A stretch of DNA of 64,000 nucleotides, taken from NCBI RefSeq assembly GCF_902459685.1, contig NZ_CABPSF010000003.1, positions 868,001-932,000 of the forward strand, read 5' to 3'. Source of the stretch: Pandoraea iniqua (lineage in GTDB: Bacteria; Pseudomonadota; Gammaproteobacteria; Burkholderiales; Burkholderiaceae). A program made the translations under genes and the position numbers. The notes beneath the pieces are model-generated. The model was not told the origin of the DNA. It saw only the letters and a program-made list of their open reading frames with translations, and ran no database searches. This document shows, in pieces, positions 1 to 64,000 of this stretch (positions are counted from its first letter, which is position 1; the number at the start of each line of letters is the position of its first letter).

Positions 1-1168
1 CAATCAGCTTCGCAACCAGAGAGTCGTAGTTCGGCGGGACTGTGTAGCCGGAGAACAAGTGCGAATCGACGCGAATACCGGGGCCGCCGGGCGGCAGCCA
101 CGCTGTCACGGTGCCCGGCGAAGGGATGAAGTTCCATGAGTTCTCGGCGTTGATCCGGCATTCGATGGCATGGCCTGCAAAGACCACATCCTTCTGGTCG
201 ATCGACAACGGGAAGCCCATCGCAATCCGGATTTGCTCCGCCACGATATCCACCCCGGTGACCATCTCAGTGACCGGATGCTCGACCTGAACGCGGGTGT
301 TCATCTCGATGAAGAAGAACGCCCCATCTTCGTAGAGAAATTCAAACGTGCCCGCACCGCGATAGCCGATCTGACGGCAGGCCTCGACGCAGCGCTCACC
401 AATGGCGGCAATCGCACGCTCGTGAATCTTCGGTGCAGGCGATTCCTCCAGTACTTTTTGATGGCGTCGCTGCAAAGAACAGTCTCGTGCACCCAGCCAA
501 ATCGCGTTGCCGTAGTTATCCGCCAGCACCTGAATTTCGACGTGACGCGGGTGTTGCAGAAAGCGCTCCATGTAGACCGCGGCGTTATTGAACGACCGTT
601 GCGCCTCTTGTTTGGTTAAGGCAACCGACTCGACCAGATCGGCTTCAGTCGTCACGACCCGCATTCCTTTGCCGCCACCGCCCCCCGCCGCCTTGACGAT
701 GAGCGGGTATCCCACCTGCGCACCGATGCCGATGATCTCGGCCGCAGCGTCAGGCAACTCGCCCTCAGAACCGGGAACACACGGGACGCCGGCCTTCAAC
801 ATGGCCTGCTTAGCGCGCACCTTATCGCCCATGCAGCGAATGGCGCTGGACGTCGGACCAATGAACGTCAGTCCGTTTTTCTCAATGCTTTCGGCAAAAT
901 CCGCGTTCTCGGCCAGAAAGCCATATCCGGGATGGATTGCCTGCGCGCCGGTGAGCTTGGCTGCCATCAGAATCTCGTTGGGATTCAGATAGCTCGCTTG
1001 CGCAGCGGCCGGGCCGATGCAAATCGCCTCGTCAGCCATCGTCACGTGCGGCAACGTCTTGTCGGCCTCTGAAAAGACCGCAACGGTCTTGAGTCCGAGG
1101 TGCTTGGCGGCCCGCTGAATGCGCAACGCAATCTCGCCGCGATTCGCGATGAGCACAGTGTCAAACAT
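1..1168 (-). CDS. accC: biotin carboxylase, AccC family (partial, C-terminus off the left edge)
   Basis: ATP-dependent carboxylation of biotin on a carrier protein. The minus-strand reading from ATG at 1168 begins [17 protein letters not shown], the usual AccC start, and contains the glycine-rich ATP loop ([11 protein letters not shown]) and the [16 protein letters not shown] active-site block. About 389 residues are visible of a family length near 450; the 3' end is outside the window. Its ATG overlaps the end of the upstream carrier gene by 8 bp, so the two are translationally coupled. Being linked to pxpB/pxpC rather than to other acc genes, this is probably a specialised second copy and not the housekeeping enzyme; that is inference. 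Confidence 0.9.
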
Positions 1169-1619
1169 TGCCGTTCACCTCGATGACGAATAGCGGCGTG
1201 CCAACGCTGACGACACCACCGTCTTCTGCAAGAATTTCTTTGACGGTGCCGGCCCAATCGCAGTCGACCTCGTTGAGCATCTTCATCGCCTCGATCAGGC
1301 AGAGCTTCTGGCCAACGTCGACCTCGTCGCCGGTCTTGACGAAGGGCGCGTCTCCCGGCGCCGACGCCCGGAAGAAAGTCCCGCTCATCCCGCTCTTTAC
1401 AGTTCTTGTCGACGCGTCGGTGGCCGCAGGAACGATGGCGGCTGCGGGGGCGGCTGCTGTGGGGGCTGCGACTGTCGCCCCGGCACCCAACGCGTTCTTC
1501 TTCAGCCTCAGCGAAAAGTCCGCCGCCTCTATTTCCATTTCGACCAGATGCGTTTTGCTAAAGACCTCAGCAAGCTTCTGAACTTCTTCCAACCGCCGTG
1601 ACATGCTGGTTTCGGACAC
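1161..1619 (-). CDS. accB: biotin carboxyl carrier protein, AccB-like
   Basis: Carries biotin for the adjacent carboxylase. The 152-residue product has an N-terminal helical segment, an Ala/Pro-rich flexible linker (about residues 45-70) and a C-terminal biotinyl domain with the biotinylation motif EAMKMLNEV, whose Lys is the attachment site. Length is normal for AccB. It lies between pxpC (50 bp upstream) and accC (8 bp overlap), which points to one operon. Pairing of AccB/AccC paralogues with PxpB/PxpC genes is a recurring arrangement; the carboxylated acceptor here is not known from the sequence. Confidence 0.9.
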
Positions 1620-1668
1620 GTTATTTCCCTTGATTCAGTCGGGTGCCGCTCAATCGTGGAACGACGCC

Positions 1669-2658
1669 TCAGACGCGCACCGAGATCAGTTCAATACTGT
1701 TCTTCAGTTGATTCATGACCCGGCTTTGCTCCGAGAGCGCCGCCACGGCATCGTCCAACGCCAAGAATTTGAAGCGCAGGCAAACGCCCGCCCGGGCCTG
1801 CGCCAAACGCCACAGATCCGACTCGATGACATTGGCGATTTTTGGATATCCACCGCAGGTATTGCCGTCTGCCAACTGGATAATCGGCTGCCCCGATGGC
1901 GGCACCTGAACGGTGCCGGGCACAACGCCGTAGGACAGTAGTTCCACCGGCGCTTTCAACTCGAGGCTTTGGCCGCGCAGCCGATAACCCATACGGTTTG
2001 ATTCCGGCTGAATCGCATACTCAGTGCTGGTGAAAATATCCAGCGCGGATGCCTGAAATAACTCAACCTCGGCCGCCGGCACGCAACGCAACTCAATGAC
2101 GTTGCTCGACAGACTCGCGAAGTAATCGGTAATCACGCGGGGAGCAACGCCAAAGCCACCGGCACGCTGCGGCTTGCGGCGCGCGCTCACCTGAGCATCG
2201 CCGATCGCCAGCTTGTCGCCCCGCTTGAGCCCTCGCCCGTCGACGCCACCGAAGCCAGCGCGGATATCCGTCGACCGTGAGCCCAGCACCTGCGGCGTGT
2301 CGATCCCCCCTGCGACAGCCACATAACTTCTGGCGCCGAACTGGGGCGGCTCGATCGTCAGCACTTCGCCGGCGCGGACCCACTGGCTCCAATACGGCGG
2401 AAGGCGTTTGTTCCCCACCAACGCTTTGGTGAAAGCCCCCGTTACAGCGACCAGACGATCCTGTTCGAACTTGAGCTTGAAGGGATAGATGGCGACTTCG
2501 ATGCCCGCGCAGTCCTCTGCGTTACCAACCATCAGATTCGCAATACCCAACGCCAGCGTATCCATCGCGCCACCGACGCTGACGCCGAGTGGCACGGCGG
2601 CCTCACGGCCCTTATCGACGACGAGATTCAACGCGCCGTTACTCATGACCTCGATCAT
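1669..2658 (-). CDS. pxpC: 5-oxoprolinase subunit PxpC / biotin-dependent carboxyltransferase-type protein (KipA family)
   Basis: KipA/PxpC family, allophanate hydrolase subunit 2-like. In the known system PxpA, PxpB and PxpC together perform ATP-dependent cleavage of 5-oxoproline to glutamate. The 329-residue protein begins MIEVMSNGALNLVVDKGR and contains GVSVGGAMDTLALGIAN, a typical KipA N-terminal pattern, and a QLADGNTCGGYPKIANV segment typical of the C-terminal half. Its start overlaps the pxpB stop by 4 bp (ATGA), so it is the second gene of the operon. PxpA (LamB/YcsF) is not in the window and would be expected beyond the left edge. Confidence 0.85.
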   Translation of the reverse strand: MIEVMSNGALNLVVDKGREAAVPLGVSVGGAMDTLALGIANLMVGNAEDCAGIEVAIYPFKLKFEQDRLVAVTGAFTKALVGNKRLPPYWSQWVRAGEVLTIEPPQFGARSYVAVAGGIDTPQVLGSRSTDIRAGFGGVDGRGLKRGDKLAIGDAQVSARRKPQRAGGFGVAPRVITDYFASLSSNVIELRCVPAAEVELFQASALDIFTSTEYAIQPESNRMGYRLRGQSLELKAPVELLSYGVVPGTVQVPPSGQPIIQLADGNTCGGYPKIANVIESDLWRLAQARAGVCLRFKFLALDDAVAALSEQSRVMNQLKNSIELISVRV

Positions 2659-3386
2659 GCATTCACCTTTCCAACGTTAAAGCGCACAACGTCGCCGGGC
2701 GCGAGCAGACAAGGATGATTCGAATGCGGGTCGAACAACGTCGCCGCGGTATGGCCGAGCGCGTGCCAGCCGCACGGTCCCGCCATTGGGAAGACGGACG
2801 CCTGAACGCCGGCGATAACCACGGATCCCTTCGGGAGGCTGACGCGCGGAACGTCGCGGCGCTTCAGGGTCAGCTCAGGCGGAAGCCCGACCATGTAGGC
2901 ATAGCCGGGCATCGACCCGATGGCCGCGACGATATAGTTGGCTTCGCTATGCAATCGCACCACGTCGGCAACGCTCATTCCCAATTGCTCTGCTACCGGT
3001 ATCAGGTCGGGTCCCAGCGCGCCGCCGTAATCCACCTGAAACTCGACCGTTTTCCCCTTCACCCCTCTGGGCGAAGCCTGTTCCCAAAGCGCGAGCAACA
3101 TGTCGCACGCCGCCTTCGGATGCAGTGTCAGCGGATCAAACTTCAACAAGAGGTTGTTCACGCCGAGAATGACTTGACGAACACCGGCGTCGGCATGCGC
3201 CTTGCCGCGAAGTGTCGTCGCGAGGTCTAAAAGGCGCTCCTGAATGACGAGGTCGAACGTTCCATTCGACGGGTTCAGCAGTAAGCCACCCGCCCCTGCC
3301 ATCGAAACCGGCACAGCGCCGTTATCCAGACGACTTGTCCATAACGGTCTCGCCATTGCTCCTGTAGTGCTTTGAGGTAACGTCAT
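2655..3386 (-). CDS. pxpB: 5-oxoprolinase subunit PxpB (KipI family, allophanate hydrolase subunit 1-like)
   Basis: Partner subunit of PxpC, cytoplasmic. Family signatures seen are GGALGPDL, the stretch AAIGSMPGYAYMVGLP and VAGVQASVFP/GPCGWHALGHT-type motifs of the KipI C-terminal domain. The reading frame extends upstream to 3554, but I place the start at ATG 3386 because a GGAAG ribosome-binding site lies 3 bases before it and the extra N-terminus is Arg-rich and unlike the family; another ATG further in (MARPLW) is possible. It is the first gene of the minus-strand operon pxpB-pxpC-accB-accC and faces a LysR regulator. Confidence 0.85.
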   Translation of the reverse strand: MTLPQSTTGAMARPLWTSRLDNGAVPVSMAGAGGLLLNPSNGTFDLVIQERLLDLATTLRGKAHADAGVRQVILGVNNLLLKFDPLTLHPKAACDMLLALWEQASPRGVKGKTVEFQVDYGGALGPDLIPVAEQLGMSVADVVRLHSEANYIVAAIGSMPGYAYMVGLPPELTLKRRDVPRVSLPKGSVVIAGVQASVFPMAGPCGWHALGHTAATLFDPHSNHPCLLAPGDVVRFNVGKVNA

Positions 3387-3629
3387 AGCTTCCAATTTCG
3401 ATTCACCGGATGCCTTGGCATCCCTTCTTTCTGCTGGCGATCCGCGAATCATAGGTCGCCGAAAATCACAAAAAAAGCGATATTTAACGATCCGTATATA
3501 TCTAAAATTCGAATATTTCGTTGACGCTTTTTCGCGTATCTTCGGCACAAACATGCTTCATTCAGACGGTGCGCCAAGCGGCTCTGCGCCCCATTCCCGT
3601 AACTTCGAAACGGCAATCAAGGACGACGG
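3387..3629. promoter_or_regulatory. divergent control region between pxpB and the LysR gene
   Basis: This 243 bp AT-rich stretch holds the promoters of two divergent units. Visible elements are an 8 bp inverted repeat, AAAAAGCG at 3472-3479 and CGCTTTTT at 3525-3532, flanking the AT-rich core, and a nearly self-complementary CGAATATTTCG around 3510-3520. LysR regulators commonly bind such sites next to their own gene, so autoregulation and control of pxpBC-accBC is likely. A matching AGCGA/TCGCT element lies before the second LysR gene. Confidence 0.5.
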
Positions 3630-4559
3630 ATGTTCTCGTTCAAACAGCTTGAAGCGCTTTATTGGATTGGTACGCTTGGCGGCTTCTCACAAGCCGCTCG
3701 CAGGTTAAACACCACGCAGTCGGCAATCTCCAAACGCATTCAGGAATTGGAAGAGACCTTCGACACGCCGCTGTTCGACCGGGAGCTTCGACAGGCTCGC
3801 CTCAATGAAAAAGGCGAAGAGATGATGATGATTGCGCGGCGTCTGCTGGAGCAGCGAGACGACGCCGTGGAGCAATTCAGCAAGCCCGAAGTCATCGAGC
3901 GGCGGCTTCGCATCGGGGTCACCGAGCTCACGGCGATGACGTGGCTTCCGAAATTGGTGCAGTCGATCAACCAGCATTACCCACGTGTGGTGATCGAACC
4001 CGAGGTCGACGACAGCACGCACTTGATGGAGAAGCTGCTCAACGACGAGATGGATACCATCATCGTCCCCGATGCGTTCGCCGATCACGGCACGATGGCC
4101 ATGCCGCTCGCCAGCGTGAAAAACGTCTGGGTTGCCAAACCGGGGCTGGTGACCGATCACAAGCGGCCGCTTCGCATCCACGAGCTGTCGCCGTACACCA
4201 TCCTGACGCAGGGCAGCAAATCGGGGACAGGGATTATTTACGACCGCTGGATTCGCTCTCACTCCCAGTTCCCGAACCGTTCCATGAGTTGCACGAGCAT
4301 GGTGGCACTCGTCGGCCTGACCGCCGCCGGCATGGGTATCAGTTACCTGCCTTATCTCCCGTTCAGCTCGCTCATCGATAACGGCGTACTCGAGATTGTT
4401 GAAACGACGCCCAAGCTGCCCGACGTCACCTACGTCGCGCTATATCGGGCAGAACGTAAAAGCAGTTTCATTTCCTCGGTATTGCGGCTTGTGCAGGAGT
4501 GCTGCGACTTCTCGAATGCCTTCCAAGGGCAGCTCACTACACAGAAAGTCCGCAGCTAA
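3630..4559 (+). CDS. LysR-family transcriptional regulator
   Basis: A DNA-binding activator or repressor of 309 residues, normal for LysR. The N-terminal winged helix-turn-helix is clear (FKQLEALYWIGTLGGFSQAA, then TTQSAISKRIQELE, residues about 4-42), followed by a periplasmic-binding-protein-like effector domain from about residue 90. Divergent from the pxpB operon with inverted repeats in between, so the likely target is that operon and the effector could be a pathway intermediate. Its HTH resembles that of the second LysR gene at 13181, and both lie next to similar DNA motifs. Confidence 0.92.
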   Translation: MFSFKQLEALYWIGTLGGFSQAARRLNTTQSAISKRIQELEETFDTPLFDRELRQARLNEKGEEMMMIARRLLEQRDDAVEQFSKPEVIERRLRIGVTELTAMTWLPKLVQSINQHYPRVVIEPEVDDSTHLMEKLLNDEMDTIIVPDAFADHGTMAMPLASVKNVWVAKPGLVTDHKRPLRIHELSPYTILTQGSKSGTGIIYDRWIRSHSQFPNRSMSCTSMVALVGLTAAGMGISYLPYLPFSSLIDNGVLEIVETTPKLPDVTYVALYRAERKSSFISSVLRLVQECCDFSNAFQGQLTTQKVRS

Positions 4560-4641
4560 CGCGAGAAAGGTGTGCATTTGCCCATAGGCCGGATAGCGGT
4601 GCGCGACTATTCTTGCTTTCCATCGAAATCGCATTCTTCAA

Positions 4642-5820
4642 GTGAAAGCTCAAGCCGTGAAAGTCGTCATTGCACCCGATTCCTTCAAGGAAAGCCTTAG
4701 CGCCACCGAAGCCGCCCACGCCATTCGCACCGGTTTCTCGGCAATCTTTCCTCATGCAGAGTTTGTCTTGGTGCCGATCGCGGATGGAGGAGAAGGCACC
4801 GTTGCCGCGCTGGTCCGGGCACTGGGCGGCGAATACCGGCTCGAACGCGCGTCCGATCCGCTGGGCCGTCCGGTCGATGCGCAGTACGGTGTCACGCCGG
4901 ACGGCGTTGCCCTGATCGAAGTTGCGGCAGCCAGCGGCTTGGCGTGCTTGACGCCCGCCGAACGCAATCCGCTGACCGCCTCCAGCCGAGGGACGGGCGA
5001 ACTGATGCTGGCCGCGCTCGATGCCGGCTTACGCCGCTTTGTCATCGGACTGGGCGGCAGTGCGACCAACGATGCCGGCCAAGGCATTCTCTGTGCGCTG
5101 GGCGCCCGTTTCCTCGATGAAAACGGCCATGACATCGCGCCGGGCGGTGCAAGTCTGCGCACCGTCACGCGCGTCGATGTTTCCCGATTGGATAAGCGCC
5201 TGCGCGAGTGCGTTATCGAACTGGCATGCGACGTGGACAACCCGCTTTGCGGCGAGACCGGCGCATCGGCCATCTTCGGCCCCCAAAAAGGGGCGACATC
5301 TGACCATGTCTCAGTGCTGGACGACGCGCTCAACCACTTTGCCGAGGTGCTCGAACGGGACCTTGGCGTGCCGCCCGGGCTAGCCGCAATCCCCGGTGGC
5401 GGCGCCGCCGGCGGCATTGGCGCAACACTGAACGCCGTATTGGGCGCACGTCTGCGGGCCGGGGCCGACATCATCGCTGAGGCCTCTCGTTTGGACGACG
5501 CCATCGATGGTGCGTCACTGGTCATTACCGGCGAGGGCCGCGTCGACAGTCAGACCGTTCGTGGCAAAGCCCCCGCCGCCGTAGCACGCATCGCCCGTCA
5601 AAAGGGCGTGCCGGTTATCGCGCTGGGCGGCTCAATCGGCGAAATCGGCGAGTCAGGCAGCGACGATGAACTGCTGTACGGCGCCGGCATCCATGCGGTA
5701 TTCGGCGCGGTGCGCGCGCCCTGCACCATCGAGAACGCATTGCGCCACGCCCATCAAAACCTGCAAGCCAGCGCCCGGAATATCGCGGCGGCAATACGCA
5801 TTGGCCAGACGTTGACCTGA
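4642..5820 (+). CDS. glycerate kinase, type II (GarK/GlxK family)
   Basis: Phosphorylates D-glycerate with ATP to a phosphoglycerate. The N-terminus VVIAPDSFKESLSA and the block PIADGGEGTVAAL are hallmarks of the family, as are the GLGGSATNDAGQG stretch and the C-terminal LVITGEGRVDSQTVRGKAP. The 392-residue length is typical. The start is GTG at 4642; a second GTG at 4657 would give MKVVIAPDSF, the more usual family start, and neither has a strong ribosome-binding site. A CdaR regulator follows 19 bp downstream, as expected for glycerate/aldarate genes. Confidence 0.92.
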   Translation: MKAQAVKVVIAPDSFKESLSATEAAHAIRTGFSAIFPHAEFVLVPIADGGEGTVAALVRALGGEYRLERASDPLGRPVDAQYGVTPDGVALIEVAAASGLACLTPAERNPLTASSRGTGELMLAALDAGLRRFVIGLGGSATNDAGQGILCALGARFLDENGHDIAPGGASLRTVTRVDVSRLDKRLRECVIELACDVDNPLCGETGASAIFGPQKGATSDHVSVLDDALNHFAEVLERDLGVPPGLAAIPGGGAAGGIGATLNAVLGARLRAGADIIAEASRLDDAIDGASLVITGEGRVDSQTVRGKAPAAVARIARQKGVPVIALGGSIGEIGESGSDDELLYGAGIHAVFGAVRAPCTIENALRHAHQNLQASARNIAAAIRIGQTLT

Positions 5821-5839
5821 GCCATAAGCCGAGCCCTTC

Positions 5840-7012
5840 ATGAGACGTCGAATCGATAGCCGACTCGCAGAGCAAATTGTTGCCGAGGCCGCACGTGTGC
5901 TGCCGTTCGACGTCAACGTGATGGATGAAACCGGCTCCATTCTTGCGAGCTCCGACTTGAGTCGCATCGGCTCGCTGCACCGCGGGGCGCAAATTGCCCT
6001 GAGCAACGGCTGCGATTGGGAAGTCGACTCGGCGATGGCCGCGCGCACACCAAAAGTGAAACCCGGCGTCAATATGCCGCTTCTCGTGAATGGCGAGGTC
6101 TGGGGCGCCATTGGGCTGACAGGAGACCCTGACGAGGTTCGCCAGTACGGCAAGCTGATGCAGGTGCTTGCACAGATGATTCTCGAGCGGGAAACGCTAA
6201 CCGTCGAACTCCGTCGAAACCACCGGCACCGCGAGGATCTGGTGCTTCAACTCATCAACGCTCAACAGACGTTCTCCTCGACGGAACTGGAGAACGCAGC
6301 GAATCGGTTCGGCGTCGATCCGACGGCATTCTGGTTTGTCATCGTCTGCGAATTCGCGACGCCGCAAGCGCCGCTGAACGACGTGATCGAAGCCGCAGCC
6401 AACGCGCAATCGATATTGAACCAACGCTTACCGCACTGTCTGTCGGCGCGGGTTTCACAGCGAGAGCTCGTCATTCTGGACAGCACAAGTGCCGCGGCAG
6501 TCGACCCACGTCATGTTGCGGAACTCGCCAAAGCGAGACTCTCCGCTATTGCAACCCTCCTCGACTCGGCCTGCAAACTGCCATTCAAAGTCGCGATCGG
6601 CGTTGGGCTCACAGGCATCTCAGCGTTCAATCATTCGTGGAAGAGCGCACGGGCGACGCTTAAGGCAGGCACGGCACGCGCAACCGATGCACGCGAACGG
6701 TGTTTCTCGTTTTACGACCACCGGCTGTTTTCCGCGTTGTCGTCGTGGGCGGACACGTGGCAGGCCAAGGAGCTTCTCAGACCGCTCGAGCAGCTCAAAG
6801 CGCGCGACCGAGCGGGCGGCGAACTGCTGGAAACGCTGAAAGTCTGGTATCGCAACGCGCGCCAGAACAACGAAACCGCTGCGGAACTGGGTATCCACAG
6901 GAATACGCTCGACAAGCGTCTGCGGCGCATCGAGGAACTGAGCGGCCTGACCCTTTCCGGCACGGAAGACGACATCCTGCTGTACATCGCCTTGCAGCTC
7001 GATTGCCTCTAG
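5840..7012 (+). CDS. CdaR/SdaR-family sugar diacid regulator
   Basis: Transcriptional regulator of aldarate and glycerate catabolism in its family. The 390-residue protein has an N-terminal putative sugar-diacid recognition domain (MRRRIDSRLAEQIV, FDVNVMDETGSILASSD) and a C-terminal PucR-type helix-turn-helix (NARQNNETAAELGIHRNT, then DKRLRRIEELSGL). It lies 19 bp behind glycerate kinase on the same strand, so co-transcription and control of that kinase are likely. The effector (glycerate, glucarate or galactarate in characterised relatives) cannot be read from the sequence. Confidence 0.9.
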   Translation: MRRRIDSRLAEQIVAEAARVLPFDVNVMDETGSILASSDLSRIGSLHRGAQIALSNGCDWEVDSAMAARTPKVKPGVNMPLLVNGEVWGAIGLTGDPDEVRQYGKLMQVLAQMILERETLTVELRRNHRHREDLVLQLINAQQTFSSTELENAANRFGVDPTAFWFVIVCEFATPQAPLNDVIEAAANAQSILNQRLPHCLSARVSQRELVILDSTSAAAVDPRHVAELAKARLSAIATLLDSACKLPFKVAIGVGLTGISAFNHSWKSARATLKAGTARATDARERCFSFYDHRLFSALSSWADTWQAKELLRPLEQLKARDRAGGELLETLKVWYRNARQNNETAAELGIHRNTLDKRLRRIEELSGLTLSGTEDDILLYIALQLDCL

Positions 7013-7083
7013 ATCGTCCATCACGGCATCAAAGCGCTGTTGGGGCAGCGCTCTCACCAACCAACCTCCGGGCTTTTACTCTC

Positions 7084-9972
7084 ATGGCAAACTCCACCTC
7101 CAGCAAACCTAACGTCCGCGCCTGCGCGCCCGAGGCCGTCGCGTCCGACCCAAAGACCATTCGCTCCAGTGAGAACGACGAACCGCTCAAGGAAGATATT
7201 CGGCTTCTGGGCAGGTTGCTGGGCGAGGTCGTCCTCGAACAAGAAGGTCAGCAGGTCTTCGACGTCGTCGAAACCATCCGCCAGACGGCCGTGCGATTCC
7301 GTCGGGAGTCGGACCCAATCGCCGGCGACGCGCTCGACAAGCTACTCAAGCAGTTGACCCGCGAGCAGACAAACGCCGTCGTGAGAGCCTTTTCGTATTT
7401 CTCTCATCTGGCCAATATCGCCGAGGACCAGCATCACAACCGCCAGCGCCGCGCTCACCTCCTCGAGAATCCCGATGCCCAGCCGGGCAGCGTGGCACAC
7501 GCGTTGTCGCGCCTCGACGAGGCCGGCGTATCGGGCGCACAAGTCCGGAAATTCTTGCAAGCATCGCTGATTTCCCCCGTGCTGACCGCACACCCCACGG
7601 AAGTGCAGCGCAAGAGCATTCTGGATGCCGAGCGCGAAATCGCCCGCTTGGTCGCCGTGCGCGACATGCCGATGACGCCCGGCGAACTTCGCCGCAACAC
7701 CGAGCGCCTGCGCGCTCGCATTGCAACGCTCTGGCAGACACGTATGCTTCGTTTCACGAAGCTGACGGTCGCGGACGAAATTGAAAATGCGCTTTCGTAC
7801 TATCGCATTACCTTCCTGAGCGAGCTGCCCGCCCTCTACGACGACGTCGCGGCCGAAATCGAAATGCAGTTTCCGTCCGGCGGCGAAGCGCAGAATCTTG
7901 CGACGGACCCCGCTTCGTATTTGCAGATGGGTAGCTGGATTGGTGGGGACCGGGACGGCAATCCGAACGTCAACGCCGGCACCATGCGACATGCGCTGGC
8001 GCGTCAGTCGGCCACCCTCTTCGAGTATTACCTCGAGGAAATCCATGCGTTGGGTGCCGAGTTGCCCATTTCCAGCCTGATGGTCGACGCAAGTCCTGAC
8101 CTGCTGGCGCTGGCGGCGCAATCGCCGGACCGCTCCGAGCACCGCGCCGATGAGCCCTATCGCCGTGCATTGATCGGCATCTACGCGCGATTGGCCGCCA
8201 CGGCACGCTTGCTCGGTGCCCACGACATTCTTCGTCAGGAAGTCGGTGTGGCGGCGCCGTACGACACCTCGGAAGCCTTCAGCTGCGACCTGAACATTCT
8301 GGCGGCGTCGCTGCATGCCAATCACGGCGCCGCACTGGTTAAACCGCGTCTTGCTGCGCTGAAACGCGCATCCGAGATTTTTGGTTTTCACTTGGCGACG
8401 CTGGATATGCGCCAGAGCTCGGACGTTCACGAGCGGGTTCTGGGCGAGCTGTTATCCAAGGCCGAGGTCGAGAACGACTATGCCAGTCTGAGCGAAGTCG
8501 ACAAGATCGATCTGCTGCTCGCGGAATTGGCCAAGCCGCGGCTGTTGTTCTCGCCTTTCGTGGAATACACGGAAGAAACCCATTCGGAGCTGGGCGTCCT
8601 GCATGCGGCCCGGGACATTCGCCAGCGCTATGGCAAGCGCGCCATCCGCAACTACATCATCTCGCATACGGAGACGCTGTCGGACCTCTTGGAAGTCCTT
8701 CTGCTTCAGAAAGAAACCGGTTTGCTTCACACCGATGGCCATCGGTTGCAGGAACTTGAGCTGATGGTCATTCCACTGTTCGAGACCATTCCGGACCTTC
8801 GATGCGCAGCAACGATCATGCGCCAGTGGCTGACGCTTGCGCAGGTGGCGCCGCTCATCGAAAAGCAAGGCAAGCTGCAAGAGGTGATGCTGGGCTACTC
8901 CGACTCGAACAAGGACGGTGGCTTCCTGACATCGAATTGGGAACTGTATAAGGCCGAAAACGAACTGGTTGTCTTGTTCAATGAGGTCGGCGTGACGCTT
9001 CGCCTCTTCCACGGTCGCGGCGGCACCGTGGGCCGTGGCGGCGGCCCCAGCTATCAGGCCATCCTTGCCCAGCCTTCGGGCACTGTGAACGGTCAGATTC
9101 GCGTGACGGAGCAAGGGGAAATCATCGCGTCCAAATTCTCCAACCCGGACATTGGCCGCCGGAATCTGGCGCTGTTGGTATCGGCCACGCTGGAAGCCAG
9201 CCTGATGCCGGCACTTCAGGACAGCCCCAAAGCACAAGCCGTCGCACGCTACGAAGCCGTAATGGATGAGCTCTCGCAGCGGGCCTATCGCACCTACCGG
9301 GACCTTGTCTACGAAACCCCGGGATTTACCGACTATTTCTTCGCTTCGACCCCGATCGCCGAAATCGCGCAGCTGAATATCGGCTCCCGGCCCGCTTCGC
9401 GAAAAGCGTCACGTCGTATCGAAGACCTGCGCGCCATTCCGTGGGGATTCTCGTGGGGGCAGTGCCGCCTGCTACTCCCCGGCTGGTATGGCTTCGGAAG
9501 CGCCGTCTCGGCATGGCTCGAGGATTCGACAGACGCCACGGATAAGCAGGCGCGTCTGGAGACGTTGCGCTCGATGAGCAAGGACTGGCCCTTCTTCGGC
9601 GCCCTGCTATCCAATATGGACATGGTGTTGGCAAAGACCGACCTCGCCGTCGCATCGCGCTATGCCGGTTTGGTGCCGGAGCAAGAACTCCGCAACGCGA
9701 TCTTTGCGCGTTTCTCCGACGAACACGAGCGGACCTGCGAAATGCTGGCGGCCATCACGGGCAACGTGGAAAGGCTCGCGGCCAACCCCGCGCTTGCGCG
9801 GTCGATCAAGAACCGTTTTGCCTATCTGGACCCGCTGAATCACCTTCAGGTCGAGCTGCTCAAACGCCATCGGACTGCCATAGCTGCGGGAGAAACGTCG
9901 GAGGAACGTGTGCAACGCGGCATACACCTCACCATTAACGGGGTCGCTGCTGGCTTGCGTAATAGTGGATAA
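7084..9972 (+). CDS. ppc: phosphoenolpyruvate carboxylase
   Basis: Carboxylates PEP with bicarbonate to oxaloacetate (anaplerotic), cytoplasmic. The catalytic His region LTAHPTEVQRKSILD, the GGDRDGNPNVNA block, the lysine/arginine loop VMLGYSDSNKDGGFL and the glycine-rich FHGRGGTVGRGGGPSY loop are all present. ATG at 7084 gives 962 residues, near the family norm; the frame is open further upstream into the regulator gene but that part is not homologous in character. Ends before a strong bidirectional terminator at 10019. Confidence 0.96.
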   Translation: MANSTSSKPNVRACAPEAVASDPKTIRSSENDEPLKEDIRLLGRLLGEVVLEQEGQQVFDVVETIRQTAVRFRRESDPIAGDALDKLLKQLTREQTNAVVRAFSYFSHLANIAEDQHHNRQRRAHLLENPDAQPGSVAHALSRLDEAGVSGAQVRKFLQASLISPVLTAHPTEVQRKSILDAEREIARLVAVRDMPMTPGELRRNTERLRARIATLWQTRMLRFTKLTVADEIENALSYYRITFLSELPALYDDVAAEIEMQFPSGGEAQNLATDPASYLQMGSWIGGDRDGNPNVNAGTMRHALARQSATLFEYYLEEIHALGAELPISSLMVDASPDLLALAAQSPDRSEHRADEPYRRALIGIYARLAATARLLGAHDILRQEVGVAAPYDTSEAFSCDLNILAASLHANHGAALVKPRLAALKRASEIFGFHLATLDMRQSSDVHERVLGELLSKAEVENDYASLSEVDKIDLLLAELAKPRLLFSPFVEYTEETHSELGVLHAARDIRQRYGKRAIRNYIISHTETLSDLLEVLLLQKETGLLHTDGHRLQELELMVIPLFETIPDLRCAATIMRQWLTLAQVAPLIEKQGKLQEVMLGYSDSNKDGGFLTSNWELYKAENELVVLFNEVGVTLRLFHGRGGTVGRGGGPSYQAILAQPSGTVNGQIRVTEQGEIIASKFSNPDIGRRNLALLVSATLEASLMPALQDSPKAQAVARYEAVMDELSQRAYRTYRDLVYETPGFTDYFFASTPIAEIAQLNIGSRPASRKASRRIEDLRAIPWGFSWGQCRLLLPGWYGFGSAVSAWLEDSTDATDKQARLETLRSMSKDWPFFGALLSNMDMVLAKTDLAVASRYAGLVPEQELRNAIFARFSDEHERTCEMLAAITGNVERLAANPALARSIKNRFAYLDPLNHLQVELLKRHRTAIAAGETSEERVQRGIHLTINGVAAGLRNSG

Positions 9973-10018
9973 GCGGATGAGCGGATAAGTCCCGGGGTTG
10001 CTCTGCGGGACAAAAAAA

Positions 10019-10046
10019 GGGCCGCGACATAATCATGTCGCGGCCC
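10019..10046. terminator. bidirectional rho-independent terminator between ppc and the aminotransferase gene
   Basis: A perfect 12 bp stem (GGGCCGCGACAT / ATGTCGCGGCCC) with a 4-base AATC loop, followed by TTTTT on the plus side and preceded by seven A residues, so it can end transcription of both converging genes. Confidence 0.95.
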
Positions 10047-10113
10047 TTTTTGCTATTGGTGAGCAGAGGTGCCTAAGCCCGCCCTGCTCACATAACGACG
10101 AACTGACAGTGGA

Positions 10114-11346
<1,233 letters not shown>

Positions 11347-12306
11347 TTAGCCCTGCCCGACAACGTTCCTCGGCTCGCCCCGGACGAACGCTTCGATGTT
11401 GTCGACCAGTTGGTCCGTCAAGCCCTGAACGGCTTCATCGCTCGCCCAGGCAACGTGGGGCGTCAGGATGAAGTTGCTACGGTTTACAAGCGCCATGAAC
11501 GGATGGTCTTGCGGTGGCGGCTCGGCCATGACGACGTCGAAGCCCGCGCCCGAAATCTGACCGGCATCCAGTGCCGGCCCCACGGCAGCCTCATCGACCA
11601 AGCCGCCTCTCGCCGTGTTGATCAACAGCGGACGACGCTTCATCAGCGCGAATTCCGGCGCACCGATCATGTGGCGGGTCTCTGCCGTCAACGGGCAGTG
11701 CAAGGTCAGAATGTCGGCTTCCGCCAACGCCTTCTCGAACGGCACATACAGCGAGCCTTGATTCGAAAAGCCCTTGTAGCCAGCGTAGATAACCCGCATC
11801 CCCAGCGCGCGGCCCAAGTTCGCCACTGCCTGCCCGAGCACGCCGTCACCGATGACGCCGAGCGTCGAGCCCGCCAGGTCCTTGATGGGGAAATCGAAGA
11901 AGCAGAACTGACCTGACGCCTGCCAGCGACCGGCGCGCACAGCATCCTGATACGCACAGATGCTACGCCGCAGAGCAAAAATCAGCGCGAAGGTATGCTC
12001 GGGAACCGTATTGACGGCGTAGTTTCGGATGTTGCTGACGACGATGTCGTGCTCCTTACAGGCGGCAACATCCACGTTGTCGTAGCCCGTGGCGGCGATG
12101 GCCACCATGCGGAGCTTCTTGGCGCCGGCGACGACTTCCCGGGGCAGCTTCACCTTGTTCAGCACCACGATGTCGGCATCGGCAATACGCGACGCAACTT
12201 GCTCCGGCCCGGTCTGATCGTAGGTGATCAGTTCGTGCGGAAACGCCGGAGCTCGGAAGATCGTCTGCGGGGACAGCGTACCGCGGTCCAAAAACACAAT
12301 CTTCAT
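11347..12306 (-). CDS. D-2-hydroxyacid dehydrogenase, glycerate dehydrogenase/hydroxypyruvate reductase-like
   Basis: NAD(P)-dependent reduction of a 2-oxoacid such as hydroxypyruvate. The dinucleotide motif GVIGDGVLGQAV, the substrate arginine (NTARGGLVDE), the glutamate (MAEPPP) and the catalytic histidine (LTPHVAWASD) are in the right order. The block GQFCFFDFPIKDLAGSTLG resembles bacterial HprA glycerate dehydrogenases. I start at ATG 12306 (319 residues, MKIVFLDRGTLS), just 4 bp after the RraA-family stop, rather than at the longer upstream frame, which would overlap that gene. Confidence 0.88.
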   Translation of the reverse strand: MKIVFLDRGTLSPQTIFRAPAFPHELITYDQTGPEQVASRIADADIVVLNKVKLPREVVAGAKKLRMVAIAATGYDNVDVAACKEHDIVVSNIRNYAVNTVPEHTFALIFALRRSICAYQDAVRAGRWQASGQFCFFDFPIKDLAGSTLGVIGDGVLGQAVANLGRALGMRVIYAGYKGFSNQGSLYVPFEKALAEADILTLHCPLTAETRHMIGAPEFALMKRRPLLINTARGGLVDEAAVGPALDAGQISGAGFDVVMAEPPPQDHPFMALVNRSNFILTPHVAWASDEAVQGLTDQLVDNIEAFVRGEPRNVVGQG

Positions 12307-12310
12307 GCGG

Positions 12311-12979
12311 TTAGCCCTTGTAGCCCAGACGCGCGAGCGCTGCGTCGATCCAAGTGATGTCGAGCGTACCGTCATCGATTTCTTTAAAGGTCACCTTCTC
12401 CAGCGCCGACTTCTTACGCGCCGCCTCCAGAATTTCTTCGGCGGCTTCCACCGGAATACTCAGCAGGCCGTCGGCATCGCCCAGAATCAAATCGCCGGAA
12501 TTCACCACCATGCCATTCAGAGAAATCGGCACGTTGATTTCGCCCGGGCCGTCTTTATACGGGCCACGGTGAGTGACGCCGGCGGCGTAGACCGGGAAAC
12601 GCCCGGCTTTGATGGCATCGACATCGCGAATGGCGCCATTGATCACGAAGCCGGCGATACCGCGCTTGATCGCGGTCGTGACCATCAATTCGCCAATCAA
12701 CGCGTTAGAGAGTTCGCCGCCACCGTCCACCACGATGACGTCGCCCGGCTTGGCGAGATGCAGCGCCTTGTGAATCATCAGGTTGTCACCCGGGCGAACT
12801 TTCACGGTGAATGCCGGACCGGCCAGTGCAGTGCCGTCGTGATACGGGCGCAGGCCGGCGCCGCCGGCGCTCATGCGCCACATGCAGTCGCTGATGTTCG
12901 CCACGGGAACCGAGCGAAAGCCTTCAACCAAGGACGGGGAAATTTGACGCTTACGCTCCAGAATCTGAAGACCAATCAT
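12311..12979 (-). CDS. RraA family protein (HMG aldolase / oxaloacetate decarboxylase-like)
   Basis: The family includes regulators of RNase E and class II aldolases cleaving 4-hydroxy-4-methyl-2-oxoglutarate or 4-carboxy-4-hydroxy-2-oxoadipate, plus oxaloacetate decarboxylation. The 222-residue protein carries the family core: VANISDCMW, GDVIVVDGGGE, and GAIRDVDAIKAGRFPVYA with the Arg-Asp pair used for substrate and metal binding. Position upstream of a dehydrogenase and an aminotransferase favours the metabolic role over RNase E inhibition. First gene of the minus-strand trio and divergent from a LysR gene. Confidence 0.85.
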   Translation of the reverse strand: MIGLQILERKRQISPSLVEGFRSVPVANISDCMWRMSAGGAGLRPYHDGTALAGPAFTVKVRPGDNLMIHKALHLAKPGDVIVVDGGGELSNALIGELMVTTAIKRGIAGFVINGAIRDVDAIKAGRFPVYAAGVTHRGPYKDGPGEINVPISLNGMVVNSGDLILGDADGLLSIPVEAAEEILEAARKKSALEKVTFKEIDDGTLDITWIDAALARLGYKG

Positions 12980-13180
12980 TTTGTGCTTTCCTAAGATAGA
13001 TAAACAAACGTGCCAGTTAATGCACTAAGACCGCATGGTCGAACCGGGGAGAACCGCGCCGCGCAGCCTGCTGACTGCGTGATTTCGATGCGGTCTCCTT
13101 TTGTGGTTTGTTGTCACTCTAGGACATGCGAAAATGTAGAAAAAGCGAAATTAATCGCTAATTTATGTTCACTGAATTCG
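12980..13180. promoter_or_regulatory. divergent control region before RraA-family gene and LysR gene
   Basis: The spacer contains a perfect inverted repeat AGCGA-AATTAA-TCGCT at 13144-13159, 21 bp before the LysR start. It resembles the AAAAAGCGATATTT element at 3472 and AAAATCGCTTTT at 20872. This is a plausible LysR operator controlling both directions; no clear sigma70 pair was identified by eye. Confidence 0.5.
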
Positions 13181-14086
13181 ATGAATAGAATGACCCTCAA
13201 ACAGCTGGAGGCCTTCTACTGGGCAGCCACCTGTGAAAGCTTCGCGATTGCAGCCGACAAGCTGCATATTTCTCAATCCTCGCTCTCCAAGCGGCTGGTC
13301 GAGCTGGAGACTGGCATCGGGCAAACGTTGTTCAATCGGGATGCACGGCGGGCGTCTCTCACCGCCGATGGGCGGACACTGCTGCCCAAAGCCCGTGCGC
13401 TGCTCAGCCACGCGGAAGAGGTTGCGGCGTCTATCGGCGCGTCAGGCACCATTCGTGGCCGTTTTCGACTCGGTGTCGGTGAAATCACGGCCTCCTCGTG
13501 GATGCCGAAGTTGGTCTCGACGCTGAAGGAACGGCACCCGCAATTGAAGCTCGAGCCCTATGTGGGATTGGGGCTGGAGCTCGAGGCCAAGTTGCTGAGC
13601 GGGAAGCTCGATGCGGCCATCGTTGCCCGGCCATCGACCAGCCCCGCACTGGATTCCGTGCTGCTGGCGAAGGCCGAGTATGTGTGGGTCGCGGGACGAG
13701 AAACGATTCGCCCGGGTCAGACCGCAGAAGATATGGTCGCCGACATGCCGGTCATTACCATGTCGCAGCAAGCCGGCTCCACGCTCATTTTCGATGCATG
13801 GAGAAAGGAATCCGGCGCGACCGTCTGCGAGATTATCGAGTCGAACAGCATGGCGACGATGGCCGGTCTGGTCTCAGCGGGGATAGGCATCGGATATCTG
13901 CCTAGCGGCTGGTTACGCCCGATGCTTCGGCGCGGCACGCTCGTGGTCGTGCCGACAAAAACACCCCTTCAGCCGGTCGATTACCGCTTCTACTGGCGGG
14001 GGGACGACTCCCGCGCTGTCACCTCCACCCTCAGAGAAGTCGCATTGGAAGTCGTCGACTACGGCGAATCTCTGCTGATGCTTTGA
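13181..14086 (+). CDS. LysR-family transcriptional regulator
   Basis: A 301-residue LysR protein with HTH at residues about 5-43 (LKQLEAFYWAATCESFAIAA, then ISQSSLSKRLVELE) and a standard effector domain after it. I chose ATG at 13181 because upstream codons lie across the intergenic operator and read as non-family sequence; ATG 13190 is also possible. It faces the RraA/dehydrogenase/aminotransferase operon and converges on the amidase/ABC operon, so it may control one or both. Its HTH is similar to the LysR at 3630. Confidence 0.92.
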   Translation: MNRMTLKQLEAFYWAATCESFAIAADKLHISQSSLSKRLVELETGIGQTLFNRDARRASLTADGRTLLPKARALLSHAEEVAASIGASGTIRGRFRLGVGEITASSWMPKLVSTLKERHPQLKLEPYVGLGLELEAKLLSGKLDAAIVARPSTSPALDSVLLAKAEYVWVAGRETIRPGQTAEDMVADMPVITMSQQAGSTLIFDAWRKESGATVCEIIESNSMATMAGLVSAGIGIGYLPSGWLRPMLRRGTLVVVPTKTPLQPVDYRFYWRGDDSRAVTSTLREVALEVVDYGESLLML

Positions 14087-14106
14087 TGCGTTGATTCTTT
14101 AGTCGG

Positions 14107-14781
14107 CTACGCCGCGAGAAACGCGTCCAACGCGCGCTCCAGCTCGGTCAGGTTGTCAACGACAGGGGCAGCGCCGACGAAGGGAAAATCGTGCAGGAGC
14201 TCGCTTCTGATGACGATGCACTTCAGACCCGCAGCGCGGGCGGCCGCTAAGCCTCGCGGGGAGTCTTCGACCACGACGCACCTGTCGCTCGTCATTTGCA
14301 GCGCGTCCAGCGCCTTCAGATAGCAGTCGGGCGCCGGCTTCGGCTGGCCCGACGTCTCGCGCGTAAATATCGCCTCGAAGTGTTCGAAAAAGGCGGCTTG
14401 CCCGTGCGCCAACGCCAGATGGTCACGGAACGATGCCGTAACGATGGCCATGCGCGCCCGCCCTTTCATGCGCGTGAGCAACGGTACGAGGCCGGGCCGC
14501 GTGAGGCCATTGGCGGTGGACAGCGCAATGCTGTAGCGGCGGTTACGCTCGACGCGAAGCCTCGCTAACTCAGCCGCCGGATACCCCTTCTCGCTAAGCA
14601 CATGCCATGCCCCGAGATTGGAAACCAGAAACCAGTCGATATAGCGCTCGCGCGTCAAATCCACACCGTGCTCGGCGAGGACATCGCGATTGGCTTCATA
14701 AAACAGACGCTCGGTGTCCGATAAGACACCGTCGTTGTCCCAGAGAATGGCTTTAGATAAAGGCTTTGGGGAAGATGGCAT
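14107..14781 (-). CDS. HAD-superfamily hydrolase, phosphoglycolate phosphatase/beta-phosphoglucomutase-like
   Basis: Likely a small-molecule phosphatase. HAD motif I is ILWDNDGVLSDTE, with the nucleophile Asp and general acid Asp two residues on; a motif II-like VTAS lies midway and motif III/IV lie in KPAPDCYLKALDAL and CVVVEDSPRGLAAARAAG. The 224-residue length and the cap inserted after motif I fit subfamily IA. It is the last gene of the minus-strand run starting at 20741, 70 bp after an amidase. Substrate unknown. Confidence 0.85.
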   Translation of the reverse strand: MPSSPKPLSKAILWDNDGVLSDTERLFYEANRDVLAEHGVDLTRERYIDWFLVSNLGAWHVLSEKGYPAAELARLRVERNRRYSIALSTANGLTRPGLVPLLTRMKGRARMAIVTASFRDHLALAHGQAAFFEHFEAIFTRETSGQPKPAPDCYLKALDALQMTSDRCVVVEDSPRGLAAARAAGLKCIVIRSELLHDFPFVGAAPVVDNLTELERALDAFLAA

Positions 14782-14851
14782 ACACGCGTCCGGCGCAACC
14801 GAGGGAACCGTTCAGAGAGACCACCCACCGGCCGAATGAAGACGATGGACG

Positions 14852-16177
14852 CTACATGCCTCGTCCGGGAAGCATGCCCTCGACCGCTTCTGCGATCGTT
14901 AGCAGCGCCTCATCATACCCGCGGGGGCCCATCAACGTGACGCCGACGGGCAACCTGTCACGGCGATCGGCGGGCAGCGTGATGGCACAACGATCGAGGA
15001 CGTTGGCCACCCGTGAATTGCGCATCAGAAGCATGTTGTAGCGGCGGTAACCTTCGTCATTGGCGACCGCGCTGATGAGTGGCGGCAGTATTGGACATGT
15101 GGGCATCAGCAGCGCATCCCAATCGCGCGTGCCCCGGTCGGCGCTGTCGACAAGCGCCCCCCGCAGCGAGAGCCTGTCGATCATGTCCGCGGCGGAAAGC
15201 ACACCGCCCTGCTCGATTCGCGAGAAAGCACGCGGCGAAATCAGCGACCGCCTCAGTGATCCACGAGACCGCAACCACGCGTATATCTCGGCCATCGAGA
15301 ACCCCCCGCCTTCATACACATCGGGAATCCGGTCAAGCGCAGGCAGCTCGATATCCTGCAAAATCGCGCCGTGCGCCGACAAGACACTCAGCGTCTTGTC
15401 GAAGGCAGCGGCTACCGCAGGGTCGAGGTCGGCTAAGACGTAGTTTTTCGGCACGGCAAACCTAAGCCCTTTGACCGGGCGAGGCTGCGCATTTGGCGGG
15501 CACATGGACGCGTTCTGCGCGACCGCCTCGTAGACCATTCGACATCGTCTGACGGACTTTGCCATCACGCCTACCGAGTCGAGATATTGCGAGAGCGGGA
15601 GAACCCCCTCACGAGAAATCTGCGACGCGGTGGGTTTAAAGCCGACGAGTCCGCAGAGTGCTGCGGGCAGTTGTACCGACCCACCGGTGTCGGTTCCGAG
15701 CGCCGCACAGGCCGCGCCGACGGCCACCGACACCGCCGCCCCGCATGAGGACCCGCCGGGCACACGGTCGGGATCGAGCGGATTGGGAAGCCGCTGCGTG
15801 CCCTCGATGAGCCCGACCGACGACAAGGCAAGTTCCGACATCGCCGTTTTGCCAACGATGATGGCGCCGGCCGCGCGCAAGCGCCCCACCGCGACCGCAT
15901 CCGTCGCAGCGGGAGACGCCGTTGCCATCACGGCTGGAGACCCCGCCGCCGTGGGCTCGCCGGCCACGTCCATGTTGTCCTTGATCGTCACGGGTAGTCC
16001 GGCCAACGTCGGCGGCCATTCGGTGCCACCCGATGCGCAACGCGCATCCATGGCAGCCGCCTGCGCGATGGTCGCCTCGCGATAGATTTGCGTAAACGCT
16101 GCGCCATGCCTCGTCGCAGCATCCAGCGCCGAATCGACGAGCGCACTGAAACGAGCCCGCGTGTTTGTGCCGCTCAT
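14852..16177 (-). CDS. amidase (amidase-signature family)
   Basis: Hydrolyses a C-N amide bond. The Ser-cisSer-Lys triad is visible: Lys in PVTIKDNMDV, cis-Ser in VPGGSSCGAAVS and the nucleophile Ser in GTDTGGSVQLPAALCG. The protein has 441 residues. It lies 47 bp behind a second amidase and in the same direction as a polar amino-acid ABC transporter, so the imported substrate probably carries an amide. The two amidases are not near-identical and probably differ in substrate. Confidence 0.9.
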   Translation of the reverse strand: MSGTNTRARFSALVDSALDAATRHGAAFTQIYREATIAQAAAMDARCASGGTEWPPTLAGLPVTIKDNMDVAGEPTAAGSPAVMATASPAATDAVAVGRLRAAGAIIVGKTAMSELALSSVGLIEGTQRLPNPLDPDRVPGGSSCGAAVSVAVGAACAALGTDTGGSVQLPAALCGLVGFKPTASQISREGVLPLSQYLDSVGVMAKSVRRCRMVYEAVAQNASMCPPNAQPRPVKGLRFAVPKNYVLADLDPAVAAAFDKTLSVLSAHGAILQDIELPALDRIPDVYEGGGFSMAEIYAWLRSRGSLRRSLISPRAFSRIEQGGVLSAADMIDRLSLRGALVDSADRGTRDWDALLMPTCPILPPLISAVANDEGYRRYNMLLMRNSRVANVLDRCAITLPADRRDRLPVGVTLMGPRGYDEALLTIAEAVEGMLPGRGM

Positions 16178-16224
16178 TGCATTTTCCCGAATTGCGAACG
16201 AAGGTTTTGTGTCATGCCATGACG

Positions 16225-17625
16225 CTACTGCGAGGCGCCATCACGGCCGCCCAACGGTAGGGACGGATGTCGCAAATGCCAGGCGGTCACGCGTTGATAT
16301 GCCGCCGCCACTGCGAGTAGTTTTTCTTCTTCGAAGCGTCGCCCGATCAGCTGCGCACCGATTGGCAGACCACTGGACGAAAACCCGACACAGAACGCCA
16401 GCGCCGGATGTCCCGAGACGTTGAACGGCACACGCATTTGGTTGGCCGGTCGATTGACAGCATCCTCGTCGTCGAAACGCGCGGCGGTGTGCGCAGAAAC
16501 GCCGGTGAGCAAGACCTCCGACGTCTCCAGCAGCCGGTCGATCCGGTCAGTGAGATCAAGCTGCTGTCGCTTGGCATCGACGTATTCCTGCGCAGAGATC
16601 AACGCGCCGCCCAAGAGCGTATCGCGGCAGCGTTCGCCGTAACGCTCCGGGGATCGGGCAAGAAGCTCACGATGGACCGCATAGGCTTCGACGCGCAGCA
16701 GCGTCGAGCCGCACCGCCGGAACGACTCAAGATCGCCGGCATCGACGTCGTCTAGCCGAGCGCCCAGCCGAGCGATCTCATCGGCGGCGGCACCGATGGC
16801 GATCTGTGTCTCGTCGTCGGCGACGATGTCCCGGCGATAAAAGTGGGAGAGCAGCCCCACTTTCAGACCGAGCAACGGTTCGCCTTCCGGTGCGCCGTTG
16901 ACGATGGCCTTGCGTGACGGGTGCTTGAGCGCACCGAGCAAAAGCGCGCAGTCCTCGGCAGTCCGGGTCATCAGCCCCACGTGGTCCAGCGACGGTGCGA
17001 GCGGGAATACCCCGCGCCGGCTGAGCAGCTCATACGTTGGCTTGAGACCGATGACGCCGCACATGGCCGCCGGATTTCTGACAGAGCCTGCCGTATCGGA
17101 GCCGATCGCGAGTGGCACCTGACACGCGGCCAGCGCGACGCCGCACCCGCTCGATGAGCCTCCGGGTATGCGCTCGATGTCCCACGGATTGCGCGCCGGT
17201 GACCATGGCAACGTGTCCGACGGCGAGCCGATGCCGAACTCCTCCAGGCTCAACTTTCCTATCAGGATGGCACCCGCCGCGCGCAGTTGCCGGACCACGT
17301 CGGCATCTCGCTTTGCCACGGGATCGCGCAATACGTGCGACTGCGCCGTGGTCCGTTTGCCCTCGACGTCCATCAGATCCTTCACCGCAAACGGCAACCC
17401 GTGAAGCGGACCGGTGACTTCACCACGCGCCATGAGCACGTCTGCCTGATGGGCGGCGGCGAGCGCCTCCTCACGATAGATTTCGATAAAGGCGTTCAGC
17501 GTGTCGTTTTCTGCGGCGATGGCTTCCAGCAAGGCCGCTACGTATTCAAGCGCGCTCAGTTCCTTTCTGGCGATCCGTTTCTGAGCTTCCGTAGCACTCA
17601 GCAAGCGAAGTGGGTTACCCGTCAT
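16225..17625 (-). CDS. amidase (amidase-signature family, GatA-like)
   Basis: A 466-residue amidase with the complete triad: Lys in PFAVKDLMDVEG, cis-Ser in IPGGSSSGCGVALA and nucleophile Ser in GSDTAGSVRNPAAMCG. It resembles GatA in the core but has no GatB/GatC neighbours, so an aminoacyl-tRNA role is unlikely. It follows the ABC transporter ATPase by 108 bp and precedes the other amidase by 47 bp, consistent with one catabolic operon. Confidence 0.9.
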   Translation of the reverse strand: MTGNPLRLLSATEAQKRIARKELSALEYVAALLEAIAAENDTLNAFIEIYREEALAAAHQADVLMARGEVTGPLHGLPFAVKDLMDVEGKRTTAQSHVLRDPVAKRDADVVRQLRAAGAILIGKLSLEEFGIGSPSDTLPWSPARNPWDIERIPGGSSSGCGVALAACQVPLAIGSDTAGSVRNPAAMCGVIGLKPTYELLSRRGVFPLAPSLDHVGLMTRTAEDCALLLGALKHPSRKAIVNGAPEGEPLLGLKVGLLSHFYRRDIVADDETQIAIGAAADEIARLGARLDDVDAGDLESFRRCGSTLLRVEAYAVHRELLARSPERYGERCRDTLLGGALISAQEYVDAKRQQLDLTDRIDRLLETSEVLLTGVSAHTAARFDDEDAVNRPANQMRVPFNVSGHPALAFCVGFSSSGLPIGAQLIGRRFEEEKLLAVAAAYQRVTAWHLRHPSLPLGGRDGASQ

Positions 17626-17733
17626 TTGATGCGATTACTCGATTGAAGAGATGACTGCCAAGCATGATCCGGCGAAAGATCGATTTCAATTGTTTTCCGA
17701 CGCAGGTCCACCGGCCCTGCGCCGTTACCTCGG

Positions 17734-18468
17734 CTAACTTGCCCTGATATCGGACAGGAAAGCTTTTGCCCGCGCATGCTGCGGCGCGCGGAAGAACTCC
17801 GCGGGGGAGTTTTCTTCGAGGATGACACCGCGATCCATGAACCACACACGGTCGCTCACTTCACGGGCAAAGCCCATTTCGTGCGTCACACAGACCATCG
17901 TCATGCCGTCGCGCGCCAGTGAGCGCATGACGCTCAACACCTCCCCCACCATTTCGGGATCGAGTGCGCTGGTCGGCTCGTCGAACAACATGATCGGCGG
18001 TTCCATCGCAAGCGCCCGCGCGATGGCCACACGTTGTTGTTGACCACCGGACAATTGATGCGGATAGGCAGTCGCTTTGTTGGCAAGCCCCACGCGAGCG
18101 AGCAACGCCATCGCCTGCTCCTTCGCTTGTGCAGCGGGTTTCTTCGCGATCCGGACGGGTGCAAGGCACACGTTTTCGACTACCGAAAGATGCGGAAACA
18201 GGTTGAACGACTGAAACACAAAGCCAACGCCGCTGCGGAATTCATTAATACTCAGGTCCTTCGCGTGAATGTCCTGATTGTTGACGTGGATCGTGCCCGA
18301 CTGGATTTCCTCGAGCCGGTTGACCGTGCGGATCAACGTGGACTTGCCCGAACCCGAGGGACCACAAACGACGACGACTTCTCCTTCCCGGACTTCCGCG
18401 CTTACGTCAGCCAGTGCGTGGTACTCGCCATACCACTTGTTAACCTTCGAAAATCGAATCACTTTCAA
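17734..18468 (-). CDS. polar amino acid ABC transporter ATPase (GlnQ/HisP type)
   Basis: Energises import at the inner membrane. Walker [13 protein letters not shown], the Q-loop, signature [16 protein letters not shown], Walker [15 protein letters not shown] and the H-loop VTHEMGFA are all present in 244 residues. Its start lies inside the end of the permease gene (29 bp overlap), so translation is coupled. The EMVGEVL and TSALDPEM segments match the polar amino acid subfamily. Confidence 0.95.
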
Positions 18469-19174
18469 TGCTCCTTTGCACTACCGCCTTCGGCGACCGC
18501 TTACGCGTTACATGGCTTTCCAGATAGTTTGCGCACTTCGTGAGCACGAAACAGACAACAAAATAGAGGGTGACGAGGATCGCAAACACCTCGAACGGCT
18601 TTGTCAGAAGGGCGTTATTCACCTGATTTGCCTCGAAGGTCAGTTCCTGCACGCTAATCACATAGCCAATCGAGGTTTCCTTGATCAGCGACACCAACTG
18701 ACTGATGATGCTCGGCACCATGTTGTATAGCGCTTGCGGCAGAATCACCCAGAGGTGGGTTCTCCAGTACCCCAGCCCCAGCGCGCGCGACGCTTCCACC
18801 TGCCCTTTCGGCAACGCTTCGATTCCCGCGCGAATCACTTCCGACAAGTAGGCGGACTGATAAACAACCAGCGTACAAATCATTGCCGTGAAGGCAGTCA
18901 CGCTGTGTCCGACCAGAATGGGAACGAGGAAGTATCCCCAGAAGACGAACATCACCAACGGAACACCACGCACCACATACACCAATACGGTCGATGCGAC
19001 GTAGAGAGGCCTGATGGGCGACATTCGGCATAGCGCGATCGCGATACTGAGCGGGAAAGACAGCGCAAGTCCCATGACGGAAAGAATCAGGGTGAGCGCG
19101 AGTCCGCCAAGCGGCCCATTTGGAAATTGCCCGACGAGAAGCAGCAATCCATATTCGTTCAAAATTTCCGACAT
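18440..19174 (-). CDS. polar amino acid ABC transporter permease (HisM/GlnP type)
   Basis: Inner-membrane channel subunit, 244 residues, about five hydrophobic segments, with the EAA loop seen as [22 protein letters not shown] (given in part), which docks the ATPase. It starts 3 bp after the other permease and overlaps the ATPase gene. The pair probably forms a heterodimer. Confidence 0.92.
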
Positions 19175-19177
19175 GCC

Positions 19178-19876
19178 TTACCTCGCCTTTATCTGGATGC
19201 GGTTGGCGACCATGGCACCCAGCCCCATCAACCCCAACGACACGGCAAGATAGAAGGCCGTTGCCACGGCATAGGCCTCAAACGTCCTGAACGTCTCGTT
19301 CTCGATCTGACGCACCACGTAAGTCATCTCCGCCGCGCCAACCGCCATCGCAAGACTCGTGTCTTTAAACATCATCACCGTGTGATTCACGAACGACGGA
19401 AGCGCACTTCGGAAAGCGAGTGGGAACGTCACAAAACGCACCGTGGCGAAGAAGCTCAAACCCAGCGATCTGGAGGCCTCGTATTGACCGTGAGGCACCG
19501 AGCGCAGGCCACTACGAATGTCCTCCGAAAAGAACGCCGACATGCATAGACCGATGGCGATCGACGCATAGATAACCTCGCCATCGTGCGCATTGACCCA
19601 CGATTGAACGGCATCGGGCAACAGCGTCGGCACACCGAAGTACCAAAGGAAAATCTGCGCTAGCAGGGGGATGTTCTGATGGTATGAAACGAAAGCCTCA
19701 ACCGCTTTACGCAGCGGGGTAACTCCCGACGCACGCAACACGGCCAGCACCGTTCCAAGCCCGATGGCAAGCAGCCAACTCGCCACCGTCAACTTGAACG
19801 TTGTTAGCACGGCGGAAAGCAAAAGATTAGCGAATGGCCCAGCGAAGACTGCACCGAATTCGAGGTGATGCAACAC
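19178..19876 (-). CDS. polar amino acid ABC transporter permease
   Basis: Second channel subunit, 232 residues, multiple membrane segments (for example TVASWLLAIGLGTVLAVL) and an EAA-type loop YEASRSLGLSFFATVRFVTF. Sits 37 bp behind the binding-protein gene and 3 bp before the other permease, the usual order for these importers. Confidence 0.92.
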   Translation of the reverse strand: MLHHLEFGAVFAGPFANLLLSAVLTTFKLTVASWLLAIGLGTVLAVLRASGVTPLRKAVEAFVSYHQNIPLLAQIFLWYFGVPTLLPDAVQSWVNAHDGEVIYASIAIGLCMSAFFSEDIRSGLRSVPHGQYEASRSLGLSFFATVRFVTFPLAFRSALPSFVNHTVMMFKDTSLAMAVGAAEMTYVVRQIENETFRTFEAYAVATAFYLAVSLGLMGLGAMVANRIQIKAR

Positions 19877-19913
19877 GTTCTACTCCTTAAGCGGGGAGAC
19901 GCCACTCGATGGG

Positions 19914-20741
19914 TCAGTCCTGAATTGGCGCGGCGGTGAAGTCGCGTTTCATCTTGTACGACGATGCGGCGCCAAGCCACTTATCGAAGATCTGCTGCGA
20001 CTGCCCCGACGACTCCATTGCACCGAGTGCTTGGTTGACCGCGGCGACTAGCGTGGGCTCACCCTTCTTCATCCCCAAGCCCCAGTATTGGCGGGCGATC
20101 GGCGGCGACAAGATCGCGATGGTTTTCGCGTTGGGGCCGAGCCGCTCGATAAAGCGGCGCATGATGCTCTCGGACATGACATAGCCATCGACCTTGCGCT
20201 GCGTCAGTGCCATGAAAGCCGACGGCGGGTCGTCGTAGCTCACCAGTTGCGCCGTCGGCAGCAATTGCTGAACGGCGGGAATATCACTGGAGCCCTTCAC
20301 CGTGCTGATGCGTTTCCCCGCCAAATCGTTGACTGTGCGGTATGGCCCGCTGGCCGACGTCGCGATCACTTCGTTGCTGACGAAGTAGATATGCGAAAAA
20401 TCGACTTGTTGTGCGCGCTGCGGGTTGTAGGTGAGTGACGCCGTCAGAATATCGATGCGTCCTTGCGTGAGCTCGGGAATACGTGCGTCGAGCGACAGCA
20501 CTTTCAGCTCTGGTTCAACACCGAGTTGTTTTGCCACGCCTTTGCAGAAATCGACGTCGTATCCGACGATTTCCCGCGAATCCGGGTTTTGAAATCCAAA
20601 CGGGGGGTTGTTGCTGACAATGCCGCACACCAAGGTCCGGCGCTTCTTAATGTCAGCAAGCTGGTCCGCGTGGGCGATGCTCGTTCCGATAAAAGACACG
20701 CCCAATACGGCCGCGCCAATGCAAGCAATGAGTCGCTTCAT
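19914..20741 (-). CDS. periplasmic amino acid-binding protein of ABC transporter (SBP family 3)
   Basis: Binds the substrate in the periplasm and delivers it to the permeases. From ATG 20741 the product has a signal peptide MKRLIACIGAAVLGVSFIG with cleavage likely after AHA, then the family 3 pattern: LVCGIVSNNPPFGF, GYDVDFCKGVAKQLG, QGRIDILTASLTYNPQRAQQ and IPAVQQ. The ATG at 20741 has a GGAG site 8 bases upstream; the longer upstream frame lacks a secretion start. First gene of the operon. Substrate probably a polar amino acid or amide; not determined. Confidence 0.92.
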   Translation of the reverse strand: MKRLIACIGAAVLGVSFIGTSIAHADQLADIKKRRTLVCGIVSNNPPFGFQNPDSREIVGYDVDFCKGVAKQLGVEPELKVLSLDARIPELTQGRIDILTASLTYNPQRAQQVDFSHIYFVSNEVIATSASGPYRTVNDLAGKRISTVKGSSDIPAVQQLLPTAQLVSYDDPPSAFMALTQRKVDGYVMSESIMRRFIERLGPNAKTIAILSPPIARQYWGLGMKKGEPTLVAAVNQALGAMESSGQSQQIFDKWLGAASSYKMKRDFTAAPIQD

Positions 20742-21007
20742 CTGACTATCTCCATGTTTTTTATAGATACGGCAGGCCCTGCGCGTCGAGCGAATACTGC
20801 GCAAGCCGATTACCGATGGCGCATTGTTTCACGCAGATGAAATGTCTAAAAACGATATTTTTTTATCTAACAAAATCGCTTTTACGCATGTTTCTGCGCG
20901 TGGTGATTTGTTATGAAATTTCTTATCAGGTCAATCTGGAGAGAATGGTTGCTCAGGCCGGACGAGGCGTCGGCATTGGAAAGCGTCGGTAGCGCGGGAT
21001 GGGGGAG
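20742..21007. promoter_or_regulatory. promoter region of the ABC/amidase operon and island-proximal spacer
   Basis: AT-rich upstream region of the transporter operon. AAAAACGATATTT at 20848-20860 and AAAATCGCTTTT at 20872-20883 resemble the LysR-linked elements at 3472 and 13144. A plus-strand open frame beginning at 20913 crosses the attachment repeat and has no coding character. No other gene seen. Confidence 0.45.
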
Positions 21008-21130
21008 ACAATCGGAATTCGCACAAGGCCCCCGCCCGGCCTTACCAGACGGTCTTTTGCGCGAATTTCAGGGGAGAAGTGAGACCTACAAAACCGATGC
21101 CAAAACGGGGAGTTGGTGCGAGGAAGGGGA
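21008..21130. repeat. left copy of the 123 bp island attachment repeat (attL)
   Basis: Matches 45326-45448 in direct orientation with five mismatches, at a constant offset of 24318 bp. The last 17 bases (21114-21130) copy the 3' end of tRNA-Leu including the CCA complement; the rest copies sequence lying downstream of the tRNA. Marks the left boundary of the integrated island. Confidence 0.9.
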
Positions 21131-21734
21131 AACGTATTCGCTTTGGAATCAATATGGTTGCGGAGTTTTGGGGAGTAGATGGGGGCGGGTAATAGGCCGC
21201 ATTTTGCGGAGATTCGAGTCCGGCGGGGGACTCGAACCCCTTGCCCTATTTCCGAGCGAAATCACCCGATCAAACATGCCAGCCCCATCGCGTTTGACCT
21301 ACCAGCGCTTGCGCCCCGATAGCTCCCCGTGTGTCGAAAGCTAGAACGCGAGGTCATTCGAAAATCTGATCGCGATACCCCGACTCAAGTGGCCTCGTCA
21401 GGGAAACTCGTAGCCCCCTCCTCCTCAGACGCACGCGATCGTCATCGCACGCCCCCCCCCCTGTAGTCCGGAAACAGCATCGACTACGAAGCTTACGGCC
21501 CGTCGACGCAAAGGAGGTTTTGTACTAGATTCTCGCCTCCGGCAAGACCATCACAAAGCACCGACGGGGCGCAGCGTTCTCGAACCTTAGACAGTCTGTT
21601 TTGCTATTGGCAACGGGCCGATCTCGCCGCGGTCGCGGAGGATACACCGGTAGCGACAAGTCCCAACAAAGGGGCAAGACCACTGAAAACGGGGCAACGC
21701 TTGACTTTTCGTATCCGATTGGATACATTCATCC
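21131..21734. other. non-coding left end of the island
   Basis: No gene recognised in about 600 bp. It holds a 9 bp inverted repeat TTCGAGTCC/GGACTCGAA (21213-21221 and 21228-21236), a 16 bp match (21226-21241) to the T-arm of the tRNA-Leu at the other end, a long C tract at about 21451-21462, and the toxin promoter at its right end. Confidence 0.6.
21701..21729 (+). promoter_or_regulatory. promoter with palindromic operator for the toxin-antitoxin operon
   Basis: TTGACT (21701-21706), 17 bp spacer, TACATT (21724-21729). The palindrome GTATCC-GATT-GGATAC (21711-21726) covers the spacer and part of the -10, a typical place for autorepression by the antitoxin or its complex. The predicted transcript would begin at or next to the ATG at 21735. 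Confidence 0.7.
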
Positions 21735-22043
21735 ATGTACGTTGTCAATCAAACCAAGGAGTTTCGAGCTTGGCTCGGTAAGCTGAAAGACATTACCGCG
21801 AGAGCTAAGATCTTGCTGCGTATTAAGCGCGCGGAGGTCGGAAACTTTGGAGACTCCAAGTCGCTCGGAGGTGGCCTCTGGGAAATGCGGGTCGATTATG
21901 GGCCCGGATACCGTGTGTATTACGGCAAAGATGGCGAAGTCACCTACCTGCTGGTTTGCGGAGGAAGTAAATCTACCCAGCGCGGGGACATCGAGCGTGC
22001 CCGAACGCTTTGGAGCAGATGGAATAAGGAGTCAACGAGATGA
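21735..22043 (+). CDS. type II toxin, RelE/ParE superfamily (HigB-like addiction module killer)
   Basis: A 102-residue basic protein of the phage Gp49/HigB-like family; relatives are ribosome-associated mRNA interferases. It shows the family features: N-terminal QTKEFRAWLGKLKD, GNFGDSKSLGGGLWEMRVDYGPGYRVYYGK and the terminal VTYLLVCGGSKSTQRGDI. The gene precedes its antitoxin and overlaps it by 4 bp (ATGA), the reversed order seen for this family. No ribosome-binding site precedes the ATG, and the promoter -10 ends 5 bases before it. Confidence 0.9.
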   Translation: MYVVNQTKEFRAWLGKLKDITARAKILLRIKRAEVGNFGDSKSLGGGLWEMRVDYGPGYRVYYGKDGEVTYLLVCGGSKSTQRGDIERARTLWSRWNKESTR

Positions 22044-22342
22044 GTAAAGCCGACTTCACCCGATTCGATGCTTCCGAATATCTGGATAGCAATGAGATGA
22101 TCGCTGAATACCTCAACGCAGCACTCGAGGAGAACGACCCGGCAATCTTCCTTTCCGCGATTGCCGATGTTGCAAAGGCGAAAGGTATGACGCAGGTGGC
22201 TGCAGCCTCTGGACTTGGGCGCGAGAGTCTATATAAAGCTCTCGCGCCTAATGCTCAGCCCCGGTTCTCCACGATTTTGCGAGTTATGCATGCACTAGGG
22301 GTCAGGCTTTCAACGACTCCAGATGGGGCTGCGCACGCCTGA
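22040..22342 (+). CDS. antitoxin, HTH-type (HigA-like, addiction module antidote)
   Basis: A 100-residue helix-turn-helix protein partner of the upstream toxin: TRFDASEYLDSNEMIAEYLN at the start, then the DNA-binding KAKGMTQVAAASGLGRESLYKAL and PRFSTILRVMHALGVRL, matching the putative antidote family. Expected to neutralise the toxin and repress the operon through the palindrome at 21711-21726. Coupled by a 4 bp overlap. Confidence 0.92.
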   Translation: MSKADFTRFDASEYLDSNEMIAEYLNAALEENDPAIFLSAIADVAKAKGMTQVAAASGLGRESLYKALAPNAQPRFSTILRVMHALGVRLSTTPDGAAHA

Positions 22343-22570
22343 AGCACTCAAGAGCGATTTAGCACGCCCGCCCTCAGGCCGCACCTCTTCGTAGCAGCCA
22401 ACACTTCAACCCAAGATCCGCAGAATTTCGCAACGCGTCACAAGTTGCAACCTCCGGCACCGGTGGTGTATGCCCGGAGTACTCACCGTCCTGCACCGGC
22501 ACAACTGCACTCATTAATCGAAGTCACCTTCGTGACGTAGAAGCTCGATGGATGGGGGCCGGCCCCGGTT

Positions 22571-23068
22571 TCACTCGCCATCGCTCACCGTTCCGGCAAA
22601 AGCTGAAGAGTCGGCTTGGCCTTGCAGTTCGAGCGCATCGGAAGTCCGAGCAAGAAGCCATCCGGACAACTCTTCGACAACGTCTACGGGCTTAAGCCGG
22701 TTGCGCCCCCTCAATGAGCACTCCCAGACAGTAGCTACTCTCCAGCCATCTTCCATCAAAGCCTTCCGGGATCTGAGATCCCGCTGGATATTGGCACTGA
22801 TCTTGGCGTTCCAAAACTCAGTTCTTGTGGCCGGCAACTTAAACATTGGGCAGTGATGTCCGTGCCAAAAACACCCGTGCACGAACACCACCGCAGAGTA
22901 TTTCGGAAGTACAAGATCCGGCGTTCCGGGCAACTTTCGGTTATGAAGCGTAAAGCGAAATCCCCGCGCATGAAGCGCCCGCCGAATTTGAAGTTCCGGC
23001 GCTGTATCCCTTTGACGGATCGCTCGCATGTTGCGCGAGCGAATCTCGGAACTGTGTACGTCTGCCAC
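22571..23068 (-). CDS. vsr: very short patch repair endonuclease Vsr
   Basis: Nicks beside T:G mismatches that arise by deamination of 5-methylcytosine at Dcm-type sites. From GTG at 23068 the protein (165 residues) begins with VHSSEIRSRNMRAIRQRDT, followed by GTPDLVLPKYSAVVFVHGCFWHGH with the catalytic Asp and the zinc/His-Cys cluster. The GTG lies 4 bp after the methylase stop, suggesting coupled translation; the open frame extends 17 codons upstream but overlaps the methylase gene. The usual companion of a Dcm-type methylase. Confidence 0.92.
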   Translation of the reverse strand: MADVHSSEIRSRNMRAIRQRDTAPELQIRRALHARGFRFTLHNRKLPGTPDLVLPKYSAVVFVHGCFWHGHHCPMFKLPATRTEFWNAKISANIQRDLRSRKALMEDGWRVATVWECSLRGRNRLKPVDVVEELSGWLLARTSDALELQGQADSSAFAGTVSDGE

Positions 23069-23072
23069 TGCG

Positions 23073-24431
23073 CTATGCAGCAATCCGGCTGGCCCGTGCT
23101 GCGCCTGTCTTTGCCGCAATGATTCTAGATTTCATCAGCTTTGCGACCGCGGCGAACACGGGGACCACCACAGAGTTGCCAAACTGCTTGTATGCCTGCG
23201 TGTCGGAAACCGGGATACGGAAGCCGGATTCACCGACTCCGTCATACCCCATGAGACGAGCGCACTCGCGCGGAGTCAGACGGCGCGGGCGGTTTTTGAC
23301 GTTTGAGGGATGATGAAGGTCCTTCTCGGGATCAAATCCACGGTCAACGAGAATCTCCGACCCGTCTTTGTAATAGCGCGCAGACAATGTGCGCGTGACG
23401 TCCTCGCCTGTGACCAACCCGTATCCGAAGCCATTTCCCTTGGCTTTGTGCTTAAGGGAATAGTTAAACAGATACTCCCAGAGCTTAGGTGTCAGGATGT
23501 ACTTATCCTCGACCTTTTCGTCCAGAATATCTGCCAGCTTCGGTTTGGTCGCAGGGAACGTCTTTTTGATGTCCCGCAGCGAAAATCCTTCATGGACATT
23601 CAGATCTTTGCGGAAGCCTACCAATACAATTCGCTCACGGTGCTGAGGTACAAAGTGCTGCCCATCGATGATTTTCGGGTCATCGGCGCCCCCGGAATCC
23701 GCGTCCGCAACCCAGTACCCAAGCTCGTCCAAGGTCTCCATGATGACGCTGAAAGTCTTGCCCTTATCATGACTCTTCAGATTCTTGACATTCTCAAGCA
23801 AAAACGCTGCGGGACGCTTTGCAGCGATGATACGGGCAACGTCAAAAAACAGCGTCCCTTGAGTCTTGCACTCGAAACCATGCGCACGTCCGAGCGCATT
23901 CTTCTTGGAAACTCCCGCGATGGAGAACGGCTGGCACGGGAAACCGGCGAGTAACACATCGTGGTCCGGCACATCCGCATCGATGAGACGGTACGCTTCC
24001 TCCTCAGAAACATCCTCCAGCTCACTTCTCGTGACCTTGCGGATGTCATCGTTGAACGTGTGGAATTCAGGGTCCGAGTGATAGTTGGCCTTGTAAGTAC
24101 GAACTGCCGGAGCGTTCCACTCACTGGTGAAAACACAACGCCCACCGATCGCTTCGAATCCGCGACGAATCCCGCCAATGCCCGCAAAGAGATCGATAAA
24201 ATCGAACTCATAGTCAGGATGGTTCTTTGGCGGTTCAGGCAGCAAGCTCTCAAGCGCTCGAAACTCAGCGTACGTGAGCGAAGGATCCGCTTTCCCGTTC
24301 ACCCAGCGATTGATGGTCTCCCGACACCGACTCTTCGGCAGAACGCTGTTCAGATGCGTCGCAATTGACTTCTGATCGTAAATTTCCAGCAGGCGATTGA
24401 TCAGATCAAGCTCTTCCTTGCGGGCGTCCAT
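23073..24431 (-). CDS. dcm: DNA (cytosine-5) methyltransferase, Dcm/M.EcoRII type, with N-terminal HTH
   Basis: Methylates cytosine in the cognate site; CCWGG or a relative is likely from the family and its neighbours. Motif [16 protein letters not shown] (residues about 78-92), catalytic motif [13 protein letters not shown] with Cys166, motif [12 protein letters not shown], and motifs IX/X near the C-terminus ([26 protein letters not shown]) are all present. Residues 1-70 form an extension with an HTH-like segment ([20 protein letters not shown]), as in methylases that autoregulate. 452 residues. Confidence 0.93.
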
Positions 24432-24455
24432 GGAGCAAATTCCGGGTGATTGTTT

Positions 24456-24470
24456 GTGACATCATATCAC
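24456..24470 (-). promoter_or_regulatory. palindrome overlapping the -10 of the methylase promoter
   Basis: GTGACATCATATCAC is palindromic except for one pair (12 of 14 paired positions). On the minus strand it contains TATGAT, a good -10, about 30 bases before the methylase ATG; the -35 is weak. A methylase with its own HTH could bind here and repress itself. Confidence 0.5.
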
Positions 24471-24651
24471 TCAATTTACCCAGAGAAAACAGGGCATGTG
24501 GCCACGATCATCCGGCATGGCAGCCGACCTCGCGTGGAACGTACGTAATTTCCAGAGGGCCCCACTGTACAAGCATCGTTATCCGAATGAAGCGCATTGC
24601 GCGGCAATTGCGATATCCTTCAGGTAACAAACAGGTGCCATAGGTTCGGGG

Positions 24652-25767
24652 ATGACAATAAGGGAAACGTTGATCGACTGGATTCATCGGGTAGAACACG
24701 ACCGGAGAACAGGGAAAATCTCAAAACGCCTCCCGTCCATTATCTCGGAGCTCTTCTTCGAAACTGTTCTTTGCAAGAGCCTCGAATTTCACCTTCCAAG
24801 AAATCTCAATTTCGGCTGGAATTTTAATCGAAACCCGAAAGATGGCAGCCGTACTTGGTTTAAATTTTCCGAAAATACAGACCACCCATCCACTTCAGAA
24901 AATTTCATCAAGTCAATTAAAACCATTAATATCAACGATGAGTTCTTTGTTGTACAACAAAGAGTTACCATTACAAACAACATTCCATCTATTGGTTGGA
25001 AAATTCGCGAAATCTCCATCCTTCCTGAAGGGTACGTTAAACGCTATGCGACGGATCGGGCAAAGGATTTTGAGAAGAAAATTACACAGCGAGTAACAGA
25101 AGCCCTTTTAACCTTGAGGGCGATCAACACCTCCCCAGGGAAATCAACGGTCGAGGACTGGCTCCGCACGTTACCCGACAACACGCTAGAAAGACTTCTT
25201 GCTACGCGGTGTTTCATGAATTTCGCCGGACTTTTTCTCTCAGACGTAGATGCCTTGGGAGTGGATCCAGACGGAAGATTGGTGTTACTGGAGTTCAAGC
25301 GCAAGACCCCGGCGATGGGAACCAGGTACCGCGCCCTACGACAGGCTGGTGAAGACGGTGGCCTTGATCTGTATCTTTCGCGCATCGCCGCACTCGGAAA
25401 AGACCGCGAGGCTTTGCAACGCGCATTGAAAGATGCCAATGCATGGTCTGCAATTGAATCCAACCCGGGGTTCGGCTTGGATACATCTCATGTCGGCACA
25501 TTCGATCTGTGCTCACGGGCCGACATTAAATATCGATATGTTATTTGGAATTCAAGTGGCCAACATCCACGGGAATTATTAGCCCCCGACTGGAAGCCCA
25601 TAGACGATATCGACCTCCGCACCGCAGACCTCACAGGCGACGCCTTCGATGGCCTCACTTACACTATCGGCGGTGACTCGGGCTCTTACACGAAAAATGT
25701 CCGCTACCAACTTGTAATTCCCGTCGACAGGTTCGCCATGCGCAGCATCGGCAGCCGTGAGTTCTGA
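24652..25767 (+). CDS. unrecognised PD-(D/E)xK-type nuclease-like protein in the restriction cluster
   Basis: Function unknown. The 371-residue protein contains DVDALGVDPDGRLVLLEFKRK (given in part elsewhere): Asp198/Asp200, then Glu214-x-Lys216, the classic active-site pattern of restriction-type nucleases, preceded by a hydrophobic strand. The N-terminal 150 residues are unlike the C-terminal part and come from AT-rich DNA. It lies between the methylase (divergent, 220 bp) and the MvaI/BcnI-type endonuclease (24 bp downstream, same strand), so it is probably part of the restriction system, as a second nuclease, a specificity partner or an accessory factor. Confidence 0.7.
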   Translation: MTIRETLIDWIHRVEHDRRTGKISKRLPSIISELFFETVLCKSLEFHLPRNLNFGWNFNRNPKDGSRTWFKFSENTDHPSTSENFIKSIKTININDEFFVVQQRVTITNNIPSIGWKIREISILPEGYVKRYATDRAKDFEKKITQRVTEALLTLRAINTSPGKSTVEDWLRTLPDNTLERLLATRCFMNFAGLFLSDVDALGVDPDGRLVLLEFKRKTPAMGTRYRALRQAGEDGGLDLYLSRIAALGKDREALQRALKDANAWSAIESNPGFGLDTSHVGTFDLCSRADIKYRYVIWNSSGQHPRELLAPDWKPIDDIDLRTADLTGDAFDGLTYTIGGDSGSYTKNVRYQLVIPVDRFAMRSIGSREF

Positions 25768-25791
25768 TGGAATATCCCATAGACACAGCCG

Positions 25792-27111
25792 ATGTCCACA
25801 CACTTTGAATCGCTCGACTCCCTGGTCAACTTCTATTCGTCTTGTGGCGTCCGGAAGGTCTTCATCAAGACCCTCGCACCGAACGACAATTCCAAGAACC
25901 AAGTCTATTTTGGCCCGGGATTCGGGGCGCTGACGTTATTTCCGTTGGGAGAGATTTCGGCTCTCAACGAGACGGCATCCCCTATATTCAAGGCACCCAT
26001 GCCGCTCGACTGGATCAACGATGGTGGCACGTTGTCCGAAAGTCAAAACTCACAAGTCATCCTCTACCCTCAATACCCAGAAACTCGTCTTTCCGGTTTC
26101 CTCAAGGGAGTGGATCGCGGTCACCTCGGGTCGATCCGTGAGCTCATGACCAGCAGACTTCCTGGGCGAGTCTTGTTCCTTGGCGTGCACGAGAGCGGGC
26201 GAACTATCGCTAGTGTTTTCCACCCCGAAAGCGCAGTTGCTAATGCGTATCGAGCTGCCGAACAGAATCTCGATCAGGCAACACAGATCTTCAGGGAGTT
26301 AGTCGTTCCAGCTTTCCTCGGCGTAACAGAGACACCGAAACAGACACTACTGAGGGAACTCTCGCGCATTTCCGGACTTGGCTGGATCGACTCTAAACGC
26401 CTGAGCGCAAGTGGCAATGTTCTGCCGTGCACTGCCCCCCAATGCGGCGGCTACACCTTGGAGGCAGAACTTGGCATTACTCCAAACGGACGCTCCGAGC
26501 CAGACTTCTTGGGTTGGGAGATCAAGCAACACACTGGGAATGTGCTGACGCTCATGACGCCCGAGCCCACCGGCGGGTTTTATGTTGACGAGGGGGTCGA
26601 TAGATTCGTGCGAACCTACGGCTATCCTGACAAACTCGGCAGACCCGACCGACTGAACTTTGGTGGCACGCACTTCTGCAACACGCGGCACGCTCTGACG
26701 CAACTCACTATGGTGATCGAGGGTTATGACGCCACAGCCAACAAGATTGTCGATCCTTCCGGCGGCATTGCACTTGTGAGCGACACAGGTGACCGCGCGG
26801 CCTTCTGGGCGTTTAAAGGCGTCTTGGAGCATTGGAATAGAAAACACCGGAACGCCGCATACATACCAGGTGAGCACCGGACTACCCCTCGAAATCAGTA
26901 TCGATACGGCAGCACCGTCCTCCTCGGTGAGGGAACTGACCCTCTAAAGTTGATCAGCGCCGTGCATTCGGGCGAGATCTACTACGATCCCGCCATCAAG
27001 CTCGAAAATGCGAGCACAGCTCGCCCGTCAATCAAACGGCGGAGTCAGTTCCGGGTTAAGTTGAAAAATCTCACTAGCCTCTACGATCGCCTGACGGAGC
27101 ACGAGGTGTAG
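25792..27111 (+). CDS. type II restriction endonuclease, MvaI/BcnI family
   Basis: Cleaves DNA at CCWGG/CCSGG-like sites in characterised relatives. The C-terminal half (from about residue 180) looks like MvaI: GWIDSKRLSASGN, then CGGYTLEAELGITPNG and the active site EPDFLGWEIKQH (Asp238, Glu243, Lys245). About 180 N-terminal residues form an extra domain (VNFYSSCGVRKVFIKTLAPNDNSKN, shortened) that may add specificity or control. 439 residues. Pairs with the C5 methylase; whether it cuts the methylase's own site is inference. Confidence 0.85.
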   Translation: MSTHFESLDSLVNFYSSCGVRKVFIKTLAPNDNSKNQVYFGPGFGALTLFPLGEISALNETASPIFKAPMPLDWINDGGTLSESQNSQVILYPQYPETRLSGFLKGVDRGHLGSIRELMTSRLPGRVLFLGVHESGRTIASVFHPESAVANAYRAAEQNLDQATQIFRELVVPAFLGVTETPKQTLLRELSRISGLGWIDSKRLSASGNVLPCTAPQCGGYTLEAELGITPNGRSEPDFLGWEIKQHTGNVLTLMTPEPTGGFYVDEGVDRFVRTYGYPDKLGRPDRLNFGGTHFCNTRHALTQLTMVIEGYDATANKIVDPSGGIALVSDTGDRAAFWAFKGVLEHWNRKHRNAAYIPGEHRTTPRNQYRYGSTVLLGEGTDPLKLISAVHSGEIYYDPAIKLENASTARPSIKRRSQFRVKLKNLTSLYDRLTEHEV

Positions 27112-27711
27112 CCTTGGCGCAGTCCAATCCCATCGTCGTGCACTGCTATTAGCCCGGGTGAGAGCTATATGTTGTGGGTGCGGACGACGACCATCGAAAC
27201 CCTGGGCACGTGTGGCCCACTAGTTGCAAGTCGGCGTCCTTGCCAGGTGTTGCCGTGTTACGAACACCGCGCATCCCGCAATCTTTTTCAAAGGCAGTGA
27301 GCGTCTTGGTATGCGGCATCAAACGCAAATCCCCCGCTGACGGCTATCAAACCCAGGAGCTTTCCCTAAGCATTCATGGGGAACTTCCGAATCTCGCGCC
27401 AAGCCGTACTATCGAGGCGTCGCCTGCTTGCCATGGCCTTGTCAGACCAATAGTCTGTTAAGTGTCGCGCCCCAAGCGTGATCGGGTTTAGCAGCCCACT
27501 GACGAGTTTATGGGCACACGGCCGCAGGTATCGCGGTCTTAGTGTGCGACATCCTTTGTGCATCCACACTACGGGTGGGCTTGGATTGGGACACCTTCGG
27601 GTGTGCCGCTGATCCATATTCGTCGCGGTCTGCTAACCCAATTCAATGCCCGCCCACCCCTGCGCTGTGCAGTGGGTGCGGGATTCAATCGGCAAGCACG
27701 AGGAAATCCGC
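27112..27711. other. gene-free 600 bp before the inovirus genes, with three hairpins
   Basis: No protein gene recognised. Inverted repeats cluster at its right end: AGTGTG/CACACT (27541-27546, 27565-27570); GGGACACC-TTCG-GGTGTGCC (27588-27607, one mismatch, UUCG-type tetraloop); and a C/G-rich imperfect stem at about 27650-27684. This is a good candidate for the phage origin or packaging signal. Confidence 0.45.
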
Positions 27712-27957
27712 ATGACGACGCCCCAACACCTCCCCATCCCTTCACGCGACACACTGGATCGTCTTAACGAGCTGTCAGAGCGGCTCGTTGCCCTCTCCAT
27801 GGTCGGAGCCAATCAGCGGCACACTCCGATCCCCGAGCAATTCAACGAAGCGTATTTCGATCAGATGAGTGACCTTTCGAGCGAGGTCTACAACCTGTGC
27901 CATCGACTAGATGAAGATCTAAGTTTTCTAATCCCACAGAACGCCCTAGCGACGTAA
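27712..27957 (+). CDS. small hypothetical protein, inovirus early region
   Basis: An 81-residue protein, not recognised. ATG 27712 has a good AGGAA site 6-7 bases before it, preferred over the longer frame. The sequence is acidic and probably all-helical (DTLDRLNELSERLVALSM, then QMSDLSSEVYNLCHRLDEDL). It lies between the candidate origin and the repressor gene. Could be a small regulatory or replication accessory protein. Confidence 0.55.
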   Translation: MTTPQHLPIPSRDTLDRLNELSERLVALSMVGANQRHTPIPEQFNEAYFDQMSDLSSEVYNLCHRLDEDLSFLIPQNALAT

Positions 27958-28068
27958 GCACCGGTTCTCAATTGGCCCCCCGCACGCCAAATCTGTCCGA
28001 GTCATCCATCAAATAGCAGCCGGACTGCCTTCCTCTCGACGGCTCCCCCCCCCACTTCCTCGCAGCAA

Positions 28069-28362
28069 TCACTTCAACCGAAACGCGACGGATGTTCGCA
28101 AGGTGTCGCGATCCCGGGCCGCGCGCTCCAGCACCGGCGAGGAATGACCGTGATCCTCATCCGTCATCCCGGTCCCCAACCAAAACGCGTACTGAGGCCA
28201 ATGCTTGCACAGCGCAAGAAACGCCTCTTCCGTCGCACGTTGCCTCCCCTCATAAATGCTGCGCCAAGTCTGCGCACGCACCCCGCTCAGTTCCTCAAGC
28301 GCCTTAAATCTGCGGTGGGTCGGAACGACCGTATCGATGATCTCAATGATTCTTTCGCGCAT
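28069..28362 (-). CDS. phage-type HTH regulator (probable inovirus repressor)
   Basis: Short DNA-binding protein, about 97 residues from ATG 28362 (MRERIIEIIDTVVPTHRRFK); ATGs at 28401, 28386 and 28374 are alternatives. The HTH is FKALEELSGVRAQTWRSIYEGRQRATEEAF (shortened here as LEELSGVRAQTWRSIYEGR). It is the only phage gene on the minus strand and diverges from the ssDNA-binding gene, with two palindromes between them, the classical repressor layout. Confidence 0.72.
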   Translation of the reverse strand: MRERIIEIIDTVVPTHRRFKALEELSGVRAQTWRSIYEGRQRATEEAFLALCKHWPQYAFWLGTGMTDEDHGHSSPVLERAARDRDTLRTSVAFRLK

Positions 28363-28374
28363 TGTCGGAAACAT

Positions 28375-28424
28375 CCCAATCCGCATGATTGGGATCGCCA
28401 ATATGATTCGTACAGGTTGTACGA
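28375..28424. promoter_or_regulatory. two palindromes between repressor and ssDNA-binding gene
   Basis: CCCAAT-N7-ATTGGG at about 28375-28393 and TCGTACA-GGT-TGTACGA at 28408-28424. The second is a perfect 7 bp inverted repeat. Located where a lytic-switch operator should be. No promoter hexamers are certain. Confidence 0.55.
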
Positions 28425-28460
28425 GTCAGTAGTTTTCTTACGCAGAGACGGAGACTTCAC

Positions 28461-28766
28461 ATGATCAGTAAGCAAAAGCTCACCATCGTAAATGTCGTCC
28501 GCCGTGAGGGCATTTCGTCCAAAACGGGACGCCCATACGACATGCGGACTGCGCAATGCGTCCTCTGGCAAATGACGAGCGAAGGCGAGAACACCGTTGT
28601 AGGCACGGTGACGCTGCCGGAGTCGCTCAAAGACACCGCAAATGGTGAGTACATCGCAGAGTTCGCACTGGCGCAGTCCATGGACGGCACGCTTGTCCCT
28701 CGAATTGTATCGCTCCTACCTTTCGCCACTTCCTCCAGGCCGATCACGCCTAAAGCACCTCAATAG
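28461..28766 (+). CDS. phage single-stranded DNA-binding protein (pV-like)
   Basis: Coats single-stranded phage DNA before packaging in filamentous phages. 101 residues: VNVVRREGISSKTGRPYDMR, with the G-x-S-K-x-G-x-P-Y strand pattern common in inovirus pV-type proteins, and a beta-rich TVVGTVTLPESLKD core, followed by a Ser/Pro-rich tail. It is the first rightward phage gene. Position and pattern support the call; the family is highly divergent. Confidence 0.7.
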   Translation: MISKQKLTIVNVVRREGISSKTGRPYDMRTAQCVLWQMTSEGENTVVGTVTLPESLKDTANGEYIAEFALAQSMDGTLVPRIVSLLPFATSSRPITPKAPQ

Positions 28767-28846
28767 CATCGAGAAGCTCACAGGCCCCACCTTAGAAACG
28801 GCCATCCGCTCTTCAATCTGCCCCCCGCATTCACTTCAAGGCAGCC

Positions 28847-29152
28847 ATGAACAGACTGGATCAACGCGCTCAGCCCACACCTGGCGCGTGGCACTTCTCC
28901 GTCGCACCAGTTCCTCATCCGATGTCAGTCGAGTGCGTTACCGGGAAGGGTGTCGTTCAAATCTGCGAGTTGAAAGGCTCGTTCCAATACGCCATCGCAA
29001 ACGGTCGTATCCTCGCCACCGCCAAGGATCTACTCGAATCCCTCGAGGTACTTCTCGATCGGTACGGCGGCGAAATCGAATTTGCCGGCGGCGAGTTTCA
29101 CGTTCTTAGCGCGAAAGCCGTTGTCGATAAGGCCCGAGGAGTTGAGCAGTGA
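28847..29152 (+). CDS. hypothetical inovirus protein
   Basis: A 101-residue protein, not recognised. ATG has an AAGG site 6 bases before it. Mixed alpha/beta: SVECVTGKGVVQICELKGSF, then ILATAKDLLESLEVLLDRYG. Overlaps the next gene by 4 bp (GTGA), placing it firmly in the phage operon between the ssDNA-binding and coat genes. No membrane segment. Confidence 0.65.
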   Translation: MNRLDQRAQPTPGAWHFSVAPVPHPMSVECVTGKGVVQICELKGSFQYAIANGRILATAKDLLESLEVLLDRYGGEIEFAGGEFHVLSAKAVVDKARGVEQ

Positions 29153-29436
29153 CGTCGCCCGACGCCGCGCACAACGTTTTCGTTTGCTGCGCACAGACAT
29201 CTAGTGACGGCCCGGCATCGGTAGACCAGAAGACTTGCCCCGTTGGTGTTGGCCAACCTTCCACGCTGGAGGCGGCTCGGGCATACGTTCTCCCTTCACC
29301 CGTCGCTCAGGTTCCATTTTCAATTGACTACGCCCAAACGGGCGCCTTCTGGACATTGGCATTCACGACCGTTGTCGGACTTTGGTTCGTGAGTACTCAT
29401 GTGGGCGCACTTCTCGGCTTTGTTCGCCGAGGTTGA
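29149..29436 (+). CDS. small membrane protein, probable minor coat protein
   Basis: A 95-residue protein starting at GTG, overlapping the previous gene (GTGA). Ser/Pro-rich N-terminal half with cysteines, then a hydrophobic C-terminal span (AFWTLAFTTVVGLWFVSTHV, continuing) and a basic RRG end. Small membrane proteins at this position in inovirus genomes are often pVII/pIX-type minor coats; the exact homologue is not certain. Confidence 0.6.
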   Translation: MTSPDAAHNVFVCCAQTSSDGPASVDQKTCPVGVGQPSTLEAARAYVLPSPVAQVPFSIDYAQTGAFWTLAFTTVVGLWFVSTHVGALLGFVRRG

Positions 29437-29483
29437 GCCAGCGCGTCGGGCGCTTCCCGGCATATCTACCGAGGGAAACAACC

Positions 29484-29729
29484 ATGAACGATGCACTTCA
29501 ACGACTCCGGTCGATCGGCACACAAGCGAGCATTGGTATCACGCTGGGTGCGGTGTCCTGCTTGGCCAAAGCAGCAGATGAGGGGGGTGGCGCCGACCTG
29601 TCCTCATTGACCGCCAACGTCAACATGGGCTCAACGACCACGGCAATCCTAGCCGTCGCGTTGTCGCTGGCTACTGTGTACGCAACGCTACGCGGCGCAA
29701 AGATCGTGCTCGCAGTCATCAAGGGGTAA
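29484..29729 (+). CDS. major coat protein (pVIII-type)
   Basis: Main virion protein of the filament. From ATG 29484 (GAGGGA site 8 bases upstream) the 81-residue precursor has a signal peptide ending near LAKAA, a short acidic mature N-terminus (DEGGGADLSSL), a hydrophobic span TTTAILAVALSLATVYATL and a basic C-terminus RGAKIVLAVIKG, exactly the pVIII architecture. A strong hairpin follows the stop. Confidence 0.9.
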   Translation: MNDALQRLRSIGTQASIGITLGAVSCLAKAADEGGGADLSSLTANVNMGSTTTAILAVALSLATVYATLRGAKIVLAVIKG

Positions 29730-29738
29730 TCGCCGCGC

Positions 29739-29779
29739 GTGGCCGAGTGCCCTATCGCGCGTATCGATCACTCGGCCAC
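29739..29779 (+). terminator. large hairpin after the major coat gene
   Basis: Perfect 11 bp stem GTGGCCGAGTG / CACTCGGCCAC with a 19-base loop, 10 bp after the coat-protein stop. It has no T run, so it may reduce readthrough or stabilise the coat mRNA, as the terminator after gene VIII does in Ff phages. Confidence 0.55.
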
Positions 29780-29826
29780 AAAAAGCAGCATGCGGCATCA
29801 CCCACAACCACTCGCTGGAGCACGCC

Positions 29827-29913
29827 GTGTCGACGCAAGAACTGTGGAATCTGTCTTTCTTCGCGTGGGGAATCGTGTGCGGTTGGGCTGTCGTCCAAGG
29901 CCTGAGGGGGTAG
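29827..29913 (+). CDS. 28-residue membrane protein, candidate pVII/pIX-type minor coat
   Basis: A tiny gene starting at GTG 29827 with GGAG 8 bases upstream. The product MSTQELWNLSFFAWGIVCGW and a short VVQGLRG end is a single hydrophobic span with a basic tail, the size and nature of filamentous phage end-cap proteins. It stops 2 bp before the adsorption-protein ATG. No homology claimed. Confidence 0.6.
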   Translation: MSTQELWNLSFFAWGIVCGWAVVQGLRG

Positions 29914-29915
29914 CG

Positions 29916-31580
29916 ATGAAACGAACGATAGTGACTCTAGTGCTAATGACTGTATTGGTACACCAACCAGCCATACCGCAAGCGCTCCCGGTGGCGAAAT
30001 TCGCCATAAATCGTGCCATAGCAGGCGTTCTTACGAGAGTTGCAACATCCCGTGGTTTTGCTGCTAACGATCCGAGAGTGATCGCAACGCTGGAAGCGAT
30101 CTCATCGGTAAGCACGGAGCTCAACGTCGTCGCAACTGCCGCCGGAATCGGGTTGTCTCTCTTAGGGGCTCCTGTATGGCTGACGATCATCGCGGGACTT
30201 GGCCTCGCATCCGCAGATGTGCCATTCATCGTTGCAAAGCTGGGGGATGCTGAAGTCGAAATCGCGCAAACATACCTAGGTGAGGTGGCGCTTACGAGCA
30301 CTATCCCTCCTGACAAGCCCATCACCCTACCGCGCTACCCTGAGTTTGAGCCCCCCACCGATTGGTTGGGCTTTTTTGAAGAGCCCAGGCGACTCGGAGC
30401 GCACATTTATAGAACGCCCGCTTGCTCATACAGCGCTCCTCAGGATGTATGCCGCGAATTTCCACTGCTGCCGCCAGTCTCCACTGGCATTGCCCTCAGG
30501 CATCCGGAGTACGCCCTTGAAATCCCGTTCATATCGATTTCCGAGCTTGAAGACCTGCGAACTCGCTGGATATTTGATCCGGGGGATCCAGATCCTCAAC
30601 TAAAGATCATCTATAAGCTCGATGAAATTGGCGACGCGCGCTATTACGAACGGATGTGGACTAACAAGGCATGGCCTTGCATTAAGAGCGTTCCTTCATC
30701 CTGTCCTGCCAAGTATCAATGGGTGACGATGGAGCTAAATCTCGATTTGTTCGACATCACCCTCGACGGGTATCACGGACGCCCGCGAATCACGACGCGA
30801 ACGGTGTATTCCAATCTGGATGATGTGCAGGTCGGCATGAATAGCAACTTCTCAAAGATGCCGCTCAGCCCCCAGACACTGGCAAACATCGTCGATGAAG
30901 TATGGCTGCGAGCGGCAGAGTTGCCCCACTACGTGGGCATGCCATATCGAGAGTCCGAACCCGTTACCGAAGAGGACGTGGAGATATGGGTAAAGGCGAA
31001 CCCTCAGCAGATGCCGTATATCGGCGATGTGTTCGAACCGGCCAATGATCCGGACGAGGAGAGAGTCACGATTTCCCCACGCATTCGTCCAAGAGAGGAC
31101 CCCGCGCCACAGACTGATCCTGAAATTAATCCACGCGCCGACCCGGTGGCGACGCCCGTGACGAATCCGAAACCTGCTCTCGATCCCGAAAATAAGACTG
31201 ATCCTGATCCCAACCAAAACAAGAATCCCCAAGGCGCACAGGACGTCAATGTCATCAACCGTCCAACCGTTGATATCGGCAACCGCGTCAAGGTCGATAT
31301 CGACGTAGGTGACACCCCGAAAGTGGGCGAGCCGAAACTAGAGAAAACGCCAACCGCGAAGATGATTGTCGAGCCAATTCTGGGCCTGACGTCCGACTTC
31401 AAGTCCTGGTCAATGCCTTCACACGGGGCAAGCTGCCCACGTACATCGCTCCACGTTTTCGATCACACCATCGCCATCGACGCGCATTGCGATATTGCCG
31501 AGCGCGTCGCGCCACAACTTCGTCAAGCCATGCTCGCTGCGTTCGCTGTCATGGCACTTTTGATAGTGCTTTCCGCTTGA
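29916..31580 (+). CDS. adsorption/minor coat protein (pIII-like, TspB-related C-terminus)
   Basis: Virion tip protein that should bind the host receptor. From ATG 29916 it has a signal peptide MKRTIVTLVLMTVLVHQPAI, a hydrophobic region near residues 60-90, a middle domain with several Cys and a Asp/Pro/Asn-rich linker (around residues 385-450, DPEINPRADP and similar), and a C-terminal domain CPRTSLHVFDHTIAIDAHC followed by a final membrane span (AAFAVMALLIVLSA). The linker plus C-terminal anchor is typical of pIII. 554 residues. The frame runs on upstream but would overlap the small coat gene. Confidence 0.8.
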   Translation: MKRTIVTLVLMTVLVHQPAIPQALPVAKFAINRAIAGVLTRVATSRGFAANDPRVIATLEAISSVSTELNVVATAAGIGLSLLGAPVWLTIIAGLGLASADVPFIVAKLGDAEVEIAQTYLGEVALTSTIPPDKPITLPRYPEFEPPTDWLGFFEEPRRLGAHIYRTPACSYSAPQDVCREFPLLPPVSTGIALRHPEYALEIPFISISELEDLRTRWIFDPGDPDPQLKIIYKLDEIGDARYYERMWTNKAWPCIKSVPSSCPAKYQWVTMELNLDLFDITLDGYHGRPRITTRTVYSNLDDVQVGMNSNFSKMPLSPQTLANIVDEVWLRAAELPHYVGMPYRESEPVTEEDVEIWVKANPQQMPYIGDVFEPANDPDEERVTISPRIRPREDPAPQTDPEINPRADPVATPVTNPKPALDPENKTDPDPNQNKNPQGAQDVNVINRPTVDIGNRVKVDIDVGDTPKVGEPKLEKTPTAKMIVEPILGLTSDFKSWSMPSHGASCPRTSLHVFDHTIAIDAHCDIAERVAPQLRQAMLAAFAVMALLIVLSA

Positions 31581-31587
31581 GGTCTCC

Positions 31588-31887
31588 ATGCCACTGTTTG
31601 CCATTCTCGCGAGTGTCCTGAATACCCTGCTGGGCTTCATGTTCCGTTCGGCGGTGATCAAGTGGGCGACCTTCTTCGCGCTCTGGTACGTCGTCACTGA
31701 GTTCATCGATGTTATCAAATCCGGAAACTTGATTCCGAAGGTGTCCGGGCTCAATGAAGCACTGTCGGGCATCCCTACCGGCGTCTGGTACTGGCTCGAT
31801 CTATTCGCCGTCTCTCAGGGGGGCCCAATGATCATTAGTGCGATTGCAGCGCGCTTCCTGATCCGACGCCTGCCTCTAATCGGATAA
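31588..31887 (+). CDS. minor coat protein, DUF2523 family (pVI-like)
   Basis: A 99-residue membrane protein with two or more hydrophobic segments: FAILASVLNTLLGFMF, ATFFALWYVVTEFIDV, and a C-terminal MIISAIAARFLIRRLPLIG. The spacer NEALSGIPTGVWYWLDLF matches the DUF2523 family, found immediately before zot-type genes in many inoviruses. 7 bp behind the adsorption gene and 5 bp before zot. Confidence 0.85.
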   Translation: MPLFAILASVLNTLLGFMFRSAVIKWATFFALWYVVTEFIDVIKSGNLIPKVSGLNEALSGIPTGVWYWLDLFAVSQGGPMIISAIAARFLIRRLPLIG

Positions 31888-31892
31888 TCGCC

Positions 31893-32954
31893 ATGGCTAT
31901 CAATGCTTACACCGGCTTGATGGGTTCAGGAAAGAGCTATGAAGTCGTCAGCAGCGTCATCGTGCCCGCCGTACTGGCTGGCCGACGTGTGGTGACCAAC
32001 ATCGACGGCATCAACCCAGAAGCCATCTATGCCTACTGCACGGATGTTAAGAAAGCCAATGTAGCGACGCTCGGCCCGGTGATTCCGATCTCGAACACGG
32101 ATGTCCTCAAGGACGGCTTCTTTCCCGACGAAACGAAGCCCGATGCTGAGTCACTCGTCAAAGCTGGCGACCTTGTGGCGATCGATGAAGCCTGGGAGTT
32201 TTGGTCTGTCTCGCATAAGATCAGCCCCGAGCACATGCGATTCTTTCGAATGCATCGCCACTACGTGGATCCGGAAACCGGATTGTCGTGTGACGTCGCG
32301 TTGATGATTCAATCGATCACCGATCTGCACCGGCAATTGCGCTCTGTGATCGAGGTCACCTTTGTGACGAAGAAGCTCAAAGAGTTGGGGCTAGGCAATC
32401 GGTATCGCGTCGAGATGTTCGGTGGCGGCAGAATCACCAAAGCCGCACGATTTGGGACCACGACAACGACGTACGACAAGGCGATATTTCCGCTCTATCA
32501 ATCGTATGCGGGCGGAAGCGGAAAAGAGCGTGCCATTGATGCACGCCAGAACATGCTGCGAAACCCAAAGCTATGGATGACAGCCGTTCTCTTCCTTGCG
32601 TGCTGGATCGGCGTAGGCATGTTCCTCTGGCGGTTCTTCCATCCCCAATCGCCGGAGAAGCCCGCGGCAAACTCGGTTTCACTGGATCGCGCTCCATCTG
32701 CGCTAGTGAACGTCACATCGGAGCTCGCGCCACATCCGCAGATCTTCAGCGAAAAGTGGCGAATTGCAGGACGGTATTCGATCGCCGGGAGGCGATATGT
32801 GGCGCTGAGCGACAACTCAGGCCGGCTACGCATTGAACCCTCAACGATGTTCGGTAATACCGGCCTCGCGATCATTGGCGAAATCGATGGTCAACAGGTC
32901 AGCCCTTGGTCGGGCCAGAAGCCATCGTCCCGCGCCTTTGGAGCGGCACCGTGA
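31893..32954 (+). CDS. zot: phage assembly ATPase, Zot domain (pI-like)
   Basis: Inner-membrane ATPase that drives filamentous phage assembly and extrusion. Walker A at GLMGSGKS (residues 8-15), Walker B LVAIDEAWEFW, and one membrane span (MTAVLFLACWIGVGMFLW, around residue 230) with a C-terminal periplasmic tail. The name comes from the cholera phage protein; here it is a phage morphogenesis gene and no toxin activity is implied. Overlaps the secretin gene by 4 bp. Confidence 0.93.
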   Translation: MAINAYTGLMGSGKSYEVVSSVIVPAVLAGRRVVTNIDGINPEAIYAYCTDVKKANVATLGPVIPISNTDVLKDGFFPDETKPDAESLVKAGDLVAIDEAWEFWSVSHKISPEHMRFFRMHRHYVDPETGLSCDVALMIQSITDLHRQLRSVIEVTFVTKKLKELGLGNRYRVEMFGGGRITKAARFGTTTTTYDKAIFPLYQSYAGGSGKERAIDARQNMLRNPKLWMTAVLFLACWIGVGMFLWRFFHPQSPEKPAANSVSLDRAPSALVNVTSELAPHPQIFSEKWRIAGRYSIAGRRYVALSDNSGRLRIEPSTMFGNTGLAIIGEIDGQQVSPWSGQKPSSRAFGAAP

Positions 32955-34633
32955 AGCGCATTTGTGCCGGCGCGATTCTGATTGCTACCACTCAGGCGTT
33001 TGCGGACCATCCACATATCCTGCCCGCGTCCATCGATTACCGAGGCCCTGCCCTGCACGACGACGGGCCGTCCACGGGTGAAAACATTGAACGACGCCAT
33101 GCGCTCGGTTGGAACGGAGATGATGTATCAATACCGCAATCGAACCGATCAAAGGCATCCGGAAAATTCGACTTTCAGTTCGTCAACGTCGCGCAGCTCG
33201 TTTCCTTGCTCTACGTCGAGGCGCTCAAGTCGCCGTATGTAATCTCTCCGGAAGTGCTGGATGACCAAAGAATGGTGTCGATACGGTTCGACACACGCCG
33301 AGGCGACCTACGCAAATTTCTGGAGGTATTTCTCGACTCTCTCGGGCTCAGCATCGAGAAGCGTCGGGGCGTCGACTTTGTATTCAAGCGGCCCCCCATT
33401 GGCACCGTCTCGACTCCTCAATCCACCTACGTCTATCGCTCCCAATACAGAGACACGTCCTATCTAGCGAATCTTGTCAGGCCGGTATTCCGAGGACAGT
33501 TCACCGTCAATCGTGAAGTATCGACGCCATCGCATGGTCGAGCCAGTGGAGACGTGCCTGACGGATCCGCTGCCACGCTCATTGATCAAAAGGGCGACAC
33601 GCTTGTATTCCGTGGAACGGCAGCAGAGATTTTGACGCTCCAACAGCTATTGCCCCAGGTCGACACGCCCGTCGGAGAGGTTGCCGTGCGCGCAACGGCC
33701 TACGAGGTGACACAAGGTACCGAGCATGGCTCCGCGTTTCAACTTGCACTCGATCTGCTCTCCAAAGGGTTGGGACTATCTGTGCACGTGACAGGCGAGA
33801 GGTTAGGCAACGCTATTCATATCAAAGCAGGCGACCTCGACACGGTATTCTCCGCGCTGTCGAAAGACACCCGATTCCAGGTCATCAACAGCCCCAACTT
33901 GCGAATCCGATCCGGCGCGCGCGGAAAGCTGACGATTGGACAAAAGGTGCCCATATTGAAATCAGTGTCCTACCCTCGCGGTGGCGGTGAACCTGTGCAG
34001 TCGGTGGAGTACCACTCGTCCGGAGTCATCTTCGAGTTGAAGCCGACGGTAAAAGACTGCGTTATCGATCTGCACGTTTCGCAGCAAATCAGCGACTTCG
34101 TGAAAACGACGACGGGGGTCAACAAGTCTCCGACGCTTAATACCCGCGAAGTCAGCACGGAGATCAGCTTGCAGGAAAACGAGATCATCCTGATTGGCGG
34201 CCTGACAACCAACAAAGAAGCCGACAACGAGACAGGGTTGTCTTTCCTGCCCAAATTCTTCAGCAGCCGGTCAGATACAGCGTCAAATACGGAAATCCTG
34301 CTCGTGCTCCAAGTTGAACGCGTCGCGCCGTCTAGCGTCGGGAGTGTCGGCGCCGATATCGGAGCCAAGAGATCCCAGGAGAGCATCTGCGACGTCAGGG
34401 CCGTTGACGCGCGGCTCAGCGCGGCCCGCGCGACCGAGCAGCGGGTAGCACCACTAGCGCGGATCGAAGCAGCGCCGCCGGCTTCACAGCCCCTTGCTGG
34501 AAGCCGACTTTCCGACCTCGCTCGCGAAGCGGCAGAGATTGAGGAAGAAACGACGCTTCGCGCGACCGCCGCCGCCCGCAGGGGCGAGGACGGCGGGGGC
34601 GCGCGAAGCGCGTCCCTATACTTGTATCAGTAA
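32951..34633 (+). CDS. outer-membrane secretin (pIV-like)
   Basis: Multimeric outer-membrane channel for phage exit. The start is GTG 32951 (GTGA overlap with zot) giving a signal peptide MKRICAGAILIATTQAFA; the frame is open 45 bases further upstream inside zot. Domains: N0/N1-like (FVNVAQLVSLLYVEALKSPY, shortened), then the secretin core with GQKVPILKSVSYPRGGGEPV, SGVIFELKPTV and ENEIILIGGLTTNKE. After the core comes an unusual Ala/Arg/Glu-rich tail of about 110 residues. 560 residues. Confidence 0.9.
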   Translation: MKRICAGAILIATTQAFADHPHILPASIDYRGPALHDDGPSTGENIERRHALGWNGDDVSIPQSNRSKASGKFDFQFVNVAQLVSLLYVEALKSPYVISPEVLDDQRMVSIRFDTRRGDLRKFLEVFLDSLGLSIEKRRGVDFVFKRPPIGTVSTPQSTYVYRSQYRDTSYLANLVRPVFRGQFTVNREVSTPSHGRASGDVPDGSAATLIDQKGDTLVFRGTAAEILTLQQLLPQVDTPVGEVAVRATAYEVTQGTEHGSAFQLALDLLSKGLGLSVHVTGERLGNAIHIKAGDLDTVFSALSKDTRFQVINSPNLRIRSGARGKLTIGQKVPILKSVSYPRGGGEPVQSVEYHSSGVIFELKPTVKDCVIDLHVSQQISDFVKTTTGVNKSPTLNTREVSTEISLQENEIILIGGLTTNKEADNETGLSFLPKFFSSRSDTASNTEILLVLQVERVAPSSVGSVGADIGAKRSQESICDVRAVDARLSAARATEQRVAPLARIEAAPPASQPLAGSRLSDLAREAAEIEEETTLRATAAARRGEDGGGARSASLYLYQ

Positions 34634-34688
34634 CACTTAACGTACAGGGATCCAGCAACAAAAACTCACAGCCTGAGCAAGCCCCCCC

Positions 34689-34725
34689 GGAATATCGACA
34701 TTCCCAATCAATCAAGTTGGATTGA
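34689..34725. repeat. two adjacent inverted repeats between secretin and replication genes
   Basis: GGAAT-ATCGAC-ATTCC (34689-34704) and TCAATC-AAGTTG-GATTGA (34708-34725), in a 125 bp spacer just before the replication gene. Hairpins here could be part of the nicking origin used by the HUH protein or a transcription attenuator. Confidence 0.5.
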
Positions 34726-34758
34726 GGGCGATAGTGCAAACATCAACCGGGAGTTGCC

Positions 34759-35538
34759 ATGCATGAACCGGGTCTTATGGATTTCTCACCCTTTCGACGT
34801 GAATGGGTGGTCAGAGGACGTAACTTTGGCGATGGTCAGGTCGAGGTCACGGCTATCCGCTTTGACCGTTACGTCGGTGCTCAGGGCTTGAGCACGATGC
34901 CAAAGGCAAAACGTGGAGAATCGCAGAACACGGAAGACAGTCGGATGTCCGCGGCGAAACGCGCCAAGCAGCAGGTCAGATTACGCTGCAAGGCGATAGG
35001 CGCGGATCGGATGATTACGCTGACCTACCGCGAGAACATGCTGGATAAGGATCGGCTGAAGCACGATTTCGACTCGCTTCGCCGTCGCTTGGGAAAGGTG
35101 ATGGACTTTCGGTATGTGGCCGTAGCTGAGAGGCAGAAGCGCGGCGCGTGGCATCTACACATCGCAGTCCGAGGTCGACAGAATTACAGGATGCTACGCT
35201 CGATCTGGTTGACCATCGTTGGCGACGACAACGGCTTTGTCCAGGTACGAAATCCGTTCCGTGAGAAAGGCCTTCGTCACAAGCTCGCCTCCTACCTCAG
35301 CAAGTACATCACCAAAGACTTCGCCGAACACTCGCTTAACGAGAAGCGATATTGGACGAGCAAATGCGTTGAGATCCGTGAGCGCCACGCGATCGCACAC
35401 TTGCTGTCTGACGATCCGACGAATGCCATCGTGACTGCATTCGAAGCAGCACAGCTAGCGGGCGCGCCCCTGGACAGGTGCCAAACATTTTGGAGCCAGG
35501 AACTTGGCTGCTTTTGGTTAGCAACTCGGGAGAACTGA
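34759..35538 (+). CDS. rolling-circle replication initiator (HUH endonuclease, pII-like)
   Basis: Nicks the phage origin to start rolling-circle replication. HUH features: motif 1 MITLTYREN (residues 85-93), metal-binding WHLHIAV (His132-x-His134) and the tyrosine motif SYLSKYITK with Tyr179 and Tyr183, two tyrosines four apart on a helix. 259 residues. The N-terminal 60 residues are basic. It follows the secretin by 125 bp of hairpin-containing DNA and precedes an AlpA-like gene by 1 bp. Confidence 0.85.
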   Translation: MHEPGLMDFSPFRREWVVRGRNFGDGQVEVTAIRFDRYVGAQGLSTMPKAKRGESQNTEDSRMSAAKRAKQQVRLRCKAIGADRMITLTYRENMLDKDRLKHDFDSLRRRLGKVMDFRYVAVAERQKRGAWHLHIAVRGRQNYRMLRSIWLTIVGDDNGFVQVRNPFREKGLRHKLASYLSKYITKDFAEHSLNEKRYWTSKCVEIRERHAIAHLLSDDPTNAIVTAFEAAQLAGAPLDRCQTFWSQELGCFWLATREN

Positions 35539-35539
35539 T

Positions 35540-35908
35540 ATGGAAAACACATCCGATCCAAGGCAACTACCCTTTGACTCAGAAATCGAAATGGTTTGTC
35601 TAGTTGAACGCATAGCGCATGCTATAGCTGATCGCATGATTCCTCCCGTTCCGGTCTCAAGCCAACTTTGGAATGGGAGGCTAATTGGGGCCTATTTACA
35701 ACGCTCACCGGCCGTCGTGCTTGAGCGTATCGTCACCCTTCCCGGCTTCCCTGCTCCCATTCGCCTTCCTTCAACACGGGCGAAACCGAAAGACGAAATT
35801 GAATCGCCAAAATTGACCACTGGGCAGCCGCTTTGGAAGGCGACCGAAGTCATCCGGTGGGCCGAGTCTCATCAACACAAGCACGTTGGTCGCCCACGAA
35901 AAAGCTAA
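35540..35908 (+). CDS. AlpA-like / MerR-type winged HTH protein
   Basis: A 122-residue protein in the phage operon. Central stretch GAYLQRSPAVVLERIVTLPG then FPAPIRLPSTRAK and PLWKATEVIRWAESHQHKHV fits the AlpA/excisionase pattern (site-recognition helix, 'FP.pirl' wing, then a Trp-containing helix). Ends with GRPRKS, an AT-hook-like tail. Possible roles: regulation of the phage or of island excision. Function inferred from pattern and place. Confidence 0.6.
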   Translation: MENTSDPRQLPFDSEIEMVCLVERIAHAIADRMIPPVPVSSQLWNGRLIGAYLQRSPAVVLERIVTLPGFPAPIRLPSTRAKPKDEIESPKLTTGQPLWKATEVIRWAESHQHKHVGRPRKS

Positions 35909-36454
35909 CCTAAATCCGCACGCCATGCCCACCTTTAGGCAGACACGTTTGCTCCGAGCAAGTGGCCCTTACGTTTGCTCTGGCTTCCCCAATGCGCGTG
36001 GAACAAACCCGCATCGACAATCCGCTCGACATTGTCCTCGCGCCCAATGTAGCGAGAAACAAAAGGCATCTCACGTTGGCTGCTATCTCGCTATTTCGAT
36101 CGTTGAATGAACGTGATACATCATCGTCTGTGACGTTTTGGTAAGCGCACGCTCCGGGGGTGGGCGTGGGCCACTGACACGCCATGTTCGCGTCTTTTCC
36201 GATTACATTGGTGGCGGGTCGATGTTGACTCCGAATGCGAGTCCAAAAGCTGCTTGTAATCGGCGGTCATTCAGCTTGAGCTCAATTCGATACGAATAGA
36301 TATTTGCTGCTCTGTCCTCTTTTCGCAACCAGATTTCGGACGAAATGCGCAATAATTTTTGCCCGCCCAAGGTTCGCGCCTTTTTTTTGGGCGCTCTCTA
36401 AAATATGCATAGATGGCCCCATGGGGCCGTCTATTAACTATTAGGCAATACAAG
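35909..36454. other. 546 bp spacer between the prophage and the HEPN-like gene
   Basis: No recognised plus-strand gene. Contains the inverted repeat ACATTG-N10-CAATGT (about 36028-36049), a GC palindrome GGCCCCATGGGGCC (36414-36427), a T8 run flanked by GCGCC/GGGCGC near 36380-36400, and a possible minus-strand mini-gene at 36203-36370. May include phage origin or terminator sequences. Confidence 0.4.
36203..36370 (-). CDS. possible small protein or gene remnant
   Basis: A 55-codon minus-strand frame starting at TTG with AAGG 8 bases upstream. The product (KLLRISSEIWLRKEDRAAN, then ELKLNDRRLQAAFGLAFGV) has plausible amphipathic character but no recognised family. It could be a remnant; low confidence. 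Confidence 0.22.
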   Translation of the reverse strand: MGGQKLLRISSEIWLRKEDRAANIYSYRIELKLNDRRLQAAFGLAFGVNIDPPPM

Positions 36455-37141
36455 ATGCAGATCAACCCTTCCGTCCATCGCATTCTCTCGCTTGCCTTGG
36501 CAGTCATCAGAGGCTTCTTTTGGCCAGTTGCGATTGCGCTTGCAATCGTGGCGTGGGGTGCGTTCGCACCTTGGCAGCCTTCGAATGACATAAAGGACAA
36601 GGTCAAGGCTTTTTTTGCAATCCTGTTCTTCATCATGTTCTTTTTCGGCCAATACAAGCGCGTCGAGAAGCAAACAGATGACAAGGACTCATTTAAAAGC
36701 GTGAACGAGAAACTGCTGTCGCTGCAAGAACTCGTACGCAAAATTCGACCTGCTGATCACCCGGAGACTCCCACACCGTCTCAAATTTCTGTTGGCGATG
36801 CTAGCTCCCTTCTAGTCGAATCAAGAGCCCTTTTGAAATCTGGGCATACGCTCGCCGCGCTACTTCAAGGTGGCGTAGCTTTCGAACACGCACTAAGGGC
36901 TTTTGCACGTCATCTCAAAGGCGACGAGTCTGCAGCACTCCCTCTACACCAACTAATTCGCCACGTGGTTCCACAAGAAATGATGGGCGAACTGCACGCG
37001 TTAAGGCAAATTCGAAATCGGTTGACGCACATTTCAGAAGCCGAGCTGTCAGACCTGCCAGATGCGAACAGAGTTTTGGATGGTTACGAGTGGGCTGTGG
37101 CGGAACTGGGGAATATGGTGAGGCGTGATGAAGCTGCCTAG
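36455..37141 (+). CDS. membrane-anchored HEPN-like protein, possible defence effector
   Basis: A 228-residue protein not assigned to a named family. Two N-terminal membrane segments (residues 11-37 and 50-66), a short polar linker, then a helical cytoplasmic domain (SLLVESRALLKSGHTLAALL, HALRAFARHLKG) ending with RQIRNRLTHISE. The R-N-R-L-T-H pattern (Arg187-x4-His192) is the HEPN RNase signature. ATG 36455 chosen; ATG 36413 would add 14 residues. It lies in a defence island next to a DUF4145 pseudogene, also HEPN-fold. Function inferred. Confidence 0.6.
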   Translation: MQINPSVHRILSLALAVIRGFFWPVAIALAIVAWGAFAPWQPSNDIKDKVKAFFAILFFIMFFFGQYKRVEKQTDDKDSFKSVNEKLLSLQELVRKIRPADHPETPTPSQISVGDASSLLVESRALLKSGHTLAALLQGGVAFEHALRAFARHLKGDESAALPLHQLIRHVVPQEMMGELHALRQIRNRLTHISEAELSDLPDANRVLDGYEWAVAELGNMVRRDEAA

Positions 37142-37343
37142 AAGGTCGTTTGAAACGGACACGCACAAACAGAGCAACGCACTACCCTTGCATATCGGCA
37201 AACTTCAACGTTGGATGTTTTTCGAATCAATGCCTGATGCTGAAGACCCAATGAAGGAGCCCCCTTTCCTGATTGGCCAGAATGGAAATGGTTTGATTCC
37301 GTCGAAGAGCCTCTGAAAGGAGCGGTAGTCAAAGTCCAGGAAA

Positions 37344-38137
37344 ATGAAGGCAATGAGGTCGGTGTCCTTCGCATCTCCTTCGGGACGAATTATGCTCATG
37401 TGCGAGTCTGTCACACAACAAGACAAAGGAAAAATGATAGCGGAACTGGTTGCCGATAGCCCTCGCTGCGGGGCTGGACTCATCACATTGGATTTAGCTG
37501 GCGAAAATTTTCTTCGAATCGAATACGGCTGGCAGACCTGGTATGAAGCGTTCTGCATTTGCCGGAAGTGCCACTACGACAGCATCATTATTTTGGCGCA
37601 AACCACAGACGCATCCCAGGTCGACGTTCGTAGGGTCGGTCTTGCGGGCATCCCCCGCTCCCTGAACGACTACTTTCGCGTTCAAGGATACCTAAGTCTT
37701 AAGGACGAAAAAGCCGAGCAGCCTCCAGAACACCTTCCGGCAGATATCGAAGCGGCGTTCAAGGAGGGCGGCACCTGCATGGCCGTGAAGTGCTACAACA
37801 CTGCGGGCGCAATGTTCCGGTTGTGCCTCGACTTTGCAACGAAATCGATGATGCCTGCCGACGATGTCGATGGCCTTACCAAACCAACACGCGGGAGCCT
37901 CGGGTTTCGGCTTGCGTGGCTCTTTGACACTGGAAGGTTGCCAGAAGCGTTGCGCGAGCTTGCGGCCCGTGTCAAGGACCTGGCAACGATGGCGCCCACG
38001 ATGGAACGCTGACGAAGGTGGATGCAGAGGACCTGCACGAATTTGCTTATGAGTTGCTCGAGCGTTTGTATACCGAGCCGAAGCGCCTTGATGCAGCCAA
38101 AGAGCGACGGGCGGCACCGCATAACGACATCGGGTAA
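37344..38137 (+). pseudogene. DUF4145 (HEPN-fold) gene with a -1 frameshift near the 3' end
   Basis: The open frame to 38012 ends with a nonsense tail, but shifting at about 37980 restores a family-like end: GNDGAHDGTLTKVDAEDL followed by EFAYELLERLYTEPKRLD and a stop at 38137. One base is missing in the CTG-GC stretch at about 37978-37984. The body matches DUF4145: AAFKEGGTCMAVKCYNTAGA, then LCLDFATKSMMP and LGFRLAWLFDTGRLPEAL. The conserved R-x-GN-x-AH signature lies at the break. Start uncertain (37344 or 37353). Sequencing error is possible. Confidence 0.7.
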
Positions 38138-38153
38138 CGTGTATCTACCAGCC

Positions 38154-38388
38154 TCAGAGTTGCTTATGAGCTTTAAGGAGAAACAGCTTCAAGAGATTTA
38201 GGGCTTGGGCCTCACTCATTGCCCCCCAACTCGTTCCTTGCGCCGCGTTCTGAACGGTAAACCAGCCATTCTTCATCAGCCTTATCGAGGCAACACGCTT
38301 CACCCTTAGCGCTATAAAACGAATGTGAATCTGCGGGGATATTTATCTTGTTCAGAAACTCAACCAATTCTTGAGTAGTTCAGATCAT
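38154..38388 (-). pseudogene. decayed small gene, minus strand
   Basis: Two adjoining frames together read as one protein: TTQELVEFLNKINIPADSHS and LVYRSERGARNELG, then after a 1-base change in a six-G run (near 38219-38227) SEAQALNLLKLFLLKAHKQL. A TGA also falls at codon 3 after the ATG at 38388. The pattern ('YSERG', then a closing LL-x-LLL helix) resembles a small uncharacterised family often found near toxin systems, from memory only. Not expected to be functional. Confidence 0.45.
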
Positions 38389-38951
38389 TCCATTTCTCCA
38401 AGTTCAGGCTCCCAAGCGGTACGGGACGGAATTTGGCATCTTGTTCTGCATGCCAAGGCGATCGGCAAGCATTTGAAGCGGCGAGTGAGGTTAGTCGCTC
38501 GCTTCGGGTCGCAAGCAGTCCGTCGTGACCGGCGGAACGGCCACAAGCGGTTTCTTAAGCGAAGCGGCGCTGAGCCATTGGAACAACCGTTAAACCGCAC
38601 AAGCGGTCGGTCAATGACCTCTCCAACGGCCGGATCCTGTCGCCAGTTGGGGGGCAACGGCAAAGCAAGGGACGTCGTCCGGTTCCGCATACACCGAGTT
38701 ACAACGTCAGCTTTATGAGCGGCGGTGGCATTTGGAGGGCGAGCCGAATGTAGCCGGTCGAATTAGGATCTCCGTACTGAGCGTCATCAAGATGTGACGG
38801 ACCATCTGCTTACGTCGCGCTTTGTGTTCCGGCGACGGACTTGAAAATGTTGGGCGACAGCCGTGCAGCCTCAACTGACAGCTTTCCACCCCCCTTAACG
38901 CTTTTACCAGCCGACGTCATCATCTTTGGCCGATAATTCCGGTTGGTTACA
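38389..38951. other. 560 bp gene-free spacer, possible remnant sequence
   Basis: No convincing gene. CACAAGCGGT occurs twice (about 38540 and 38598) in a stretch rich in short GC repeats; a plus-strand frame at 38371-38718 is Arg/Ser-rich and not protein-like. Upstream region of the ATPase operon; no clear promoter found by eye. Confidence 0.4.
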
Positions 38952-40184
38952 ATGACGCACCACCCAGCGCTTCGAGGAGGCCGCTTGCTGACTTCATTTT
39001 CGGTAGAAAACTATCGCGCTTTCGCTCGTCCGCAGCAGATCGACGTGCGTCCCATTACCTTGTTCTTTGGCTGGAATAGCGGCGGAAAAAGCGCCCTCAT
39101 ACGCTTTCTGCCTTTGCTGGCGGAATCACTGGAGGCAGATGCGTCGCCCATCTGGTTAGCCGGTACCGTGGGTCGCCGTGCTACATGGCCCGAGCTGGTA
39201 TGCGGCGCGACGAAAAGACTGTCGCTGAACTTCGGACTGACGTGGAACCTTGAAGGGCGCGAACGGAGTGCCAGTTGGGAAATCGGCGGTGACGCTGAAG
39301 GAACGTATCAGCAGATTAACCGTCTGGTAGCTAACGGCTTGTCGGGCGAAAGTACATTCGATGGCATGGAACCGCGTCTGCCACGCCATCCGTTGAATTC
39401 GTTGATCCCAGACTTCTCGGTGAATGACGCAGACAAGAACCTGTTACTCGGACTGAAAGCCGACCTAGATGATTTCCGCAAACAGGTTCAGTGGGTAAGT
39501 GGAGTGCGGGCAAGGCCCGCGCGTTTTGTCGCATATGGAGGAGGCCAGCCATCGCATTTGAGCCCCGATGGCATTGAATCCGTCGATTATCTTGTGGCTG
39601 ATAGTCTGGAGCCAGGCGACGACATTCTCATGCAGTCAGTTGCAACCTTCTTCGCATCTCTCGGCCTGAAGCTCCACGTCATAAACGACGCGCCTGGAGT
39701 CTGGCACGTTGCATTGAACAGCAATGTAAGTACTTCCCCTCTAGTTAATATCTGTGACACAGGGGAGGGATTCGCGCAGGTTTTGCCAGTACTTGTTGCA
39801 TTGGCACGGGCCCAGGCTCGGGGCCCTAAGATACTCTGCCTAGAGCAACCTGAGTTGCACTTGCACACGCGCGCACAAAAGGCATTAGCAGAACACATGG
39901 TTTCCGCCGTACGAGCTGGTGGAGGAACCAAGCTTCTGCTCGAGACGCACTCCGAGGTTTTGTTGACAAGTATACAGCTTGCTCTGGCCGAGGGACATCT
40001 TAAGCCCGAAGACGTCCGCGTGTATTGGGTCGAATCGGAGGCGGACGGGACGAGCGATGTCACACCAGTGGAATTTGACTCGGCCGGTCGGCCGTTGACA
40101 TCCGCACTTGCGGTCGCATTTCAGGAGGCCGTAGAGATTGGCCATGCGCTATTACGGCTCCAATCCGGCAAAGGGGGTGTCTAG
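38952..40184 (+). CDS. AAA/ABC-type ATPase (OLD/AAA_21-like), first gene of a three-gene operon
   Basis: Probably an energy-using sensor or clamp in a defence system. The 410-residue protein has Walker A GWNSGGKSALIRFL (residues 40-53), an ABC-like signature DTGEGFAQVLPVLVALA (about 269-285), Walker B ILCLEQPELHLHTRAQ (294-309) and the H-switch LLLETHSEVLL (about 328-338), the pattern of OLD and DUF3696-type ATPases. ATG 38952 chosen; TTG 38943 is an alternative. Its stop shares one base with the next start (TAGTG), so translation is coupled. Confidence 0.82.
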   Translation: MTHHPALRGGRLLTSFSVENYRAFARPQQIDVRPITLFFGWNSGGKSALIRFLPLLAESLEADASPIWLAGTVGRRATWPELVCGATKRLSLNFGLTWNLEGRERSASWEIGGDAEGTYQQINRLVANGLSGESTFDGMEPRLPRHPLNSLIPDFSVNDADKNLLLGLKADLDDFRKQVQWVSGVRARPARFVAYGGGQPSHLSPDGIESVDYLVADSLEPGDDILMQSVATFFASLGLKLHVINDAPGVWHVALNSNVSTSPLVNICDTGEGFAQVLPVLVALARAQARGPKILCLEQPELHLHTRAQKALAEHMVSAVRAGGGTKLLLETHSEVLLTSIQLALAEGHLKPEDVRVYWVESEADGTSDVTPVEFDSAGRPLTSALAVAFQEAVEIGHALLRLQSGKGGV

Positions 40185-41185
40185 TGAGGGTAATGCTCAC
40201 CGCAGACGCCGTTGCCGTGATTCTTGCTGACGAAGAAAAATCTTCAAAACTTCATACCCTGTTAGGCCACGCCCGAGACGGTCGACATACGGTCGTAGTC
40301 GATCCTGCGAATGCCTTGGACGGCTGGTTGTCGACCATCGATGATGCGTCCCGCAATCAGTATGGTATTGCGTTACAGTTGTGCGCGCGTGAAGCCTCGC
40401 TTCAGGGAAGAGATATTGCGACGATAAAAATAGCAGCGGGTCCTGTTGCGACTTGGGACGATCCACTCGCTGAGTTGCCGTTCGATCTCACTCTGGATGT
40501 GCTGGCGGAGCCGCTGGGCGTCTTGGTCGAGAATGCAGAGAACGATTTCGCGTTTATTTTGAGTCTAATGTCGCCAAGCCAGCGGGAGAGTTTTCTGCGC
40601 AAGATTGACCGACGATGGATTGAACCGTTACACGGCGGCGGAAGCGATGCCATAGCGCGGCTGCGAGCTAGGTCTGACAGGCCGGCTATGAAGCTCCGGA
40701 CGTATTTCATGTTTGACAGTGACCGTCTGCATCCAGACGAATGCGCCCCGACCTGGGACGGCAGCAGCCCTGACGGCAGGCAGATTGAATGTCAGGCTTT
40801 CCGCTGGGAACCTGAGGTCATGAAGCATCTCTCGGGTCGATACTGGCGGCTCCATCGGAGATTCATTGAGTCCTACATGCCGATAGACGAACTGCAAGCA
40901 GAGAATTCCAACGCGGCGGAAGCTTGGGGACGCCTGAGCGAGGAGCAGCGATGGTTCTACAATATGAAGGATGGGTTTGCAAAAGATCGAAAGCGGCACG
41001 ATAGCGCGCGCGCTCGCGACCTGTACGGCGACGTCGCGGACGAAGATCGCGCAGCGCTCGAACAGGGCTTCGGAAGCAAGCTCGCTGGTCGCTTCCAGAA
41101 GCACGCCAACCACTGCTTCAACTGGGATCGGGCAGCACTGACGGAAGCCCGGCACCAAATATATCAACTTCTCCGGTTGGCCTAG
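40184..41185 (+). CDS. TOPRIM-like protein of the three-gene operon
   Basis: A 333-residue protein, family not recognised. Near residues 110-120 it has LGVLVENAENDFAFILSLM, and near 174-182 YFMFDSDRLHP: a Glu in a hydrophobic strand followed by an Asp-x-Asp after another strand, the TOPRIM active-site layout. In OLD systems ATPase and TOPRIM are in one chain; here they are separate genes. GTG 40184 or ATG 40193. 3 bp before the DUF262 gene. A nuclease role is inferred. Confidence 0.65.
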   Translation: MRVMLTADAVAVILADEEKSSKLHTLLGHARDGRHTVVVDPANALDGWLSTIDDASRNQYGIALQLCAREASLQGRDIATIKIAAGPVATWDDPLAELPFDLTLDVLAEPLGVLVENAENDFAFILSLMSPSQRESFLRKIDRRWIEPLHGGGSDAIARLRARSDRPAMKLRTYFMFDSDRLHPDECAPTWDGSSPDGRQIECQAFRWEPEVMKHLSGRYWRLHRRFIESYMPIDELQAENSNAAEAWGRLSEEQRWFYNMKDGFAKDRKRHDSARARDLYGDVADEDRAALEQGFGSKLAGRFQKHANHCFNWDRAALTEARHQIYQLLRLA

Positions 41186-41188
41186 CAA

Positions 41189-43354
41189 ATGATCGAAAGT
41201 CTGACTGCACTTGCATCCGAAAACTCGAACCCCAGCTTGCGGAGTCTCGTAGAGGATGTGCAACGAGGGCATATCCGGGTTCCGCGTTTTCAGCGCCCGT
41301 TTATCTGGACGGACGAGCAGCGCCTTGAACTGTTGGCGTCGGTGCGTGACGGGATGCCAATAGGTAGCCTGCTGGTGTGGCGCACGACAAAATTTGAACT
41401 TGCGACTTTTCCTACGGTTGGCCCCCATGCGATTCCGGCTTCTGCGCGGGTCGCGACGCTTGGTTGGCAATATCTGCTCGACGGCCATCAGCGAGTCTCT
41501 ACGCTGCTAGGCCTTTTGTTGCCTGTACCTGAGCACGTCGCTGTTGAGCCGGACGATTCCCAGATTGATTGGGCGATTGAATACGATCTCGAAATTGAAG
41601 AATTCGTATTTCGTACCAAACGGTTGCGGGCGCGTCGGCACGCGCCGCTGCTACCCCTCTGGACGTTGTTTGATGGGCGTCTCGTTAATAAGCATATGCG
41701 CGCAATGCGCGGGCACCACAAGAACGCGTCGGAGCAAGAGTTAGACCAATGGGAGGCACGGGCAGATCAGTTGTCGTACCAGTTTCAACAGTTTCGGGTT
41801 CCTATCGTTGCAATGGTAACCGACGACCTAAACCTCGCGGCGAAAGCGTTCCAGCGCATTAATAGCCTTGGCACTCCGATGTCGGAGGCTCATCTCGTTG
41901 CGGCCTTGTCGTGGCGTCCCGACTTCGATTTGCGGGAACGTATCGAAAATATCCGGGAGACTCTGCGGCCGGAGTGGCGGGCAATTGAGGACAACCTGTA
42001 TCTTCAGATATGCAAGGGTCTTTGTGGTCTGGATCTGACTCGTCCCGGACAGTCGGAGCTCGTGAAAGCGATTGAAACCAACTACGGACTGCTTGACGAA
42101 GCCGCTTTGGGACTGCGGGAGGCCATCAACCTGTTGCATGAAGCAGGCGTAACGAGAGCCGAACTTCTGCCATACGGGTACCAACTGACCTTGATTGCAA
42201 TAGCGTTGGCTCACGCCGGCTTTGTAGATGAGCGAACGCGACAGTCCATCATCGACTGGTTCTGGCGGAGTAGCTGGTCAGAAGCATTCGCGTCATCCAG
42301 CTTCCGGCAAGTGCGCGCACAGCAGCAACTGTTACACGCCGCTATCTATGACGAGACCGCTATTTCCGACGAGTGGGAAATGCCTGAGAAGCTCCCTTCG
42401 CGATTTGATTTCAGGTCGGCGCGCTCGCGACTTCTGATGATGCGGATGGCCATTCGCATCGAAAAGGAAGGAAAGTGGCTGCTTTCCGAATACGGTCGCT
42501 TTGCGATGGTGCGATTTGTGCCCCCTCCATCAGATGCTTCCCCTAAGCTTAAGAGACTATGTCAAGGACCGGGAAACCGGTTTCTCGTCTCTCCGCTTGA
42601 TCCGGACATTCTCCACCGTGAGCTGGTGCACGGGTCTGGAGTCAACGCGTTCCTCTATGGTCATCTCATCGACGAAGAGATGCTGAAGATGTATCAGAGA
42701 GGCGATCTGGAGGGCTTTCTCCAGCGCAGGACAGAAGAGATTGAACTTTGGGACTTCGCTGAATGGAGTTCTCTGGCCGGTTCTCGCGCCCAATTCGAGC
42801 AGACTTTGCCGCAATACGTTGACCTACTGCCGCCAACGGAAAAGAGGCTCGCGCGATTCGGCGTACGCATCATAGGGAGCGACGGGCAACCTGTCGTCGG
42901 TGCTAGGATTGCATTGATTGATAGCCAAGGGTGGATTCGTAGGAGCAGAACAGATCATCAGGGAAGGTGCTCGATGGATTTTCATCCAGCTCAACCCTAT
43001 GAGTTTCTGGTCGCTGCCGCTAGCGTTTCGGGATTCCAGTACAGTGGGCTGTTGCCAGAGGAAGGTGGCGACTTGCGACTCGAGCCCCTGCAGCTCGGAG
43101 GCTCAATAATTTGCGACGGAAAAGTTAAGATTCCCGGATTAAGTGGCACATTTTCAGGACAGCCTGACGGCAACGTTCTGTTTCGAGTAGAGCTGCATGG
43201 GCTCTTGAATATTCGGGAGCCGAGCAACACGTATCTATACTCGCTAAATGAGCCGATCGAACTGGCGGATCCTATAACCGGGCGGTATGTGTCGGTAAAA
43301 GTGAAGTACATGACTGGTCAAGTCCTTCTTCTCGATTATCGCTACATTTCCTAG
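41189..43354 (+). CDS. long DUF262 protein with C-terminal Ig-like/beta domain
   Basis: DUF262 proteins share a ParB-like fold and are found in GmrSD-type and other phage-defence systems. The N-terminal motifs are RVPRFQRPFIWTDEQR (residues 30-45), MPIGSLLVWRT and YLLDGHQRVSTL (95-106), typical DUF262 boxes. A long helical middle follows. From about residue 555 a beta-rich tail begins with VVGARIALIDSQGWIRRSRT, like a carboxypeptidase-regulatory Ig fold, and a second beta segment to the end. No DUF1524 HNH motif was seen. 721 residues; the last gene of the operon. Confidence 0.82.
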   Translation: MIESLTALASENSNPSLRSLVEDVQRGHIRVPRFQRPFIWTDEQRLELLASVRDGMPIGSLLVWRTTKFELATFPTVGPHAIPASARVATLGWQYLLDGHQRVSTLLGLLLPVPEHVAVEPDDSQIDWAIEYDLEIEEFVFRTKRLRARRHAPLLPLWTLFDGRLVNKHMRAMRGHHKNASEQELDQWEARADQLSYQFQQFRVPIVAMVTDDLNLAAKAFQRINSLGTPMSEAHLVAALSWRPDFDLRERIENIRETLRPEWRAIEDNLYLQICKGLCGLDLTRPGQSELVKAIETNYGLLDEAALGLREAINLLHEAGVTRAELLPYGYQLTLIAIALAHAGFVDERTRQSIIDWFWRSSWSEAFASSSFRQVRAQQQLLHAAIYDETAISDEWEMPEKLPSRFDFRSARSRLLMMRMAIRIEKEGKWLLSEYGRFAMVRFVPPPSDASPKLKRLCQGPGNRFLVSPLDPDILHRELVHGSGVNAFLYGHLIDEEMLKMYQRGDLEGFLQRRTEEIELWDFAEWSSLAGSRAQFEQTLPQYVDLLPPTEKRLARFGVRIIGSDGQPVVGARIALIDSQGWIRRSRTDHQGRCSMDFHPAQPYEFLVAAASVSGFQYSGLLPEEGGDLRLEPLQLGGSIICDGKVKIPGLSGTFSGQPDGNVLFRVELHGLLNIREPSNTYLYSLNEPIELADPITGRYVSVKVKYMTGQVLLLDYRYIS

Positions 43355-44237
43355 ATTACCGCCGCTGCCAAGAAAAAACTGCGCCAGCCGCTGGAGCAGC
43401 AGCCCGTCGCACGCGCGTTCGCGTTCAATGCGTAGGTCGTCGGCGCCGCGAGGCAACGTCTGCTGTGCATGGCGTCTGACGTCAGGGGGCCGTCCCCCGT
43501 CGCTGGTCGACATTGCGTCTATAAGGGCGCCGGGGACAACTGGTCGTCGCTGTCGACCGTGTCATCGACTAGCTTGGGCATAAATGGCTCTTGGATAGCC
43601 CCCAATTCGATACTGCGCTTCGGCAATGTGACGGCACAGCCCCCACCCTAGCGGTCCGCAGAACGCGACGCCAGCAGTATTTGTTAACACCACTAGCACC
43701 TTTGTGTATACCGCTGGCATCGATTATGAGCGCTTACAGCAAGTGGCGAAGGTGGTTATGGATTCAGTCATTTCCCCGCTCTGTCCCGATTGATAGAGAC
43801 TAGGTGTTCGGACGGGCATGGAATGCGCGAACACGTTCTCGATACTGCGGAGACGGACGTCCACGGTTCCTCGGAGAGTATGAGCTCACTAGTACACACC
43901 CGCTTGAGCGAACATTGACAGGCTCAGCTCCCAAAGCACGAATGTCAGCGGAGCAACTTGTACTCCCCTGCCAGCGCCGGTACCTGAATACCGGCAGAAG
44001 CCGATGGTCCTTCCCGCGAAGCGGGACAGGGACCGGCCGCCGTACTTCGGAAGCGGGCGTGGGATGGTACAAGTCCGAACGGCCGTTCGAGGGCGGAAGC
44101 GGGCATTGCGACCCCACACTCCAGAGAAATACACCCCGTTTCCTCATAGGCTAACGGGCACATGTCTCGATCAGTGTTTCGGCAAGAATGAAGTTTCCTT
44201 GAAGAAGTCCGTGACTGCTTGGGTTCAGCAATGGCTA
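43355..44237. other. 883 bp gene-free region with nested inverted repeats
   Basis: No protein gene recognised. From 43956 to 44104 it contains: ACTTGTAC/GTACAAGT (43956-43963, 44067-44074) enclosing GCCGGTA-CCTGAA-TACCGGC (43976-43995) and GGTCC..TCCCGC-GAA-GCGGGA..GGACC (44006-44034), then a 14 bp palindrome CGAACGGCCGTTCG (44076-44089) flanked by the 11 bp repeat CGGAAGCGGGC (44048-44058, 44094-44104). Structured RNA, ssDNA origin or a recombination site are possible. Confidence 0.55.
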
Positions 44238-45242
44238 CTAGTCAAGGCGCCCCGCAATATCCGTTGCAGTCGCGTTGTAGTAGGTCATTAATTCTGAAAT
44301 GTTTCTGTGACCAGTCATCCTAGCTAGGTCAAGAGGCTGCAACTTCTTAGCCAAACGAGTAATGGCTTCGTGTCGAGTGTCGTGAAACGTCACGTCCGGT
44401 ATGAGGGCTCGATCCCGTGCTTTCCTAAACAGCGCATCGCGACTGGAAGTCGACAGAGCAAACAACGGTTCGCCTTTCTGAACTTGCGGCAGCATCCTCA
44501 ACAGCTCTATCGCTCTCGACGACAGCGGCACATTCCGCGCCGTTCCGTTCTTCGTCATCGGAAGTCGTGCGAACTTGCCTTTGTAGTTCACAGTTTGTGA
44601 GGTCAGAGTGAGCATTTCGCTCGATCTCATTGCCGTCTCTATCGCAAAGAGAAACGCAACGGCTACGCGCTGCATTGGCTTCTCTACCCGCAATCCTTCT
44701 TCATATCCCATGCTCGCAAGCAGCGACTCGATTTCTTCCTGAGAAATCAACCGCTCCCGCCCGGGCGGATCCGGCGGCCGCTTCACTTCGATCATCGGGT
44801 CAGTCACCAGCCAGCCCCACTCCTTCCGGGCAACCTGAAACGCGTGCGACATCAGCGACATTTCTCGCGACGTCGAAGACCCAGATACTTCCCGCAACCG
44901 AACATCCCGCCAAGCCGCTACATGCGAAGGTCGAAGTTCCACCAACCTGACATCAGCAAACTTCCGCCCGTTGACCACTTTGCTGCCAATCAGCGGCAAC
45001 CGAAGCTTCTCCCATCGAGCCCCACGTTTCGTCGGACTCACTTTCAACTCGTACTCTCTGAGTACGTCACCGACCGTCAGCGTCTTACTGCCACCACCGC
45101 AAGCAATCGACCGCATTTCCGTCTCTCGCTGCGCACACCACGCCTGCGCAGCTGCCTTTGTATCGAACGTTCCACTGTCTCGCTCGCCGTTGACCATCAA
45201 CTGAGCGCGCCAGCCCTTCACCACCTTCTGAATGGATGCCAT
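44238..45242 (-). CDS. int: tyrosine site-specific integrase of the island
   Basis: Integrates and excises the island at tRNA-Leu. The catalytic set is complete: Arg206 (TAMRSSEML), Lys231 (MTKNG), His287 and Arg290 (FHDTRHEA), His312 (MTGHRN) and Tyr321/322 (LMTYYNA). The N-terminal 45 residues form an arm-binding domain (SGTFDTKAAAQAWCAQRE). 334 residues, typical for phage-type integrases. It starts 84 bp from the attR repeat and points away from the tRNA. Confidence 0.95.
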   Translation of the reverse strand: MASIQKVVKGWRAQLMVNGERDSGTFDTKAAAQAWCAQRETEMRSIACGGGSKTLTVGDVLREYELKVSPTKRGARWEKLRLPLIGSKVVNGRKFADVRLVELRPSHVAAWRDVRLREVSGSSTSREMSLMSHAFQVARKEWGWLVTDPMIEVKRPPDPPGRERLISQEEIESLLASMGYEEGLRVEKPMQRVAVAFLFAIETAMRSSEMLTLTSQTVNYKGKFARLPMTKNGTARNVPLSSRAIELLRMLPQVQKGEPLFALSTSSRDALFRKARDRALIPDVTFHDTRHEAITRLAKKLQPLDLARMTGHRNISELMTYYNATATDIAGRLD

Positions 45243-45325
45243 TTCGTGGGGAAATCTCGGGTAAAAATTGGGGAGGCCGCCCCGATTTTAGGTGCGAACA
45301 GGTGAGATTTAGGGTGACAGGGAGA

Positions 45326-45448
45326 ACAATCGGAATCCGCACAAAGCCCCCGCCTGGCGTTACCAGACGGTCTTTTGCGCGAATTTCAGGGAAGAAGTGA
45401 GACCTACAAAACCGATGCCAAAACGGGGAGTTGGTGCGAGGAAGGGGA
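45326..45448. repeat. right copy of the 123 bp attachment repeat (attR)
   Basis: Direct copy of 21008-21130 with five mismatches. Bases 45432-45448 are the 3' end of tRNA-Leu; the remainder lies just outside the gene. Because the tRNA is intact here, the element regenerates the gene's 3' end. Confidence 0.9.
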
Positions 45449-45518
45449 CTCGAACCCCTACACCCTTTCGGGCGTCAGGACCTAAACCTGGTGCGTCTAC
45501 CAATTTCGCCATCCTCGC
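45432..45518 (-). tRNA. tRNA-Leu (anticodon UAG)
   Basis: The minus-strand gene folds with acceptor GCGAGGA/TCCTCGC, D-arm with AATTGGTAGAC, anticodon loop TTTAGGT (anticodon TAG, reading CUA/CUN), a long variable arm as expected for Leu, and T-arm GGGGTTCGAGTCCCC; the CCA end is encoded (45432-45434). One unusual pair (C-A) closes the anticodon stem. The 3' end serves as the integration target of the island. Confidence 0.95.
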
Positions 45519-45788
45519 AGCCCGTGGGTGTCGGTCACCTCGGTAAGGTGTCGACACCCCGGCATCGGGTCGACGGCATGCGGTCCGGTCGGACATGAAA
45601 AGGGGCGACTGGTCGCCGCCCCGCTGCATGCGTCAAAGCAGGCGAGCATTCTACACGAACTGAAAATCGTCGGCAATCGTTCAACGCTCGGGCATCCAAT
45701 GCCCAAATCCCATCGCTACATGCCCGTGTTGATGCCCGTGAAGCGAGCGCCGATACTGATTTTGCACGGCTTCATAAGGAGCTCCCGA

Positions 45789-46202
45789 ATGACCACACCC
45801 TCCAACACTTCAAAGACGGCCCGCGAGCATCTAGCGCCGTCCCCAGAACATCCGATCGTCATCACTCCCGCAACCACTCGCGTCGTCGTGCGCGCCAACG
45901 GCCGCACCATTGCCGATACGCGCAACGCCCTCACGCTTTGCGAAGCTTCGTATCCGCCAGTACAGTACATCCCTCGCAACGACGTCGACATGTCCCGCCT
46001 GACACCCACCACACATCACACCTATTGCCCCTACAAGGGGGACGCGTCTTACTACTCCATCACCGATTTGGGTAAGGCCGGCGAAAACGTGATCTGGACC
46101 TACAACTCGCCATTCGACGCCGTCAAACCCATCGCCACCTATCTCGCGTTCTACGCTGAGCGCGTCGACAGCATCGACACCAGCGAGCGCCTCGTCGACT
46201 GA
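45789..46202 (+). CDS. DUF427 domain protein
   Basis: Small cytoplasmic protein of unknown function. From ATG 45789 (AAGGAG site 8 bases upstream) 137 residues: VVVRANGRTIADTRNALTLC, YPPVQYIPRNDVDMSRL and THHTYCPYKGDASYYS are the DUF427 hallmarks (a conserved Cys-Pro-Tyr-Lys-Gly). Not in an operon with its neighbours. Confidence 0.88.
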   Translation: MTTPSNTSKTAREHLAPSPEHPIVITPATTRVVVRANGRTIADTRNALTLCEASYPPVQYIPRNDVDMSRLTPTTHHTYCPYKGDASYYSITDLGKAGENVIWTYNSPFDAVKPIATYLAFYAERVDSIDTSERLVD

Positions 46203-46233
46203 TCGCCCCTGTACGACTCGCCTCTGGGTAGCA

Positions 46234-47202
46234 ATGCTAGAATTCGCCCCAATTCATGGCATTGCCCCGGCTGCGCGTCTGCGCGCCGACGTTCGGGCCA
46301 ATGACCCGACCGATACCCCGAAGCGCATGCAACCCCACGAGACATCCGACGATAACGTCGGCACCCCCGCCGGCCCCACACAGGCCAACGAGTATTGCCG
46401 TCAGAAAGCGGGGCCACAAGGCTCGGCGCTCTACTACGCCCTGCTGCAATTGCCGCCGTCCAAACGCGATGCCGCCTACGCCGTGCACGCGTTCTGTCAG
46501 GAAATCGCCGACATTCACAGCGCCGTGCACGACCCCGGCGTCGCGCACGCGAAGCTCGACTGGTGGCGTCAGGAACTCACGAATCTCTTTGCAGGCAAGC
46601 CGGTGCATCCGGTCACGCGGGCGCTCGGGCCAGTGATCAAGGACGCGGGGCTGTCGCGCACCGCGTTCGATGCCGTGCTGCATGGCGCAGAGATGGATCT
46701 GTCGCAGATGCGCTATCTGGATTTCGCCGGTCTGAATCACTACTGCGACGCGGCCGGCGGTGCCCCCGCCGAACTCGCCTCGCATGTGTATGGCTTCGAT
46801 GACGCGCAGACGCCCGCATACGCTCGCGCGCTCGGCCATGCCATCGCGCTGGCACGGCGCGTCACCGAGGCAGGCGTCGATGCCCGCGCCGGTTATGTCT
46901 ATTTCCCGATCGATGAATTGCAGCGCTTTGGCGTGACCGCCGCCGATATTCAGAACGGCAAGTATTCGCCGGAATTTCTCGCGCTGATGAAATTTCAGGA
47001 TGCGCGGGCGCGCAAAGCCCTCCGAGAGGCCATGGCGGCCATCCCCAAGCGCGACCGCCGCAAGCAGAAACCGCTGCTCGCACTCGCCGCCCTGCAACTC
47101 GCCCTGCTCGATGAAGTCGCCGCGAGCGACTATCAGGTGCTGCACCAACGCATCGATCTCACGCCGCTGCGCAAGTTCTGGCGCGCTTGGCGGGCACGGT
47201 AA
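46234..47202 (+). CDS. squalene/phytoene synthase-family protein with altered catalytic motifs
   Basis: Family members condense prenyl diphosphates. The fold is recognisable: EYCRQKAGPQGSALYYALLQ, then AVHAFCQEIADIHSAVHDPG, DWWRQEL and YVYFPIDELQRFGV. But the first aspartate-rich motif reads QEIAD and the second reads RVTEAG where DxxxD is expected, so metal binding may be weakened or the role different. The start may be 46234 (used) or 46327, which gives a more usual length of 291. Confidence 0.75.
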   Translation: MLEFAPIHGIAPAARLRADVRANDPTDTPKRMQPHETSDDNVGTPAGPTQANEYCRQKAGPQGSALYYALLQLPPSKRDAAYAVHAFCQEIADIHSAVHDPGVAHAKLDWWRQELTNLFAGKPVHPVTRALGPVIKDAGLSRTAFDAVLHGAEMDLSQMRYLDFAGLNHYCDAAGGAPAELASHVYGFDDAQTPAYARALGHAIALARRVTEAGVDARAGYVYFPIDELQRFGVTAADIQNGKYSPEFLALMKFQDARARKALREAMAAIPKRDRRKQKPLLALAALQLALLDEVAASDYQVLHQRIDLTPLRKFWRAWRAR

Positions 47203-47241
47203 GACATTGGCGGCATGTTGCCGCCAGCCGGCAACACCGCG

Positions 47242-48477
47242 CTACGCCCGCAAAATATCCAACGGACGGAACGGGCCGCCCAGCACCGATTGCGGGTTGA
47301 GCCCCCACCACCGCTGCAACACCGTCGCGTAGACATCGCGGAAGTCGACCGCAAACGGCAGATTGCCGTTGCCATCGAGCCGGTCCAGTCGCGGCACGTC
47401 GCCATACATGCCGCCACGCACTCGCCCACCCGCCACAAAGTGCGGTGCCACCGTGCCGTGGTCGGTGCCGCTGCTCTGATTCTCGCGCGGGCGCCGGCCA
47501 AACTCGGCGTACGTCACGATCATCGTCGACTGCCAGCGATTCAACTCGGTCAGCCCGGCGCGCAATGCCATCATCCCGTCCGCCAACTGACGCAGCAGAT
47601 TGGCCTGCTGCCCCGGCTGGTTCTGGTGCGTATCGAATCCGTTCAGCGTCAGGCGAAGCACGGCCACGCCGCGCCCGGGTTGTGGCACCCCCGTCGGTGA
47701 ATCGGCCGCGGCCACCACCTGCAAGGCGGTCTTCACCACGTTGCCGAATGCGCCTTGCGGCATCGGCGTCTTGAGCACGTATTGCCCCTGACGTGGGCGC
47801 AAGCCGTCGGCGGCCTTCACGATGTCGTTCTCAACGCGCAGCACATGCGCCAGCGCCGGATTGCTTACCTGCGCCGCATTGGCAGACGCGAGACTGGCGT
47901 CGCGCAGAAACTGCGCCGGGTTGGTCAGCGTAACCGCGCGCGCGCCACCGGCCAATGGCCCTAGCTCCGCGCTGCCGACGATCACGCCATCGGCATCGAA
48001 ACCGGTCGGCACCGCGTGCTCGGCGAACGCCCGCGAGAGCCAGCCGTCGCGCAGATACTCGTCAGAGCGCGACGCGGTGTTCCAGATTTCGATCGAGCGG
48101 AAGTGCGACAGATTCGGCTGCGGATACCCCACGCCCTGCACGATCGCCAATTCCTTTGCCTGCCACATCGGCATGAGCGCCCGCAGCGACGGATGCAGCC
48201 CGCTACGGTCGTCGAGTTGCACGACCTGATCGCGCTTGATGCCAATAGTCGGGCGCAGCGTCGCATAGGCGGGATCGGCGTAAGGGATCACGGTATTCAA
48301 ACCGTCATTGCCGCCCTTCAACTCGATCAGGATGAGCAGATTGCCGTAGTTGCTCGCCCCGGCAAGCCCCCCCGGGAACGCACCACCGAGCGATTGCGTG
48401 GCGGCGAGCAACGGTGCCGGGGTCAGCCACGCGGCCCCGAGGCCACCGGCGAAGGTCAGAAAATCGCGTCGATGCAT
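47242..48477 (-). CDS. DUF1501 protein, Tat-exported
   Basis: Probably a periplasmic sulfatase-like-fold protein of unknown activity. The start ATG 48477 (GAGGTG 5 bases upstream) gives a twin-arginine signal MHRRDFLTFAGGLGAAWLTP; an in-frame GTG at 48489 overlaps the upstream stop. Characteristic stretches: LIELKGGNDGLNTVIPY, SHFRSIEIWNTASRSDEYL, FDTHQNQPGQQANLL and GTDHGTVAPHFVAGG. It pairs with the DUF1800 gene just upstream (8 bp gap). 411 residues. Confidence 0.88.
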   Translation of the reverse strand: MHRRDFLTFAGGLGAAWLTPAPLLAATQSLGGAFPGGLAGASNYGNLLILIELKGGNDGLNTVIPYADPAYATLRPTIGIKRDQVVQLDDRSGLHPSLRALMPMWQAKELAIVQGVGYPQPNLSHFRSIEIWNTASRSDEYLRDGWLSRAFAEHAVPTGFDADGVIVGSAELGPLAGGARAVTLTNPAQFLRDASLASANAAQVSNPALAHVLRVENDIVKAADGLRPRQGQYVLKTPMPQGAFGNVVKTALQVVAAADSPTGVPQPGRGVAVLRLTLNGFDTHQNQPGQQANLLRQLADGMMALRAGLTELNRWQSTMIVTYAEFGRRPRENQSSGTDHGTVAPHFVAGGRVRGGMYGDVPRLDRLDGNGNLPFAVDFRDVYATVLQRWWGLNPQSVLGGPFRPLDILRA

Positions 48478-48485
48478 GTCACACC

Positions 48486-50189
48486 TCACTTCAACTGATA
48501 AGCCGGGTCCATCAACAACGACTGCAAATACGCTGCGCTATTCTCGCTGGCCGTTTGCGGTGCGGCCGGCGCGAACGGCAGTACCGCCCGCTGCAAGGCG
48601 TCGCGCGTGCCCGCCTCGGGAATATCGACCGGCCCCAACGCATAGGGTTGCAGCCAGCGCGCCAGATCGAACCGAACGCCGGCGACCGTGCGCGGCATTG
48701 GCATCGGTTGCGGCGGCTGGAACGCCGTGCGCTGCACGCCCGGGCGCGCCGTCACCATCTGCGGCGCCATTGCCGGGCCGCCCGCGTTGGCGTTCTCCGT
48801 CGCACGGAACATGCGCTCGACGAATTGCTTGCGCGCCAGCAACGTCGTGCTGTCGATCCACGCGTCGCCGCCGGGCCAGCCCTTCACATTAGGCGGGCGG
48901 AACAAGTCCTGCCCGAGTACCCGCATCTGCTGCGCGAGCATCGCCGGATCGTCGTAGCCGATGTCGAACTCGCGCACGGTATCCGTCACGAACTCCGATG
49001 GAGATTTGACCAAGGTGCCGCGTGTTCGTGCGTCCCAGAATGCGGGGGTGAGCAGCAGCGCCTTCAACGCCGCGCGAATGTCGTAACCGCTCGAACGGAA
49101 GACGTCGGCCACGCGGGTGACTTGTGCGGTGTCGGGGGTCGGCGAGACGAACTCGCGCCACAGCTTGGTGGTGACGAACGTCGCCGTCTCGGGCCGGGCG
49201 AGCAGAATGTCGAGCATCTGGTCGCCATCGAAATTCCCGGTCTGGCCGAGCACCGTCTTAGTGTCGGTATCGTGGAAATTCGGCCGCCAGAGGTAAGTCA
49301 TCGTCGGCCGGTCGATGCTCCAGCCGGTGTAGGCCCTTGCCGCTTCGCGCACGTCCAGTTCGGTGTAGTGCCCTTCGCCCAGCGTGAACAGTTCCATCAC
49401 TTCGCGCGCGAAGTTCTCGTTCGGGTGTCCCTTACGGCTGCCTGCCCCATCGAGATAGATCAGCATCGCCGGGTCTTTCGACACGCTGTGCAGCAAGGTG
49501 CCGAAGTTGCCCAGTGCATTCGCACGCAGCAGTACGTTCTGGCGATAGAGCACGCCCGGCTCGCGCACCTTGTCGTCGCTCGAGACGAAGTGGTTGTGCC
49601 AGAACAGGGTCATGCGCTCAGTGAGCGGTGACGGCGTGGTGGCCATCTCCTGCGCCCACCAGCCGGCCAGTTGGTTCGCCATGAGATTGCGGCGCTGGTC
49701 GAGTGCGCGCCGCTGCTCGGGGGTCAGGTTCTTGACCGCTTCGCCGTAGAGCGGCGCCTCGTTGACCCACGCAGGCGCCGGTGTCACTGCCGTGCGGCGG
49801 GTTTCGGCGAGCAACCGGTCGATCGCCTCGGCACGCGTCAGGCCGACGAACGCGGCAAGCTCGCGCGCGTCGGGGGCGTAACCGGTGCGGGTGAGGAGAT
49901 AGCGGGCGTCGCTTTCGCTCAACGGGCGTTGCGCCGGATCGGTGGCGGTGGGGGCGTGGGTTGCGCGGTGTGAGGCATGCTGCGTGGCCGTGGCTGGCTT
50001 GGCGCCGGCGTTCTGACCGGGTAGTGCTGTCAGCGCGAACACCGCCACCATCGCTGCGGCGAGAGATGACCGGGAAATTGCCGCGCTATCGGGCCGAACG
50101 AACCGTTCGGAAGCTATACGTCCCGGCCAGCGGCGGGCGCAAAAAAAGCCAGCGTCGATCGAGGCTGGCTGGATTCGGTTCGGCTTCAT
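48486..50189 (-). CDS. DUF1800 protein
   Basis: Unknown function; the usual operon partner of DUF1501. 567 residues with a hydrophobic N-terminal segment (SLAAAMVAVFALTALPGQ) and the family blocks: SDARYLLTRTGYAPDARELA, LFWHNHFVSSDDKV, REVMELFTLGEGHYTE, DVREAARAYTGW and LWREFVS. Codon use fits the flank. Expressed first in a two-gene operon. Confidence 0.88.
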   Translation of the reverse strand: MKPNRIQPASIDAGFFCARRWPGRIASERFVRPDSAAISRSSLAAAMVAVFALTALPGQNAGAKPATATQHASHRATHAPTATDPAQRPLSESDARYLLTRTGYAPDARELAAFVGLTRAEAIDRLLAETRRTAVTPAPAWVNEAPLYGEAVKNLTPEQRRALDQRRNLMANQLAGWWAQEMATTPSPLTERMTLFWHNHFVSSDDKVREPGVLYRQNVLLRANALGNFGTLLHSVSKDPAMLIYLDGAGSRKGHPNENFAREVMELFTLGEGHYTELDVREAARAYTGWSIDRPTMTYLWRPNFHDTDTKTVLGQTGNFDGDQMLDILLARPETATFVTTKLWREFVSPTPDTAQVTRVADVFRSSGYDIRAALKALLLTPAFWDARTRGTLVKSPSEFVTDTVREFDIGYDDPAMLAQQMRVLGQDLFRPPNVKGWPGGDAWIDSTTLLARKQFVERMFRATENANAGGPAMAPQMVTARPGVQRTAFQPPQPMPMPRTVAGVRFDLARWLQPYALGPVDIPEAGTRDALQRAVLPFAPAAPQTASENSAAYLQSLLMDPAYQLK

Positions 50190-50251
50190 GAGGCGCTCGC
50201 ATCACAGGGGGCAACGTTGGCGAACGGGGCTGGGCTTCGTCTATAAGCGGA

Positions 50252-50566
50252 TCAGTGGCTATACAACTCGCGCACCGCATCCTGAATATGCTGACGAAGC
50301 AAGCGCCGGTCTTCCGGGGTCATGTGGCCGTTGGGACGGCGGCCCGCCGGCGGATTCGGCAGATCGTCGGCACGACGCTCGGCATTCGGATCGTTGGCGG
50401 GTGAGTTCTTTGGCGCGTTGCGTTGCTGCGGCGAAGCACGCTCGACCTTCGGTGCGGCGTGCGTCTGGGCGCTGAAATGCGGCACGGGACGGGCATACGT
50501 CACGCTCAGGTGTCCCCAGAGCATGATCCCCCCGAACAGTAGCGAAAACTCAGCAGCCCATCTCAT
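50252..50566 (-). CDS. hypothetical exported protein
   Basis: 104 residues from ATG 50566. A hydrophobic N-terminus (MRWAAEFSLLFGGIMLWGHL) looks like a signal/anchor, then a Pro/Asn/Arg-rich linker and a conserved-looking end HMTPEDRRLLRQHIQDAVRE, a motif seen in small Burkholderiales periplasmic proteins. A GTG at 50632 could extend it. No function assigned. Confidence 0.6.
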   Translation of the reverse strand: MRWAAEFSLLFGGIMLWGHLSVTYARPVPHFSAQTHAAPKVERASPQQRNAPKNSPANDPNAERRADDLPNPPAGRRPNGHMTPEDRRLLRQHIQDAVRELYSH

Positions 50567-50735
50567 CTTTTGCGTATGTCCTTCTTGCCACGCGGCAGGT
50601 TTTCGCCCTGGCAGGGGTGCAAGTGTACCCACTGCCTATGGTCAGCGCACAAGCCGTAGGGTAAATTATGTAACCCTTTGTAACCCGCTTTGGCGGCCTC
50701 CTCAGTTCGCGGCATTTCGAGCTAAGATACGTGGC

Positions 50736-51461
50736 ATGGAAAATAAAAACGCTTCCAAAATTCTGGTTGTCGACGACGATCCGCGCTTGCGCGACTTGCT
50801 GCGTCGTTACCTCGGGGAACAGGGCTTCAATGTCTTCGTGGCCGAAAATGCCACGGCCATGAACAAGCTTTGGGTGCGCGAGCGTTTCGATCTGCTCGTG
50901 CTGGACCTGATGCTCCCCGGTGAAGACGGTCTCTCTATTTGCCGCCGTCTGCGTGGCGCTAACGACCGCACGCCGATCATCATGTTAACGGCCAAGGGCG
51001 AGGATGTCGACCGAATCGTCGGCCTCGAAATGGGTGCGGACGATTATCTGCCGAAACCCTTCAATCCGCGCGAACTCGTCGCCCGCATTCACGCCGTGCT
51101 GCGCCGTCAGGCCCCGCCTGAACTTCCCGGTGCGCCCAGTGAAACCATGGAGACGTTCGAGTTCGGTGATTTTGCCCTGAACCTCGCAACGCGCACGCTC
51201 ACCAAGAACGGTCAGGAAATTGCACTGACCACCGGCGAGTTCTCCGTGCTCAAGGTGTTCGCCCGCCATCCGCGCCAGCCGCTCTCTCGCGAGAAGCTGA
51301 TGGAGCTGGCACGCGGGCGTGAATACGAAGTCTTCGACCGCAGCCTCGACGTGCAGATCTCGCGTCTGCGCAAGTTGATCGAGCCGGACCCGGGCAGCCC
51401 GCGTTTCATCCAGACGGTCTGGGGCCTCGGCTACGTCTTCATCCCGGACGGCGGCGCGTGA
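50736..51461 (+). CDS. ompR: response regulator OmpR
   Basis: Two-component regulator of envelope/osmotic genes in its family. The 241-residue protein has a receiver domain with acidic pocket VVDDDPRLRD, phosphoacceptor Asp57 (VLDLMLP) and Lys in YLPKPF, and a C-terminal winged helix with LTTGEFSVLKVF and DVQISRLRKLIE. ATG at 50736 is chosen; the longer frame upstream is not OmpR-like. Followed by a histidine kinase 144 bp downstream. Confidence 0.95.
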   Translation: MENKNASKILVVDDDPRLRDLLRRYLGEQGFNVFVAENATAMNKLWVRERFDLLVLDLMLPGEDGLSICRRLRGANDRTPIIMLTAKGEDVDRIVGLEMGADDYLPKPFNPRELVARIHAVLRRQAPPELPGAPSETMETFEFGDFALNLATRTLTKNGQEIALTTGEFSVLKVFARHPRQPLSREKLMELARGREYEVFDRSLDVQISRLRKLIEPDPGSPRFIQTVWGLGYVFIPDGGA

Positions 51462-51490
51462 TCGCTCGGCTTCACGTCTCACGCATCAAA

Positions 51491-51528
51491 ACGACGCCGG
51501 TCGCGACCTCTTCGCGCACCGGCGTCGT
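51491..51528 (+). terminator. long hairpin between ompR and envZ
   Basis: Perfect 11 bp stem ACGACGCCGGT/ACCGGCGTCGT with an inner CGCG/CGCG stem, 30 bp after ompR, no T run (GTCTTAT follows). It could attenuate envZ expression relative to ompR or stabilise the ompR message. Confidence 0.55.
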
Positions 51529-51605
51529 GTCTTATCCGAGCGGGCCACTAATGGCCGGCCGGGCAACCGTGCACGCACGCATTTCGCATTAGACGGAGCA
51601 ACCCC

Positions 51606-52949
51606 ATGCATCCGATCCGGATGGTACGCGGGCTGTTCGGCGGTCTGTTCTGGCGTACCTTCTTCCTGATTGCCCTGCTGATCGGCGTGAGTCTGGCCGC
51701 CTGGTATCAGAGCTTTCGCGTGATCGAGCGCGAACCGCGCGCCCAACGCGTGGCGCAGCAACTCGTCTCGATCGTCAAACTCACGCGCACCGCCCTGCTC
51801 TATTCCGAGCCCGACCTGCGCCGCGCCCTCTTGCAGGATCTCGAGAGCAACGAAGGCATTCGCGTGTACCCGCGCGAACCCGCCGACAAGATCGAGAAGC
51901 AGGCCAGCGGCGTGGTGACCGATCTGATCACCCGCGACGTGCAGCGCCGGCTCGGCACCGACACGGTCATCGCGTCGTCGGTGAATGAAATCTCCGCGAT
52001 GTGGATCAGCTTCAAGATCGATGAAGACGACTACTGGGTCGCCATCGAACAAGACCGCATCGATACCGCCACCGGTTTGCAGTTGTTCAGTTGGGGCACG
52101 TTCGCGCTGGCGCTTTCGCTGATCGGGGCGGCCTTCATTACCGCGCTGGTGAACCGACCATTCGCGCGGCTCGCCCATGCGGCCCGCGCCATCGGCGGCG
52201 GCCACCGGCCCGACCCATTGCCAGAGCGCGGCATGGGCGAGGCCGCCGAGGCGAACCGCAGCTTCAATCAGATGGTGCAGGAGCTCGAGCGGCTGGAGGC
52301 CGACCGGGCCTTGATGCTCGCGGGCATCTCGCACGATCTGCGCACGCCGTTGGCGCGTCTGCGGCTGGAAACCGAGATGAGCCCGTCGGAGGAATCGGTC
52401 AAGCGCGACATGATCAGCGACATCGAACAGATGGACGAGATCATCGGCCGCTTCCTCGATTACGCCCGCCCGGCCTCGCGCACCGTGCTGCAAACCATCG
52501 ATCTCTCGGAGACCGTGCGCGAAACGGTGCACGCCTTCGAGGGCCGCGAAGATCTGAACATCACGGTCGAACTGGGCGAAGAGGCCTTCGTGCTCGCCGA
52601 GCGCACCGACCTGAAGCGCCTGCTCAACAACCTGATCGAGAACGCCCGCAAGTACGGACGCGATGCCGAGAGCGACATCGCCAACGTCCACATCACGACG
52701 CGTGTCCTTGGCGAGCGCGTCGAGATGCGTGTGCGCGATACCGGCCCGGGCATTCCAGAGGAACAACTCGCGCTGGTGTTCCGGCCGTTCTATCGCGTGG
52801 ACACCGCCCGCACCAAGGCCGACGGCACGGGCCTCGGCATGGCCATCGTGCAGCGCATTGCGTCGCGCTATAAAGGGCAGGCAACGCTGAGTAACGTGCG
52901 CCCCGGCTCCGGCCTTGAAATCATCGTGTCATTTCCGCTTGCTAAATAA
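51606..52949 (+). CDS. envZ: sensor histidine kinase EnvZ-like
   Basis: Membrane sensor that phosphorylates OmpR. Two membrane segments (residues 13-36 and about 160-180) flank a periplasmic domain; then HAMP, H-box LAGISHDLRTPLARLRLE, N-box NNLIENARKYG, and G boxes RDTGPGIPEEQ, GTGLGMAIVQ. 447 residues. Starts 144 bp after ompR, in the same direction, with a hairpin in between. Confidence 0.94.
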   Translation: MHPIRMVRGLFGGLFWRTFFLIALLIGVSLAAWYQSFRVIEREPRAQRVAQQLVSIVKLTRTALLYSEPDLRRALLQDLESNEGIRVYPREPADKIEKQASGVVTDLITRDVQRRLGTDTVIASSVNEISAMWISFKIDEDDYWVAIEQDRIDTATGLQLFSWGTFALALSLIGAAFITALVNRPFARLAHAARAIGGGHRPDPLPERGMGEAAEANRSFNQMVQELERLEADRALMLAGISHDLRTPLARLRLETEMSPSEESVKRDMISDIEQMDEIIGRFLDYARPASRTVLQTIDLSETVRETVHAFEGREDLNITVELGEEAFVLAERTDLKRLLNNLIENARKYGRDAESDIANVHITTRVLGERVEMRVRDTGPGIPEEQLALVFRPFYRVDTARTKADGTGLGMAIVQRIASRYKGQATLSNVRPGSGLEIIVSFPLAK

Positions 52950-53092
52950 GGCGTATCGTGCGGAAATTGGCCCTCGCGAATGGGGTTCCGAATGGGGTTC
53001 CGAATCGCTTCATGATGGCCCTCGCCCCGGGCCACTCACAAAATCCTATCGACGGGATTTGATTTAACTATCCCCGCCATAAACACAAACTA

Positions 53093-53121
53093 TTGCTATC
53101 GATCGCTCGATAGCGTATAAT
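53093..53121 (+). promoter_or_regulatory. ahpC promoter with an 8 bp palindrome in the spacer
   Basis: TTGCTA (53093-53098), 17 bp, TATAAT (53116-53121). The spacer is filled by GCTATCGA-TCGC-TCGATAGC (53095-53114), which contains the CTAT/ATAG half sites typical of OxyR binding, though closer together than the extended consensus. Confidence 0.65.
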
Positions 53122-53218
53122 CCGTTAGTTGCCCGGGATCGCGTGAACCCGGGTAGTTGCAGGTTGCGATGTATTTGAAGACATCCAACGTTAACCGCAT
53201 CAATTAAGGAGTAAATCG

Positions 53219-53767
53219 ATGAAAACTGTCGGCGACAAACTCGAAGCGTTCTCGGTAGAAGCGGCAAAGCCTGGTTTTAACAACCACGAAGAAAACGGCG
53301 TGTCGGCTTTCGAAACCATCACCGAAGCCTCGTTCCCGGGCAAGTGGAAGATCATTTACTTCTACCCGAAGGACTTCACCTTCGTGTGCCCGACCGAAAT
53401 CGTCGAATTCGGCAAGCTGAACGGCGACTTCGCCGATCGCGACGCTGTGCTGCTCGGCGGTTCGAGCGACAACGAATTCGTGAAGCTGGCATGGCGCCGT
53501 GAGCACAAGGACCTGAACAAGCTGAACCACTACTCGTTCGGCGATGTGACCGGTTCGCTGATCGACCAGCTCGGCGTGCGTGACAAGGAAGCTGGCGTGG
53601 CCCTGCGTGCAACGTTCATCGTTGACCCGCACAACGTCATCCAGCACGTTTCGGTGAACAACCTGAACGTCGGCCGTAACCCGGAAGAAGTGCTGCGTAT
53701 TCTGGACGGTCTGCAAACGGACGAACTCTGCCCGTGCAACCGTGCGGTCGGTGGCAACACGCTGTAA
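53219..53767 (+). CDS. ahpC: alkyl hydroperoxide reductase AhpC (2-Cys peroxiredoxin)
   Basis: Reduces peroxides. Peroxidatic Cys57 in FVCPTE and a resolving Cys in the end ELCPCNRAVGGNTL (Cys171 or Cys173). The 182-residue length is standard for the AhpD-linked subfamily. Preceded by AAGGAG (ribosome site) 8 bases upstream. A terminator-like hairpin separates it from ahpD, so the two are co-transcribed but at different levels. Confidence 0.96.
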   Translation: MKTVGDKLEAFSVEAAKPGFNNHEENGVSAFETITEASFPGKWKIIYFYPKDFTFVCPTEIVEFGKLNGDFADRDAVLLGGSSDNEFVKLAWRREHKDLNKLNHYSFGDVTGSLIDQLGVRDKEAGVALRATFIVDPHNVIQHVSVNNLNVGRNPEEVLRILDGLQTDELCPCNRAVGGNTL

Positions 53768-53779
53768 GTTTTGCCTCGA

Positions 53780-53801
53780 AGCCCGCGCGAGCGGGCTTTT
53801 T
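53780..53801 (+). terminator. attenuator/terminator between ahpC and ahpD
   Basis: AGCCCGC-GCGA-GCGGGCT stem followed by TTTTT, 12 bp after ahpC. Probably partial, giving more ahpC than ahpD mRNA. Confidence 0.8.
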
Positions 53802-53826
53802 CAGCCCAACGCAATAGGAGAAATTT

Positions 53827-54354
53827 ATGGAATTCCTGAACGCGATTAAGGCGCAGATTCCCGATTACGCCAAGGACATCCGCCTGAACCTCGACGGTAC
53901 GATCGCTCGTTCCTCGCTGGAAGGCACCGATGCCGTGGGCGTGGCCCTTGCCGCTGCGTTTGCCGCGAAGAGCCAGCCGCTGATCAAGGCCATCCGTGAA
54001 TCGGGTGTGCTGCCCCCGGAAGAGCTGGAAGGCGCGTTGACCGCTACCGCGCTCATGGGCATGAACAACACGTGGTACCCGTATCTCGAGATGGCGGACA
54101 ACGCCGAGCTCAAGAACGAAAAGGCCCAACTGCGCATGAACGCCTACGCCACCCGTGGCGGCGTGGATCAGCGACGCTTCGAGATGTACGCGCTGGCCGC
54201 GTCCATCGTCGGCAAGTGCCACTTCTGCGTGAAGTCGCACTATCACCTGCTCGCCACCGAACAAGGCATGAGCACCGCGCAACTGCGTGACGTCGGCCGT
54301 ATCGCCGCTGTCATCAACGCTGCCGCGCAAGTGATCGCTGCCGAAGCGGCATAA
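53827..54354 (+). CDS. ahpD: alkylhydroperoxidase AhpD
   Basis: Recharges AhpC with a dithiol. Catalytic CxxC-x3-H: CHFCVKSH (Cys131, Cys134, His138) in 175 residues, with the helical AhpD/CMD core (LTATALMGMNNTWYPYLEMA). Starts after a TAGGAG site. Co-oriented with ahpC. Confidence 0.95.
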   Translation: MEFLNAIKAQIPDYAKDIRLNLDGTIARSSLEGTDAVGVALAAAFAAKSQPLIKAIRESGVLPPEELEGALTATALMGMNNTWYPYLEMADNAELKNEKAQLRMNAYATRGGVDQRRFEMYALAASIVGKCHFCVKSHYHLLATEQGMSTAQLRDVGRIAAVINAAAQVIAAEAA

Positions 54355-54398
54355 AGTCGGAGGTCATCGTCAGGCTTTCGTCAGACGACGCACCAAGC

Positions 54399-54437
54399 AA
54401 AACGGCGCTGCCGGGTTCAACCCCGCAGCGCCGTTTT
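54399..54437. terminator. bidirectional terminator between ahpD and ispF
   Basis: A perfect 13 bp stem AAAACGGCGCTGC/GCAGCGCCGTTTT, with A and T runs on both sides, ending the two converging transcripts. Confidence 0.92.
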
Positions 54438-54481
54438 CATTGGCAGCCGTTCGGGGGCATCGCCCCCTCACATCTCAAGTC

Positions 54482-55003
54482 TTACGCGCCCATCAGCAAC
54501 GCGGCCGCCTGTGCCTCGATGCCTTCCTGACGGCCGAGATAGCCGAGCTTCTCGTTGGTCTTGGCCTTCACATTGACCTGACCCACGGTAATCCCCAGCG
54601 CATCGGCAATCGACTGCGTCATCGCGGCAATATGCGGTGCCAGCTTCGGCGCCTGTGCGATCACCGTGCAGTCGATGTTGACGATCTCGTAGCCCTGCGC
54701 ACGCACGCGGCGCATGGCTTCTTGCAGCAGCACGACGCTGTTCGCGCCCTTGAACGTCGGGTCGGTGTCCGGGAAGTGACGGCCAATGTCGCCGAGCGCC
54801 GCCGCGCCGAGCACGGCATCGGTGATCGCGTGCAGCAGCACGTCGGCGTCCGAGTGGCCGAGCAGGCCGCGATCGAACGGAATGGTCACACCGCCCATCA
54901 CCAGCGGGCGCCCCGGGACGAGCGCATGCACGTCGTAACCCTGACCGATGCGAAGTTTGGACAAGGCGGCGAGCGAAATAGAAGAAACAGCTTGTTCAGT
55001 CAT
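54482..55003 (-). CDS. ispF: 2-C-methyl-D-erythritol 2,4-cyclodiphosphate synthase
   Basis: MEP isoprenoid pathway. Zinc-site GYDVHAL and [23 protein letters not shown] and the terminal [20 protein letters not shown] are the family signatures. 173 residues, 14 of them an extra N-terminus before [11 protein letters not shown]. 30 bp behind ispD on the same strand. Confidence 0.96.
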
Positions 55004-55033
55004 GAAGGGATCGTCAAATGCAGGAGACCCAGC

Positions 55034-55756
55034 TTACGCCGGGCGAGCCGCGCCGAGAAAGGCCTCGGCCAGCGCGAAATCTTCGGGATACGTGACCTTG
55101 AAGTTACGCAGGCTGCCACGCACGAGCTTGGGGGCATGCCCCATGCGCTCGATGGCGCTGGCCTCATCGGTCACTTCGGCGCCGGCAGCGAGCGCGTCTT
55201 CGAGCGCCTGACGCAGCATGCCCAGACGGAACATCTGCGGCGTTTGTGCCTGCCAGAGACCGTCGCGCGATTCGGTCGCAGCCACAGCCGCCAGAGCGCC
55301 GGCACCCGCCGGTGCGTCTTCACGCTTGAGCGTATCGGCCACCGGCAGCGCCAGAATGCCGCCGACGGGGTCGTCGCGCAGGGCTTCGACCAGCGTGCGG
55401 ATCAACGCCGGCGTGATGCCCGGGCGCGCGGCGTCGTGCACCAGCACCCAGTCGCTGTCCTGCGCGCCGAATTCGGTAAGCGCCTGAAGGCCACCGAGCA
55501 CCGATGCGTGACGCGACGCCCCGCCGCAGCGGCGCACGGCAAAACGCAGGGGGCCGAAGCGGCGGCCATCGAAGTGATTGTCGTCCGGCGCCAGCACCAG
55601 CACGGTCTGAGCGAACTCGGAGCAGGCGTCAAACGCGGCGAGCGCATAGTGAAGCATGGCGCGTCCGCCCACGCTCCGGTACTGCTTGGGCACGTCGGCC
55701 CCGGCGCGAACACCGGCCCCGGCGCACGGGATGACAGCAAAAAGTCGGTCGCTCAC
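55034..55756 (-). CDS. ispD: 2-C-methyl-D-erythritol 4-phosphate cytidylyltransferase
   Basis: MEP pathway step before IspF by two. N-terminal CTP loop [13 protein letters not shown] (a variant of AAGxGxRxG), [24 protein letters not shown] and VTDEASAIE. 240 residues. Cluster of ispD and ispF, divergent from mfd. Confidence 0.95.
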
Positions 55757-55864
55757 GATAAAACGCAGGTAAGGGTAAAGCGGGGATTTTATAATAGACG
55801 CTGATCTTCACGGGGCCCCATCTTCATGCAGCCCCGTGCTTTGCCATTTCTGCAACGCTTTTCT

Positions 55865-58800
55865 ATGTCATCCGCTAACGCCATATCCCGTAATACCGTG
55901 CCTGTGCCGCTCGTAAAAGCGGGACAGCGTTACGCCTTCGCCGGTGCCCACGCGTCGTCCGACGCCCTGCTCATCGCCCGCTACTTCGAAGCCAATCGCG
56001 AGCGCATGCCGCTGCTCGCGGTCGTTTGCGCGCAGGCGACCGACGCGCTGCGGCTCCAGCAGGAGCTCAAGTGGTACGCACCCGATGCACGCGTGCGCCT
56101 GCTGCCCGACTGGGAAACGCTGCCGTACGACACGTTCTCGCCGCATCAGGACCTGATTTCGGAACGGCTGGCCACCCTGCACGATCTCGGCGAAAAACGC
56201 TGCGACATCGTGCTGGTGCCCGCCACGACCGCGCTCTACCGCATGGCCCCGGCCAGCTTCATGGCGGCCTACACGTTCTACTTCCGGCAAGGCGAACGGC
56301 TGGACGAAGCGAAGCTGAAGTCGCAGTTCACGCTCGCCGGTTACGAGCACGTGTCGCAGGTGATGCGTCCCGGTGAATATTGCGTGCGCGGCGGTCTGAT
56401 CGATCTGTTCCCGATGGGCTCGCCCCTGCCCTATCGTCTCGATCTGTTCGACGACACGGTCGACAGCATCCGCGCCTTCGACCCGGACACGCAGCGCAGC
56501 CTGTATCCGGTCAAGGAAGTGCGCCTGCTCCCGGGGCGCGAATTCCCGTTCGACGAACCCGCCCGCACGGCGTTTCGCGGGCGCTGGCGCGAGGTGTTCG
56601 AAGGTGACCCGAGCCGCAGCACGATCTACAAGGACATGGGCAGCGGCGTGCCCTCCGCGGGCATCGAGTACTACCTGCCGCTGTTCTTTGAAGAGACCGC
56701 CACGCTCTTCCACTATCTGCCGCCCGACGCCCAACTGGTGTTCGTCGGCGATCTGGAAGGCGCGATCCAGCGCTTCTGGAACGACACGCGTCAGCGCTAC
56801 AACTTTCTCTCGCACGACCGCGAGCGCCCGGTGCTGCCGCCTGAGCAACTGTTTCTGCTCGATCAGGACTTCTTCACGTTCGCCAAGCCGTTCGCCCGCC
56901 TGACGCTGGCGAAGCCCGGTGACGGCAGTTGGGCGATCCCGCTGCCGACGATCTCGGTCAACCGCCGCGCCGACGATCCGCTGGCCGCCCTGCGCGCCTA
57001 TCTCGCGCGTACGCCCGCACGTGTGCTGCTCTGCGCCGACTCTGCGGGCCGTCGCGAGACGCTGCTGCAACTGCTGCACGACAACGATCTGCGCCCGGTC
57101 TCGGTCGAATCGCTCGAAGATTTTCTGACCTCGGATGCACGCTTTGCCATTGGCGTAGCACCGCTCGCGTCAGGCTTTTTGCTGCCGGCGGAAGACCTCG
57201 CGTTCATCACCGAGAACGAGCTTTACGAAGGCTTGGCGCGCCGTGTCGGCAAACGCCGTCAGGAACAGGCGACGTCGGTCGACTCGATGGTCCGCGACCT
57301 CGCCGAACTCAAAGTCGGCGACCCGGTGGTGCATAGCCAGCACGGCATCGGCCGCTATCAGGGGCTGATCAGCATGGACCTCGGTGAAGGCGAGACCGAG
57401 TTCCTGCATCTCGACTATTCCGGCCAAAGCAAGCTCTACGTCCCCGTCTCGCAACTGCACCTGATCTCGCGCTACAGCGGTGCCGACCCAGATACCGCGC
57501 CGCTGCACTCGCTGGGTTCTGGCCAATGGGAGAAAGCCAGACGCAAGGCCGCGCAGCAGATTCGCGACACGGCGGCCGAGCTGCTCAATCTGTACGCGCG
57601 TCGCGCCGCACGCTCGGGCTATGCATTCGAACTCTCGCCGCGCGACTACGAAAAATTTGCCGACAGCTTCGGCTTCGAAGAGACCCCCGATCAGGCCGCT
57701 GCCATCAACGCCGTCATGGCCGACATGACGAGTGGCAAGCCCATGGACCGGCTGGTGTGCGGCGACGTGGGCTTCGGCAAGACTGAAGTGGCGTTGCGCG
57801 CGGCCTTCATCGCCGTGCTCGACGGCAAGCAGGTTGCCCTGCTCGCCCCCACGACGCTGCTCGCCGAACAGCATGCCCAGACCTTCTCCGACCGCTTCGC
57901 CGACTGGCCGGTGCGCATTGCCGAACTCTCGCGCTTCAAGACCACCAAGGAAGTGAACACGAGCGTGAAGGCCATCAACGAGGGTCAGGTCGACATCGTG
58001 ATCGGCACGCACAAGCTGCTCTCGAACGATATTCAGTTCCAGCGTCTGGGGCTCGTCATCATCGACGAAGAACACCGCTTCGGTGTCCGTCAGAAGGAAG
58101 CCCTCAAGGCGTTGCGCGCCGAAGTCGACGTGCTCACGCTCACCGCCACGCCGATTCCGCGCACGCTGGGCATGGCGCTCGAAGGCCTGCGCGACTTCTC
58201 GGTGATCGCTACCGCGCCGCAAAAACGTCTGGCCATCAAGACGTTTGTGCGCCGTGAAGAAGACGGCGTGATTCGCGAAGCCATGCTGCGCGAACTCAAG
58301 CGCGGCGGTCAGGTGTACTTCCTGCACAACGAAGTCGAGACCATCGAGAACCGCAAGCTGGAACTGGAGGCACTGGTGCCCGAAGCGCGCATCGTCGTCG
58401 CCCACGGGCAGATGCACGAGCGCGATCTCGAGCGCGTGATGCGCGACTTTGTGACCCAGCGCGCCAACGTGCTGCTGTGCACGACGATTATCGAGACCGG
58501 CATCGACGTGCCGACCGCGAACACGATCCTGATGCACCGCGCCGACAAGTTCGGTCTTGCGCAGTTGCACCAGTTGCGTGGCCGCGTCGGCCGCTCGCAC
58601 CATCAGGCCTACGCGTACTTGCTCGTGCACGATCCGAAATCGCTCACCAAACAGGCCCAGCGCCGTCTGGAAGCGATTCAGCAAATGGAAGAACTCGGCG
58701 CCGGTTTCTATCTGGCCATGCACGATCTGGAAATTCGCGGCGCGGGTGAAGTGCTCGGCGACAAGCAGTCGGGAGAAATCCACGAGATCGGCTTCCAGCT

Positions 58801-59329
58801 CTACACCGACATGCTCGCCGACGCCGTGAGCGCCCTCAAGGCCGGCCGCGAGCCGGACCTGAACGCCCCGCTGGCCGTCACCACCGAGATCAACCTGCAC
58901 GTGCCGGCCATCTTGCCGAGCGACTACTGCGGCGACGTGCAGGAGCGTCTGTCGCTGTACAAGCGCTTGGCCAACGGCACGAACGCAGATGCCATCGACA
59001 CGATTCAGGAAGAACTGGTCGACCGCTTCGGCAAGCTGCCGCAGCAGGCACAAGCGCTGATCGAGACGCACCGCATGCGCCTGCTCGCCAAGCCGCTGGG
59101 CATCACCAAGATCGATGCGAGCGAAGAAGCCATCGCCCTGCAATTCGAGCCCACGCCCGCCGTGGACCCGATGCGCATCATCGAACTGGTGCAGAAGCAT
59201 CGCCACATCAAGCTGGCCGGTCAGGACAAACTGCGCATCGAAGCGAAGCACCCGCAACTGACCGATCGCGTGCGTGCGATCAAGGAAACCTTGCGCGCCA
59301 TCAGTTCACCCGGCGCACGCGCGGCCTGA
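55865..59329 (+). CDS. mfd: transcription-repair coupling factor Mfd
   Basis: Displaces stalled RNA polymerase and recruits UvrA. UvrB-homology region (YCVRGGLIDLFPMG), RNAP-interaction domain (VHSQHGIGRYQGL), Walker A in DVGFGKTEVALRAAF, DEEHRFGVRQKE, TATPIPRTLGMAL, and motif VI LRGRVGRSHHQAYAYL. About 1154 residues from ATG 55865; ATG 55826 is a possible alternative. Normal full length for Mfd. Confidence 0.96.
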   Translation: MSSANAISRNTVPVPLVKAGQRYAFAGAHASSDALLIARYFEANRERMPLLAVVCAQATDALRLQQELKWYAPDARVRLLPDWETLPYDTFSPHQDLISERLATLHDLGEKRCDIVLVPATTALYRMAPASFMAAYTFYFRQGERLDEAKLKSQFTLAGYEHVSQVMRPGEYCVRGGLIDLFPMGSPLPYRLDLFDDTVDSIRAFDPDTQRSLYPVKEVRLLPGREFPFDEPARTAFRGRWREVFEGDPSRSTIYKDMGSGVPSAGIEYYLPLFFEETATLFHYLPPDAQLVFVGDLEGAIQRFWNDTRQRYNFLSHDRERPVLPPEQLFLLDQDFFTFAKPFARLTLAKPGDGSWAIPLPTISVNRRADDPLAALRAYLARTPARVLLCADSAGRRETLLQLLHDNDLRPVSVESLEDFLTSDARFAIGVAPLASGFLLPAEDLAFITENELYEGLARRVGKRRQEQATSVDSMVRDLAELKVGDPVVHSQHGIGRYQGLISMDLGEGETEFLHLDYSGQSKLYVPVSQLHLISRYSGADPDTAPLHSLGSGQWEKARRKAAQQIRDTAAELLNLYARRAARSGYAFELSPRDYEKFADSFGFEETPDQAAAINAVMADMTSGKPMDRLVCGDVGFGKTEVALRAAFIAVLDGKQVALLAPTTLLAEQHAQTFSDRFADWPVRIAELSRFKTTKEVNTSVKAINEGQVDIVIGTHKLLSNDIQFQRLGLVIIDEEHRFGVRQKEALKALRAEVDVLTLTATPIPRTLGMALEGLRDFSVIATAPQKRLAIKTFVRREEDGVIREAMLRELKRGGQVYFLHNEVETIENRKLELEALVPEARIVVAHGQMHERDLERVMRDFVTQRANVLLCTTIIETGIDVPTANTILMHRADKFGLAQLHQLRGRVGRSHHQAYAYLLVHDPKSLTKQAQRRLEAIQQMEELGAGFYLAMHDLEIRGAGEVLGDKQSGEIHEIGFQLYTDMLADAVSALKAGREPDLNAPLAVTTEINLHVPAILPSDYCGDVQERLSLYKRLANGTNADAIDTIQEELVDRFGKLPQQAQALIETHRMRLLAKPLGITKIDASEEAIALQFEPTPAVDPMRIIELVQKHRHIKLAGQDKLRIEAKHPQLTDRVRAIKETLRAISSPGARAA

Positions 59330-59531
59330 GATGAGCACCACACCCTGCGGCAATGCATCGGAAAACCAAGGGCAAACACGCATGAGCGTGCGTGGCATGC
59401 ATGGTTTACCCGCGCAAATACCGGTGAATTCCCGCAATGCAAGAATGGTTGTGCAAGCAATCTTTTACCTCTAAATTATTTTTGAGTACCATTTCCCGGT
59501 ACGTATGACTGGAAGATTCCCGGAGATTCGA

Positions 59532-60749
59532 ATGACAAGCGCTTCCCCCCTGAGCTCTGCGACGCAAGCCGCCAACGACGCCCAACCCGCATCGCTCGAC
59601 TGGATCAAGAAGCTGGTCAGCATCGACACGACGAGTCGCGAATCGAACCTCGGCCTGATCGAGACGGTGCGCGACAGCCTGAAGGACGCCGGCGTCGAAC
59701 CGTGGCTGTCGTATGACGCCACCAAACGCAAGGCCAATCTGTTCGTCACGCTGCCCGCTGCCGACGGCAACACGCAAGGCGGCATCGTCCTGTCGGGCCA
59801 CACCGACGTGGTGCCGGTCGACGGTCAGCCGTGGGACACCGATCCGTTCAAGCCCGAAGTTCGTGACGGCAATTTGTATGGCCGTGGCACCTGCGACATG
59901 AAGGGCTTCATCGGCTCGGTCATGACCCAGCTGCCGCAGATGCGCGACGCCAAGCTCAAGACGCCGTTCCACTTCGCGTTCTCTTACGACGAAGAAATCG
60001 GCTGCGTGGGTGCACCGGTGATGCTGGCCGAACTGCGCGAGCGCGGTATTCGCCCGGACGGCTGCATCGTCGGCGAGCCGACCAGCATGCGCGTGATCGT
60101 GGCGCATAAGGGCATCAACGCCTACCAGTGCTGCGTGCGTGGCCATGCCGCGCACTCGTCGCTCACGCCGAAGGGCTCGAACGCCATCGAATACGCTGCG
60201 CGCCTGATCTGCTACATCCGCGATCTGGCCGATCACTTCAAGCAAGTCGGCCCGTTCGACGAGTTGTTCGATGTGCCGTTCACCACGGCACAAACGGGCA
60301 CGATCTCGGGCGGTATCGCGCTGAACACGATCCCGGCACTGTGCGAATTCGTTTTCGAATACCGCAACCTGCCGGGCGTGGACGCCGAAGGCATCTTCGC
60401 GCGCATTCAGCAATACGCGATCGAAGAGCTGGTGCCGAAAATGCAGAAGGAACACCCGAACGCTGGCATCGAGTTCAAGAAGATTGCCGCCGCCCCGGCG
60501 CTCGACGCATCGGAGCAGGACGCCATCACGCAACTCGTGCGCGCCCTCACCAAAGACACCGACAAGCGCAAGGTGGCCTATGGCACCGAAGCCGGTCAGT
60601 TCCAACTGGCAGGCGTGCCGTCGATCGTGTGCGGCCCGGGCAATATCGAACAGGCCCACAAGCCGAACGAATTCGTTTCGCTCGAACAGATCGCCCAGTG
60701 CGAATCGTTCCTGCAAAAGCTGATTCGCAGCAACACCGTCGGCGCCTGA
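59532..60749 (+). CDS. argE: acetylornithine deacetylase
   Basis: Removes acetyl from N-acetylornithine (arginine pathway) as a metallopeptidase M20. Metal-binding motifs LSGHTDVVPVDGQPW, GRGTCDMKGF, YDEEIGCVGAP and GEPTSMRV; C-terminal His in QAHKPNEF. 405 residues. GGAG six bases before ATG 59532 supports this start over 59505. Followed by a hairpin at 60797. Confidence 0.93.
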   Translation: MTSASPLSSATQAANDAQPASLDWIKKLVSIDTTSRESNLGLIETVRDSLKDAGVEPWLSYDATKRKANLFVTLPAADGNTQGGIVLSGHTDVVPVDGQPWDTDPFKPEVRDGNLYGRGTCDMKGFIGSVMTQLPQMRDAKLKTPFHFAFSYDEEIGCVGAPVMLAELRERGIRPDGCIVGEPTSMRVIVAHKGINAYQCCVRGHAAHSSLTPKGSNAIEYAARLICYIRDLADHFKQVGPFDELFDVPFTTAQTGTISGGIALNTIPALCEFVFEYRNLPGVDAEGIFARIQQYAIEELVPKMQKEHPNAGIEFKKIAAAPALDASEQDAITQLVRALTKDTDKRKVAYGTEAGQFQLAGVPSIVCGPGNIEQAHKPNEFVSLEQIAQCESFLQKLIRSNTVGA

Positions 60750-60796
60750 GCCCCTGCCTGAGCCACTTTCGGCAACCGCACCGACTGACGTAATAC

Positions 60797-60827
60797 CGGG
60801 CCGCATTCCGCTTCAGGATGCGGCCCG
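60797..60827 (+). terminator. hairpin after argE
   Basis: Ten-base-pair stem CGGGCCGCAT/ATGCGGCCCG, extendable by two pairs, 48 bp after argE. No T run, so termination strength is uncertain. Confidence 0.6.
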
Positions 60828-61010
60828 TTGCCATGGCGCTTCGCCCCCGAAGCACTTTGGCGTAAGACCGCAGTACCAGACGCCTGTCGAAAGCATCGCA
60901 ACGCCAAGACTTTCGCAAGGGCGCACAGGACGTCCAAACGAGCAAGATAACGAGCACTCAACGCATACCGCACGATAGATAACGCACGACAGGATCTGGA
61001 GATCTCGCAC

Positions 61011-62294
61011 ATGAGCGCAGCAGCCCCCGACGCGACGGCCCCGGCCGCCCGTACTTCCCCGCACGCCTGGCGTGTGATCGTCTCGGCCTCGATCGGCAAC
61101 GCCCTCGAATGGTTCGACCTCGTGGTGTACGGCTTCTTTGCCGTGACCATTGCCAAGCTGTTCTTCCCGACCGGCAACGACACGGTGTCGCTGCTGATCG
61201 CACTCGGCACGTTCGGTGTGTCGTTCTTCATGCGGCCGCTCGGCGCCATCGTGATCGGCGTGTATGCCGACCGCGCAGGCCGCAAGGCTGCCCTCACGCT
61301 CTCGATCCTGCTGATGATGGTGGGGACGCTGCTCATCGCGATCATGCCGACGTATTCGTCGATCGGCATTCTCGCGCCCATCGGCATCGTGCTCGCCCGC
61401 ATGATTCAGGGCTTCTCCGCCGGTGGCGAGTTCGGCAGTGCGACGGCGTTTCTGGCCGAGCACGCGCCGCAACGCCGTGGCTTCTTCTCGAGTTGGCAAG
61501 TCGCGAGCCAAGGCCTCACCACGCTGCTCGCCGCCGGTTTCGGTGCATTGCTCACGGGCAACCTGACACCCGAAGCCATGGCCTCGTGGGGCTGGCGCGT
61601 GCCGTTCTTCTTCGGTCTGTTGATCGGCCCGGTCGCGTATTACATTCGCCGCCGTCTGGATGAGACGCCCGAATTCCTCGATGCCGAACCGACGCAAAAC
61701 CCGCTGCGCGACACCTTCACGAGCCAGAAGGAACGCCTGCTGCTGGCCATCGGTGTGGTGGTCATGGCGACCGTTGCCACGTATCTCGTGCTTTACATGC
61801 CGACGTATGCCGTCAAGCAACTGGGCATGCCGTCGTCGGCCGCCTTCTCGGCCGTGCTGCTGACGGGCGTCGTGCAACTGATCGTCGCGCCGATCGTCGG
61901 CCACTGGTCGGACACGCACGGACGCACCAAGCCGATGCTCGCCGCCGCCGTCGCGCTGCTGGTACTCGTCTATCCGATGTTCCGCTTTCTGGATGCCAAC
62001 CCGACGTTCGGTTCGCTGATGGTGTTCCAGATCGTGCTGGGCCTGCTGATGACGACGTACTTCGGCGCGCTGCCTGCCCTGCTCACCGAATTGTTCCCGG
62101 TGCAGGTGCGCACCACGGGCCTGTCGCTGGGCTATAACATTGCGGCAACCGTGTTCGGCGGCTTCGCACCGTTTATCATCACGTGGCTCATCGGCGCCAC
62201 TGGCAACAAGCTTGCGCCGAGCTTCTATCTGATTTTTGCGGCCCTGATCAGCATTACCGCCCTGCTGCGCGTGCGCAGCATCGGTCTGCGCTAA
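61011..62294 (+). CDS. MFS transporter, metabolite:H+ symporter (ProP/citrate-like) family
   Basis: Inner-membrane uptake of an organic acid or betaine-type solute. N-terminal signature ASIGNALEWFDLVVYGFF, loop motif GVYADRAGRKAAL and MIQGFSAGGEFGSATAFLAE match the MHS family. 427 residues, about 12 membrane segments. The start follows AGATCTCGCAC; no strong site. Precedes a threonine dehydratase by 37 bp. Confidence 0.9.
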   Translation: MSAAAPDATAPAARTSPHAWRVIVSASIGNALEWFDLVVYGFFAVTIAKLFFPTGNDTVSLLIALGTFGVSFFMRPLGAIVIGVYADRAGRKAALTLSILLMMVGTLLIAIMPTYSSIGILAPIGIVLARMIQGFSAGGEFGSATAFLAEHAPQRRGFFSSWQVASQGLTTLLAAGFGALLTGNLTPEAMASWGWRVPFFFGLLIGPVAYYIRRRLDETPEFLDAEPTQNPLRDTFTSQKERLLLAIGVVVMATVATYLVLYMPTYAVKQLGMPSSAAFSAVLLTGVVQLIVAPIVGHWSDTHGRTKPMLAAAVALLVLVYPMFRFLDANPTFGSLMVFQIVLGLLMTTYFGALPALLTELFPVQVRTTGLSLGYNIAATVFGGFAPFIITWLIGATGNKLAPSFYLIFAALISITALLRVRSIGLR

Positions 62295-62331
62295 CGCTAT
62301 CCACCGCGCTTTTTCTGGAGACAATGTCCAA

Positions 62332-63366
62332 GTGACTCATCCGAACGCCACCCCGGACCTGCACGCTGAAACCATCGACGGTCAGCCCGCGCCCACCAAA
62401 GAAGCGATTGCCGCGCTGCACGAGCAACTCAAGCCGTACGTGCGCCATACGCCGGTCTTCACGCGCCGCGACTTCCCCACGCTGGGCGACACGCAACTGA
62501 CCTTCAAGTACGAACTGCTGCAAGCCTCGGGCACGTTCAAGGCCCGGGGGGCGTTCTCCAATCTGCTGGCGCTCAGCGACGCGCAGCGTCAGGCCGGTGT
62601 GACGTGCGTTTCCGCAGGCAATCACGCGGTGGCCGTGGCCTACGCTGCGCAGGCGATGGGCGTGAGCGCGAAGACGGTGATGCTCAAGACGGCCAGCCCC
62701 GCACGTTCGTCGCTGTGCCGTGAGTACGGTGCCGACCTCGTGCTGGCCGAGAACGTGCATGAGGCGTTCGACACGGTCAAGCGCGTGGAGCAGGAGGAAG
62801 GCCGCTTCTTCGTGCATCCGTTCAACGGCTATCGCACGGTGCTGGGCACGGCAACGCTCGGCTATGAGTGGGCGCAGCAAGCCCCCGATCTCGACGCCGT
62901 CATCGTGCCGATCGGCGGCGGCGGCCTGATCGCGGGTGTGGCCACGGCGTTCAAACTGTTCGCCCCGCACGTGAAGGTCTACGGCGTGGAACCGGCAGGT
63001 GCCGATGCCATGGCGCAGAGCTTTGCGACCAACGGTCCGGTCAAGATGGGCCCGATGACGGGCATTGCCGACAGCCTGATGGCGCCGCACACCGAGTTGT
63101 ACAGCTACACCCTGTGCCGCCGCCATATCGACGAACTGGTGACGGTGACCGACGACCAGATGCGCGCGGGCATGCTCACCTTGTTCCGTCAGTTGAAGCT
63201 GGCCGTGGAACCGGCGTGCGCGGCTGCCACCGCCGCCCTGATGGGGCCGCTGCGCGAGAAGCTTGCCGGCAAGCGTGTGGGCGTGCTGTTGTGCGGCACG
63301 AACACCGACCCGGCCACGTTCCAGCGCCATATCGACGCCGCGCTCGCGGCAGAAGCCAACGCCTGA
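62332..63366 (+). CDS. threonine dehydratase / serine dehydratase (PLP, fold type II)
   Basis: Deaminates L-threonine or serine, or a related hydroxy amino acid. PLP lysine in ASGTFKARGAFS, then SAGNHAVAVAYAA and the glycine loop PIGGGGLIAGVATA. 344 residues from GTG 62332 (GGAG upstream). No C-terminal regulatory domain, so more like a catabolic or biosynthesis-independent form. The downstream ornithine cyclodeaminase gene begins 6 bp later. Confidence 0.88.
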   Translation: MTHPNATPDLHAETIDGQPAPTKEAIAALHEQLKPYVRHTPVFTRRDFPTLGDTQLTFKYELLQASGTFKARGAFSNLLALSDAQRQAGVTCVSAGNHAVAVAYAAQAMGVSAKTVMLKTASPARSSLCREYGADLVLAENVHEAFDTVKRVEQEEGRFFVHPFNGYRTVLGTATLGYEWAQQAPDLDAVIVPIGGGGLIAGVATAFKLFAPHVKVYGVEPAGADAMAQSFATNGPVKMGPMTGIADSLMAPHTELYSYTLCRRHIDELVTVTDDQMRAGMLTLFRQLKLAVEPACAAATAALMGPLREKLAGKRVGVLLCGTNTDPATFQRHIDAALAAEANA

Positions 63367-63372
63367 CCGACG

Positions 63373-64000
63373 ATGACCGCTACCTCGCCCTCGCCTGCCG
63401 TTTTGCTGCTCGACGCCGCGCAAGTCGCGGCGCTGATGCCTGTCGCCGACGCGATTCCCGTCATGTCGGAGATGTTCGCCGCGCTGGCGCGTGAGCAAGT
63501 TTATTTGCCCCTGCGTCAGATCATCCGGCCGCCGGAAGCGCTCGGCGCGAAAGGCATGCTGGGGATGATGCCGGCGTTTATTGCAGGGAGCGCGGGAAGC
63601 GGCGAAGGTGGAGACAACCCGCCGGTCTACGGGGCGAAGGTGGGCACGTTTTTCCCCGGCAACAGCACGCTGGGGAAAGACCCGCATCAAGGCTGCGTCG
63701 TGCTGATGAGCGGCGAGACGGGCGAGTTGCTGGCGATCATGAATGCCGCCGAGATCACCGGCATTCGCACCGCCGCCGTCACCGGGCTGGCGACCCGCCT
63801 GCTCGCGCGCCATGACGCAACACGTCTCGCGCTGATCGGCGCAGGCCATCAGGCGCACTGGCACCTTGCTGCTTTGGCGGCTGCGCGACCGTTGCAACAC
63901 GTTCGCGTGGCGAGCCGTTCGCGCGCCAGTGCACAAGCGTTTGTCGACAAGGAACAACCGAACTACGGCTTCACGCTGGAGCCCGCCGACAGCGTCGAAG
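63373..64000 (+). CDS. ornithine cyclodeaminase/mu-crystallin family protein (partial)
   Basis: NAD-dependent cyclodeamination or imine reduction in the family. ATG 63373 gives about 209 residues before the window ends. Seen: AAQVAALMPVADAIPVMSEM, GAKVGTFFPGNST, ITGIRTAAVTGLAT and the NAD-binding LALIGAGHQAHWHLAAL. Coupled to the dehydratase 6 bp upstream, suggesting a joint amino-acid catabolic role. Confidence 0.88.
   Translation, partial: MTATSPSPAVLLLDAAQVAALMPVADAIPVMSEMFAALAREQVYLPLRQIIRPPEALGAKGMLGMMPAFIAGSAGSGEGGDNPPVYGAKVGTFFPGNSTLGKDPHQGCVVLMSGETGELLAIMNAAEITGIRTAAVTGLATRLLARHDATRLALIGAGHQAHWHLAALAAARPLQHVRVASRSRASAQAFVDKEQPNYGFTLEPADSVE

Follow-up and report, generated by a model that had tools for sequence, protein, structure and literature searches.

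The question raised by this locus is whether three adjoining genes, encoding an ATPase, a TOPRIM-like protein and a DUF262 protein, form an anti-phage system, and whether such a system is already on record. The genes lie in a 64,000-nt stretch of Pandoraea iniqua DNA, the whole of which is referred to here as the window. A first-pass annotation had described them as OLD-type ATPase, TOPRIM-like and DUF262 genes with a 1 bp overlap and then a 3 bp gap, and this composition was borne out by domain and PADLOC matches. The operon consists of three co-oriented open reading frames on the + strand (38943-43354):

38943..40184, + strand: gene A, OLD/ABC-family ATPase (PDC-M55A), 413 aa, from Pfam and PADLOC matches
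40184..41185, + strand: gene B, free-standing OLD-type TOPRIM-like protein (PDC-M55B), 333 aa, predicted to be the likely nuclease effector, from a PADLOC match and the family profile
41189..43354, + strand: gene C, DUF262/GmrSD_N protein (PDC-M55C), 721 aa, from Pfam and PADLOC matches

The open reading frame coordinates agree with the spacing given earlier, nucleotide 40184 being common to A and B (a 1-nt overlap) and 3 nt separating B from C. The start of A is uncertain, the candidates being TTG at 38943, ATG at 38952, which the earlier reader had chosen, or a later TTG. The GTG start of B at 40184 aligns with a Met start in most relatives.

The comparison with PADLOC-DB showed that the three proteins match, in order, the models PDC-M55A (7.8e-51), PDC-M55B (2.8e-29) and PDC-M55C (8.1e-70). 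The trio is thus already listed in this database as a phage-defence candidate, and the earlier view that no named system has these parts in this order did not hold. A literature search of main texts found neither PDC-M55 by name nor a published experimental test of it against phage. A 2026 paper (PMC12839542) credits Aravind and colleagues with an earlier account of TOPRIM-linked OLD-ABC operons and of the genes around them, and the A-B-C trio may have been drawn in that work. As a discovery the operon offers little that is new, and its value is that of a test target.

The neighbourhood search across genomes that the first-pass annotation had proposed showed that the linkage of the three genes is conserved across phyla. 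In loci picked by B alone, the A-B-C order on a single strand was kept in all 23 other genomes (23/23), with A and B overlapping by 1-17 nt in the 22 loci measured, for start codons chosen by the analyst (L083 excluded). That the three genes match three different models of the same candidate in the right sequence, and that none of the 23 other loci departs from this order, argues for more than chance. The window proteins are divergent: with the same models, B of 21 genomes scored 4e-102 to 5e-121 and C of three genomes 1e-252 to 2e-267, while a locus from Acidobacteria is about as divergent as the window (B, 1.7e-26; C, 3.7e-67). One locus (L085) is a two-gene pair of an ATPase and a B-like protein, and 18.5 kb of sequence there showed no DUF262 gene. 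This suggests that A and B are the core. Weak PDC-M55B matches came from 12 loci, ten of which were scanned for domains (L064 entered the profile search only and L060 was left out). ATPase domains were carried by 8 of these 10, and for this reason none of the weak matches was counted as M55. B had no match in phage records or viral contigs, and its one match in plasmid records was not counted twice, because the identical alignment figures marked it as the same sequence as L068. The operon DNA had no match in plasmids or E. coli genomes.

The ATPase assignment of A rests on Pfam matches to AAA_15 (1.4e-15) and AAA_21 (2.5e-12). In PADLOC it was also matched by NsnB of Menshen (4.8e-32), HEC-03B (5.5e-24) and AriA of PARIS (1.4e-17), the last being weaker than the PDC-M55A and NsnB matches. 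The ATPase motifs were located in an alignment of 23 rows, from which L083 had been dropped beforehand (open reading frame split or short):

39069..39092, + strand: Walker A of A, GWNSGGKS, residues 43-50; G43, N45, G48, K49 and S50 invariant (23 rows)
39831..39866, + strand: Walker B region of A with the catalytic Glu, ILCLEQPELHLH, residues 297-308; E301, P303, E304, H306 and H308 invariant (23 rows)
39933..39956, + strand: His-loop region of A, LLLETHSE, residues 331-338; E334-T335-H336-S337-E338 invariant (23 rows)

The similarity to NsnB raises the alternative of a Menshen subtype that has rearranged its genes, carries a TOPRIM protein where Menshen has NsnC, and works by the Menshen mechanism. 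A tree groups M55A and NsnB apart from fused OLD ATPases and DUF4435-adjacent ATPases (support 0.98), and the match of C to NsnA (1e-6), which covers residues 10-61 only, points the same way. A review that links the OLD-family TOPRIM domain with a Menshen component (PMC10952713), and a 2025 paper on Menshen domain polymorphism known from reference lists, are also consistent with it. However, the placement of window A with other M55A proteins or with NsnB has a support of 0.08, and DUF3696, which is present in NsnB of all five Menshen loci (5/5), had no Pfam match in window A at E 0.1. Across the same five loci neither NsnB nor NsnC had a TOPRIM match, and B had no PADLOC match to NsnC and an hhalign probability of 0.2 (NsnC from eight loci), so that NsnC was rejected as a homologue of B. 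As the gene order also differs (A-B-C versus NsnA-NsnB-NsnC), we regard a Menshen subtype as unlikely.

The nature of B was less apparent from direct searches. Neither Pfam, DUF4435 included, nor the sequences of the PDB gave a match for B, and none of 24 B-family members had a TOPRIM match in Pfam (0/24). The B-family profile, however, overlaps the Pfam OLD-like_TOPRIM domain (PF20469) in two fused OLD proteins, at 461-574 versus 459-530 in L028 and at 422-533 versus 422-491 in L004. This is good evidence that B is homologous to the OLD-type TOPRIM domain, and it backs the earlier description of the middle protein as TOPRIM-like. The conserved motifs of B are:

40529..40546, + strand: acidic motif of B, ENAEND (E116...D121); E116 and D121 invariant (24 rows)
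40715..40723, + strand: DSD motif of B, residues 178-180; D178 and D180 invariant (24 rows)
40856..40882, + strand: RRFIESYMP motif of B, residues 225-233; R226, E229, Y231 and P233 invariant (24 rows)

G152 and G153 are likewise invariant in the 24 rows, and the predicted catalytic residues of the E...GG...DxD pattern are all kept. The counterpart of RRFIESYMP is of the R-E-x-ENY-x-P type in most relatives, and a similar motif occurs in fused OLD proteins. The whole E...GG...DSD...ENY span was aligned in two fused OLD proteins only, while the others aligned over the second half only, and two of the latter carry DSER instead of DSD. AriB, a DUF4435 protein, was also considered as a homologue of B. 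The motifs of the two profiles co-align, but the score of 15.7 is not significant against 60 column shuffles (13.2 +/- 2.1, maximum 18.9), and because it falls within the shuffle range homology to AriB is not claimed; a plasmid search found no further DUF4435 sequences. AlphaFold2 models of B and C, built from five-row alignments, were of low confidence (mean pLDDT 50.5 and 51.7).

The DUF262 assignment of C is given by a Pfam match to PF03235 (2.9e-19), and the PDC-M55C match spans residues 17-519. Its features were defined in an alignment of 21 rows, from which L082, L083 and L084 had been dropped beforehand (open reading frames split or short):

41279..41308, + strand: DUF262 motif of C, VPRFQRPFIW, residues 31-40; P32, F34, R36, P37 and W40 invariant (21 rows)
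41480..41494, + strand: NTP-pocket motif of C, DGHQR, residues 98-102; D98, G99, Q101 and R102 invariant (21 rows), H100 in 20/21
42839..43351, + strand: extra C-terminal region of C, about residues 551-721 (~170 residues), not in 20 aligned relatives

With DGHQR, all of the motifs named in the first-pass annotation were found in place, the others being Walker A of A and the Asp-x-Asp of B. The extra region has a weak match to CarboxypepD_reg (PF13620, 2.8e-4), under its curated cut-off. No DUF1524 or HNH nuclease was matched by Pfam in window C. Among the His columns after H100, the commonest are occupied in 18 of 21 rows (residues 145 and 341), followed by 14/21 (residue 492) and 10/21, and window C has no His at residues 145 and 341. 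As C has no apparent HNH nuclease, B is likely the effector, a predicted nuclease cutting DNA or RNA.

The DUF262 domain could also mean modification-dependent restriction, in which C would read modified phage DNA, as GmrSD and BrxU do, A and B would destroy that DNA directly, and the cell would survive. C belongs to the GmrSD family by this domain, and a profile from five C proteins matches PDB 7p9k (9.2e-14), which we take to be BrxU. The reading of DNA modifications by the DUF262 proteins GmrSD, BrxU and SspE is described in a review (PMC10952713). On the other hand, C has no DUF1524/HNH match, and both the pair lacking DUF262 and the fused relatives of B, which join ATPase and TOPRIM in one protein, indicate that A and B need not depend on C. 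Direct restriction appears rather improbable. A further possibility, though a doubtful one, is a distinct class of immune machine, in which a PARIS-like split ATPase/TOPRIM pair would be joined to a DUF262 reader of modified phage DNA, on the GmrSD/SspE principle, leading to an abortive TOPRIM nuclease. If so, the L085 pair would be a simpler form without the DUF262 reader.

The surroundings of the operon were described earlier as a defence-rich island. The operon lies within an island bounded by direct repeats:

21008..45448, no strand: 24.3-kb island with the operon, 123-nt direct repeats at its ends
44238..45242, - strand: tyrosine integrase of the island, adjoining tRNA-Leu (PF00589, 3.9e-21)

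The repeats (21008-21130 and 45326-45448) are 96% identical, and the right one overlaps the 3' end of tRNA-Leu (45432-45518). An empty attachment site was not seen, as the left flank was unmatched in 11 relative loci (reach of ~1.5 kb past the right-flank match, less in one). The island does hold R-M genes, for a C5 methylase and an MvaI/BcnI-type endonuclease, which speak for a defence role, but also filamentous-phage genes and the integrase, so its defence-rich character stood in part only. Defence neighbours were counted at the 14 of 19 loci whose contigs were long enough for a control, with 14 stretches of those contigs as controls (125 of 130 flanking and 119 of 130 control open reading frames scanned, edge-cut ones dropped). 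BREX was found at one locus, L069, where BrxC-PglZ-BrxD adjoin the operon, and type I R-M proteins at one, and the controls had matches too; this modest enrichment gives weak support for a defence role.

ATPase-nuclease systems such as Wadjet can act on plasmids, and the placement of the operon on an integrative element with an integrase and attachment-type repeats would suit a module that keeps the island in place, by addiction or by acting against plasmids. We consider such a non-phage role very unlikely, given the listing of the family in a defence database and the relative that adjoins BREX genes. The computation supports the three domain types, the intact motifs, the conserved linkage and order, and the site on an integrated element.

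We assign a probability of roughly 0.55 to the joint reading that the window operon belongs to PDC-M55, as a divergent copy of this three-part anti-phage candidate, and that nuclease B would be unleashed on infection sensed by C and A, as in PARIS. In the account of PMC12409363, the PARIS ATPase AriA restrains AriB, a TOPRIM nuclease encoded by a separate gene, and lets it go when a phage protein gives the signal. The defence role of the window operon is inferred, and so are the complex, the sequence of steps, the target and the arrest of the cell set out here. A is the OLD/ABC-type ATPase, B would be a nuclease of the OLD-type TOPRIM domain encoded apart from its ATPase, and C would act as a DUF262 sensor or switch driven by nucleotide. 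At rest, B would be kept inactive by A, with C. On infection, a phage cue would be recognised by C and/or A, and nucleotide turnover would alter the complex such that B is released or activated. B would then cut nucleic acid, probably that of the host, and growth would stop before the phage matures. With a likely OLD-type TOPRIM domain in B and a constant three-gene order across phyla, what was an anonymous database entry can be tested as a machine, and there are candidate residues for mutation in each of A, B and C.

Among known systems, PDC-M55 resembles the window operon in all three protein models and in gene order, window C being longer by ~170 C-terminal residues. The nearest validated relative is Menshen, recorded in a review as a validated system with ATPase and DUF262 parts (PMC10952713). 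It is also a three-gene operon with a related OLD-type ATPase (NsnB) and a DUF262 protein (NsnA), but its order is DUF262-ATPase-NsnC, NsnC is not detectably similar to B, most NsnA proteins have about 360-430 aa compared to 721 aa for window C, and its NsnB differs in DUF3696. PARIS likewise has its ATPase and TOPRIM nuclease in separate adjacent genes, while AriA is a more distant OLD relative, AriB is not significantly similar to B, and the window operon adds a DUF262 gene. Fused OLD nucleases and GajA share the OLD ATPase and a TOPRIM type that aligns with the B profile, but they are single chains without a DUF262 gene, and Gabija adds a helicase. Identity with Gabija was rejected, as the ATPase and TOPRIM genes are separate here, the third gene is DUF262, and the GajA fusion and GajB helicase are missing. 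GmrSD, BrxU and SspE share with C the DUF262 domain and the intact NTP-pocket motif, and a nuclease of SspE is licensed when its DUF262 part hydrolyses nucleotide (PMC10952713; PMC13251355); they differ in the DUF1524/HNH match that C lacks and in the separate ATPase and TOPRIM genes of the operon. Through these common ATPase, TOPRIM and DUF262 modules the operon connects PARIS and Menshen with systems of the GmrSD type.

The three-gene operon proposed by the first-pass annotation was found in the window as three open reading frames, here called A, B and C, located in an island together with other gene sets:

38943-40184, gene A, OLD/ABC-type ATPase, 413 aa counted from TTG
40184-41185, gene B, TOPRIM-like protein, 333 aa, GTG start
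41189-43354, gene C, DUF262 (GmrSD_N) protein, 721 aa
21008-45448, island carrying the operon, 24.3 kb between 123-nt direct repeats (96%)
23073-27111, type II restriction-modification set in the island: Dcm-like C5 methylase (minus strand), unassigned 371-aa gene, MvaI/BcnI-family endonuclease
31893-35538, filamentous-phage genes in the island: Zot-type assembly ATPase, secretin, ORF2/G2P-type replication protein

A and B overlap by one nucleotide, and B and C are separated by 3 nt. The ATG at 38952, originally taken as the start of A, is as possible as the TTG at 38943. The right direct repeat overlaps the 3′ end of tRNA-Leu, and a tyrosine integrase adjoins this end of the island; a similar integrase gene was present at the same tRNA in two of 11 same-genus loci (L132 and L137; 74 and 77% DNA identity). 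Two further ORFs (242 and 222 aa; 36413-38012), which separate the phage genes from the operon, had no Pfam match.

The comparison with PADLOC-DB showed that the proteins match, in gene order, the three models of one candidate: PDC-M55A (A, 7.8e-51), PDC-M55B (B, 2.8e-29) and PDC-M55C (C, 8.1e-70). The trio is thus a listed candidate, which overturns the earlier statement that no named system with these three parts in this order was known to its author. PDC-M55B was the sole match of B; A also matched Menshen NsnB (4.8e-32), HEC-03B (5.5e-24) and AriA (1.4e-17), and C weakly matched HEC-05 (2e-14) and NsnA (1e-6). Pfam assigned A to AAA_15/AAA_21 and C to GmrSD_N (DUF262), and gave no match for B. 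NCBIfam had no name for any of the three, with A far under the cut-offs and B and C unmatched. PDC candidates originate from a ‘guilt-by-embedding’ approach, and validation is pending for most (PMC12988326); the literature search did not find a paper naming PDC-M55. The window operon is a divergent member of this listed candidate, for which no published test was found, and B, its middle gene, can now be given a likely domain.

In a 24-row alignment of B, the residues E116, D121, G152, G153, D178, D180, R226, E229, Y231, P233, Q255, R256 and K262 were invariant. The profile built from this alignment was run on the ORFs underlying weak matches, where it aligned to C-terminal parts of OLD-type ATPases. 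Two of them, L028 and L004, had every landmark (E, GG, DSD and RExENY) in register, and Pfam placed an OLD-like TOPRIM at the same residues (459-530, 5.6e-11, and 422-491, 9.6e-10, respectively), preceded by a complete AAA_15 domain. This coincidence, which supports the earlier description of B as a separate TOPRIM-like protein, makes a stand-alone TOPRIM of the OLD type the most likely identity of B. In six other ORFs (L029, L005, L030, L065, L063, L061) only the second half, from DSD to ENY, was aligned, and L065 and L061 have DSER in place of DSD. Three results speak against a TOPRIM identity: Pfam scans of the 24 B members themselves gave no TOPRIM, the AlphaFold2 model of B was poor, and the similarity of B to DUF4435 was not significant.

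The Walker A, Walker B/Glu region and ETHSE motifs are kept in A and are invariant in 23 rows. A single FastTree tree, built from 58 ATPases, put M55A and NsnB together with the ATPase from the two-gene pair L085 on one side (support 0.98), opposite the fused OLD ATPases and 17 ATPases adjoining DUF4435 genes, labelled AriA. Window A paired with the Acidobacteria A (0.978), and the grouping of M55A with window A as monophyletic had a support of only 0.08. In C the DUF262 motifs are kept, Pfam gave no DUF1524 match, and H100 is His in 20 of 21 rows. The next commonest His columns reach 18, 18, 14 and 10 of 21, and window C lacks His at both 18/21 columns. Judged from its sequence, C therefore shows no apparent counterpart of the GmrSD HNH nuclease. 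Window C has about 170 extra residues with a sub-threshold CarboxypepD_reg match.

To analyze linkage, loci were picked by B only, and A and C were looked for afterwards. A scan of genome contigs gave four loci (Acidobacteria MAG, Planomonospora, Thermomonospora and Dactylosporangium). Among 297 genomes of the Thermomonospora order, PDC-M55B had 21 strong (E <= 4e-102) and 2 weak matches; two of the strong ones were in genomes already among the first four loci (G929, G930), which left 23 distinct loci besides the window. The proposed linkage held in all 23, with A, B and C adjacent on the same strand in A-B-C order. With the start codons that we chose, the A/B overlap ranged from 1 to 17 nt across 22 loci, L083 being left out. 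C was 541-624 aa in 20 relatives and short in L082 (241 aa) and L084 (256 aa); in L083 the A and C matches were fragmented and C was split. At E 0.001, PDC-M55B matches passed in 5/300 genomes of the window's order (near full-length in the window genome only), 4/369 of its class (the three others partial) and 4/247 of the phylum of the Acidobacteria locus (three partial). The window's own genome, searched with B, had a single match.

The neighbors of 14 relatives were compared with controls using PADLOC (E 1e-20). The 125 flanking ORFs matched 18 families, including type I restriction-modification proteins, MkoA/MkoC, mad3 and a type II methylase. The BrxC, PglZ and BrxD matches all came from L069, where these genes (L069:119-11721) lie about 2 kb upstream of the M55 operon; an SngB match was the same ORF as BrxD. 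Among the 119 control ORFs there were matches to 30 families; of the 25 listed, most were PD-T4-6 models having a single member apiece, presumably all due to one kinase, and the others included MkoA, mad3 and mad6. The neighborhood of the relatives gives weak support to a defence role.

A locus from the window's order (G188; L085:7034-9606) contains a 511-aa ATPase and a 346-aa B-like protein (PDC-M55B, 5.4e-9) overlapping by 4 nt, with no DUF262 gene detected by the C profile within 18.5 kb. This pair may represent a simpler version of the system, and it suggests an ATPase-TOPRIM core to which C is an addition. In Menshen (NsnA-NsnB-NsnC), the C profile (E 0.05 or better) placed the DUF262 gene immediately upstream of the ATPase in nine of ten sampled loci. 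The selection rule yielded NsnC from eight of the ten, and these showed no detectable similarity to B. A review links an OLD-family TOPRIM domain to one Menshen component (PMC10952713). In five loci (L086, L088, L092, L093, L095) no TOPRIM was found in NsnB or NsnC, and NsnC had no Pfam match at all; Menshen differs also in the C-terminal DUF3696 domain of NsnB, present in all five. By analogy with PARIS (AriA-AriB, ATPase and DUF4435 nuclease; PMC12409363) and with DUF262 switches (PMC10952713, PMC13251355), A and C would be expected to detect infection and then release or activate B, which would in turn cleave nucleic acid.
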